From Anaerolineaceae bacterium (GTDB lineage Bacteria; Chloroflexota; Anaerolineae; Anaerolineales; Anaerolineaceae), in NCBI GenBank assembly GCA_016927865.1, contig JAFGLU010000063.1:1-37288 (forward strand): 37,288 nt of DNA, in the 5' to 3' direction. Below the pieces are notes generated by a model, which was not told the DNA's origin, ran no database searches, and was given only the letters and a program-made list of their open reading frames with translations. Of the stretch, positions 1 through 37,288 are shown one piece after another; the stretch's first letter is position 1, and every line of letters begins with the position of its first letter. A program made the translations under genes and the position numbers.

Positions 1-1
1 C

Positions 2-1594
2 AGCGGCATCCTCACCCCGCCCGCCCCCCCCACCAATCTCGATGTTACAGCAGAAGGCAACACCACCCTCGACCTGACCTGGGACGCTGTAACAGGCGCG
101 GATGAATACGTGATCTACCGCAGCACGCTCAGCGGTGGTGGATATGTTGAGGCCGGCACAAGCGCAACCCCTGCCTTCACCGACACCGGCCTGACCAATG
201 CCCAAACCTATTACTACGTGGTGCGCGCCCGAGTCACATCCACCGGTTTGATAAGCCCCGATTCCAACGAAGCCTCCGGAATGCCCCATTTAATCATCAA
301 TTGGATGGGCAATCTCTTCCCCACAACCCTGACGCATACGATTAGCACCACCCCCACCGATTCTGTCTATGCGCAAGTTTACATCCCGGGCGCTACCGAC
401 CCCGCCGGGCCAACGGCCACTTTACGCGCTCAACTTGGCTTTGGTGTTGATGCAGGCACTCCCGAACTATGGGCAACTTGGACCGAGGCAGCTTTCAATG
501 TCAACGTGGGCAATAATGATGAGTTCATGGGTTCGATGATTCCCGAAGCCGTTGGTACCTACTACTACACCTACCGCTTCAGCACCACCAACGGTCGCGA
601 CTGGGAATACCTCACCCCCCAGGGAACCCTCACTGTGAATGCCTCCTCAGACATCACCGCCCCCGCCGCGCCTATCGATTTGCACCTGGCCGATTTTGGC
701 CGCGCTTTCATCGAACTGGCCTGGACGGCCCCCGCTGATTCCGATGTGTACGCCTACGATATCTACCGCTCCACCACTTCCGGCTCGGGCTTCGTCAAAA
801 TAGGCCGCGTCCTCCATCCAATCACCGAGTTCACCGATGACACCGTCGTCACCGGAACAACTTACTTCTACCACGTGGTCGCCCTCGACACCAGCTTCAA
901 TATCTCCACGCCATCCAATGAGGTGGAAGCACTACCGACTGCCAAGCTGGTGGATGTGACTCTCAACGTCACCGTCCCAGCGGTCAGCCCTGGAACGGTC
1001 TACTTCACCCGCGCCATTCTCCCCAACAACACACTCGGGGATTGGAGCCCCAGCGCCACAGCCATGACGGCATCAGCCGCGACTCTCCGCACTACCACCT
1101 TCACCCTTGAGGATGGTGTCAAAGTTGAGTTCAAGTTCACCCGCGGTTCGTGGGAAACCGTTGAGAAAGACGCCGCCGGAGCAGAAATTGCCAACCGCAG
1201 CTTCAACGTAGATTACGGCACAGATGGAACCCAGACCGTGAACCTGACCGTGGAGAGCTGGCGCGACCCGCTGGTAGTTGCCTTCACCCCGCCCGATGGT
1301 TCCATCCTCTCCCCCCAGGATGCGCTCATCACCTTCACCTGGAGCAAAGACCTGCTTAGCGGCGCAGTGCTTGCCGGGGAGGTCACTTCGGGTGGCGTCC
1401 CTGTTGCCGGAACACTCAGCTATGACAGCCCAACCCGCACGGTCACCTTCGCTCCCGACGAGCCTTTGCCATTCACCCACATGTACACGGTCACCGTCAG
1501 CGGTCAGGCAGCCGGGGGTGACATACAGCAGGTACCCACTACCTGGAGCTTCTGGGTAGGGTACCGCTATTGGTTCCCGGTCATTAACCGATAA
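2..1594 (+). CDS. Secreted multidomain FN3 / starch-binding-like protein (5' truncated)
   Basis: The frame is open from base 2, so the gene begins before the window; about 530 C-terminal residues are visible. In order they show a fibronectin type III domain (about 6-95, with PP-x-PTNLDVT and TYYYVVRA), a beta-sandwich module of unknown name rich in aromatic and Asn-Asp residues (about 96-214, FNVNVGNNDEF), a second FN3 (about 219-313), a CBM20-like starch-binding-type fold (about 319-422, with KFTRGSWETVEK and IANRSF), and a Big_5-like Ig domain (about 426-521). It ends in YRYWFPVINR, resembling the YLPLVxR-type tails of Anaerolineae surface proteins. No catalytic domain is visible. By family knowledge such arrays hang behind amylase/pullulanase or protease domains, so an extracellular polysaccharide-degrading or binding protein is likely; the activity cannot be told from here. 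The stop is 3 nt before the next ORF. Confidence 0.8.
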   Translation, partial: SGILTPPAPPTNLDVTAEGNTTLDLTWDAVTGADEYVIYRSTLSGGGYVEAGTSATPAFTDTGLTNAQTYYYVVRARVTSTGLISPDSNEASGMPHLIINWMGNLFPTTLTHTISTTPTDSVYAQVYIPGATDPAGPTATLRAQLGFGVDAGTPELWATWTEAAFNVNVGNNDEFMGSMIPEAVGTYYYTYRFSTTNGRDWEYLTPQGTLTVNASSDITAPAAPIDLHLADFGRAFIELAWTAPADSDVYAYDIYRSTTSGSGFVKIGRVLHPITEFTDDTVVTGTTYFYHVVALDTSFNISTPSNEVEALPTAKLVDVTLNVTVPAVSPGTVYFTRAILPNNTLGDWSPSATAMTASAATLRTTTFTLEDGVKVEFKFTRGSWETVEKDAAGAEIANRSFNVDYGTDGTQTVNLTVESWRDPLVVAFTPPDGSILSPQDALITFTWSKDLLSGAVLAGEVTSGGVPVAGTLSYDSPTRTVTFAPDEPLPFTHMYTVTVSGQAAGGDIQQVPTTWSFWVGYRYWFPVINR

Positions 1595-1597
1595 GGC

Positions 1598-2650
1598 TTG
1601 ATCAAGAAATCCATGCGTATCACTTACGCCTCTCGTATCGTCTTTGAAAATGGCGCGGTCGCCAAAAACGTACGCGTGTCCGTCTTTGACCGCGACCAAC
1701 CCGGAAAAACCGACGATGATCTGACCATCACCCCCGGCCTCTCCGATGACCAGGGCAACTTCACCGTAATCTATGACTCCGCCCGTTATCAGGACTCTAC
1801 CCTGGTCACGATCACTGCTCCCCGCCACCCACCGGTCGATTGGACCTTGGAGACTCGCACCAGCATTGAACCCGATGCGCAGGACGTTTACCAACCCTAC
1901 CTGAGATTCACCTACCCATTAGACGGCATGGATCACACGGCAGAATGCGACCTCAAGCCCAAGAAGCGCGAGTACAAGCTGCCCCAACCGCTGCCCCACG
2001 ACTTTAAACCTGTACAGAATGGTTTCCAATTCGTAAACCGCTTTCCAGGGCTGTTCTTGCCCATTGCCTTACCGTTCGGCTTGGACCAGCCGAACGCCAT
2101 CTATGGCTTGTGCGGCGGGATGTCGGCGGGAGCCGCCGACTTCCTGCTCGCCGGGAGAAACATCCCCCAAACCACCACGGTCCCCAAGGCTGGAGAACCG
2201 CTCCACCGTTTCCTCTACAAACGCCAGCTAGACTCACTGGGCTCCTTTGGCGACATAATCCTGCGCTTCATCAATTGGATGGGCCGCCCAGACGAAGGCC
2301 CCAATGGCACTCAAAAGTTAACCCTGGGCGAATTTGAGAACAAGATTCGCTCGCGCCTCAATGCCTTTCGTCCTGTCGTTTTGGGAATGCTGTATGTCAA
2401 GTGGTCGGACTCTCGTGAAGTCTGGCTCAACCATCAGGTTCTGGCCTATCGCTACACGCGCACCTCAGATAACCTGCGCATCGACCTCTATGACCCCAAC
2501 TACCCCAGGCGCAATGACGTGTTCATTGAAGCGATCAAAACCCCCTGGGGGTTAAAGTGCGTTCAGCGAATCGGAGCGAACTCCAAAACGCTTTATGGGT
2601 TCTTCATGATCCCCCACCAACCGGTGATTCCCCCTTCGGAATTGTCATAA
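1598..2650 (+). CDS. Putative papain/C39-like cysteine peptidase-fold protein
   Basis: This 350-residue protein has a beta-rich N-terminal third (about 1-95, perhaps a transthyretin/CNA-B-like domain: VRVSVFDRD, DDQGNFTVIYDS) and a C-terminal half patterned like a papain-fold cysteine peptidase. Cys172 sits in GLCGGMSAGAADF at the start of a helix, His279 in LNHQVLAYRY and Asp299 in LYDPNYP, the usual Cys...His...Asp/Asn order and spacing. No signal peptide is seen, so it is probably cytoplasmic, unless the start is wrong. The start is uncertain: TTG at 1598 has AAGG very close upstream, and ATG at 1613 lacks an obvious ribosome site. It follows the surface protein by 3 nt and is probably co-transcribed. 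The fold call is inference from motif order; a non-proteolytic or transferase role is possible. Confidence 0.6.
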   Translation: MIKKSMRITYASRIVFENGAVAKNVRVSVFDRDQPGKTDDDLTITPGLSDDQGNFTVIYDSARYQDSTLVTITAPRHPPVDWTLETRTSIEPDAQDVYQPYLRFTYPLDGMDHTAECDLKPKKREYKLPQPLPHDFKPVQNGFQFVNRFPGLFLPIALPFGLDQPNAIYGLCGGMSAGAADFLLAGRNIPQTTTVPKAGEPLHRFLYKRQLDSLGSFGDIILRFINWMGRPDEGPNGTQKLTLGEFENKIRSRLNAFRPVVLGMLYVKWSDSREVWLNHQVLAYRYTRTSDNLRIDLYDPNYPRRNDVFIEAIKTPWGLKCVQRIGANSKTLYGFFMIPHQPVIPPSELS

Positions 2651-2654
2651 AAAA

Positions 2655-2689
2655 GCACCCCCAGCGAATTATTGATTCGCTGGGGGTGC
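2655..2689 (-). terminator. Rho-independent terminator of gpmA
   Basis: A perfect 15-bp stem (arms 2655-2669 and 2675-2689) with a 5-nt loop. Read on the minus strand it is followed directly by six T residues, the classic intrinsic terminator layout, 26 nt beyond the gpmA stop. On the plus strand no T tract follows, but the hairpin also lies right behind the 2650 stop and could block convergent transcripts. Confidence 0.85.
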
Positions 2690-2715
2690 CGGTCATTCGA
2701 AAAAACACGAAACGT

Positions 2716-3462
2716 CTATTTCTTTTCGGCCTGCTTGGCCACCGCTTCAGCAGCCTTCTTCGCCGCCTCCGGGTCGCCCAGGTAATAGTGATTGAGCGCC
2801 TTCAAATCATCATCCAGTTCATACACCAGCGGAATGCCCGTCGGAATATTGAGGCCCACGATCTCATCATCGGGAATGTTGTCCAGGTGCTTCACCAATG
2901 CCCGCAGGCTGTTGCCGTGCGCCGCAATCAAAAGCTTTTCGCCCTTTTTCAAACGCGGAACGATAGTTGACTCCCAATAGGGCAAAACGCGCTCCAGGGT
3001 CAGTTCCAGCGATTCACATGCCGGCAGCACTTTCGGGTCTACTTTTGCATAACGCGGGTCGAAACGCGGGTGGCGCTCATCGTCCAGCTCAAGAGCAGGC
3101 GGTGGGACGTTATAGCTGCGCCGCCACACAAGTACCTGCTCCGCGCCAAATTTTTCTGCCATCTCAGCCTTATTTAATCCCTGCAGCGAGCCGTAATGGC
3201 GCTCGTTCAGTTGCCAGGCATTTTCCACCGGAATGTACATTTGATCCAATTCATCCAGAACAATCCACAGCGTCCGAATAGCTCGCTTCAACACTGAGGT
3301 AAACGCAAAATCAAAGGTATAGCCGCCCTCTCGCAGCAGCCGCCCGCCTTCATGCGCTTCCTTCACCCCTTGCTCGCTCAAATCCACATCCGTCCAGCCC
3401 GTGAACCGGTTTTCCAAGTTCCAGGTGCTTTGCCCGTGTCGAACCAAGACAAGTTTAATCAT
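2716..3462 (-). CDS. gpmA: 2,3-bisphosphoglycerate-dependent phosphoglycerate mutase
   Basis: Interconverts 3- and 2-phosphoglycerate in glycolysis and gluconeogenesis in the cytoplasm, via a phosphohistidine. The 248-residue length is that of the dPGM family. The N-terminus carries the RHG signature [20 protein letters not shown] with the phosphorylated His9; [14 protein letters not shown] is the conserved substrate-contact segment, and [17 protein letters not shown] holds the second active-site His. The Lys/Ala-rich tail is the flexible C-terminal end. AGGAG lies 8 nt before the ATG. It stands alone on the minus strand, divergent from the ABC exporter genes. Identification is secure. Confidence 0.96.
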
Positions 3463-3635
3463 TTTCCCAACTCCTGTGATCCATAAGTTTGATTGAATGG
3501 CAACCCGTACTTACTGGGCTTGTTTACCGTGATATTCTCATGTATTTTACCCTATTTTCTATTCGCCTTTGCGGGGTTTACCACGGGTCATTCGGAATCG
3601 GCGCGGCAACTCCCAAAGAGCCGTGAAACTGGTGC

Positions 3636-3663
3636 TTGAATCTCTGTTCCAACTGTGTATAAT
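3636..3663 (+). promoter_or_regulatory. Promoter of the ABC exporter operon
   Basis: TTGAAT (3636-3641), a 16-bp spacer and TATAAT (3658-3663) form a sigma-70-like promoter. Transcription would begin near 3670, downstream of the GTG at 3655, so the longest possible ORF start cannot be used. Confidence 0.6.
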
Positions 3664-3708
3664 AGAGGGTCGCGCACCTCTCCAGAATCGTTTTTCTTTT
3701 CTCACCTC

Positions 3709-3723
3709 GGAGGTAACCCCTTG
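3709..3723 (+). promoter_or_regulatory. Ribosome binding site that sets a TTG start
   Basis: GGAGGT at 3709-3714 lies 6 nt before TTG at 3721. It is the only good Shine-Dalgarno site in the region and lies downstream of the promoter, so TTG 3721 is taken as the start of the first ABC gene. Confidence 0.75.
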
Positions 3724-5541
3724 AGCGTTTCTGTCAGTGTCTTGAATTACGACCTAAAGAATGCTGTGTCCAAAAACCGCCTCGTCGGTCTTTGGCGGAT
3801 GATGAGCGGCTACCGTTGGCACTACCTCGGAGCCACCATCGCCCTGGGCATCTCTGCCTTCTCTCAAACAGCGACGGCACTGCTGCTCAACTTCTTCATC
3901 GATACCTATCTCACCGCAGGCGAACGCCCCTATCCACTGTATTTCGTCGGATTGGGATTCATCGGCCTTGCTTTAATCCAAGGCATGTTAAGCTTCACGA
4001 GCGGCCGTCTCAGCGCCCAAACCGCCGAAGGATCCACGCGCCGCCTGCGCAACTACCTCTTCGATCACATTCAACACCTGCCTTACAGCTACCACCGCAA
4101 GACTCAGACCGGCGAGCTGATCCAACGCTGCACATCTGATGTAGACGCCGTCCGCCGCTTCTTCGCCGATCAGGCCATCGGTGTGGGCCGCATCGTGCTC
4201 CTCTTCGTCATCAACTTCACCGCCATCGCCCTCATCAATCTCAAGCTGGCGCTCCTGTCCATCATCGCAGTCCCTATCATCGTCATCACCTCGGCAATTT
4301 TCTTCCGCCGTGTGTCCAAAGCCTACGAGTCCTTCCAGGAACAAGACGCCATCCTCACCACCACACTCCAGGAAAACCTCACCGGAGTCCGCGTAGTCAA
4401 GGCCTTCGCCCGCCAGGAGCATGAGATTAACAAGTTTGACCGCGATAACAAAGAAAAATACACCCGCGGTCGGCGCTTGCTGCTCATGCACACCTTCTTC
4501 TGGCCCATTTCCGATATCATCTGCGGCCTTCAGATGATCGTCGGCTACATCATTGGCGCCACGATGACCATTAACGGCACCATAACCCTGGGAAACTACG
4601 TCGCTTACCTAGGCTTGATCACCTGGATCATCTGGCCCATGCGCAACCTTGGCCGTCTCATCGTCCAGGGCTCCACCGGCATGGTCTCCTTCAACCGCGT
4701 TATGGATATCATCAAAGAGGTGCGCGAACCCTTAGATGAAGGCGACTACCTGCCGAAAGAAGATTCCGTCAAGGGCGAAGTGATCTTCAAGGATGTCAGC
4801 TTCAAGTATGAAGACGGCAACGAACCGGTTGTCAAAGGCATCAACTTCACATGCCTGCCTGGCCAATCGGTGTCTTTGCTCGGCTCCACCGGGTCTGGGA
4901 AAACCTCGTTGGTCAACCTCCTGCCCCGCTTCTTTGAATATTCCGGCGGCCTCATCACCCTGGACGGCATCGATCTCAAGCGCTACCCGCGCAGATTCCT
5001 GCGCAGCCAGATGGGCATCGTCGAACAGGAGCCCTTCCTCTTCTCACGCACCATCCGAGAGAACATCACCTACGGTGTCGGGCGCGATGTCCCCCTGGAA
5101 GAAGTCGAAGCCGCGGCTCGCGCCGCCGCCATCCACGATGTTATATCCTCCTTCCCCCAGGGGTACGACACCCTGGTGGGAGAAAAAGGCGTCACCCTCT
5201 CTGGAGGCCAAAAGCAGCGCGTGGCCATTGCCCGCACCCTGCTCAAAAACCCACGCATCCTCATTCTGGACGACTCCACCTCCTCGGTTGACACCGAGAC
5301 GGAAGCAGAGATCCGCGAAGCATTGCAGGGTCTCATGAAAGACCGCACCACCTTCATCATCGCCCATCGCATTCAAAGTGTCATGGACTCCGATCTGATC
5401 CTGGTGCTCGATAAGGGCCTGGTTGTTCAATGTGGTCGTCACGAGGAACTGGTCGCCCAAGAAGGGATCTACAAGCAGATCTTCGACATCCAAACTCGCA
5501 TTGAAACCGAGTTGGAAAAGGAAATCGCCAATGTCGATTAA
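3721..5541 (+). CDS. ABC exporter half-transporter, degenerate-site subunit
   Basis: A fused membrane-ATPase half-exporter of 606 residues. Six membrane helices fill roughly residues 30-320, with the coupling-type segment ENLTGVRVVKAFARQ; the ATPase domain follows. Walker A is GSTGSGKTS (about 388), the signature is canonical LSGGQKQR (from 493), and Walker B is ILILDDSTSSVD, in which Asp518 replaces the catalytic Glu. The switch His is present in FIIAHRI. With its partner this predicts a heterodimer in which this subunit supplies the inactive Walker B, as in TM287/288 and BmrCD. Substrate unknown; lipid-like compounds or drugs are typical. The TTG start is fixed by GGAGGT 6 nt upstream. The last 11 nt overlap the next gene, indicating translational coupling. 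Confidence 0.9.
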   Translation: MSVSVSVLNYDLKNAVSKNRLVGLWRMMSGYRWHYLGATIALGISAFSQTATALLLNFFIDTYLTAGERPYPLYFVGLGFIGLALIQGMLSFTSGRLSAQTAEGSTRRLRNYLFDHIQHLPYSYHRKTQTGELIQRCTSDVDAVRRFFADQAIGVGRIVLLFVINFTAIALINLKLALLSIIAVPIIVITSAIFFRRVSKAYESFQEQDAILTTTLQENLTGVRVVKAFARQEHEINKFDRDNKEKYTRGRRLLLMHTFFWPISDIICGLQMIVGYIIGATMTINGTITLGNYVAYLGLITWIIWPMRNLGRLIVQGSTGMVSFNRVMDIIKEVREPLDEGDYLPKEDSVKGEVIFKDVSFKYEDGNEPVVKGINFTCLPGQSVSLLGSTGSGKTSLVNLLPRFFEYSGGLITLDGIDLKRYPRRFLRSQMGIVEQEPFLFSRTIRENITYGVGRDVPLEEVEAAARAAAIHDVISSFPQGYDTLVGEKGVTLSGGQKQRVAIARTLLKNPRILILDDSTSSVDTETEAEIREALQGLMKDRTTFIIAHRIQSVMDSDLILVLDKGLVVQCGRHEELVAQEGIYKQIFDIQTRIETELEKEIANVD

Positions 5542-7351
5542 TTACTTCGAAGAAGAAGAATTTAAGACCGGATTTAACGGTGGCACGCTCAAGCGCATCT
5601 TTGCGCTTCTCAAACCCCATCGCATGTTCGCCGCAGCCTTTTTGGGGATGATCCTGATGAGTTCCCTGGTCGATGCCGGATTCACCTATCTCAGCAAACT
5701 GATCATTGATGAAGGCATCGTGGCGAAAAACTTGGATCGCCTTTACGAGTTGGTCACCCTATACGGCGGGATGATTGTCGTCCAGGCAATCTTCGTCTTC
5801 GGCTTCATCTACGCCGTCGGCATTCTGGGCGAAAAAGTCCGCTATGACCTTCGCAAGCGCATGTTCAACCACCTGCAGGATCTCTCGCTCTCCTATTACA
5901 GCCGCACGCCGGTGGGCTGGATCATGGCCCGCGTCACCTCCGACTCCGACCGCGTCTCCGACCTGGTCACCTGGGGTCTGCTCGACATTACCTGGTCCAC
6001 CACCAACATCATCATCGCCCTTGCCCTGATGTTCTGGTTGGATTGGCAGTTGGCCTTGATTGTGCTCATCTCGGTGCCGGTCCTCATCGTTGTAGCGGTT
6101 GAATTCCGTAAACGCATCCTCGAGCAGTACCGCAACGTCCGCAAGATCAACTCCAAGATCACCGGCACGTACAACGAAAACATCACCGGCGTCCGCGTGG
6201 TCAAGGCCCTTGGTCGCGAGGATGCCAACGCCGAAGAATTTGCTGTGCTCACCAAAGACATGTACAAAGCGGGCTACCGCGCTGCCTGGTTGAGTGCTCT
6301 CTTCCTGCCCTCCGTTCAGCTCATCACCGCTTTCGCTGTTGGTGGCATCGTTTACTTCACCGGTATCAAGGCTGAGATCGGCGGTGTCTCCATTGGCACA
6401 CTGCAAGCCTTCTTGGGCTATGTCACCTTCATGATGTGGCCTATTCAAGATATGGCCCGCGTCTTCGCCGAAATGCAGCATGCGGTCGCTTCAGCCGAGC
6501 GCATCTTCTCCCTCACCGATTCCGTGCCCGAAGTCGCCAACCGTCCCGAAGCCTACGACCCAGGTTCCATGCAGGGCGACATCGAGTTCGACCACGTTAC
6601 CTTCTATTACGAAGACAACATTCCGGTCATCAAAGATCTTTCGCTGCATGTCAAAAGAGGAGAAACAATCGCCCTGGTCGGCCCGACTGGCGGCGGCAAG
6701 TCCACCCTCGTCAACCTGGTTTGCCGCTTCTACGAACCCAAAGAAGGTCAAATTCGCATCGGCGGCGTCGATTACACCAAGTATTCGCTCCACGCTATCC
6801 ACTCACGCATCGGCATCGTCCTCCAAACGCCCCATCTCTTCTCTGGCTCCATCCGCGACAACATCCGTTACGGTCGCTTGAACGCCACGGACGAGGAAAT
6901 CGAGGAGGCAGCCAAACTGGCTGGAGCCCATGACTTCATTCTCAAGCAGGAAAAGGGTTACGATTCCCCGGTCGGCGAAGGCGGCAACAACCTCTCTGTG
7001 GGCCAAAAGCAGCTCATTAGCCTCACCCGCGCCATCCTGGCAAAACCAGAAATCTTCGTGATGGATGAAGCTACCAGTTCAGTGGACACGCTCACCGAAG
7101 CCCTCATCCAGCGCGGCATGGAAAGCCTGCAAAAAGGCCGCACCAGCTTTGTCATCGCCCACCGGCTTTCCACCATCCGCCGCGCAGACCGTATTCTGGT
7201 CATCGAAGACGGTCAAATAGCCGAGATGGGTACCCACAGCGAACTTCTGCGCTTAAAAGGCAAGTACTACCATCTGTACACGCGCCAGTTCCGCCACGAA
7301 ATGGAAGTTGCTTTCGATCCGTTCCTGGAAACAGTAAAAGCCGAGAACTAA
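5531..7351 (+). CDS. ABC exporter half-transporter, catalytic-site subunit
   Basis: The partner half-exporter, also 606 residues. The ATG at 5531 is chosen because AAAAGGAAA lies just upstream and the overlap with the previous gene is then 11 nt; the longer frame would overlap it by over 100 nt. The membrane domain spans about 30-330 and again carries ENITGVRVVKALGRE. Walker A is GPTGGGKST (from 384). The signature is LSVGQ (from 488), which deviates from LSGGQ. Walker B is IFVMDEATSSVD with the catalytic Glu513, and the switch His is in FVIAHRLST. The consensus ATP site therefore forms from this Walker A/B and the partner's LSGGQ; the degenerate site from the partner's Asp518 and this LSVGQ. 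Located in the cytoplasmic membrane; substrate not deducible. Confidence 0.9.
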   Translation: MSINYFEEEEFKTGFNGGTLKRIFALLKPHRMFAAAFLGMILMSSLVDAGFTYLSKLIIDEGIVAKNLDRLYELVTLYGGMIVVQAIFVFGFIYAVGILGEKVRYDLRKRMFNHLQDLSLSYYSRTPVGWIMARVTSDSDRVSDLVTWGLLDITWSTTNIIIALALMFWLDWQLALIVLISVPVLIVVAVEFRKRILEQYRNVRKINSKITGTYNENITGVRVVKALGREDANAEEFAVLTKDMYKAGYRAAWLSALFLPSVQLITAFAVGGIVYFTGIKAEIGGVSIGTLQAFLGYVTFMMWPIQDMARVFAEMQHAVASAERIFSLTDSVPEVANRPEAYDPGSMQGDIEFDHVTFYYEDNIPVIKDLSLHVKRGETIALVGPTGGGKSTLVNLVCRFYEPKEGQIRIGGVDYTKYSLHAIHSRIGIVLQTPHLFSGSIRDNIRYGRLNATDEEIEEAAKLAGAHDFILKQEKGYDSPVGEGGNNLSVGQKQLISLTRAILAKPEIFVMDEATSSVDTLTEALIQRGMESLQKGRTSFVIAHRLSTIRRADRILVIEDGQIAEMGTHSELLRLKGKYYHLYTRQFRHEMEVAFDPFLETVKAEN

Positions 7352-7370
7352 TCGGTCGCTCGTTCCAAAC

Positions 7371-7416
7371 ATCAATCCGCCGCCGCATGGAATAAACCAT
7401 TCGGCGGCGGATTGAT
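7371..7416. terminator. Strong hairpin between convergent genes
   Basis: A perfect 15-bp stem (7371-7385 with 7402-7416) encloses a second short stem (7387-7390 with 7397-7400) and an A/T loop. There is no clear T tract on either side, so it may be a poor intrinsic terminator or an mRNA 3'-end stabiliser shared by the ABC operon and the GH94 gene. Confidence 0.6.
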
Positions 7417-7447
7417 TCCTAATTGACAACCCAGCCTATAAACGGGG

Positions 7448-9835
7448 TTATTTCAACTTAACATGCACGACAACGTCCTTGCCTCCACGGGGCTGGAAAG
7501 GCACTATGTTTCCCTCCACCGGTTTTCCGTCCACGCTCATCTCAACATTGTTCCCCGGCCCCACTCGTTCAACAGTGATCAGATACACGGTGTCGCGGAA
7601 CACCCGCGTAGCCGAAAAACCTTTCCAGTTTCTCGGAATGATCGGTTGCACCATCAACCCGCCGAACGTTGGCCGAATTCCCAAAATGTATTGAGTCCCG
7701 GCTACATACGTCCAGGATGCCGTCCCTGTCAGCCAGGCATTCCTCCCGCGCCCAAAATAAGGATGCGTTGGTCCGCAAACGTTCTGGCAATAAACGTACG
7801 GCTCAACCTGGTAATGATCGTAATTCTCTTTTGTCAGCGGCATCACCTGCTGATAGTACTGGTACGCGCGCTCATTCCAACCCATCATCGCCGCAGCAAC
7901 CATTGCCCACGTGTTGGCATGACAGAAAATCCCGCCATTCTCCTTCGATCCAGGCGGGTAAGTGCTGGTACCTCGCACCCGCTCATTCGTGCCGTCGTAA
8001 GGAAGATGCATCAACGCCACGCCCTCAGCCGTGTTCAAGTGTTGATGCATGCTTTCTAATGCCCGCGCTGCCCGGTCTGGCGGAGCTGCCTCGCCGATCA
8101 CAGCCCAGGTCTGCGTATTCATATTGATCCAGTGGAATTTCTCGCCTTTCACCCCCACCGGGTTGCCATCATCGTCAAAGGCCCGTGTATACCAATCCCC
8201 ATCCCAGGCACAGTCATTGATCGCTCGAACCATCTCGTCTTTCAAGTCTCTGAAACGCGCAGCTTCCTCGGATTTTTCCAAGTACTCGCATAAATCGGCA
8301 AAGTCGAGCAACGTCCGGCAGAATTGTTGCGCCACCATCACGCTCTCTGCCTTGCCGCTGCCATGATCCAGGTTCATCGTATCGTCCCAATCCGAGAACC
8401 CGGCCCGCGGCAGTCCGTGCGGTCCGCGATGATTGAGGGTGAAATTAATCGCCCGCAGCATGTGATTCCATACACTGTCCTCGCCACCATCCGTATACGG
8501 GATCACTTCGTCCAGATAGTGGAAATCGCCGGTCTCGCGTAGATAGGCGCAAACGGCCATCACCAGATATAGATGATCATCGCTGAACCACTGCGGCCAT
8601 TCCGGGTACTCATTCGCCAGCCCTGCGCCGCCTTCTCCAGTCAGCGGCATCACCTGATGCCAGGCATGCCCATCCTGGAACTGTAGCTTCCACAACATGG
8701 TCAGCGTGCTCCGAGCCTTGTCCGGAACCGTATGCACCGTGCCCAGCGTATCCTGCGCTGAATCTCGCGTCCCCATCCCGCGCCCCAGCCCCGTCTCATA
8801 ATAGGACACAAAACGCGACCAATACAGCGTGGCGCGGCATTGCACCTGATTCCAAAAATTCAACATCGCGTTCATGGCCGAATCTGGCGTTTCAACGGTG
8901 AACCGACTCAAGTAAGCTGCCCAATCCTCCTTCAATGCCTGGAAGGAAGCCGCGACCTCAGCCGGGTTCTGGAACCGTTGCACCACCGGCGCCGCGGCCG
9001 CCCGGTCATTCGTCACCCCCAGGATATACACGATCTGGCGTTCTTCCCCCGGCTGCAACTTCAACTCGTGACACAGCGAACCAATATTATTGGCCCGCGG
9101 CGCTTCCGAGTTATGCGGCTGACCCAACTCAACCACCTCTGGGTTGCTCAGATCACGATAGCGCCCCAGGAAGATTTCCCGGTCGCTGTCAAACCCCACC
9201 TGCTCGGCGCTGCTGCCAAAGAAAGTCGTCGCCGGGTTGAACTTTGTGGTGCAATAGATGACGCCGTCCTGGAAATTCGAAAACAGAATATGCGCGCCCC
9301 AATCCAGGTTGGTCATATCCACCAACGCATCCGGATATAAGAACTCCACGTAGCTAAACGAACGCAAGATGCGCTCTTGTTTACCCTCGTTTTTCACACG
9401 CAAAACCCACAGCTCGCAAGGCGCTGGGTCGCTCGCCGGAGATGGCGGCACAAAGTATAAGACCTCTGATCGAATCCCCTTGTAAACACTGGATATCCGC
9501 GTATATGCTGCGCCATGCCGGCACTCGTAGAAGTCCAATTTCTTGGCCGTCACCGGCTGCCAGGTAGGGCTCCAATAATCCCCCGTTTCCTGGTCCCTCA
9601 GGTAAATATACCGCCCCGGCTGATCCACCGGAATACCGTTGTAACGGTAGCGGGTTACTCGGCGATTCTTAGGGTCGCGATCAAAAGAATAACCGCCGGC
9701 AGTATTCGAAATAATCCCGCCATAACGGCCCTCTCCCAGATAGTTGATCCAGGGTGTAGGCGTATCTGGACGAGTGATAACGTACTCTCGGTTCGCTTCG
9801 TCATAATAACCGTAGGGATTCGAATGAGGTGGCAT
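7448..9835 (-). CDS. GH94 disaccharide phosphorylase (cellobiose phosphorylase-like)
   Basis: A glycoside hydrolase family 94 phosphorylase of 795 residues, close to the roughly 810 of cellobiose phosphorylases. It cleaves a beta-linked disaccharide with phosphate to give glucose-1-phosphate in the cytoplasm, saving ATP. Visible family blocks: YGYYDEANREYVITRPDTP and ISNTAGGYSF at the N-terminal beta-sandwich, TRYRYNGIPVD, YECRHG, ETGLGRGMGTRDSAQD in the barrel, SDWDDTMNLD (Asp482-Asp485, the region of the general-acid Asp) and TSTYPPGSKENGGIFCH near the phosphate pocket. These match cellobiose phosphorylase closely, but laminaribiose- or cellodextrin-type specificity is possible. ATG 9835 has GAGGAG 6 nt upstream; longer frames would run through the promoter. 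A CelR-like operator supports a cellulose or beta-glucan role. Confidence 0.88.
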   Translation of the reverse strand: MPPHSNPYGYYDEANREYVITRPDTPTPWINYLGEGRYGGIISNTAGGYSFDRDPKNRRVTRYRYNGIPVDQPGRYIYLRDQETGDYWSPTWQPVTAKKLDFYECRHGAAYTRISSVYKGIRSEVLYFVPPSPASDPAPCELWVLRVKNEGKQERILRSFSYVEFLYPDALVDMTNLDWGAHILFSNFQDGVIYCTTKFNPATTFFGSSAEQVGFDSDREIFLGRYRDLSNPEVVELGQPHNSEAPRANNIGSLCHELKLQPGEERQIVYILGVTNDRAAAAPVVQRFQNPAEVAASFQALKEDWAAYLSRFTVETPDSAMNAMLNFWNQVQCRATLYWSRFVSYYETGLGRGMGTRDSAQDTLGTVHTVPDKARSTLTMLWKLQFQDGHAWHQVMPLTGEGGAGLANEYPEWPQWFSDDHLYLVMAVCAYLRETGDFHYLDEVIPYTDGGEDSVWNHMLRAINFTLNHRGPHGLPRAGFSDWDDTMNLDHGSGKAESVMVAQQFCRTLLDFADLCEYLEKSEEAARFRDLKDEMVRAINDCAWDGDWYTRAFDDDGNPVGVKGEKFHWINMNTQTWAVIGEAAPPDRAARALESMHQHLNTAEGVALMHLPYDGTNERVRGTSTYPPGSKENGGIFCHANTWAMVAAAMMGWNERAYQYYQQVMPLTKENYDHYQVEPYVYCQNVCGPTHPYFGRGRNAWLTGTASWTYVAGTQYILGIRPTFGGLMVQPIIPRNWKGFSATRVFRDTVYLITVERVGPGNNVEMSVDGKPVEGNIVPFQPRGGKDVVVHVKLK

Positions 9836-9867
9836 TTGGATCTCCTCTGAGAAAATGTGAATATAGT

Positions 9868-9881
9868 TGGGAGCGCTCTTA
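9868..9881 (-). promoter_or_regulatory. CelR/CebR-like LacI-family operator of the GH94 gene
   Basis: TGGGAGCGCTCTTA matches TGGGAGCGCTCCCA, the known operator of the cellobiose-responsive LacI-family repressors CelR/CebR of actinobacteria, at 12 of 14 bases. It abuts and shares one base with the -10 hexamer and covers the expected start site, where a bound repressor would block transcription. No LacI-family gene lies in the window. Direct repression by such a protein is inference. Confidence 0.65.
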
Positions 9882-9886
9882 TTATA
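9881..9886 (-). promoter_or_regulatory. -10 element of the GH94 promoter
   Basis: A perfect TATAAT on the minus strand lies 45 nt before the GH94 ATG. No good -35 hexamer is seen 16-18 nt upstream, which suits a promoter relying on regulation or on an activator. Confidence 0.55.
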
Positions 9887-9928
9887 TACTTTTTCGCAAA
9901 GAATCAGATAGTTTTGATGTTCCCTAAT

Positions 9929-9969
9929 CTGAGGTGCGGGTGGATGATTCGCACTTACAAGCACCTCAG
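9929..9969. repeat. 9-bp inverted repeat upstream of the GH94 promoter
   Basis: CTGAGGTGC at 9929-9937 and its complement at 9961-9969 face each other across 23 nt. The site lies 43-83 nt upstream of the GH94 -10. It may be a binding site for a dimeric regulator or a weak hairpin; no known operator was recognised. Confidence 0.4.
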
Positions 9970-10026
9970 GCGATCATCTTTTGCACTGCTGCTTGAGTAG
10001 TCAAACCAGGGGCGATTAAACGAAGA

Positions 10027-10046
10027 GACCGCTCTTTCAAGCGGTC
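10027..10046 (-). terminator. Candidate terminator or attenuator hairpin
   Basis: A 7-bp stem (GACCGCT 10027-10033 with 10040-10046), extended by four more pairs after one mismatch, is followed on the minus strand by the T-rich TCTTCGTTT. It lies behind the small ORF and larger hairpin and could end a short leader or small RNA. Confidence 0.5.
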
Positions 10047-10057
10047 CCTTCTGGGTT

Positions 10058-10107
10058 GGCTGCGACACCCTCTAGATTATAGGACAATCAGGAGGGGTGT
10101 CGCAGCC
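10058..10107 (-). repeat. 13-bp hairpin overlapping the small ORF
   Basis: GGCTGCGACACCC (10058-10070) is perfectly complementary to 10095-10107. On the minus strand the first arm lies inside the 16-codon ORF and the second just past its stop, so a ribosome on the ORF would prevent the hairpin from forming. This resembles attenuation leaders, but no competing antiterminator was worked out. Confidence 0.55.
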
Positions 10108-10127
10108 GTACGCATACTACTTGCCAT
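10077..10127 (-). CDS. Candidate 16-residue leader peptide or small ORF
   Basis: The reading frame MASSMRTAATPLLIVL ends in TAA at 10077. AAGGAGG (10139-10145) lies 11 nt before this ATG and 5 nt before an in-frame TTG at 10133, which would add two residues. It starts about 50 nt downstream of a good promoter and is followed by two hairpins. No related protein is recognised. A regulatory leader peptide is the best reading, given its size and position, though the nearest downstream gene, GH94, has its own -10. It may instead be a chance frame inside a small RNA. Confidence 0.4.
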   Translation of the reverse strand: MASSMRTAATPLLIVL

Positions 10128-10189
10128 TTTCAACACCACCTCCTTGTCCTTAGGATAGCAAGGAGTGAACGATTGACCGTTCTGGAATT

Positions 10190-10218
10190 AGTATTGCATA
10201 ATCATCAGTCATTGTCAA
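10190..10218 (-). promoter_or_regulatory. Promoter of the structured leader
   Basis: On the minus strand TTGACA (10213-10218), a 17-bp spacer and AATACT (10190-10195) are preceded by TGC, an extended -10. The -35 is a perfect match. It faces the small ORF and hairpins rather than any large gene nearby. Confidence 0.6.
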
Positions 10219-10254
10219 GTTAGGTTTTTCTCAGTTTGCAAAACTGTCAAATGT

Positions 10255-11502
10255 TTACGGGACCATTAAGTGGGTAAATTTCCAGGACTCGCCTTCTTGC
10301 TCCACTTTTGATGAGGCCCCCAAAACCTCCACCCAGGTCTGCCCCGGCTTGAAAGCAAACGGCTGCCCGTCGGGTCCAACAATTGTCAACACCGAATCAT
10401 CGGTCGATCGATACCATCGCACCGCATAGATCTGTCCATCCCGAGCTAGGTACGCAGGCCCCGTTCCGCCTTGATACGTTGCCCCATCCGATGCCACATA
10501 CATTCCAGAATTTGGCGATAAGAAAATATCCAGTACTTCCATGTCTTCCGTCCGGTCAAAATACTGGTGCGGAGCCAGGATCATCAACAAGGATTCCACA
10601 GCGATGGGTTCGCCGGTTAATTGGTCGGTTAATTGAGCATAACTCGGATTATTGCGGTTAACATCGTCCTTCGTGTCCGCGAACCGCAAATACGTCCCGC
10701 TCTCCACGTCATAATCCCAGCGATTGTAAATTGCCCCTGAATAACGCACATAGACCTGTTCAGCAGTCTGCCCTCCAACAGGGGCTTCCAGCTTGAAGTA
10801 CATCCCGTCCAGATTCTGCCGCGAATTATCCACCCCGCGCAAAGTCAAATAGTCTCCCATTGCGCTCGTATCAGCCATCAAGTAGTTTCGCTTATTGGGT
10901 TCAAATCTGCACACCGCCGGGCACGATTGGTTAGTTTCCAATATCAGCCGGCTGGAATAATCGGCATTGAATAATCGTAAGCGTACTTTCTCATAAGCGC
11001 TCCCGAACACAAACACGCTCTTGTACATGCGGATCAGGTTATCATCGAAGAATCGGGCTGATCGAATCGGGCCGACCTGTTCCGCGTCCTGTCCATAGAA
11101 TACGGCCGCGAATCGGGTTCCCCCTAACTCTGTGTAATACTCAAACACAAGATCAGCCAACGATAACCCATATTGCGGGCGATGATCGCGCGGCAAATTC
11201 TCCACTTTTATGATCATCGGCCGTCGAGCCAGAATCGCCGGGTCGTCCACCTCTAACCCGGTCAGTGGGTTAACCTCTGCCGGGAAGCCACTGGGGCCCA
11301 TTCCTTCGGGCGGATAAAGCGGCGTTGGAGTAATGGTGGGCGTTTCTGTCGGAGCTGGCGTTGGCGTATCGGCGATCGTCGGCGTAATAGTCGGCGTCCT
11401 GATAGGCGGCTCCGGTGTAAAAGTGGCAGTCGGAGGCAGCGGCGTTGCCTGAGAACACGCCGAGAGAAGCAAGATGAATAAAACGATAACAGCACGTCGC
11501 AT
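10255..11502 (-). CDS. DUF3048 (YerB-like) lipoprotein
   Basis: A 415-residue lipoprotein: Arg-rich start, hydrophobic stretch and lipobox LLSAC with the lipidated Cys16, then a Thr/Pro repeat linker (about 20-65, TPTITPT units), then the DUF3048 domain. Landmarks are NPLTGLEVDDPAILARRP, VKVEN-like IIKVENLP, ADLVFEYYTELGGTRF, GPIRSARFFD and, in the C-terminal half, RWDYDVESGTYLRF and PGQTWVEVL. This is the YerB pattern, in which two related domains follow a lipid anchor; the biochemical function is unknown. It is expected to be anchored on the outer face of the cytoplasmic membrane. ATG 11502 is preferred over GTG 11508 because AGGAG lies 7 nt before it. Monocistronic, divergent from the DUF2085 operon. 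Confidence 0.85.
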   Translation of the reverse strand: MRRAVIVLFILLLSACSQATPLPPTATFTPEPPIRTPTITPTIADTPTPAPTETPTITPTPLYPPEGMGPSGFPAEVNPLTGLEVDDPAILARRPMIIKVENLPRDHRPQYGLSLADLVFEYYTELGGTRFAAVFYGQDAEQVGPIRSARFFDDNLIRMYKSVFVFGSAYEKVRLRLFNADYSSRLILETNQSCPAVCRFEPNKRNYLMADTSAMGDYLTLRGVDNSRQNLDGMYFKLEAPVGGQTAEQVYVRYSGAIYNRWDYDVESGTYLRFADTKDDVNRNNPSYAQLTDQLTGEPIAVESLLMILAPHQYFDRTEDMEVLDIFLSPNSGMYVASDGATYQGGTGPAYLARDGQIYAVRWYRSTDDSVLTIVGPDGQPFAFKPGQTWVEVLGASSKVEQEGESWKFTHLMVP

Positions 11503-11530
11503 GAGCACACTCCTTAACTGTATTCAACCC

Positions 11531-11560
11531 ATCATAACCCTGAAGAGTAGGAATCGTCAA
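11531..11560 (-). promoter_or_regulatory. Promoter of the DUF3048 lipoprotein gene
   Basis: TTGACG (11555-11560), an 18-bp spacer and TATGAT (11531-11536) on the minus strand, about 28 nt before the start codon. Confidence 0.55.
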
Positions 11561-11708
11561 CCGGACGCAACGAAGGGTCGTCACTCCCATAGACGTCGAT
11601 CCTGCCCCAGCGTTCCAACCAGATTGCAACCTTTTTTGAAAACCTCCGTATATAGTTTTAGAGAAAAGGATGAACGCCTGTAACGAAACCTCGTTGCCAT
11701 TATTCGGA

Positions 11709-11714
11709 TATAAT
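11709..11714 (+). promoter_or_regulatory. -10 element 6 nt before the DUF2085 start codon
   Basis: TATAAT at 11709-11714 puts the expected transcription start at or next to the ATG at 11721, so the mRNA would be leaderless. No clear -35 is seen. Confidence 0.5.
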
Positions 11715-11720
11715 GCCTCT

Positions 11721-12512
11721 ATGCGCCGACCGTTATTAATTGGACTATTGATTGTCGCTGTTGTTGCAATGGTGACAGGCTGGCTTCTTTTAACGCCCTC
11801 TGGCCTCTTGGGAAAAGCAGACGCCTTCGGCTACTCGGTTTGCCACCAGGCTCCCAGCCGTTCATTTGAAATCGGCGGACGACCGCTGCCTCTGTGTGCG
11901 CGCTGCTCCGGCACATTCCTTGGCACGCTGTTGGGGCTGGCTTACCTGAGCACGCTGGGCCGCAAAGCCGGCCTGCCCCCCATTCGCATCGCGGTAGTGT
12001 TAGTGGTCTTCCTGGGCGCATTCGCCGTCGACGGGTTGAACTCCTTTGTCCAAATCATCCCAGGCATCCCTTACCTTTACACCTCGCACAACTGGCTCCG
12101 CCTTGTCACCGGTACCGGTATTGGCCTGGGCATCGCTTCCATCTTGCTTCCCGTTGTCCATCAAACCTTTTGGACCCACTATACCGATAGCCCCTTGCTG
12201 GCAACCTGGAAACAAATGGGCATTATGCTCGGGTTGGCCGCCTTGCTCGACCTCGCCCTGCTCAGTGACAATGCGCTCATCCTCTACCCCCTGGCTGCTC
12301 TGAGCGGGTTAGCCGTCCCGATCATTTTAACGCTTATTTACACCGTACTCTGGGTACTGGTAACAAAACAAGAAAACAGGTATCATAGATTGAAAGATTT
12401 GTGGGTCCCGGCCCTCGCCGGATTCCTGACTGCCATGCTGCAAATATCGCTGATTGATGCTGGACGTTACTGGCTGATGGGGACCTGGGCCGGGATTCCG
12501 TTGATCAATTAG
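11721..12512 (+). CDS. DUF2085 membrane protein
   Basis: A 263-residue polytopic membrane protein with about six or seven hydrophobic segments. It carries the DUF2085 hallmarks CHQAPSRSF (Cys41, His42) and LPLCARCSGTFLG (Cys59, Cys62), a conserved Cys/His set that could bind a metal or cofactor at the membrane surface; the role of the family is unknown. The first helix (7-25) precedes this motif. The ATG at 11721 is chosen because TATAAT ends 6 nt before it and the 17 codons upstream look unrelated to the family. It starts a three-gene operon: the DUF4126 gene follows after 13 nt. Confidence 0.8.
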   Translation: MRRPLLIGLLIVAVVAMVTGWLLLTPSGLLGKADAFGYSVCHQAPSRSFEIGGRPLPLCARCSGTFLGTLLGLAYLSTLGRKAGLPPIRIAVVLVVFLGAFAVDGLNSFVQIIPGIPYLYTSHNWLRLVTGTGIGLGIASILLPVVHQTFWTHYTDSPLLATWKQMGIMLGLAALLDLALLSDNALILYPLAALSGLAVPIILTLIYTVLWVLVTKQENRYHRLKDLWVPALAGFLTAMLQISLIDAGRYWLMGTWAGIPLIN

Positions 12513-12525
12513 GAAAGAGGGAAGA

Positions 12526-13107
12526 ATGGATTTGTTAGGAATATTATCTGCCTTTGGGTTATCTGCCAGCGCTGGATTAAACGCATACATCCCGCTCCTG
12601 GTGGTGGCTCTACTGGGTCGTCTTACCAACTTGATCAAGCTGTCCGAGCCTTGGGACGCCTTGACCAGTTGGTGGATCATCGGCTTGCTCGCCGTGCTTT
12701 CGATAATCGAGTTCCTGGCCGACAGTTCGCCGGTCATCAATCACATTAACGACGCCATCCAAACCTTCGTCCGCCCGGCTGCGGGAGCCATCCTCTTTGC
12801 CGCCAGCGCCAACGTTATCACCGAAATCAGCCCCGTCCTGTCCATCGCCGCCGGGATTCTGATAGCTGGCGGAGTGCATGCCGTGAAATCTCTGGCAATC
12901 CGCCCTGTTGTTACCGCTTCTACAGGAGGCGCAGGCAACATCGCAATCGCCGCAGCCGAAGATATCACCTCGACATTGGTGTCCATTATTTCTGTTATTG
13001 TCCCGGCTTTGATCGCAATCGTCATCATCGCCGTGATTGCCTGGGTGATCTGGCGGCGAACGCATAGCCAGGCAGCCCCCCCACCGTCCATCGACTATAT
13101 TTCATAA
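12526..13107 (+). CDS. DUF4126 membrane protein
   Basis: A 193-residue membrane protein beginning DLLGILSAFGLSASAGLNAYIPLL, the conserved start of DUF4126, with the later segment RPAAGAILFAAS and a C-terminal helix ending in a basic stretch (WRRTHS). About five hydrophobic segments, including a long one near 160-182. Function unknown for the family. GAGGGA lies 4-5 nt before the ATG. It sits between the DUF2085 gene and the Pro-rich gene with gaps of 13 and 16 nt. Confidence 0.8.
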   Translation: MDLLGILSAFGLSASAGLNAYIPLLVVALLGRLTNLIKLSEPWDALTSWWIIGLLAVLSIIEFLADSSPVINHINDAIQTFVRPAAGAILFAASANVITEISPVLSIAAGILIAGGVHAVKSLAIRPVVTASTGGAGNIAIAAAEDITSTLVSIISVIVPALIAIVIIAVIAWVIWRRTHSQAAPPPSIDYIS

Positions 13108-13123
13108 CCTACAAGGAGCTTAT

Positions 13124-13669
13124 ATGACCGACCAACCGCAACAACAAGACGCCTCTGAAGAGAATCCCACCCAATTGTCTGGCGCACAGCCATACACCCC
13201 CGGTCCTGTTGAACCCGTAATCCCCGAACCTGAGCCCGTTGACCTTGAACCGGCAAAAGAACTGTTCGAGGTTCCAGCTGTCCCCGAACCTGTATTTGAT
13301 ATTCCCCAGGTCCCCGAGCCGGACTTTGAAGCCCCCAAAGCTCCTGAGCCAGTCTTCGAGGTTCCCCAAACGCCCGCCGAGCCCGTCTTCCAGACGCCTC
13401 CGGTCCCCGAACAATCCTTCACGCCGCCTCCGCCGGTAACCCAGAATTTCGCGCCGCCGCCCCCGCCGCCCAGCCAGTCCTTCAGCGCGCCTGCCGCACC
13501 TCCGCCCGCCAAAAAAGGCCTCTCCAAGGGCTGGATCATTGCCATCGTGGTGCTGCTCCTGCTGTGCTGCTGCTGCGTAGTATCTGTAGTTCTGGTGTCT
13601 ACTTACAGCGAAGCGATCATTGAGTGGTTCGAGGGCTACGCCCTGCAAGCGCTGACTTTGTTAGCCTGA
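13124..13669 (+). CDS. Pro-rich single-pass membrane protein with a Cys cluster
   Basis: A 181-residue protein not recognised as a named family. Residues 1-130 are acidic and Pro-rich, built from imperfect PEP[VD]F units (VPEPVFDIPQ, VPEPDFEAP, APEPVFEVPQ) and ending in an all-Pro run, so this part is probably disordered. One membrane helix follows (about 139-164, GWIIAIVVLLLLCCCCVVSV) with four consecutive cysteines at its centre, then a short tail. No signal peptide, so the Pro-rich part is presumably cytoplasmic. AAGGAG lies before the ATG; it is the last gene of the operon, followed by a terminator. Similar layouts occur in uncharacterised Chloroflexota proteins; function unknown. Confidence 0.7.
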   Translation: MTDQPQQQDASEENPTQLSGAQPYTPGPVEPVIPEPEPVDLEPAKELFEVPAVPEPVFDIPQVPEPDFEAPKAPEPVFEVPQTPAEPVFQTPPVPEQSFTPPPPVTQNFAPPPPPPSQSFSAPAAPPPAKKGLSKGWIIAIVVLLLLCCCCVVSVVLVSTYSEAIIEWFEGYALQALTLLA

Positions 13670-13689
13670 TACCCAACGCCTAAGTACAC

Positions 13690-13727
13690 AACAAAACACC
13701 CTGACCACCGCGTCAGGGTGTTTTGTT
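13690..13727 (+). terminator. Strong terminator closing the DUF2085 operon
   Basis: A perfect 16-bp stem (13690-13705 with 13712-13727) with a 6-nt loop. The distal arm runs into TTTTGTTTTC, and the A-rich proximal arm gives the mirror-image signal on the other strand, so it could act in both directions. Confidence 0.85.
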
Positions 13728-13810
13728 TTCTCTGGTTCATTGGGACTTGGTGTGGAGAAATCCGAATCTTGGAGTAATTACGGCAACTTCCAGAGAGTCG
13801 TTTTCTGGGT

Positions 13811-13840
13811 TTGATGTAACGTTGCTCCATACGCTATAAT
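13811..13840 (+). promoter_or_regulatory. Promoter of the helicase-nuclease-recJ operon
   Basis: TTGATG (13811-13816), an 18-bp spacer and TATAAT (13835-13840). The -10 ends 7 nt before the ATG at 13848, so the message is expected to be leaderless. Confidence 0.6.
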
Positions 13841-13847
13841 CATCTCA

Positions 13848-15959
13848 ATGAACTGGACCCGCCCTCAACGCGCCATTCTCGATCTACCCTCCGGCAGTCG
13901 GGCTTTTGTCACCGGCCCAGCCGGCAGCGGCAAAACCACCGCCACCACCCAACACCTGCTCGACCTGCTGTCCTCGGGTGTCCCCGGCGCTTCCATCCTC
14001 CTCCTCGTCCCTCAGCGCACCCTCGCGAGCTCCTATCAGGCTGCCCTTCGCACGCCTGGGGCCGCCGCAGGAGGACAGGTCGATATCCTCACCCTGGGCG
14101 GCCTGGCCCGCCGGATGGTTGACCTGTTTTGGCCCCTCATCGCCCACGACGCCGGATTTGCCCACCCCGTCCTTCCACCCACCTTCTTGACCCTCGAAAC
14201 CGCACAATACTACATGGCCCACCTCGTCCGCCCTTACCTGGACCAGGGTTTCTTTGAATCGGTCAGCATCGACCGCAACCGTTTATACAGCCAGCTTCTC
14301 GACAACCTCAACAAAGCTGCCATTGTAGGCTTCCCGCACACTGAAATTGGGGAACGACTTAAAAGCGCCTGGAGCGGCGAATCCAGCCACTTGCGCGTCT
14401 ATGATGATGTTCAAACCTGCGCCAGTGAATTTCGCCGCTACTGCCTGGAAAACAACTTACTCGATTTCTCCCTCCAGGTGGAACTGTTCCGCGAACGTCT
14501 GTGGCCTTCCCTCCTCTGCCGCGCTTACCTGCAAAACACCTACCGTCACCTGATCGTAGACAACCTCGAAGAAGACACCCCCGTCACGCATGACATCTTG
14601 AGCGAATGGCTGCCGGAATTCGATTCCGCATTGATGATCTACGACGAGGATGCCGGTTATCGCAGCTATCTGGGCGCCGACCCATCCTCTGGATTGGGAC
14701 TGCGCGACCTTTGCACCGACGAAATCTCCTTCACTGAGCCACTGGTCATCCCGCCCACGCTCGAAGGCCTTGGAGCCCGCCTGGGTCAAGTCCTCGACCA
14801 GGTCCAAACCCTGCCGCCCGGTCTGCCCGATGGCCTGGAGGCCCTCGATTATCCCCCCGAGCCGATCCGCTTCTTCCCCCAAATGCTCGATTGGGTTGTC
14901 GACCGGGTCGCGCAGCTTATAGATGAAGGTGTCCCTCCTGGTGAAATTGCCATCCTGGCCCCCGTCCTGCCCGATGCGTTGCGCTTTTCTCTTACCAACC
15001 GCCTGGATGAGCGCGGTATTCCCTACCGTTCCCATCGCCCTTCGCGTGCCCTCAGCGACGAGCCCGCGGCGCGCTGCCTCCTCTCTCTGGCCGAACTGGC
15101 TCACCCACAGTGGAATCGCTCTCCCTCCAAAGTCGAAATCACCTACGCCTTATTGCAAACCATTGCCGGTCTCGACCTGACTCGCGCACACTTGCTGACA
15201 GAAATTTGTTGCCGTATGCGTGAAGGCCGCCTGGTGCTCGAGCCTTTTGGCCGCTTGCGTCCCGACGCCCAATCTCGCATCACCTTCTCCATCGGCGAGC
15301 GCTATGAAATGTTGCGCAGTTGGATCGAAGCCTACGTTGCCGACCCCGAGGCCGAGCTGGATTACTTCTTCAGCCGCTTGTTTGGTGAAGTACTCTCTCA
15401 GCCCGGTTTCGGCTTTCACAGCGACCTAGATGCCGGGCAGGTTGCTGCTAACCTGGTCGAATCGGCCCAAAAATTCCGCTGGGCCATTGAAACCCGCGCT
15501 GAACCCATGGGGCAATCCCTGGGACAGGAATATATCGAGATGGTTCGAGACGGAGTCATCGCCGCCCAGTACATGGGCAACTGGCAGCCCCCTGCCGCAG
15601 ATGCGGTTTTCATCGCCCCTGCCTACACGTTCTTGATGAACAACCGCGCCGTAGATCATCAATTCTGGCTGGACGCCTCTTCCAACGCCTGGTTTGAGCG
15701 TCTTTATCAACCGCTCACTCATCCCTATGTTCTCAGCCGCGCCTGGACCCCCGGCCGAATCTGGACGGCCGCTGACGAATTTGAAGCCAATCGGGCTGTC
15801 TTGTACCGCCTGATTCTAGGCCTGCTCCGTCGCTGCCGGGTAGGCGTCCACCTCGGCCTAAGCGACCTCAACGAAGGCGGTTACGAGCAGCGCGGCCTGC
15901 TTCTCAAAGCCTTCTACCAGGTGCAGCTGGCCGCCGGAAAGGATCAAGCCAATGGCTGA
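13848..15959 (+). CDS. Degenerate SF1-helicase-like protein, AddB-type partner
   Basis: A 703-residue protein with an intact Walker A, GPAGSGKT (23-30), in a UvrD/RecB-like context (LLLVPQRTLASSYQAAL as motif Ia). The later motifs are decayed: the Walker B position reads LIVDNLEED (from 235) where a helicase has hVDExQD, and motif III reads YDEDAGYRSYLGADP where the pattern is GDxxQSIYxFRGADP, losing the Gln. Motifs V and VI are hard to place. An N-terminal Walker A followed by a dead helicase core is the layout of AddB, but the AddB nuclease domain is absent; a separate nuclease is encoded two genes downstream. It probably binds ATP and DNA and serves as a scaffold or recognition subunit in a helicase-nuclease complex. 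Overlaps the next gene by 8 nt. Confidence 0.6.
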   Translation: MNWTRPQRAILDLPSGSRAFVTGPAGSGKTTATTQHLLDLLSSGVPGASILLLVPQRTLASSYQAALRTPGAAAGGQVDILTLGGLARRMVDLFWPLIAHDAGFAHPVLPPTFLTLETAQYYMAHLVRPYLDQGFFESVSIDRNRLYSQLLDNLNKAAIVGFPHTEIGERLKSAWSGESSHLRVYDDVQTCASEFRRYCLENNLLDFSLQVELFRERLWPSLLCRAYLQNTYRHLIVDNLEEDTPVTHDILSEWLPEFDSALMIYDEDAGYRSYLGADPSSGLGLRDLCTDEISFTEPLVIPPTLEGLGARLGQVLDQVQTLPPGLPDGLEALDYPPEPIRFFPQMLDWVVDRVAQLIDEGVPPGEIAILAPVLPDALRFSLTNRLDERGIPYRSHRPSRALSDEPAARCLLSLAELAHPQWNRSPSKVEITYALLQTIAGLDLTRAHLLTEICCRMREGRLVLEPFGRLRPDAQSRITFSIGERYEMLRSWIEAYVADPEAELDYFFSRLFGEVLSQPGFGFHSDLDAGQVAANLVESAQKFRWAIETRAEPMGQSLGQEYIEMVRDGVIAAQYMGNWQPPAADAVFIAPAYTFLMNNRAVDHQFWLDASSNAWFERLYQPLTHPYVLSRAWTPGRIWTAADEFEANRAVLYRLILGLLRRCRVGVHLGLSDLNEGGYEQRGLLLKAFYQVQLAAGKDQANG

Positions 15960-18198
15960 GATCCGCCTACGCCCAAGCCAGGAAAATATCCTCGCCTTTA
16001 CGGGCGGGCGCATGGGCATTTCCGCCGTGCCCGGCGCCGGAAAAACCTTCACGCTCTCACTGTTAGCCGCCAGATTGCTGGCTTCCCGCGCTTTAGGCCC
16101 CGAGCAAGAAGTGCTCATCGTCACCCTGGTCAACTCCGCTGTCGATAACTTCGCCGCGCGCATCTCCGGCCTCATCCGCCAGACACGGCTCATGCCCAAC
16201 TTTGGCTACCGCGTGCGCACCCTGCATGGCCTGGCTCACGATATTGTCCGCGAGCGCCCCGAGGCCGTTGGCCTGGCCAATGACTTTCAAATCGTCGACG
16301 AGTCTGAAGCCACACGCATCCTCCACGATGTCGCCCTGGCCTACCTGCGCTCCAACCCCGACCTGATCGAAAGCTATCTCAAACCGGATCTCACCGAGGT
16401 TGACGCCCAAAAGCTGCGCCGGGATCGCATCCCCGACCTCGTCGAATCGATCGGCTTGCAAGCCATTCGGTATGCGAAGGATCAAGAACTCTCTGCCGAT
16501 GACCTTCGGCAACGATTAGATGAACTGCCATTACCGCTGCCCTTGGCTGGAATGGGCTGTGCTCTCTACGCCGACTATCAGCGCGCCCTCAATTATCGTG
16601 GAGCCGTTGATTTTGACGACTTGATCCGCCTGGCCTTGCAAGCCCTCAAAACCGATGAGCAGTTGGTCCTGCGCTTGCGCAATCAGTGGCCCTTCATCCT
16701 CGAGGATGAAGCCCAGGACTCCAGCCACCTGCAGGAAGAAATCCTCAACTTGCTGGCTGGCCCGGGCGGCAACTGGGTGCGCGTCGGCGATCCCAACCAG
16801 GCCATATACGAGACCTTCACCACGGCCAACCCCGAATACCTGTTGGAATTTCGCCGCCAGCCCGGCGTTCGCGACGAAGACCTACCCGAATCGGGCCGCT
16901 CTTCCGCCAGCATCATTGACCTCGCCAACCATCTCATCGCCTGGTCCAACACCCCCCAGGCTCCTGAAGCACTCCAAGGCGCGCTCATCCCCCCCTACAT
17001 CCAACCCACCGCGCCTGACGATCCCCAACCCAACCCGCCCAATCGACCCGAACTCATCTACCTTCACGAAAAAAAGCTTGAAGCCGCTAAAGAAATTGAA
17101 ACCATCGCCGCTTCAGTCAAACGATGGTTGGAAGTGGAAGAGAACCAACAGCGCACAGTGGCCGTTCTGGTACCACGCAACGCCCGCGGCAGCGAACTGG
17201 CCGAAGAACTCAAGCGACTGGGCGTGGATGTGGTCGATACGCTGCTCAAAACCACCACCGCCACGCGCCAATCCGCCGGGGCCATTGCCAACGTGCTGCG
17301 CGCCCTGGCCGATCCGCTCAATGGGCACAAGCTCAGCCGGGCGTATCGCTCCTGGCGCGGCAAAGTGGAAGATGACAGCAAAAAAGTCGTCGAACGGGCC
17401 GCCTCTCATCTTCATCGTATGATGCGCACCGAAGATTACCTGGCCCCTCTCCCCGGCGAGGACTACCTTGAGAAGATTGGCCTGCACACCACCGACGAGC
17501 CGGCTTATCACGAATTGGCCGCCTTCCGCGAATCCGTCCGCCGCTGGCAGGCCGCCGTCCTCCTGCCCATCGACCAGCTCCTTCTCACCCTCTCACAAGA
17601 CCTGTTCACCGAACCTGCCGACCTGGCTGTCGCCCACAAAATGGCCGGCGCGTTACGCCAGCGCACGCACGAGCACCCCGATTGGCTGCTCCCCGACCTG
17701 ATCGGCGAGATCGAGGAGATCGCCACCAATAAGCGCAAGTTCCTCGGTTTCAGCAGCGATGACACGAACTTTAATCCCGATGACTACAAAGGCCGAGTTG
17801 TCATTGCCACCATCCACAAAGCAAAAGGCCTCGAATGGGATCGCGTCTATCTCATGTCCGCCAACAACTACGACTTCCCCTCCGGCGCCCCATACGACAC
17901 TTTCATCTCAGAAAAATACTTTATCCGCGACCGCCTCAACCTGGAAGCCGAAGCCCTTGATCAGCTCCGCGTCGTTGTCCACGGTGATCCGGAAGATTGG
18001 TACGAGGAAGGCCACGCCACCCAACGCAGCCGCATCGATTACGCCCGCGAGCGCCTGCGCCTGCTCTATGTCGGCGTGACCCGTGCTCGCCAGGAACTGG
18101 TCGTCACCTGGAACGGCGGAAAACAAGGCCAGGCCGTGCCCGCCACACCCTTTGTCGAACTGATTAATTTTTGGGAGAGCCTGCATGGACACCGCTAA
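15952..18198 (+). CDS. UvrD/AddA-like SF1A DNA helicase
   Basis: An ATP-dependent 3'-5' DNA translocase/helicase of 748 residues with all key motifs: Walker A AVPGAGKT (25-32), Ia VTLVNSAVDNF, Walker B LEDEAQDSS (Asp252-Glu253), motif III GDPNQAIYETF (279), motif V IATIHKAKGLEWDRV (about 617) and motif VI LLYVGVTRAR (about 703). It stops soon after motif VI, so unlike AddA it has no C-terminal nuclease domain. AAAGGA precedes the ATG, which overlaps the upstream gene by 8 nt; its own stop overlaps the nuclease gene by 14 nt. Such coupling suggests fixed stoichiometry in a complex with the flanking proteins. Expected role: unwinding of broken DNA ends for recombinational repair. Confidence 0.88.
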   Translation: MAEIRLRPSQENILAFTGGRMGISAVPGAGKTFTLSLLAARLLASRALGPEQEVLIVTLVNSAVDNFAARISGLIRQTRLMPNFGYRVRTLHGLAHDIVRERPEAVGLANDFQIVDESEATRILHDVALAYLRSNPDLIESYLKPDLTEVDAQKLRRDRIPDLVESIGLQAIRYAKDQELSADDLRQRLDELPLPLPLAGMGCALYADYQRALNYRGAVDFDDLIRLALQALKTDEQLVLRLRNQWPFILEDEAQDSSHLQEEILNLLAGPGGNWVRVGDPNQAIYETFTTANPEYLLEFRRQPGVRDEDLPESGRSSASIIDLANHLIAWSNTPQAPEALQGALIPPYIQPTAPDDPQPNPPNRPELIYLHEKKLEAAKEIETIAASVKRWLEVEENQQRTVAVLVPRNARGSELAEELKRLGVDVVDTLLKTTTATRQSAGAIANVLRALADPLNGHKLSRAYRSWRGKVEDDSKKVVERAASHLHRMMRTEDYLAPLPGEDYLEKIGLHTTDEPAYHELAAFRESVRRWQAAVLLPIDQLLLTLSQDLFTEPADLAVAHKMAGALRQRTHEHPDWLLPDLIGEIEEIATNKRKFLGFSSDDTNFNPDDYKGRVVIATIHKAKGLEWDRVYLMSANNYDFPSGAPYDTFISEKYFIRDRLNLEAEALDQLRVVVHGDPEDWYEEGHATQRSRIDYARERLRLLYVGVTRARQELVVTWNGGKQGQAVPATPFVELINFWESLHGHR

Positions 18199-19048
18199 AC
18201 GCCGCCTGGATACCCTCGACCCCAAACAGGCTTTCGCCTTCTCTCAAGCCGCCTTGCAGGACTATCAGGAATGCCGCCGCCGCTTCCAACTGCGCTACCT
18301 GCTCCAGGCTGCCTGGCCCGCCCCCCAGGCTGAACCCGTCCGCGAGCACGAGCGTCAAATTCGCCGCGGCGAGCGTTTCCACCGCCTGGCCCAGCAGGCC
18401 CTCCTGGGCGTGCCCCTCGACCGTTTAGACGCTGTCGCTGCTGCCGACTCGGACGAACACCTTGCCCAATGGTGGCAGAATTTCACCCGCCTTTTACCCG
18501 AATTGCAGGGCGAACAGCGTTATGTCGAAACCCTGCTCAGCGCTCCATTAGGTCGCCATCGCCTGGTCGCCAAATACGACCTGCTGGTCTTGTCTCCCGG
18601 TCCTAAACTTGTGATTTACGACTGGAAGACCGGACTCAAGCGCCCCCGCCGCGCCTGGCTAGAAAAACGCAGTCAGACCCGTGTCTACCCCTACCTGGCC
18701 GTAAAAGCTGCCGCGGGGCTCCGGTCTGGCCTCTCGCTTCTCCCCCAACAGGTCGAAATGATCTACTGGTTTGCTGCCCATCCGGGTCAACCTGAGAAAA
18801 TCTTGTACACGCCTGAACAATACGAAAAAGACGAGCGTGATCTTCTAGGCCTGGTGCATGAGATTGACTCTCTCTCGTCGAACCAGTTTGACATGACCAT
18901 CGAGGAGCGTGCCTGCCAGTACTGCGTGTACCGCTCCTACTGCGCCCGTGGGGCTGCCGCCGGCTCCCTCACCGAAAGTGACGAAGAGTTCGAGCCCGAG
19001 GGCGAAATCACCATCGACTTCGACCAGATCGCCGAGATCAGCTTCTAA
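18185..19048 (+). CDS. Stand-alone PD-(D/E)XK nuclease with AddB-type Fe-S cysteines
   Basis: A 287-residue RecB/AddB/Cas4-family nuclease. FSQAALQDYQECRRRFQLRY is the typical entry motif; His66 lies in GERFHRLAQ; the metal site is AKYDLLV (Asp132) with VIYDWKTG (Asp146, Lys148), followed by the QxxxY motif at Gln164-Tyr168. Cys30 near the start and Cys244, Cys247 and Cys253 (C-x2-C-x5-C) near the end reproduce the four-cysteine pattern that holds the 4Fe-4S staple in AddB. It then ends in an acidic tail. By family knowledge it cuts single-stranded DNA produced by the helicase. GGGAGAG precedes the ATG, inside the helicase gene; recJ starts 2 nt after its stop. Confidence 0.85.
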   Translation: MDTAKRRLDTLDPKQAFAFSQAALQDYQECRRRFQLRYLLQAAWPAPQAEPVREHERQIRRGERFHRLAQQALLGVPLDRLDAVAAADSDEHLAQWWQNFTRLLPELQGEQRYVETLLSAPLGRHRLVAKYDLLVLSPGPKLVIYDWKTGLKRPRRAWLEKRSQTRVYPYLAVKAAAGLRSGLSLLPQQVEMIYWFAAHPGQPEKILYTPEQYEKDERDLLGLVHEIDSLSSNQFDMTIEERACQYCVYRSYCARGAAAGSLTESDEEFEPEGEITIDFDQIAEISF

Positions 19049-19050
19049 GA

Positions 19051-21363
19051 ATGAGCGCGTGGATCGAATTGCCCCACCCCGAAGTGCCCGCCGCCCTCGC
19101 TGAATTTGTCGGCGGGCATCCCTTGGTCGCCCAAACCCTTTTCCGTCGCGGCATCACCACCCCCGAAGCCGCCCGTGCCTTTATCGATCCCAACGCCTAC
19201 TCACCCGCTCCCCCCGAAGATCTCCCCGACCTGTCCCTCGCCGCTGACCGTCTCGAGCATGCCATCCGTCAGGGTGAATCCATCTGGGTATGGGGCGACT
19301 TTGACGTGGACGGGCAAACCTCTACATCACTGTTGGTCCAAACCCTGCGCTTGCTTGGCGCAGACCCTGGTTACCACATCCCCGTGCGTGCCCGCGAATC
19401 CCACGGCATCAACATCCCCAACCTCGAGCCCATTATTGCCGCCGGCGCCAAATTGCTGCTCACCTGCGACACGGGCATCACCGCCCACGAATCCATTGAC
19501 TACGCGAATTCCAGAGGTCTCGAAGTCATCGTCACCGACCACCACACCCTCGCCGACACCCTTCCTCCGGCCCTGGCCTGCGTCAATCCCCGTCGCTTGC
19601 CCCCAAACCACCCCCTGGGACCCTTGCCCGGCGTGGGAGTCGCTTACAAGCTGGCCGAAGCGCTCTTCCGCCGCTTTAATCCCACCGCCGAAGCCGATCA
19701 ACTTTTGGACCTCGTCGCCCTCGGCATCGTCGCCGATGTGGCCCTTCAAACCGGCGACTCCCGCTATCTGCTCCAGCGCGGCCTGGCTGCTCTGCGCAGC
19801 ACCCAGCGCGCCGGTCTAAAAGCCATCTACGAACTGGCCGAACTGGACCCCACCTGGTTGAGCGAGGAGCACATTGGTTTCCTCCTCGGGCCACGTCTCA
19901 ACGCCCTGGGCCGCCTGGATGATGCCAACCCCGCCGTGGAGTTGTTCACGACTGGCGACCCAGGCCGCGCCCGTGTGCTGGCCGTTCACCTGGAAGGGCT
20001 CAACGCCCGCCGACAGTTACTCACCAGCCAAATCCTGGGCGCCGCTCAGAAACAAATCGAGCACGATCACTCCCTGCTCGATTCACCCGTCCTGGTACTT
20101 TCGCACCCCGAATGGCCCGCCGGGGTGGTCGGCATCGTCGCCAGCCATCTGGTCGAGCGCTACCAGCGCCCGGTCATCCTGCTCTGCACGCCCCCCGGCC
20201 AATTGGCGCGTGGCTCGGCTCGCTCCGTAGAGGGCATCGATATCACCACCGCCATCGCATCCCAAAAGTCACTGCTGGCTGGCTTCGGCGGTCACCCCAT
20301 GGCAGCCGGGCTTTCCCTCGACCCCGAGAACCTACCCGCTTTCCGCCGGGGGCTCTCCCGGCAAGTCAATAAACTCATCCAATCTACCGGCCTGGCCCGC
20401 GAGCCCCGCCTAGAGATTGATGGCTCCATCCGTCTCGAGGAAATTACCCTCGACCTTGTGGCCGATCTCGAGCGTCTGGCTCCCTTCGGTGCGGGCAATC
20501 CGGCCCTCGTGCTTTCCATCAAAGAGCTCACCCTGGTCAAACAGACGGTGATTGGTCGCGATCAGGCTCATCGTTCGCTGACAGTGCAAGATCAGGCCGG
20601 GAACTTGCAAAAAGTGGTCTGGTGGGGCGGCGCAGCCTGGCCCGTTCCTGAATCCAGGTTCGATCTTGCCTGCGTGCTGCGTGCCAGCAATTTCCGCGGA
20701 CAACGCGAGGTGCAAGTCGAATGGATCGATCACCGCCCGTTGGTCGAAACTGCCGTTGAGCTCTCCGGCCCTTCCCGCTCGGTTATCGATCACCGCGGGC
20801 AAGCCCACCCCCGCCCCTTGCTCGACGCGCTTCGCGATGCCGGGCCGCTGCTGGTCTGGGCCGAAAGCGAATCTCGTTCCACCCTCAACGCCCTGGATCG
20901 CTTCCACCTGGAGCCCGCTCCCTCGCTCGCCATCTGGACCACACCGCCCGGTCCCGAAGAACTTCACCTCGTCCTTTCGCAGGTCAACCCCCAGCAGGTC
21001 ATTCTATTTGGCGTCGACCCTGCCTCCGCCACCCCCGAGGAATTCATCAAGCGCCTGGTAGGGTTGGTAAAGTACGAGCTCAACCGGGTCGACGCCCCCC
21101 GCGCCGAAACCAGCCTTTCCCGCCTGGCTGGCGCCACCGCGCAACGTGTCACGGCTGTGCAAGCAGGCCTGGAATGGTTGCACGCCCGGAGAATGGTCAA
21201 CATAATCGAAATCCAGGATGACCGCATAATCCTCGAATACGGCTTAGGCCAATCTGCCGGTGATTCCGCTGTTCCTCTAGCCCAATTAAGGTCTATACTG
21301 GAAGAAACGGCAGCCTACCGCCGCTTCTTCTCCTCCGCCGATCCTGCCGCCATCCTCGACTGA
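19051..21363 (+). CDS. recJ: Single-stranded-DNA-specific exonuclease RecJ
   Basis: 5'-3' exonuclease on single-stranded DNA in recombination and repair, cytoplasmic and metal-dependent. DHH-family motifs: GDFDVDGQTS, LLTCDTGIT, VTDHHTLAD, and LVALGIVADVA; the DHHA1 domain shows GFGGHPMAAGLSL, and an OB-fold region follows (about 450-560). At 770 residues it is longer than the E. coli enzyme (577) and near Firmicutes RecJ, with a C-terminal extension of about 190 residues. No ribosome site is obvious, but the ATG is 2 nt behind the nuclease stop, so translation is likely coupled. Its place directly behind the helicase-nuclease genes suggests joint end resection. Confidence 0.93.
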   Translation: MSAWIELPHPEVPAALAEFVGGHPLVAQTLFRRGITTPEAARAFIDPNAYSPAPPEDLPDLSLAADRLEHAIRQGESIWVWGDFDVDGQTSTSLLVQTLRLLGADPGYHIPVRARESHGINIPNLEPIIAAGAKLLLTCDTGITAHESIDYANSRGLEVIVTDHHTLADTLPPALACVNPRRLPPNHPLGPLPGVGVAYKLAEALFRRFNPTAEADQLLDLVALGIVADVALQTGDSRYLLQRGLAALRSTQRAGLKAIYELAELDPTWLSEEHIGFLLGPRLNALGRLDDANPAVELFTTGDPGRARVLAVHLEGLNARRQLLTSQILGAAQKQIEHDHSLLDSPVLVLSHPEWPAGVVGIVASHLVERYQRPVILLCTPPGQLARGSARSVEGIDITTAIASQKSLLAGFGGHPMAAGLSLDPENLPAFRRGLSRQVNKLIQSTGLAREPRLEIDGSIRLEEITLDLVADLERLAPFGAGNPALVLSIKELTLVKQTVIGRDQAHRSLTVQDQAGNLQKVVWWGGAAWPVPESRFDLACVLRASNFRGQREVQVEWIDHRPLVETAVELSGPSRSVIDHRGQAHPRPLLDALRDAGPLLVWAESESRSTLNALDRFHLEPAPSLAIWTTPPGPEELHLVLSQVNPQQVILFGVDPASATPEEFIKRLVGLVKYELNRVDAPRAETSLSRLAGATAQRVTAVQAGLEWLHARRMVNIIEIQDDRIILEYGLGQSAGDSAVPLAQLRSILEETAAYRRFFSSADPAAILD

Positions 21364-21384
21364 TCCTTGCTGCAGGAGGGTATC

Positions 21385-21915
21385 ATGTCTGCCAACCCCG
21401 AAGATTTACTGCGAATCGTAGGCACAATCTGCGGCGGCATCTTCTTGCTGGCCTTTGCTGCCGGAAGCGTATTTTTGATTTTGTCCTACTTCAAGAACAA
21501 GAAAAAAGCCGCCGCCTCGCTCACCTGGTCAACTACCCCCGGAACCATCCTCGAGTCCACCGTCCGCGAATCCCGCAGTAGCGACGACGACCGTCCTTCC
21601 ACCTACTACGCGCAGGTCAACTATTCGTACCAGGTAATGGGCCAAGCTTACCAGGGCAAAAACATTCACATTGGCGCCAGGAACACAGGTCCGCATAGCA
21701 AAGCGCAAGCCATTGCCTCGCGTTATCCCGCGGGGTCATCCGTGACCGTTTATTACGATCCGGCCAATCCCGCCGATGCCGTTCTGGAGCGCGCCGCTCC
21801 CGCCAACACTGTTACTCTCATCCTGGGCATCATCTTCCTGGTCATCACCCTATGCCTGATGTGCGGTGGATTATTCGCGGTAATCAATACCTTCACTGCC
21901 ACAACCGGAAGCTGA
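21385..21915 (+). CDS. DUF3592 membrane protein
   Basis: A 176-residue protein with two membrane helices (about 12-36 and 144-170) around a DUF3592 domain: TPGTILESTVRESR, a beta segment PSTYYAQVNYSYQVMGQAYQG, and SSVTVYYDPANPADAVLE. Function of the family unknown. AGGAGG lies 5 nt before ATG 21385, favouring it over a start 18 nt upstream. It follows recJ by 21 nt and is probably the last gene of that operon, without an evident link to repair. Its stop faces the stop of the convergent lipoprotein gene with only 7 nt between them and no terminator. Confidence 0.78.
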   Translation: MSANPEDLLRIVGTICGGIFLLAFAAGSVFLILSYFKNKKKAAASLTWSTTPGTILESTVRESRSSDDDRPSTYYAQVNYSYQVMGQAYQGKNIHIGARNTGPHSKAQAIASRYPAGSSVTVYYDPANPADAVLERAAPANTVTLILGIIFLVITLCLMCGGLFAVINTFTATTGS

Positions 21916-21922
21916 GTTCTGC

Positions 21923-23146
21923 CTACTCCCACGGCTCCAGGTAGTAATCGCCGTCTTCGCCCTCCAACACCCATCCACTTAGCTTTCCATCCGCGCTGGT
22001 GATCTTCCACCACAAGCCTTCTCCCACGCAGACCGGCCCATCATTGACGGTCATCTCTGTTCCTTCCGGCATCTGCCCCAACACCGTGGCGCTTTTCCCT
22101 GCCTCGCTGCGTACTCGCAGGGACTTACCATCCGTAAAGGTCACCCGCGCCCCTTTCCCAACCTCAAGTCGCCCATCCATCGCCAAAGGGCAATCCACCG
22201 CAGCCGACATTTCCGGTGCTTTCAAATCCACGGTGGGCTGCACCGAAAGGCTATTCACCAGCACTTCCAGCTTGCTCAAGGACGGGGTAAATTCTTCGGC
22301 AGGCCAATTATTCAGTTGCTCGCGAACCGTTGAAAGGTAGGTCTCATACGCGCTCGCGTCCATCGAGTTTTCAGCTTCCTTGTATAGATTGGTATTTTCA
22401 GCGGATAAAAGCCCTGCATGATCAACCTGGAAAATAGCCGAAACGTAGTACTGCTTGTCGTAAGTTAAACCCTGATAGGTATAGAAAAGGCAATCACCAT
22501 CCACCGGCAAGATCGCCTGGGCAAAACAGGTCAAATACAAGACGCCCTCCCCATTCATGAAGTTCACGATCGTCGGGCGCGCATAAAACACCTGGCCCGC
22601 ATTCCACATGGGCAAGAACGGTAGATACTTGTGAGTCGCGCCAGGTTGGTTCAGGTAATTTTCTAACTCATCCAACTGGTCTCCGGCCATCTCATTCACC
22701 GCTGCGAACTCCTGGATTGGGTAAATCAACACCTGCGGCCGGTGAAAAGTATCCACAAGTTGATAACGCTCGAAATCGAATTGGTAATACTCTGGCGCCG
22801 GCCCGATCCACCCCCCATAACCAGGCTCACCCCGCTCCGCTGGAACAATCTTGGCTGAAACACTTTGCGCCAGGGATAAATCGTAGGTGAAGCTCACCCC
22901 TTGGTAGTTTACTTTTGCCCCGCTAGGCGCGGTTGGTTCCACCGGGTCCGCTTCGGGAGAAGGTTCAGAGTCTGCTTGAGGCGAGGCCTGGGCAGTTGCC
23001 GTGGGTTCATCAGCCCCAGGGTCGGGCTGAACAAGCGGCGCTTTTTCCGTTGCGGTAGGCTCCGCTGAGGTAGGTAAACCACAAGCCAGCGAAACCAACA
23101 CCCACACCAAAATAACGCTCAGAATGGCAGCTTTTTTGGATGTCAT
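21923..23146 (-). CDS. Lipoprotein with C-terminal SH3b domain
   Basis: A 407-residue lipoprotein. The signal ends in lipobox VSLAC (Cys22), then an Ala/Glu/Pro/Thr-rich linker (about 25-75). The middle (about 78-310) is an unrecognised globular domain with many aromatics (YYQFDFERYQLVDTFHRP, VYLTCFAQAI-like segments). The C-terminal 65 residues form an SH3b-type domain (GKSLRVRSEAGKSATVLG, MPEGTEMTV, GWVLEG), common in proteins that bind cell-wall material or peptides. Expected to be exported and membrane-anchored; function unknown. GGAAGG lies 8-9 nt before the ATG. Transcribed from its own promoter with a long structured leader. Confidence 0.78.
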   Translation of the reverse strand: MTSKKAAILSVILVWVLVSLACGLPTSAEPTATEKAPLVQPDPGADEPTATAQASPQADSEPSPEADPVEPTAPSGAKVNYQGVSFTYDLSLAQSVSAKIVPAERGEPGYGGWIGPAPEYYQFDFERYQLVDTFHRPQVLIYPIQEFAAVNEMAGDQLDELENYLNQPGATHKYLPFLPMWNAGQVFYARPTIVNFMNGEGVLYLTCFAQAILPVDGDCLFYTYQGLTYDKQYYVSAIFQVDHAGLLSAENTNLYKEAENSMDASAYETYLSTVREQLNNWPAEEFTPSLSKLEVLVNSLSVQPTVDLKAPEMSAAVDCPLAMDGRLEVGKGARVTFTDGKSLRVRSEAGKSATVLGQMPEGTEMTVNDGPVCVGEGLWWKITSADGKLSGWVLEGEDGDYYLEPWE

Positions 23147-23189
23147 GGGGCGTGTCCTTCCGAAATAATGTCAGGTGATGGAGAAAGTT

Positions 23190-23246
23190 CCTGAATTTGA
23201 GGTGTATGCGGGGTGCTTCGCACCCCGCATACACCTCAAATTCAGG
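23190..23246 (-). repeat. 27-bp perfect hairpin in the lipoprotein leader
   Basis: Arms 23190-23216 and 23220-23246 are perfectly complementary with only TTC between them, so the top is GCTTCGC. On the minus strand it lies between the promoter at 23284-23312 and the ATG at 23146, inside the 5' untranslated region, and no T tract follows. It is much longer than a usual terminator. It might be an attenuator, an RNA processing site or a small mobile palindrome. Confidence 0.85.
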
Positions 23247-23283
23247 CCTCTTCCACCTCTGGCCGAGCAGTAACGTTAAGTGA

Positions 23284-23312
23284 AGTCTAGCAGAGTCTCA
23301 AGCGGTTGGCAA
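23284..23312 (-). promoter_or_regulatory. Promoter of the SH3b lipoprotein gene
   Basis: TTGCCA (23307-23312), a 17-bp spacer and TAGACT (23284-23289) on the minus strand, giving a leader of about 130 nt that includes the 27-bp hairpin. Confidence 0.5.
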
Positions 23313-23338
23313 GCAAGTTTCGGCTCGCGAATACAAAA

Positions 23339-23365
23339 AACCGCGGAGATTTCTTCTCCGCGGTT
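23339..23365 (-). terminator. Terminator of the DUF2089/SHOCT-like operon
   Basis: An 11-bp stem (23339-23349 with 23355-23365) with a 5-nt loop. On the minus strand the stem runs into TTTTTTGTATT, a good intrinsic terminator just behind the SHOCT-like gene. Confidence 0.85.
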
Positions 23366-23386
23366 CTATCATCATGCTTACATGTC

Positions 23387-23788
23387 CTATTCCAGGAAAA
23401 CCTCAACGTGTTCACCGTCTTGCTCGTCCACCACATCCACAATTTGCCCTACTTCACCAGAAGCAATCGCCTCGGATAACATATCCATATCCAGGCCTTC
23501 CACTTCTGGGGCAAAGCGGCTGCCCATCTTCAACCCAACGTTGACCAGGCTCATCGGCAGGCGCACATTCACCCGCGGTTTCCCGGTGTTGGTGTCCGTC
23601 ACCCGCACACGCAACCAGCGCGGTTTACGCCCTTGCGTCGTGCTCATCTCATTCATCACGATACCTGCCACGCGGCCTTCATCGCCCCCCTCTTCCAACG
23701 CCTCCAAAAGGCCTGCCGCGTCTTCTGCTGTTATTTTACCCTCTTGCACCATCTGCAAGATTTTCATCCGTTCTTCCATCGTAGCCAT
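23387..23788 (-). CDS. SHOCT-like domain protein
   Basis: A 133-residue soluble protein. Residues 4-32 (MEERMKILQMVQEGKITAED then AAGLLEAL) form the SHOCT-like helical hairpin found at the N-terminus of YvlB-type proteins, and the rest alternates beta strands (LRVRVTDTNTGKPRVNVRLP) with an acidic end (VVDEQDGEHVEVFLE). The central strands resemble the start of DUF4097 adhesin-like domains. Function unknown; the SHOCT motif is thought to mediate oligomerisation or contacts. AAGGAG lies 6 nt before the ATG. It follows the DUF2089 gene by 47 nt, with a terminator behind it, so the two form an operon. A membrane or regulator partnership is plausible but unproven. Confidence 0.72.
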   Translation of the reverse strand: MATMEERMKILQMVQEGKITAEDAAGLLEALEEGGDEGRVAGIVMNEMSTTQGRKPRWLRVRVTDTNTGKPRVNVRLPMSLVNVGLKMGSRFAPEVEGLDMDMLSEAIASGEVGQIVDVVDEQDGEHVEVFLE

Positions 23789-23835
23789 TGGTAACTCCTT
23801 GATCGCCTAATTCATATCCAAACGAATCGACGTGC

Positions 23836-24300
23836 CTACTCGGCCTTTGCTTCCTCGCGCACGCCCTTCAGGCGCCGCTTGGCTTCAGTCATATCAATCA
23901 AGCCCTTTTCCAAATCTTCCAGGATCCGTTTGCGCTCAGCAGGGCCAGGCAAAACTGGAGCAGCAGGCTGCGCTTCTTCGCGAGCCGGCTCGTAGCCCAT
24001 CGCCCGCAGAATATCGTTCATGCGGTTGCGCAATGTTGGATATGACAGGCTCAATTCTTCTTCCATCCGGTTAAACCGACCTTCGCAGCGCACAAAGGTC
24101 AGCAGAAATTGCAGCTGCTCGGTCGTCAGCCGGGAAAACGGCAGCAACCATTTGAGCTGCTCAGGCGTGAATGCCCCCTGCGTCGATCCAACCGAAGGCT
24201 GGAAGCTACCCTCGATCGAAGTGGCACAAGATGGGCAATGCAGGCGCGTCACCGTCAAGTCGCCCCCACAAACCGGGCATTTCGTCAATAATGGATTCAT
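23836..24300 (-). CDS. DUF2089 zinc-ribbon / HTH-like protein
   Basis: A 154-residue protein with an N-terminal zinc ribbon (Cys8, Cys11, Cys22, Cys25: CPVCGG and CPSCATS), then a helical region with a probable helix-turn-helix (FNRMEEELSLSYPTLRNRMN, about 80-100), and a C-terminal SHOCT-like hairpin (RILEDLEKGLIDMTEAKRRL). This is the DUF2089 layout, usually read as a DNA-binding regulator. Start: ATG 24300 has GGGAG 7 nt upstream; the longer frame adds 26 unrelated residues. It sits behind a near-consensus promoter and is followed by a protein with a similar SHOCT-like hairpin, suggesting the two proteins interact. Confidence 0.78.
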   Translation of the reverse strand: MNPLLTKCPVCGGDLTVTRLHCPSCATSIEGSFQPSVGSTQGAFTPEQLKWLLPFSRLTTEQLQFLLTFVRCEGRFNRMEEELSLSYPTLRNRMNDILRAMGYEPAREEAQPAAPVLPGPAERKRILEDLEKGLIDMTEAKRRLKGVREEAKAE

Positions 24301-24399
24301 TACTTTTCTCCCTTCCCTCTCGTCTTTTCCGTCAATTCCAATGGCTTTCCACCAACTTAGCCCAAAGGAAGTTGACAACGCATTGATTTTCTAAAGCAT

Positions 24400-24427
24400 A
24401 TTATAGCAATAATTTTAATTTTGTCAA
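24400..24427 (-). promoter_or_regulatory. Near-consensus promoter of the DUF2089 operon
   Basis: TTGACA (24422-24427), a 16-bp spacer and TGC-TATAAT (24400-24405) on the minus strand: both hexamers perfect plus an extended -10. It is the strongest promoter in the window. A 9-bp palindrome GTTGACAAC (24371-24379) lies about 15-20 nt past the expected start and could be an operator. Confidence 0.75.
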
Positions 24428-24474
24428 TAGGGAGTTTAATTTTATTAATAATTACCAAGGATTATTTAAATCAA

Positions 24475-24498
24475 CCGGCCCCGGATATCCGAGGCCGG
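24475..24498 (-). terminator. Candidate terminator of the radical SAM/DUF6504 operon
   Basis: A G/C-rich stem (CCGGCC 24475-24480 with 24493-24498, then an inner CGG/CCG) followed on the minus strand by A/T-rich sequence without a strict T run, 26 nt behind the DUF6504 stop. Confidence 0.5.
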
Positions 24499-24523
24499 AA
24501 ACAAACCCCTACTCAATAGAGGG

Positions 24524-24892
24524 CTAACCACCCTTGCGTTCGCCATATAAAACCCAGTGCCCTTTTCGATCACCAGCATTCCCCGGAGAGCGGTCGTAAT
24601 ACACCTCAAAAATCCGTCCACACTCTACCCGCACACGAAAATAATACCTACCCACGCCCCACGAGCCACGCAGCCTTGCTCGCGCCGCGTGTTCTGGCTG
24701 CATGTTGCGCTCCATTTTTCCCCGACGTCGAAAGTCGCGCCACTCTGCCAACAATTCGATTACCCGAAAATGCTCCCCTGCCCAGGTAAACCCGTTTGGG
24801 CAAGGCGGGTCTTTCTCCAACAACGGTGGCAGGTCGAAATCAACCTCGATGGCTTCAGAAATAAACCGAAAAGAAAGCGGTTCTAGTTCCAC
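24524..24892 (-). CDS. DUF6504 small protein
   Basis: A 122-residue protein resembling DUF6504: hydrophobic/aromatic motif GFTWAGEHFRVIELLAEWRDF, a spacer, then GVGRYYFRVRVECGRIFEVYYDRS and GHWVLYGE. By family knowledge such domains occur alone or at the C-terminus of Y-family polymerase-like proteins (ImuB), which hints at DNA repair. It starts with GTG at 24892, 10 nt before the upstream radical SAM gene ends (24883), so it is translated by coupling. Its gene partner supports a DNA-related role. The family call is from memory of the motif pattern and is moderately sure. Confidence 0.65.
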   Translation of the reverse strand: MELEPLSFRFISEAIEVDFDLPPLLEKDPPCPNGFTWAGEHFRVIELLAEWRDFRRRGKMERNMQPEHAARARLRGSWGVGRYYFRVRVECGRIFEVYYDRSPGNAGDRKGHWVLYGERKGG

Positions 24893-26058
24893 AATCCCAA
24901 TTGTACCGCAGGTCGCTGCCCGTCCAACAGGATGAAAGGTGCAGCCCGCCCAATGGGTACGCCCAGGTTCTTCAAGTCTTCTACCGAACGCAAATTATTC
25001 TTTCGCCGGGCATCCATGATCGCTTTCGCGCCAACCGGCCCCACGCCTGGGATTCGCAGCAAGTCCCGCCGGTCAGCCTTGTTAACCTCCAGCGGCATCT
25101 CGCTCAAGTTGGCCTTTGCCCAAGCCATCTTCGGATCGACATCAATCGGCAAATTCCCCTCTCCGGCGAAGGGCAGTTCCTCCAGGTCAAAGCCATAATC
25201 CCGCAAAAGGAACGACGCTTGATACAACCGGTGTTCCCGCCAGGGATTACAGGCAGTCCGATCTTCAAAAGGGGTATCCGGTGTTGGCGAAAATCCCGAA
25301 AAATAGCCCCTTGCCAGGCGCACGTTCTGGTTCAACCAGGCCAAAGTCTGCAATAGTTCCAAGTCACTCTCTCCCACCGCCCCCACCACAAACTGCGTGG
25401 TGGTCGAAGGCCAGCGCCCCTTCCATCCCTCGTGTCCTGGCCGTTCACGCCGGATCTGCTCCACCCAACGGAGCGGTTGCAGAAGCTCTTCAATGAACAC
25501 CTTCTGAGGAGCCATGGCATGTAAACGGTTTGTGTTCGGGCCCTCCAGATTCACCGACACCCGGTCCGCCAGTTGCATGGCTCGCTCCACCTGAGAGAAT
25601 TCCACTCCCGGCATTAGCTTCAAATGTACATAGCCCTGGTAGTTAAGTTTACGTCGCAAATATTCAATGGTGGCAATCAGCCGGTCCTCAGTCCGCACTC
25701 CGCCTGCGGCAACGCCCGAACTGAGGAATACGCCATCCACCACCTTCTTCTTGGTCAGACGGTCAACAGCCTGGGCCAATTCTTCCGGCTGAAAGGTAAC
25801 CCGTCGAAAGTCCCGCCCCGCCCGAAAAGCGCAGTAGTTACAGTTCCGCTCGCAAGCCGAGGTCAACAGAGATTTCAGCACCGGCATCCGTTTACCGTTT
25901 GGTAAACAAACCATGCTAATCGGCAACCCTTCACTCGGGTCTTCGCAGTCCTTTCCGCTGAAAGATTCCTTCTTCCCTGCCGGTAACCCAGGAATCGAAT
26001 CGTCGACTTCCACATCCATTTCATGCTTGATCAAAGCTAGCTTTTCAAAAGTGTCCAT
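24883..26058 (-). CDS. Putative DNA modification/repair radical SAM protein
   Basis: A 391-residue radical SAM enzyme. The 4Fe-4S motif is C-x3-C-x2-C in TSACERNCNYCAFRAGRD; barrel segments include DGVFLSSGVAAGG, VHLKLMPGVEF and RVSVNLEGPN; the C-terminus is a helix-hairpin-helix (LLRIPGVGPVGAKAIMDARR) that usually contacts DNA. This matches the TIGR03916 type, named a putative DNA modification/repair radical SAM protein and often paired with a UDG-superfamily protein (TIGR03915); none is encoded in this window. Reaction and substrate are unknown. ATG 26058 is chosen because GGGAG lies 8 nt upstream, behind a promoter; longer frames start inside a G-rich intergenic tract. Co-transcribed with the DUF6504 gene (10-nt overlap). 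Confidence 0.85.
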   Translation of the reverse strand: MDTFEKLALIKHEMDVEVDDSIPGLPAGKKESFSGKDCEDPSEGLPISMVCLPNGKRMPVLKSLLTSACERNCNYCAFRAGRDFRRVTFQPEELAQAVDRLTKKKVVDGVFLSSGVAAGGVRTEDRLIATIEYLRRKLNYQGYVHLKLMPGVEFSQVERAMQLADRVSVNLEGPNTNRLHAMAPQKVFIEELLQPLRWVEQIRRERPGHEGWKGRWPSTTTQFVVGAVGESDLELLQTLAWLNQNVRLARGYFSGFSPTPDTPFEDRTACNPWREHRLYQASFLLRDYGFDLEELPFAGEGNLPIDVDPKMAWAKANLSEMPLEVNKADRRDLLRIPGVGPVGAKAIMDARRKNNLRSVEDLKNLGVPIGRAAPFILLDGQRPAVQLGLWN

Positions 26059-26080
26059 CGATCCCGCTCCCTGGTATTGC

Positions 26081-26108
26081 TTTATACCCATGTATCTACT
26101 CTCCACAA
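26081..26108 (-). promoter_or_regulatory. Promoter of the radical SAM/DUF6504 operon
   Basis: TTGTGG (26103-26108), a 16-bp spacer and TATAAA (26081-26086) on the minus strand; the -10 is followed by GGGAG (26067-26071) and the ATG at 26058. Confidence 0.5.
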
Positions 26109-26184
26109 TTGGACTTTTCACCATTGGTTTGAGTAGTTTGACAATGCCACTTTCAAACGCCATGGCCTCTAAACTCGGGTGTTG

Positions 26185-26204
26185 CCCCCACCCTACCCTC
26201 CCCC
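26185..26204 (-). other. G-quadruplex motif (minus strand)
   Basis: Four G runs of 5, 3, 3 and 5 separated by 1-2 nt on the minus strand, about 75 nt upstream of the radical SAM -35. Confidence 0.7.
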
Positions 26205-26239
26205 GGCAACCAAGATGTTCAATCACTTAAGCGTTTTGC

Positions 26240-26310
26240 CGGGGGAGGGAAAGAATTCTGCAAAAGTGAGGGGCTGAAAGCCCCTCACTTTTGCGAAATC
26301 TTCTCCCCCG
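26240..26310. repeat. Long imperfect inverted repeat
   Basis: A perfect inner stem of 15 bp (26260-26274 with 26280-26294, 5-nt loop) and a perfect outer stem of 8 bp (26240-26247 with 26303-26310), joined by imperfect pairing. A small GCCG-TTT-CGGC hairpin adjoins at 26310-26320. No T tract follows on either strand. Confidence 0.8.
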
Positions 26311-26373
26311 CCGTTTCGGCGCTCTGACGAGAGCCCCGCCCCTGAGACAAAATTTTGCGAGTTTTTTGCCAGC

Positions 26374-26399
26374 GGGGAGGGGTGGGGGTGGGGGTGGGG
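26374..26399 (+). other. G-quadruplex motif (plus strand)
   Basis: Five runs of 4-5 G separated by single A or T bases, a very strong predicted quadruplex with one-base loops. Confidence 0.8.
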
Positions 26400-26583
26400 C
26401 CAAGAGCTCGAAGTTTTAAAGTGACATTGCCAAAGTAGTTACACATCCATAATAGATCATATTTTCTATTATGTCAAGCAAAATTTTTCATCCCCTATTC
26501 CCACCAGGATCAAACCCAACTAATTGGTTCTCTCACCAAGTTGGCGAGTTATTTAGCAATAAGACCTCTAGGCTCCAGTGGCC

Positions 26584-27255
26584 TCATTCCAGATTGATCG
26601 ACCGAATCCCATCCAACCCGGTCAATTCCTCTATCAACCCGTCCACAGTGTGTCCGTCGCGCAATCGAAATTGTAGAGCAATCTTCGACCGCTTATTATG
26701 CAAATCCTTGCGAATGCTCAAAGCGGGTTGCAAAACTGCATGCCGCTCAATGATTTCCCGGATTTTATTCAACATTTCCCGTTTATCCACGGTCGTAATG
26801 ATGATCTGAGAAAGGACAAGGTGACGGATGAATCGCTTTTCTACAAAATTGATCGCAATGAGCGTAACCATCAGGAGGCCTGTCGTGAAAGCCGCCGCCA
26901 GGTAATACCCCAACCCTACTGCCAGCCCCACAATTGCCATACTCCACATGGAGGTCGCTGTCGTCAAACCTTTCACATTCGGACCATATCGAATAATAGC
27001 CCCCACCCCCAGAAAACCAATGCCTGAAATGACTTGCGCCGCCAGCCGAGCCGGGTCTCCGTTTGGAGCGATGGCTCGGAACGCTATCGCCAGGTTGACC
27101 GATAAAACCATCGCCAACGCCGCGCCTACCACCAGGATAATATGCGTACGCAACCCTGCCGGCTGGTTGTTTCGCTCACGCTCATACCCCACCAATCCAC
27201 CGAGCACCGCCGCCGCCAGCAACCTGATAATGATTTCCTCATTGGCTATCATCAT
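26584..27255 (-). CDS. MgtC/SapB family membrane protein
   Basis: A 223-residue protein with four or five membrane helices in the first 150 residues and a soluble ACT-like C-terminal domain (about 150-223). MgtC family blocks: LGGLVGYERERNNQPAGLRT, ISGIGFLGVGAII and VKGLTTATSMWSMAIVGLAVG. In other bacteria MgtC supports growth under low magnesium and affects the F1F0 ATPase; the C-terminal domain is typical of the longer members. AAAGGAAA precedes the ATG. It stands alone, divergent from the PLP-enzyme gene with 122 nt between them, and no magnesium riboswitch is visible in that short leader. Confidence 0.88.
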   Translation of the reverse strand: MMIANEEIIIRLLAAAVLGGLVGYERERNNQPAGLRTHIILVVGAALAMVLSVNLAIAFRAIAPNGDPARLAAQVISGIGFLGVGAIIRYGPNVKGLTTATSMWSMAIVGLAVGLGYYLAAAFTTGLLMVTLIAINFVEKRFIRHLVLSQIIITTVDKREMLNKIREIIERHAVLQPALSIRKDLHNKRSKIALQFRLRDGHTVDGLIEELTGLDGIRSINLE

Positions 27256-27283
27256 TGTTTCCTTTCATTGCTATTCTTGAGTC

Positions 27284-27312
27284 ATTGTACTCCACAGCCT
27301 GTTTGCTCACAA
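27284..27312 (-). promoter_or_regulatory. Promoter of the mgtC-like gene
   Basis: TTGTGA (27307-27312), a 17-bp spacer and TACAAT (27284-27289) on the minus strand, 28 nt before the ATG. Confidence 0.55.
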
Positions 27313-27340
27313 CCCAGGCACTCATCCGTCCATCCCTCCA

Positions 27341-27370
27341 TTCACGCTTCATTCGATCCGGGGCTATAAT
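27341..27370 (+). promoter_or_regulatory. Promoter 7 nt before the PLP-enzyme start
   Basis: TATAAT (27365-27370) ends 7 nt before the ATG at 27378; TTCACG (27341-27346) is a moderate -35 at 18-bp spacing. The transcript should be leaderless or nearly so. Confidence 0.5.
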
Positions 27371-27377
27371 CAAGGTC

Positions 27378-28487
27378 ATGCCCATCTTTGATACCATCCT
27401 TAAGCCCACACTTCTACTCAACGAACCCGTTGCTCGCCACAACCTGCACCTCATGGCGAGCCGGGCTCGGTCTGCCAACGTGTCTTTCCGCCCCCATTTC
27501 AAAACCCACCAATCCCTGGAGATCGGCGAGTGGTTCCACGCAGAGGGCGTCACAACCATCACCGTTTCTTCGGTGGATATGGCCGAATACTTTGCCTCGG
27601 GCGGCTGGACCGATATTCTCCTGGCCTTCCCGGTCAACCTGCGTCAGATTACCGCCCTGGACACACTGGCTGCCCGTGTGCGCCTGGGTCTCCTGGTTGA
27701 GTCTGTCGAGACGGTGAATGCGCTTGCGGCGCGTCTCTCCCATCCGCTAGATATCTGGCTCAAGATCGATACCGGTACCGGCCGCACCGGGCTTTCCTGG
27801 CAAGACGTTCCAACTATTCAGGCGGTCATAACCGCCACCCTGGCCAGCCCTGCACTTCGCTTGCAGGGACTTCTTACCCATGCCGGCGCTACTTACAGCG
27901 CGTCATCGCCCGCCCAAGCTGCCGAAACTCACCAGCTTTCCACTGCCCGCCTGGCAGCATTGCGCCAGTCACTCACCGCGTCAGGCGCCCCGCCACTCCT
28001 CTTATCGGTGGGCGACACCCCCGGCTGCTCATTCCTCACCGACTTTTCTCCCGCCAACGAGATTCGCCCCGGCAATTTCATTTTCTATGACACCCAACAG
28101 TTAAGAACCAGCTCCTGCACGTGGGATCAAATCGCTGTAGCCCTGGCTTGCCCGGCCGTCGCGCTTCACCCCGAGCGTAGCGAAGTGGTCGTTTATGGCG
28201 GCGCCATCCACCTCTCAAAAGACTACACCGAAGTGGATGGAATCCGGCAGTATGGGTTAGTCTGCCTGCCCCGCGGCGATGGTTGGGGGCAACCGCTCGA
28301 AGGCGCCTACGTTGCCCGCCTGTCACAGGAACACGGCATTCTCCATGTTCCCCCGCCCGCTCTCGCCAGGCTGCGCGCCGGCGACCTTGTCTTCATCCTC
28401 CCCGCCCATTCCTGCCTCACCGTCCAGGCAATGGGCGCTTATGTGACCCTCACGGGCAAGAAAATCGAAATTCTCCGGGCACAATGA
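27378..28487 (+). CDS. D-threonine aldolase / D-serine dehydratase-like PLP enzyme
   Basis: A fold-type III (alanine-racemase-like barrel) PLP enzyme of 369 residues. The Schiff-base lysine is Lys42 in FRPHFKTHQS; the barrel shows IWLKIDTGTGRTGL and LLTHAGATY; the phosphate-binding part is SVGDTPGC. Near the end PAHSCLTVQ (His344, Cys346) is the metal site typical of D-threonine aldolases and eukaryotic-type D-serine dehydratases. It thus splits or deaminates a D-hydroxy amino acid; which one is open. The ATG at 27378 is set by TATAAT 7 nt upstream; the 41 codons before it overlap the mgtC promoter. Its stop overlaps the next gene's start as ATGA. Confidence 0.85.
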   Translation: MPIFDTILKPTLLLNEPVARHNLHLMASRARSANVSFRPHFKTHQSLEIGEWFHAEGVTTITVSSVDMAEYFASGGWTDILLAFPVNLRQITALDTLAARVRLGLLVESVETVNALAARLSHPLDIWLKIDTGTGRTGLSWQDVPTIQAVITATLASPALRLQGLLTHAGATYSASSPAQAAETHQLSTARLAALRQSLTASGAPPLLLSVGDTPGCSFLTDFSPANEIRPGNFIFYDTQQLRTSSCTWDQIAVALACPAVALHPERSEVVVYGGAIHLSKDYTEVDGIRQYGLVCLPRGDGWGQPLEGAYVARLSQEHGILHVPPPALARLRAGDLVFILPAHSCLTVQAMGAYVTLTGKKIEILRAQ

Positions 28488-30988
28488 TCGGAACAATTCT
28501 CCTTTGGTGGGCCATAATCACGCTGATCGGGCTGGCTGCGCTGCCTGCCACCATGGTCATCTTTCGTCGTCTACCCGATCAAGGCTACACCCTTGCCCGC
28601 CCATTCGGCCTGCTGTTGGCAGCTTATGTTCTCTGGTTGGGCGCTTCCTTGCGCATCATCCCAAACAACTGGGCTGGTATCGCCGCGGCATTCAGCATCG
28701 TGCTGTTCATCTCGTTTCTCGCCTTACGCCAGATGGGGGGGGTTCGCGCGTTTCTCCTGCGACTTTGCGAGCAAAAGAAAATCATCACAACGATCGAAGC
28801 GCTCTTCTTCTTGGCATTTCTGACCTGGAGTCTCGTAAGGGCTTCCACTGTGTACTTCCGCATCAACCCCGCCGGTGGCGAAAAGTTCATGGAAATGGCT
28901 TTCCTCACCGGAATCCTTAACAGCCCCTCTTTTCCTCCCGCCGATCCCTGGCTGTCAGGGTACGGCATCTCCTATTATTACTTTGGCTATGTGATGATGT
29001 CGCTGCTCACGCGTCTCTCTGGGCTGGCCCCCGAGGTGGCTTTTGACCTCTATGACGCAACCCTCTTTGCCCTCACCTTCATAGGTGCGTTTGGGGTGGT
29101 CTATAACCTGATCGCCTCCCGCCAAAACTCTCCACCGCGCTTCGCCAAAGCCGCCCTGGGTGGCCTCCTCGGCGGGCTGTTCACCACCGTATCAGGCAAT
29201 CTACTCGGGCTCATCGAAGCGCTTCAGGCACGCGGTTGGTTGCCTGCGGCTTTCGTCCGCTGGCTGGCAGTTCCCGATCTAGATTCCGCCCAGGCCACCG
29301 GTTCGTTCTTCCCCGCCGGCGATCTGTGGTGGTGGCGTTCCTCTCGCATTCTCAACGACCTGGATCTGTTCGGCCAACCCATCGGCGCCAATCCCATCAC
29401 CGAATTTCCATTCTTCAGCTTCTTGCTCGGCGACAACCACCCGCATGTCCTGGCTTTGCCCTTCGTGCTCATGGCCATCGCCCTCGCGTTCAACCTGCAC
29501 CTGGTAGCCCTGCGCGGAGAACAACTCTCCTTTGGCGAACTTCTCCTCACTGCCATTTCCTTGGGCAGCCTGGTCTTCCTCAACACCTGGGACTACCCCA
29601 TTTATCTGCTCCTCGCTTTGCTGGCCTGGCTCGCAGGCGCTATCGCTCGTCGCGGGCAGGCGCAAAAGCAAGACCTCATCAAAACCATCAGGTTGGCCCT
29701 GATATTTATCGCCGTGACAATCCTGGCTTACGGCTTGTTCTTCATCAGCTTTTCCTCCCAAGCCGGCGGCATTCTCCCTTACATCTTCCCCCCCACTCGC
29801 CTGCCGCAGTACCTGATCATATTCGGGCCGTTCATTTTCATCCTAGGCGCATTTCTGTTACTCTCCTTGCGCGCCAAAAGCGCCACCATTTCCCTGCGTG
29901 GGTTGTTAGGCGCTTGGCTGCGCCTCAGCACTCTGCTAACGCTTGGCTACCTCCTCTTATTGGCTTTCACCGGCCTCATCCTGGCCATCGACAAAGCCCG
30001 AGGCGGCTCGCTGTTTCTACAAGCAGAAGGCTGGCTGGGCGGCTTACCCTGGTGGCAAGTCCTCCTCAGCATCACTGCCTCCCGCCTTGCCAGTCCCTGG
30101 CTCTTCTTGCTGCTCACCGCACTATTGACCTTAGCCGCTACTGGGATGTGGACTGCGATTACTCGCCAAGCCCCCCCCGAAGATCAACCTCCCCAGCCGC
30201 CAGAACCAGGCCTTACCTTCACCCGCCTCCTCGTCGTATTTGGATTAGTCCTCACCTTTGTGGTCGAATTCCTCTACCTTCGCGATAATTTCGGCGTGCG
30301 CATGAACACGGTTTTTAAGTTCTATTTCCAGGGCTGGGTATGCCTGGCCCTGGCCTCCGCTTTCGCCCTTTCCTGGTTATCCGAGCATGCTAGTGAGTTC
30401 GCCTCCAGGTTCCTCCGAATTGCATTTTATTTCACCACAGCCCTGTTGGTTTTATGCTCCCTGGTTTACCCTCTCCTCGCCATCCACTCGCGTACAGGTG
30501 GATTTTCACTCCCACCCGTTCTGGATGGGTCCGCTCTCCTCCGCAATACCTTTCCCGACGACTTCGCCGCCATCGACTGGCTCCGTGAGAACACATCCCC
30601 CAACGCTGTCATTCTGGAAGCCCCTGGGCAATCTTACAATTTTGAAGGCCGCATCAGCGCATTCACCGGCAGGCCCACCCTGCTGGGCTGGTCTTATCAC
30701 GAAGCCCAATGGCGCGGCAGCTACGACGAGCAAGCCCGCCGAGAAGACGATATCGCTCGCATCTTCAGAGATTTTGGCTCGGATGAAGCAGATGCTTTGC
30801 TCCAGCGTTGGAGTGTGCAATACATCATCATCGGGTCATCAGAGATGTCCTACCTTCAAAACCTGTGCGCGCAAGCCGAATCCGCCTGCAACGCCGAACG
30901 TTCTCTCGCCCAGCTTTCCCAACGGTACCCATTGGTCTTCTCGACAGACGGCATCCAAATTTATACCATTCCCGACGCCACTCCTTAA
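28484..30988 (+). CDS. DUF2298 (Chlor_Arch_YYY) large membrane protein
   Basis: An 834-residue polytopic protein with well over ten membrane helices. It shows the DUF2298 signatures NPAGGEKFMEMAFLTGILNS, PADPWLSGYGISYYYFGYVMM and FFSFLLGDNHPHVLALPFV, and a soluble C-terminal part (about 680-834: DGSALLRNTFPDDFAAIDWL, EAPGQSYNFEGRISAFTGRP). The family is nearly limited to Chloroflexota and archaea and resembles GT-C glycosyltransferases, with a loop PxDPWLxG near the first helices; a lipid-linked sugar transfer is plausible but not shown. The ATG at 28484 overlaps the previous stop by 4 nt (ATGA); a longer frame would overlap that gene by 200 nt. A UDP-glucose dehydrogenase gene follows. Confidence 0.82.
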   Translation: MIGTILLWWAIITLIGLAALPATMVIFRRLPDQGYTLARPFGLLLAAYVLWLGASLRIIPNNWAGIAAAFSIVLFISFLALRQMGGVRAFLLRLCEQKKIITTIEALFFLAFLTWSLVRASTVYFRINPAGGEKFMEMAFLTGILNSPSFPPADPWLSGYGISYYYFGYVMMSLLTRLSGLAPEVAFDLYDATLFALTFIGAFGVVYNLIASRQNSPPRFAKAALGGLLGGLFTTVSGNLLGLIEALQARGWLPAAFVRWLAVPDLDSAQATGSFFPAGDLWWWRSSRILNDLDLFGQPIGANPITEFPFFSFLLGDNHPHVLALPFVLMAIALAFNLHLVALRGEQLSFGELLLTAISLGSLVFLNTWDYPIYLLLALLAWLAGAIARRGQAQKQDLIKTIRLALIFIAVTILAYGLFFISFSSQAGGILPYIFPPTRLPQYLIIFGPFIFILGAFLLLSLRAKSATISLRGLLGAWLRLSTLLTLGYLLLLAFTGLILAIDKARGGSLFLQAEGWLGGLPWWQVLLSITASRLASPWLFLLLTALLTLAATGMWTAITRQAPPEDQPPQPPEPGLTFTRLLVVFGLVLTFVVEFLYLRDNFGVRMNTVFKFYFQGWVCLALASAFALSWLSEHASEFASRFLRIAFYFTTALLVLCSLVYPLLAIHSRTGGFSLPPVLDGSALLRNTFPDDFAAIDWLRENTSPNAVILEAPGQSYNFEGRISAFTGRPTLLGWSYHEAQWRGSYDEQARREDDIARIFRDFGSDEADALLQRWSVQYIIIGSSEMSYLQNLCAQAESACNAERSLAQLSQRYPLVFSTDGIQIYTIPDATP

Positions 30989-31056
30989 TCCGGCTCCTAC
31001 CCCGACAACGCACAAAGACTACGCGATTATCAACCTCTGAGCAGATGCAAATCCGT

Positions 31057-31062
31057 TATAAT
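31057..31062 (+). promoter_or_regulatory. -10 element of the UDP-glucose dehydrogenase gene
   Basis: A perfect TATAAT 22 nt before the ATG at 31085, with ACAGGAG (31067-31073) in between. No good -35 is seen. Confidence 0.45.
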
Positions 31063-31084
31063 CTCGACAGGAGAATTCCACATT

Positions 31085-32401
31085 ATGAGCAAAATTTGTG
31101 TCATTGGAACAGGATATGTCGGTTTGGTAACCGGCGCATGTTTCGCCGACCTGGGCAACTCCGTGGTCTGCCTCGATGTCGACCCCAACCGGATCAACAA
31201 GCTGCTCGAGGGTATCATGCCTATCTATGAGCCGGGCCTCGAGGAGGTCGTCACCCAAAATGTAAAAGCAGGCCGCCTGGTCTTCACCACTGATTACCCC
31301 TCCGCATTGCAAGATGCCGAGTTTGCCTTCATTGCCGTCGGCACCCCTTCCGGCGTGGATGGCGAAGCCGACCTGCAATTCGTCCGCTCTGCCGCCGAAT
31401 CCATCGCCGACCTGGTCGATCACCCCATCATTGTGGTCAATAAATCCACCGTGCCCGTCGGAACCGGAGATTGGGTCGCCGACATCATCACCCGCCGCCG
31501 GGCTGGACGCCCCCTGGAATTCAGTGTGGTCTCCAACCCAGAATTCCTCCGCGAAGGCTCTGCCATCAACGACTTTATGTATCCCGACCGGGTCGTCCTG
31601 GGTTCACTCAACATACAAGCTGCTCAAAAAGTGGCTCAAATTTATCTTTCACTACGCGGCCCGGTCATGATCACCGACCTGCGCACCGCCGAGATGATAA
31701 AATACGCCTCCAACGCCTTCCTGGCCACGCGCATTTCCTTCATCAACGAAATTGCCAACATCTGCGAAGAACTTGGCGCCGATGTTCGCGAAGTCTCTCG
31801 CGGCATGGGCCTCGACAAGCGCATCGGCCCTGCCTTCCTCGATGCCGGCCTGGGTTGGGGTGGCAGTTGCTTTCCAAAAGATGTTAAAGCGCTGGCTCAC
31901 ATGGCCGTGCTTCATGGAACCCAGCCGCAGCTCCTTCAAGCGGTCATGGAGATCAACCGCAACCAACGCCGACGCGCAGTGCTCAAGCTCCGCCGCGCTT
32001 TGGGCAGCCTCGACCAAAAAGTGATTGCTGTCATGGGCCTATCCTTCAAACCCAACACTGATGACATCCGCGAAGCTCCAGCCCTCGAAATCATCCATCT
32101 CCTGGAGAACGAAGGCGCCGTCATTCAGGCCTACGACCCCCAAGCGATGGATGCTGCTCGGGAAACCCTTCCACGCGTCCGCTTGTTTGACACGCCCTAT
32201 CAAGCCGCCGAAGGCGCGGATGCGCTCATCTTGGCAACTGAGTGGAACGAATTCAAACAACTCGACTTTGAACGCGTGCGCGCTCTAATGCGCCAGCCGG
32301 TCATCATGGACGCCCGCAACCTGTGGGACCCCGATCGGATGCGCTCACTAGGCTTCAGATATTTCTCGGTCGGTCGCCCCACGCCCACCACGAACAATTA
32401 G
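31085..32401 (+). CDS. UDP-glucose 6-dehydrogenase
   Basis: Oxidises UDP-glucose to UDP-glucuronate with two NAD+ in the cytoplasm, feeding polysaccharide or glycolipid synthesis. The 438 residues show the NAD site [13 protein letters not shown] at the start, [20 protein letters not shown] with the catalytic Lys/Asn, and Cys262 in [10 protein letters not shown], the thiohemiacetal cysteine; the C-terminal domain has [18 protein letters not shown]. This set fits UDP-glucose dehydrogenase best; GDP-mannose or UDP-ManNAc dehydrogenase relatives are less likely. ACAGGAG precedes the ATG by 11 nt. Its place behind a DUF2298 protein suggests a shared envelope-glycan pathway, but a separate promoter and 96-nt gap lie between. 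Confidence 0.92.
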
Positions 32402-32416
32402 GCGCAGGCAGAAGCA

Positions 32417-32456
32417 GCTAGGCAGGCCGGATCTGCACTGGTTCGGCCTGCCCAGC
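32417..32456 (+). terminator. Terminator of the UDP-glucose dehydrogenase gene
   Basis: A 9-bp stem GGCAGGCCG/CGGCCTGCC (32421-32429 with 32444-32452), extended by GCT/AGC across one mismatch, then CTTTTG. It lies 16 nt behind the stop. Confidence 0.7.
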
Positions 32457-32509
32457 CTTTTGACGGCACTTGTTAACAATCTTCCTATCATTTTTATTGG
32501 GTTATTCTG

Positions 32510-32515
32510 TATAAT
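32510..32515 (+). promoter_or_regulatory. Possible -10 upstream of the histidine kinase
   Basis: A perfect TATAAT without a recognisable -35, 121 nt before the ATG at 32636. The A/T-rich tract from 32470 to 32635 differs clearly from its surroundings and holds no ORF of its own. Confidence 0.35.
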
Positions 32516-32635
32516 TGGCAATACCTATCTGACAGGCATTGCTATTAATTTTGACCATCGAACGTATCACAATAGGGGGACGGCTTGGTATATTTTTCCC
32601 GCAGAGATAAAAATAGAGAGGAAAAAACAGATCAA

Positions 32636-35600
32636 ATGGCGATCAGTATTAGTTCGAACGAACTAGATTTACTTCGCTATATTGCCGATTTGACGGAGCC
32701 TCTCATTAGCGTTCTTTCGGACGTGGTCTATTTTTCTCGCCCAGATGGGGAAATTACTTTTATCAACCAGGCCATTACTCGATTTGGACTTAATCCCACA
32801 GATGTTCTGGGTAAACCTTTTTTTGATTTCATTCACCCCGAGGATCAATCGTCTGCAAAAAAGACCTTTGACCGCGTGTTGCTGGGAGAACCACAAACCT
32901 TCCAATTCAAGCACCGCGACAGCCAGGGGGGCTTTCATCCAGTCAGAACGTATTCCCAACCCGTCTATCAAGACGGAACAATCATAGGGATTTGTGGCAT
33001 CATCTCCGAAATTGGCCTTTCTTTTGATTACGAGAAAGCCCTTCAACGCCGTGCCGCCCAGCTCAATTTGCTGAATGCAATTGGCGCAAAAATAGTCTCA
33101 TCGCTCGAACTCGACAAAATGCTTGCCAGCTCTGTCCGCCTCATCCAAAAGAGCTTTGGATTTTTTCATGTCGCCATCTATCTAGTCGATGGGAATAATG
33201 AGCAGGTGAAATTGACGGCTTTAGCCGGTTCTCTAGAGCGTGTATTTCCCCCGCACCATAAGATGAAAATTGGCGAAGGCCTAATCGGCTCTGTATGCGC
33301 CAGTCGGCAAATAATTCTCGCCAATGACGTGCTCCTCGAACCCAGATATATCAATCAGTTCCCCGAGCGCATTCCCACCAAAGCCGAGTTGTGCCTGCCC
33401 ATTTTAATCGGCGACGAACTGGTTGGCGTCTTAGACCTTCAAAGCCCCACCGTCAACGCCTTCGATGATCTTGATGTCCGAACGATGGAAGCCGTAACCC
33501 GCCAGCTTGCGGTTGCCTACGAGAACGCCCGCCTGTATGAAGAAGCCCAGCTTCGCATCCAGGAACGCGAACGCGCCGAAAAACTCATGCGCCTCCAGAG
33601 AGATTTGCTGGCTGAGCTTAGCTCCACCACCGACCTGAGCCACGCATTGAATCTCATTCTGCAAACACTCGTCCGCATCGACGGCATCACCGGCGGTTGC
33701 ATCTACCGTATCACCGACTCGACAGGCGGATTTTCGCTGCTGGCATACAACGGGTTATCAAAAAATAACCTATCCTATTTTGAGAATTTTCCAGGGAATA
33801 GCGACCATCACACCCAGGCATTCCTATCTTCTTCACCTTCGTATGCATCAAAAGAACAAATACAAACTCACACCCCACCTGTCCTCCAGGTGTTGGAAGA
33901 AGAGGGAATTGTTTCCGCAGCCATTCTGCCTGTAATTTACCACGGTCTACCACTGGCCCAACTCGTAGCCTTCTCTCAATCATTAATGGATCTCCCCCAA
34001 GAATCAAAAACGATTCTGGAAACACTGGCTCCCTTGGTCGGCGCGGTAATCGTCCGCCTGGAGTCCGAACAGGCCTTGGCTCAAAGCGAAAGCAAGCACC
34101 GTGCGTTAGTAGAAGCCATGCCCGACTTAATGTTTATTCTGGATCGCAACGGCATCTTCTTGGATTACAAGCCCGTCCCCGTTGAAGAGCTATTTGCGCC
34201 ACCAGAACAGTTTCTGGGAAAATCGTTGGCCGAAATATTCCCGCCAACCATCCACAACAAAGCGACCCAGCACCTTGAACAGGCCTTCACAACCGGCGAA
34301 CCGCAGCGGTTCGAGTACGAACTCACCATACCCAAGTACCCCAAACCGCTGACCTATGAAGCCCACTTTGTCCGCGCCGATCAGGAACGTGCTGTTGTGA
34401 CCGTACGTGACATCAGCGAACGCAAACGTAACGAGCGCACCAAAGCCCACATCCTTGAACTAGAGCGCACCCTCACCAATATTTCGACTCGCTTCATCGC
34501 GTACTCGGACATCGATGCAGTAACCGACGACTCGCTCAGGGACAGCGGCGAAGTTCTTCGCGCTGATACAGCTTTTGTTTACCGGTTCCATGAAAACAAC
34601 TCGGTTGTCCAGGCTGATTTTCGTTGGACACGAGCCGGGCTTCCGCCTGACCCCGCCCGATCAGCAACCTTCGAGGTTGGAATATACTCGCCCTGGTACG
34701 AGCGAATGAAACACAACCAGATCATTGCAATTCCCGGCAATATCCCAGATGATCAAGCCGTACAAAGCGCCCTCCAAGAACGAAACATCCAGTCGCTGCT
34801 GATTATTCCTTTATTTATGCAAGGTGAACTCACCAGTTTCTTAGGTTATTCCTTTGTCACACATAGTCATACCTGGACGAGCGAGGAAATCGGCTTCGCT
34901 CGCAACATCGCCGAAATTTTTGCCCGCGCCGTCGAGCGGCATTACATTGCCCGCGAGATCGACCGGCAAATGGACGAACTTGAACGGACGAACAAACGCC
35001 TGGTAGAATTGGACAAGCTCAAAAGCCGCTTCCTTTCCGGCATCTCTAATGAACTGCGCACACCACTCCATTCCATCATCGGCTTCTCCGAAGTCCTTTC
35101 CGATGGTCGCTTCGGCGAAGTCAACCCCACCCAAAAAGAATACCTCGCCGACATTTACAGCAGCGGCCGCCAACTGCTCGGCGCAATCGACCAGATGCTC
35201 GACTTCTCGCACCTCGAAGCCAACCAGGTAACTCTGCAGCGCTCCACATTTTCGCCCGCAGATCTCGTGGAAGAAGCCGCCGCTTCCATCGCTAACGATA
35301 TTGCTAAATCTTCACAGCAACTGGTTGTTTCCATCGCACCCGATCTTCCCAACATTACCGTTGATCGCAAACGCCTTAAGCAAGTGCTGGTGAATTTACT
35401 TGACAACGCCCACAAGTTCTCACCCGCCGGAGCAACGATCACCATTTCCTGCCAGGCTTTATTCAAAAAATCCTTGCTTTTCGCTGTCGCAGACGATGGT
35501 CCCGGCATTCCAACCGAACAACAAGAAGTCATTTTCGACCAATTTCACCGCATCAACCACACCGACCACCAGCTCCCCGGCGCAGGGCTCGGCCTTGCCA

Positions 35601-35701
35601 TCAGTCGCCGCATCGTGGAAATGCATTCTGGCCGGATTTGGGTCGAGTCTGACTTAGGCAGCGGCTCAACCTTCTACGTTCTGTTGCCATCCACTCCCTA
35701 G
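32636..35701 (+). CDS. PAS/GAF hybrid sensor histidine kinase with Asn in the H-box
   Basis: A soluble 1021-residue sensor kinase without membrane helices. Domains in order: PAS (about 10-130), GAF (about 135-310, FGFFHVAIYLVDG, LCLPILIGDELVGVLDLQS), a second GAF-like (about 320-480), PAS (about 485-600, ending TVRDISERKRNE), a third GAF-like (about 605-780), a dimerisation helix pair and an ATPase domain. The ATPase is intact: VLVNLLDNAHKFS, DDGPGIP and GAGLGLAIS. The H-box reads FLSGISNELRTPLHSIIGF: Asn805 (codon AAT at 35048) stands where the phosphoacceptor His is expected. No response regulator lies nearby. Start uncertain: ATG 32636 (GAGAGGA 13 nt upstream) or TTG 32585 after AGGGGG, which would add 17 polar residues. 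Confidence 0.85.
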   Translation: MAISISSNELDLLRYIADLTEPLISVLSDVVYFSRPDGEITFINQAITRFGLNPTDVLGKPFFDFIHPEDQSSAKKTFDRVLLGEPQTFQFKHRDSQGGFHPVRTYSQPVYQDGTIIGICGIISEIGLSFDYEKALQRRAAQLNLLNAIGAKIVSSLELDKMLASSVRLIQKSFGFFHVAIYLVDGNNEQVKLTALAGSLERVFPPHHKMKIGEGLIGSVCASRQIILANDVLLEPRYINQFPERIPTKAELCLPILIGDELVGVLDLQSPTVNAFDDLDVRTMEAVTRQLAVAYENARLYEEAQLRIQERERAEKLMRLQRDLLAELSSTTDLSHALNLILQTLVRIDGITGGCIYRITDSTGGFSLLAYNGLSKNNLSYFENFPGNSDHHTQAFLSSSPSYASKEQIQTHTPPVLQVLEEEGIVSAAILPVIYHGLPLAQLVAFSQSLMDLPQESKTILETLAPLVGAVIVRLESEQALAQSESKHRALVEAMPDLMFILDRNGIFLDYKPVPVEELFAPPEQFLGKSLAEIFPPTIHNKATQHLEQAFTTGEPQRFEYELTIPKYPKPLTYEAHFVRADQERAVVTVRDISERKRNERTKAHILELERTLTNISTRFIAYSDIDAVTDDSLRDSGEVLRADTAFVYRFHENNSVVQADFRWTRAGLPPDPARSATFEVGIYSPWYERMKHNQIIAIPGNIPDDQAVQSALQERNIQSLLIIPLFMQGELTSFLGYSFVTHSHTWTSEEIGFARNIAEIFARAVERHYIAREIDRQMDELERTNKRLVELDKLKSRFLSGISNELRTPLHSIIGFSEVLSDGRFGEVNPTQKEYLADIYSSGRQLLGAIDQMLDFSHLEANQVTLQRSTFSPADLVEEAAASIANDIAKSSQQLVVSIAPDLPNITVDRKRLKQVLVNLLDNAHKFSPAGATITISCQALFKKSLLFAVADDGPGIPTEQQEVIFDQFHRINHTDHQLPGAGLGLAISRRIVEMHSGRIWVESDLGSGSTFYVLLPSTP

Positions 35702-35750
35702 TTCGGCTCAATCGCAATTGGCGTGGTAGGTCCTAGCATAAGTTTAATGA

Positions 35751-35756
35751 TAGACT
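35751..35756 (+). promoter_or_regulatory. Possible -10 element 6 nt before tilS
   Basis: TAGACT ends 6 nt before the ATG at 35763; the same hexamer serves as -10 in the promoter at 23284-23312. No -35 is evident. Confidence 0.35.
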
Positions 35757-35762
35757 TAACCC

Positions 35763-37196
35763 ATGCCCGCAAAAAAACAGCTCTCACCGTTGCTCAAGCA
35801 GATCGCCGCATCTGCCCGCGATGAGTGTTGCCTCGACCCATCCCAGCCCCTTCTCATCGGCGTTTCAGGCGGCCCCGACAGCCTCTGCCTGGCTCATGCC
35901 CTGCACGCCCTCCATTACAACCTCCTGATCGCCCATTTTGACCACCAACTACGTCCCGAATCATCTGCCGAGGCCCGCATGGTGCAAGATTGGGCAAAGG
36001 CCAACCGGCTTCCATTTCTCCTCGGGGTAGGCGATGTACGCTCCTTTGCCAAAGCACAGCGACTATCCATCGAAGAAGCCGCCCGCACATTACGCTATCG
36101 CTTCCTTTTCGCCCAGGCTGGTCAGCATCAAGCCCAGGCCGTTGCCGTAGCCCACAATGCGGATGATCAGGTGGAAACCATCCTCATGCACCTGCTCCGC
36201 GGAGCGGGGCTTTCCGGTCTAAAAGGCATGTTGCCCATCAGCTTGAATGAAGGCTGGGCCGATACGGTCCCCCTGGTCCGCCCGCTCCTGGGCATCTGGC
36301 GCAAGGACATCGAAGAATACTGTGCCAGCGAAAGCCTCTCCCCCAACCTGGATGCCACCAACAACGACACAACCTATTATCGTAACCGTCTCCGCCACCA
36401 GCTTATTCCGCACCTGGAATCTTACAACCCCCAAATTCGCCAAGTCATCTGGCGCACAGGGCGCGCGCTGGCTGGCGATGCCAAAACCGTTGCTGCCGCC
36501 TTAGAAACCGCCTGGCAAAGCAGTCTCATTGAAGAAGGCCCTGGCTTTGTCGCTTTTGATTGGGCCACCCTTTGCGCCCAGCCCACCGGCTTACAGCGCA
36601 GTTTGCTCAGAAAAGCCTTCGATGAACTGCGCCCCGGATTGCGCGACCTGGACTTCGAGGTCGTTGAGCGCGGTCTGCACTTTCTGTCCCACCCCACCCG
36701 CTCCGCATCGCTCAACCTGGCCCTTGGCCTCAGCCTCATCCTCGAACCTCCCCGTCTATACCTTGCCGAAAGCCCCCAAATGCTGCCCGTCCCGCCCGCC
36801 TGGCCGCAAATCACAGGCGAAATCATGGTTCCAGTCCCAGGCAAAATTACTCTCGGTCGCCAGTGGTGGTTAGAAACCGCCACCGAGCCCCAACACTGGA
36901 CCTCTAAAGACGATCCCTTCCAGGCCTGCCTGGATGCCACCGCGATCATCGCTCCCCTTCGCCTTCTTCCACCCCAGCCCGCCGACCGGTTCTGCCCTTT
37001 AGGCATGCAAGGCAAATCGCAAAAGCTGGCAGACTTTTTCATCAACCAGGGCCTTCCGCGCCGCGCCAGACCCAACTGGCCGCTGCTGCTCTGCGGCGAA
37101 GTCATCGCCTGGATTCCCGGCTTTCGCCCCTCCGAGCACTTCCGCACCCATCCCGGCACCACCCAAAGATGCTACATTCGGGTATTCGCCGTGTGA
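35763..37196 (+). CDS. tilS: tRNA(Ile)-lysidine synthase
   Basis: Attaches lysine to C34 of the tRNA-Ile that reads AUA, using ATP; an essential enzyme in the cytoplasm. The 477-residue length fits the long form. The N-terminal PP-loop is GVSGGPDSLC (33-42), followed by LIAHFDHQLRPES, AVAHNADDQVETILMHLLRG and RNRLRHQLIPHLE, all TilS landmarks. The C-terminal domain (about 360-477) has DRFCPLGMQGKSQKLADFF and GEVIAWIPGFRPSEHF, the tRNA-recognition part. No ribosome site precedes the ATG; a TAGACT -10 lies 6 nt upstream. In many bacteria tilS is followed by hpt and ftsH; the next gene is cut off. Confidence 0.95.
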   Translation: MPAKKQLSPLLKQIAASARDECCLDPSQPLLIGVSGGPDSLCLAHALHALHYNLLIAHFDHQLRPESSAEARMVQDWAKANRLPFLLGVGDVRSFAKAQRLSIEEAARTLRYRFLFAQAGQHQAQAVAVAHNADDQVETILMHLLRGAGLSGLKGMLPISLNEGWADTVPLVRPLLGIWRKDIEEYCASESLSPNLDATNNDTTYYRNRLRHQLIPHLESYNPQIRQVIWRTGRALAGDAKTVAAALETAWQSSLIEEGPGFVAFDWATLCAQPTGLQRSLLRKAFDELRPGLRDLDFEVVERGLHFLSHPTRSASLNLALGLSLILEPPRLYLAESPQMLPVPPAWPQITGEIMVPVPGKITLGRQWWLETATEPQHWTSKDDPFQACLDATAIIAPLRLLPPQPADRFCPLGMQGKSQKLADFFINQGLPRRARPNWPLLLCGEVIAWIPGFRPSEHFRTHPGTTQRCYIRVFAV

Positions 37197-37230
37197 CTTA
37201 CTACATCGGAAACAAAATAAGCTTCATAAT

Positions 37231-37258
37231 TTGACAAACCAGCCAGGATCGGTAAAAT
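37231..37258 (+). promoter_or_regulatory. Promoter of the last, truncated gene
   Basis: TTGACA (37231-37236), a 16-bp spacer and TAAAAT (37253-37258). The -10 ends 6 nt before the ATG at 37265, with GGAGGG filling the gap. Confidence 0.65.
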
Positions 37259-37264
37259 GGAGGG

Positions 37265-37288
37265 ATGAAAAAAGAGCATGTCAAACTC
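37265..37288 (+). CDS. Start of an unidentified gene (3' truncated)
   Basis: ATG at 37265 opens a frame of eight codons (MKKEHVKL) to the window end, right behind a strong promoter. The stretch is too short to identify. Position behind tilS would fit hpt, but nothing in these residues supports that. Confidence 0.5.

Follow-up and report, generated by a model that had tools for sequence, protein, structure and literature searches.

What kind of enzyme is encoded when parts like those of a bacterial DNA-end resection machine lie in separate, overlapping genes? To our knowledge, three architectures for bacterial end resection have been described, and in each of them a nuclease is joined to a motor chain. 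The window analysed here, a stretch of 37,288 nt from an Anaerolineaceae bacterium (GCA_016927865.1, contig JAFGLU010000063.1, positions 1 to 37,288, forward strand), was described in a preliminary way as carrying a three-polypeptide AddAB-like set in genes that overlap by 8 and 14 nt. The overlaps and coordinates, all on the plus strand, agree with ours (Table 1), and the three genes are present. However, the set is incomplete: the adjoining gene for a long RecJ paralogue belongs to it as a dedicated fourth partner, and the earlier coordinates end one gene early. The locus is a four-gene cassette, probably for DNA repair, that many Anaerolineae carry.

Table 1. Positions of the cassette genes and associated features in the window
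Feature	Position	Strand	Description
Sigma-70-like promoter match	13811..13840	+	10/12 positions; just 5' of ORF1
ORF1	13848..15959	+	703 aa; helicase-fold protein of SF1A type with Walker A retained and Asn in place of the Walker B Glu (DNxEED)
ORF1/ORF2 overlap	15952..15959	+	8 nt
ORF2	15952..18198	+	748 aa; UvrD-type SF1A helicase, motifs intact, without nuclease domain
ORF2/ORF3 overlap	18185..18198	+	14 nt
ORF3	18185..19048	+	287 aa; PD-(D/E)XK nuclease, AddB/AdnA type, four invariant Cys
Long RecJ paralogue (recJ)	19051..21363	+	770 aa; 2 nt downstream of ORF3

The length of the ORF1/ORF2 overlap is shared by 17 of 36 loci, and the overlap suggests translational coupling. A promoter scan of the region returned 2 matches against a mean of 2.2 in shuffled sequences, with no excess, so the match preceding ORF1 carries no weight alone; a terminator scan of the region was likewise at the level of the shuffles.

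ORF1 had been called a degenerate SF1 helicase. Its Walker A lysine (K29) is indeed retained, Walker B (motif II) and motif III are altered, and the motif V pattern that we sought is absent. Walker B has changed from DExQD to DNxEED, with Asn in place of the catalytic Glu. However, the protein is not decayed. N239, E241, E242, D266, G270, and R272 are invariant in 37/37 homologues, and because the replacement sequence is so strictly kept, ORF1 appears to have been repurposed rather than to be decaying. The predicted structure (pLDDT 89.4) shows the SF1A helicase fold in full and matched UvrD, AddB, and AdnB across almost its whole extent in a Foldseek search, with AdnB giving the top query TM-score (0.64) among the 50 matches listed. 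These matches lend no support to an unrelated P-loop family, a possibility that the preliminary description had raised. From its sequence, ORF1 is probably inactive as a helicase, and we propose that it serves as a non-hydrolysing scaffold or strand-handling subunit.

ORF2 was described as an intact AddA/UvrD-like helicase that lacks a nuclease, and this holds: the UvrD motif patterns searched were all found (7/7), 12 tested positions are invariant in 33/33 homologues, and no nuclease domain is among its Pfam matches. Scores against the NCBIfam AddA models are 66–67 bits, where the cut-offs are 708 and 861, although the resident AddA proteins of genomes G047 and G008 also fall under the AddA cut-off. 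The ORF2 profile is closest to PcrA, which it matches at least as well as AddA. We propose, on the basis of its motifs, that ORF2 is the motor of the cassette.

The recognition of ORF3 as a separate PD-(D/E)XK nuclease with the four-cysteine pattern of AddB is also borne out. It matches PDDEXK_1 in Pfam (E 1e-25), its C30 and C244-x2-C247-x5-C253 are invariant in 29/29 homologues, and 12 tested positions are likewise invariant in 29/29. A structural search with the ORF3 model placed the AdnA nuclease (7sjr_A) first and ACE1 second, with AddB at rank 32 and below. Profile comparison aligned 229 columns with the resident AddB nuclease, cysteines included, versus 47 columns with that of AddA. ORF3 does not fall among the small Cas4-like proteins resident in these genomes: in the tree it branches apart from 14 of them (support 91 and 88). 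We propose that ORF3 is a 5'-strand nuclease, and its cysteines would be consistent with an Fe-S cluster. The long RecJ, proposed from its sequence to be the 5'-3' exonuclease partner, extends about 210 aa past the RecJ OB domain and is distinct from a 566-aa RecJ encoded elsewhere in the same genome.

The association of these genes was assessed by Fisher tests in 80 genomes, 51 of which carry the cassette. ORF1 is present in 50, ORF3 in 44, and the long RecJ in 40 of the 51 cassette genomes, versus none of the 29 genomes without it (0/29 for each). The presence of ORF1 and ORF2 is concordant in 79/80 genomes; in the remaining one, a contig begins with a fragment of ORF2. The searches found no ORF3 in 7/51 cassette genomes and no long RecJ in 11/51; three members of a single genus (G199, G315, and G328) keep ORF1 and ORF2 and are missing both. 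Within the order, homologues share 29–66% (ORF1), 36–62% (ORF2), and 27–57% (ORF3) identity with the window proteins; this conservation, like the concordance of ORF1 and ORF2, goes beyond chance. Co-occurrence and gene order agree with the preliminary description. In some genomes, such as G359 and G047, the three genes are widely separated in the chromosome, and no ORF combining two of the three families was found in 140 loci.

We lean, if only slightly, towards reading the four genes as a DNA-end resection module of AddAB/AdnAB type in separate polypeptides that removes mainly the 5' strand with the help of RecJ. In such a module ORF2 would be a 3'-5' SF1A motor. ORF1, which keeps the ATP-site lysine, should not hydrolyse ATP and would fill the scaffold or strand-handling place of AddB or AdnA. 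In the Chi model as presented in PMC4824097, the AddA nuclease cuts the 3'-ended strand and the AddB nuclease the 5'-ended strand. ORF3 would correspond to the AddB/AdnA nuclease acting on the latter. The C-terminal 3'-strand nuclease of AddA is missing, and a dedicated RecJ, a 5'-3' exonuclease of single-stranded DNA, would be supplied in its place; with this combination the module would remove mainly the 5' strand. A 3' overhang would be left for RecA, as by AddAB after Chi, with no destructive phase. The cassette may thus resemble a known break-trimming machine minus one of its two cutting parts, and may trim one strand only.

The cassette is like AddAB in pairing a single predicted live motor with a motorless helicase-like subunit and in having a nuclease of AddB type. 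Motifs and model point to one functional SF1A motor beside a non-functional helicase-fold subunit, the signature cysteines (C30, C244, C247, and C253) are present, and the Walker B glutamate is missing from the resident AddB too, whose consensus reads VDGFD at the site as placed by hand. In contrast to AddAB, the cassette has three chains: the AddA-like chain lacks the C-terminal nuclease of AddA, and the nuclease of AddB type is the separate ORF3 rather than the C-terminal part of an AddB chain.

These shared features could mean that the cassette is a split descendant of AddAB, with ORF1 and ORF3 derived from AddB and ORF2 from an AddA that lost its nuclease. The inventory of parts is the same, the alignment of ORF3 with the AddB nuclease takes in the cysteine pattern, and ORF1 aligns with AddB over 530 profile columns and has a sub-threshold match to Pfam ADDB_N (21.8 bits, cut-off 26.6; NCBIfam AddB models gave no match to ORF1). 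However, ORF1 matches the PcrA profile at least as well as AddB, and AddAB persists alongside the cassette in many genomes. Moreover, in our trees, which were quick, used references from this class alone, and leave deep branches unsure, ORF1 and ORF2 form separate long-stem clades apart from resident AddA, AddB, and PcrA (support 100), and ORF3 lies apart, with support 91, from the nucleases of the resident AddB and AddA. The trees do not support a recent split of the resident AddB or AddA, and we consider descent from AddAB by splitting, as implied by the preliminary description, improbable.

The resection module that we favour also differs from the other known architectures. AdnA and AdnB each hold a motor and a nuclease within one chain. 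The cassette shares with AdnAB a pair of SF1A helicase folds plus a PD-(D/E)XK nuclease, whose best structural match is the AdnA nuclease. By Pfam, however, neither of its helicase-fold chains has a nuclease joined to it; the cassette has one such nuclease, which is free-standing, and an added RecJ paralogue. RecBCD consists of three polypeptides, one of which is an inactive helicase-fold subunit (RecC), as in the cassette. However, the cassette has one intact motor, with no counterpart of the second motor, RecD, and no motor-fused nuclease like that of RecB. An unfused UvrD-like helicase and nuclease gene also form a predicted two-gene operon found mostly in Clostridiales, where the nuclease is Cas4-like (pfam12705) and the context is not one of defence (PMC5704561). 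Going by the description alone, section 8 of that paper names no inactive helicase, and its main text contains 0 occurrences of 'recj'.

The cassette had been suggested to be the main end-resection enzyme of this lineage. A search for proteins of AddA, AddB, or RecB size found none in the genome that the window comes from, which is 84.5% complete, nor in three congeners (99%), in line with that suggestion's premise that AddAB or RecBCD is not encoded elsewhere. However, an AddB-sized nuclease occurs in 15/51 cassette genomes versus 7/29 without the cassette (Fisher p 0.80), which does not support replacement of AddAB by mutual exclusion. NurA is present in 8/8 genomes tested, the window's own among them, and 22/80 genomes have neither the cassette nor an AddB-sized nuclease. 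Because AddB-sized nucleases and NurA coexist with the cassette, the suggestion is unsupported and the cassette could have another primary job.

One such job would be that of a RecF-pathway-type module, in which ORF1 and ORF2 act like RecQ and open DNA at gaps and stalled forks, the long RecJ widens gaps, and ORF3 trims flaps, while AddAB or HerA-NurA take double-strand ends. Besides the coexisting nucleases, the clustering with a dedicated RecJ, the proximity of the ORF2 profile to PcrA, and the three genomes that retain ORF1 and ORF2 alone are consistent with this role, and a putative 3'-5' helicase with RecJ recalls RecQ-RecJ. However, ORF2 is of UvrD type and has two extra partners, and a four-cysteine nuclease of AddB/AdnA type with an inactive helicase-fold partner is typical of end-resection enzymes, not of RecQ-RecJ. 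We regard a gap or fork function as unlikely.

A contig scan gave 534 confirmed candidates, and the titles of the best 80 name Chloroflexota taxa, some genera of which we take to belong to that phylum. Plasmid pSR56 of Salinibacter (the copy in Salinibacter ruber M8), from another phylum, carries all four genes together in the same order, which indicates that the cassette travels as a unit. A plasmid of Ilyobacter has a relative of ORF1 (23% identity, 63% coverage), with no annotated ORF2- or ORF3-like gene beside it.

Carriage on the Salinibacter plasmid and the patchy presence (51/80) would also fit a defence or mobile-element function, with the helicases and nuclease degrading foreign DNA as in Gabija (GajB), UvrD-Cas4 fusions, or ACE1, the last being the second structural match of ORF3. 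ORF2 matches many GajB models and ORF1 some, more weakly, but any UvrD helicase is expected to match GajB. No GajA model is among the matches listed for the two proteins (for ORF2, the best 25 of 51), and no GajA, Mod/Res, or Argonaute gene was recognised by eye in the ORF lists of the window. PADLOC gave no match for eight flanking window proteins, and the cassette clusters with recJ. No ORF1 homologue was found in phages, and of 194 ORF1 pattern matches in viral contigs 0 were confirmed, which gives no support to a phage origin. We give a defence function little credence.

Tentatively, and with more doubt than conviction, the resection module may be ranked with RecBCD, AddAB, and AdnAB as a fourth architectural class: a transferable four-protein machine with motor, scaffold, and nuclease in separate chains, an integral RecJ, and no 3'-strand nuclease. 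With that nuclease absent and RecJ integral, such a machine would be permanently in an 'after-Chi' mode and independent of Chi. If so, resection would have been uncoupled from the destruction of DNA in the course of evolution, with the 3'-strand nuclease lost and RecJ gained while the inactive-helicase partner and the four-cysteine nuclease were kept, and the cassette would let the roles of the inactive helicase subunit and of the 3'-strand nuclease be tested directly. That the cassette occurs alongside nucleases of AddAB type and NurA, and also on a plasmid in another phylum, prompts the question of why a cell has several resection systems.

A helicase-nuclease pair in genome G037 (locus L106) looked like a parallel split but was set aside, its neighbours being, by eye from the ORFs, HerA-like, NurA-like, and type III Mod/Res-like. 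Locus L107 of genome G048 contains a frame of 1247 aa.

A cassette of three overlapping genes followed by recJ lies in the window. The four genes make up a conserved module, which also turned up once outside the phylum, on a plasmid, and is best read as an apparently new form of the AddAB/AdnAB kind. The three genes were confirmed where the preliminary description had placed them, with overlaps of 8 nt (ORF1/ORF2) and 14 nt (ORF2/ORF3), and recJ starts 2 nt past ORF3. Directly upstream is a gene for a very proline-rich protein with a single hydrophobic stretch, for which a Pfam search at 0.001 returned no match. Elsewhere in the window is a gene whose product, judged by eye from its C-x3-C-x2-C cluster and a helix-hairpin-helix-like region at the C-terminus, resembles a radical SAM protein carrying a DNA-binding tail.

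Coordinates of the cassette genes and of other features discussed in the text
Feature	Sequence	Coordinates	Strand	Length
ORF1	window	13848-15959		703 aa
ORF2	window	15952-18198		748 aa
ORF3	window	18185-19048		287 aa
recJ	window	19051-21363		770 aa
Proline-rich protein	window	13124-13669		181 aa
Possible radical SAM protein	window	24883-26226	-	
Four-gene cassette	pSR56 (L278, NC_014028.1)	10001-17884		
Distant ORF1 relative	pILYOP01 (L279)	7998-9971		
Probable defence island	L106 (G037)	2027-13786		

ORF1 passes the Pfam UvrD-helicase cut-off weakly (27 bits against 23), and its ADDB_N match is sub-threshold (21.8 against 26.6). In an alignment to PcrA, the sequence D-N-x-E-E of ORF1 stands opposite DEYQD. 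Walker A residues G28 and K29 are invariant among 37 aligned homologues, as is each of N239, E241, E242, D266, G270 and R272; at position 238, 32 of them have D and the other five E. K29, N239, E241, E242, D266 and G270, though not R272, are also invariant in a nine-sequence set to which the plasmid copy and distant members of the class belong. The window protein was searched for a motif V pattern, and none was found. AlphaFold2 gave a good model (pLDDT 89.4, pTM 0.86), and among the best 50 of its 874 Foldseek matches are UvrD, AdnB (query TM-score 0.64) and AddB (up to 0.60). Together, the invariant motif residues, the lack of a motif V pattern and the structural matches indicate an SF1A fold whose site probably binds ATP without hydrolysing it. 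ORF1 had been described as a degenerate SF1 helicase; Walker A is indeed kept, but the invariance of N239, E241 and E242 within D-N-x-E-E argues against decay, and judged from its sequence the protein is conserved rather than decaying.

The intact UvrD-like helicase and the separate four-cysteine PD-(D/E)XK nuclease of the preliminary description are both borne out. ORF2 passes Pfam UvrD-helicase strongly (149 bits), as well as UvrD_C, and carries all seven motif patterns searched (AVPGAGKT, RTLH, ILEDEAQD, GDPNQAIY, SGRS, TIHKAKGLE and LLYVGVTRA); 12 tested positions are invariant in 33/33 homologues. ORF3 matches PDDEXK_1 at 92 bits, and the four cysteines C30, C244, C247 and C253 are invariant in 29/29 sequences together with G62, H66, E115, D132, D146, K148, Q164 and Y168. 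The closest structural match of its model (pLDDT 85.9) is the AdnA nuclease domain (7sjr_A, query TM-score 0.60), followed by the Argonaute-associated Cas4-family ACE1, with AddB far down the ranking (ranks 32, 34, 35 and 38; E 2e-3 to 6e-3). Profile comparison aligned 229 columns of ORF3 with the resident AddB nuclease (E 1.6e-11), but only 47 with that of AddA (E 1.5e-4).

ORF1 has matches in 40 of 61 relatives. In a draw of 399 genomes from the phylum, 59 have a match above 400 bits, all among the 77 of the same class (Anaerolineae) or closer; the 322 genomes of other classes gave none, the best reaching 44 bits. We then consider 80 genomes, selected from these relatives and this draw, that, apart from the window's own, are at least 90% complete (G005, G041 and G054 were left out of 83). 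ORF2 is present in 51, of which 50 have ORF1 and 44 have ORF3; in the one exception for ORF1 (G031), ORF2 is a fragment at a contig start. All three are absent from the remaining 29 at the thresholds used. The seven genomes lacking ORF3 comprise G012, G042 and G412, where the ORF2 match is partial (in G012 and G412 because the contig ends within it), and G199, G286, G315 and G328, where it is not. A weak PF12705 fragment of 104 aa is present in G286.

Of 28 order-relative loci, 26 have ORF2 within 1.5 kb downstream of ORF1, 25 have ORF3 within 4.5 kb and 20 have RecJ within 6.5 kb. The corresponding counts are 33, 27 and 19 of 45 loci from a contig database (of 80 fetched), and six, four and one of 13 class-level loci; the first two sets are limited to loci with at least 6.5 kb downstream, and some genomes are common to the sets. 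With start codons picked by script, ORF1 and ORF2 overlap in 29 of 36 loci, by exactly 8 nt in 17. Several genomes keep the genes dispersed, for example G047 and G359, the latter with all three on a single contig, ORF1 at 2.216, ORF2 at 0.198 and ORF3 at 1.029 Mb. No single ORF combining two of the three families was found in 140 loci.

The cassette RecJ retains the motifs DFDVDG, DHH and GHPMAAG. A second RecJ of 566 aa is encoded in the same genome (contig C5, L280), and across the class long (752-845 aa) and short (564-612 aa) RecJs form two clades (35 rows) that still split in a core-only tree (34 rows, L298 left out; support 100/100). Great length alone is not unique to the cassette form, as RecJ structures with chains of 666-757 aa have been solved. 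Counted from search listings, with fragments in G042, G055 and G412 taken as present, the long form is present in 40 of the 51 genomes with the cassette (11/20 plus 29/31) versus 0/29 without it (Fisher p 9e-13). The short form, in places a fragment, is seen in all genomes but G056 and G415, which have only the long one. Among the 11 cassette genomes missing long RecJ, G012 has just a 335-aa fragment, and G199, G315 and G328 keep the ORF1-ORF2 pair, with neither ORF3 nor long RecJ found.

Among 72,556 plasmid records, the sole ORF1 match with at least 80% query coverage comes from pSR56, a plasmid of Salinibacter ruber M8 in the phylum Rhodothermota (44% identity, 97% coverage). All four genes are present there on the same strand and in the window's order, annotated as hypothetical protein, ATP-dependent helicase, PD-(D/E)XK nuclease family protein and RecJ. 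Their products each share 43-47% identity with their best Anaerolineae matches, and the RecJ sits among the long RecJs in the tree. That all four genes turn up side by side in a second phylum points to a joint transfer, in whichever direction, and is the best indication that they are one functional set. A distant relative of ORF1 with the annotation UvrD-helicase is encoded on the Ilyobacter plasmid pILYOP01 (23% identity, 63% coverage), with no ORF2- or ORF3-like neighbour annotated beside it.

The preliminary description had proposed an AddAB-like enzyme split over three genes. That interpretation is partly supported: a conserved module of the AddAB/AdnAB kind is the best reading, but a literal split of AddAB is not supported, since the proteins form separate tree groups and their profiles score at least as near PcrA. 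In quick-method trees with references from this class, nuclease domains fall into ORF3 (29 rows, support 91), AddB (99), AddA (99) and Cas4-like (88) groups, and helicases, on a sample of rows, into ORF1, ORF2, AddA, AddB and PcrA groups (99-100 each). ORF1 is equally near PcrA (116.3) and AddB (115.9), and ORF2 scores higher with PcrA (372) than with AddA (347).

Of the two AddAB nucleases, that of AddA cuts the 3'-ended strand and that of AddB the 5'-ended one; a current model has Chi acting by keeping the 3' strand from the AddA nuclease (PMC4824097). Bacterial RecJ degrades single-stranded DNA 5' to 3' (PMC5615345). With a nuclease of the AddB/AdnA type, none of the AddA type and an additional RecJ, the cassette would resect mainly the 5' strand; we infer complex formation, polarity and the role of ORF1. 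The pre-synaptic systems named in PMC6452273 are AddAB, RecBCD and AdnAB. An operon of unfused UvrD and a Cas4-like protein, mostly in Clostridiales, has been suggested to act in DNA repair (PMC5704561); the main text of that paper does not mention RecJ, nor its section on the operon an inactive helicase. No description of the four-gene cassette was found in the open-access literature searched.

The suggestion that the cassette is the main end-resection enzyme was not upheld. In its own genome (84.5% complete), PF00580 finds only PcrA, ORF1 and ORF2, and PF12705 only ORF3 and a 177-aa Cas4-like frame; in the congeners G001, G002 and G004 (99%) the extra UvrD-like and Cas4-like proteins are smaller. 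No AddA-, AddB- or RecB-sized protein was seen in these four genomes, where an AddA model matched only PcrA and ORF2. However, AddB-sized matches (PF12705 at least 100 bits in a frame of at least 1000 aa, so that borderline frames such as one of 958 aa and 91 bits in G315 are not counted) occur in 15/51 genomes with the cassette versus 7/29 without (p 0.80). An AddA-sized frame (>1000 aa) adjoins the AddB-sized one in 14 of these 15, the frame in G271 being cut by the contig. NurA is present in 8/8 genomes tested, including the window's own. Given these AddB-sized matches and NurA, the cassette is not an exclusive alternative to AddAB, nor is it shown to be the main system. Neither cassette nor AddB-sized match is found in 22 of the 80 genomes (for example G034), all at least 92% complete, which presumably depend on other systems to repair breaks. 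In one genome (G037), locus L106 encodes, by eye, a HerA-like ATPase, a NurA-like protein and a UvrD-like helicase whose gene overlaps that of a Cas4-like nuclease, followed by type III Mod/Res-like genes, and this region is a probable defence island.
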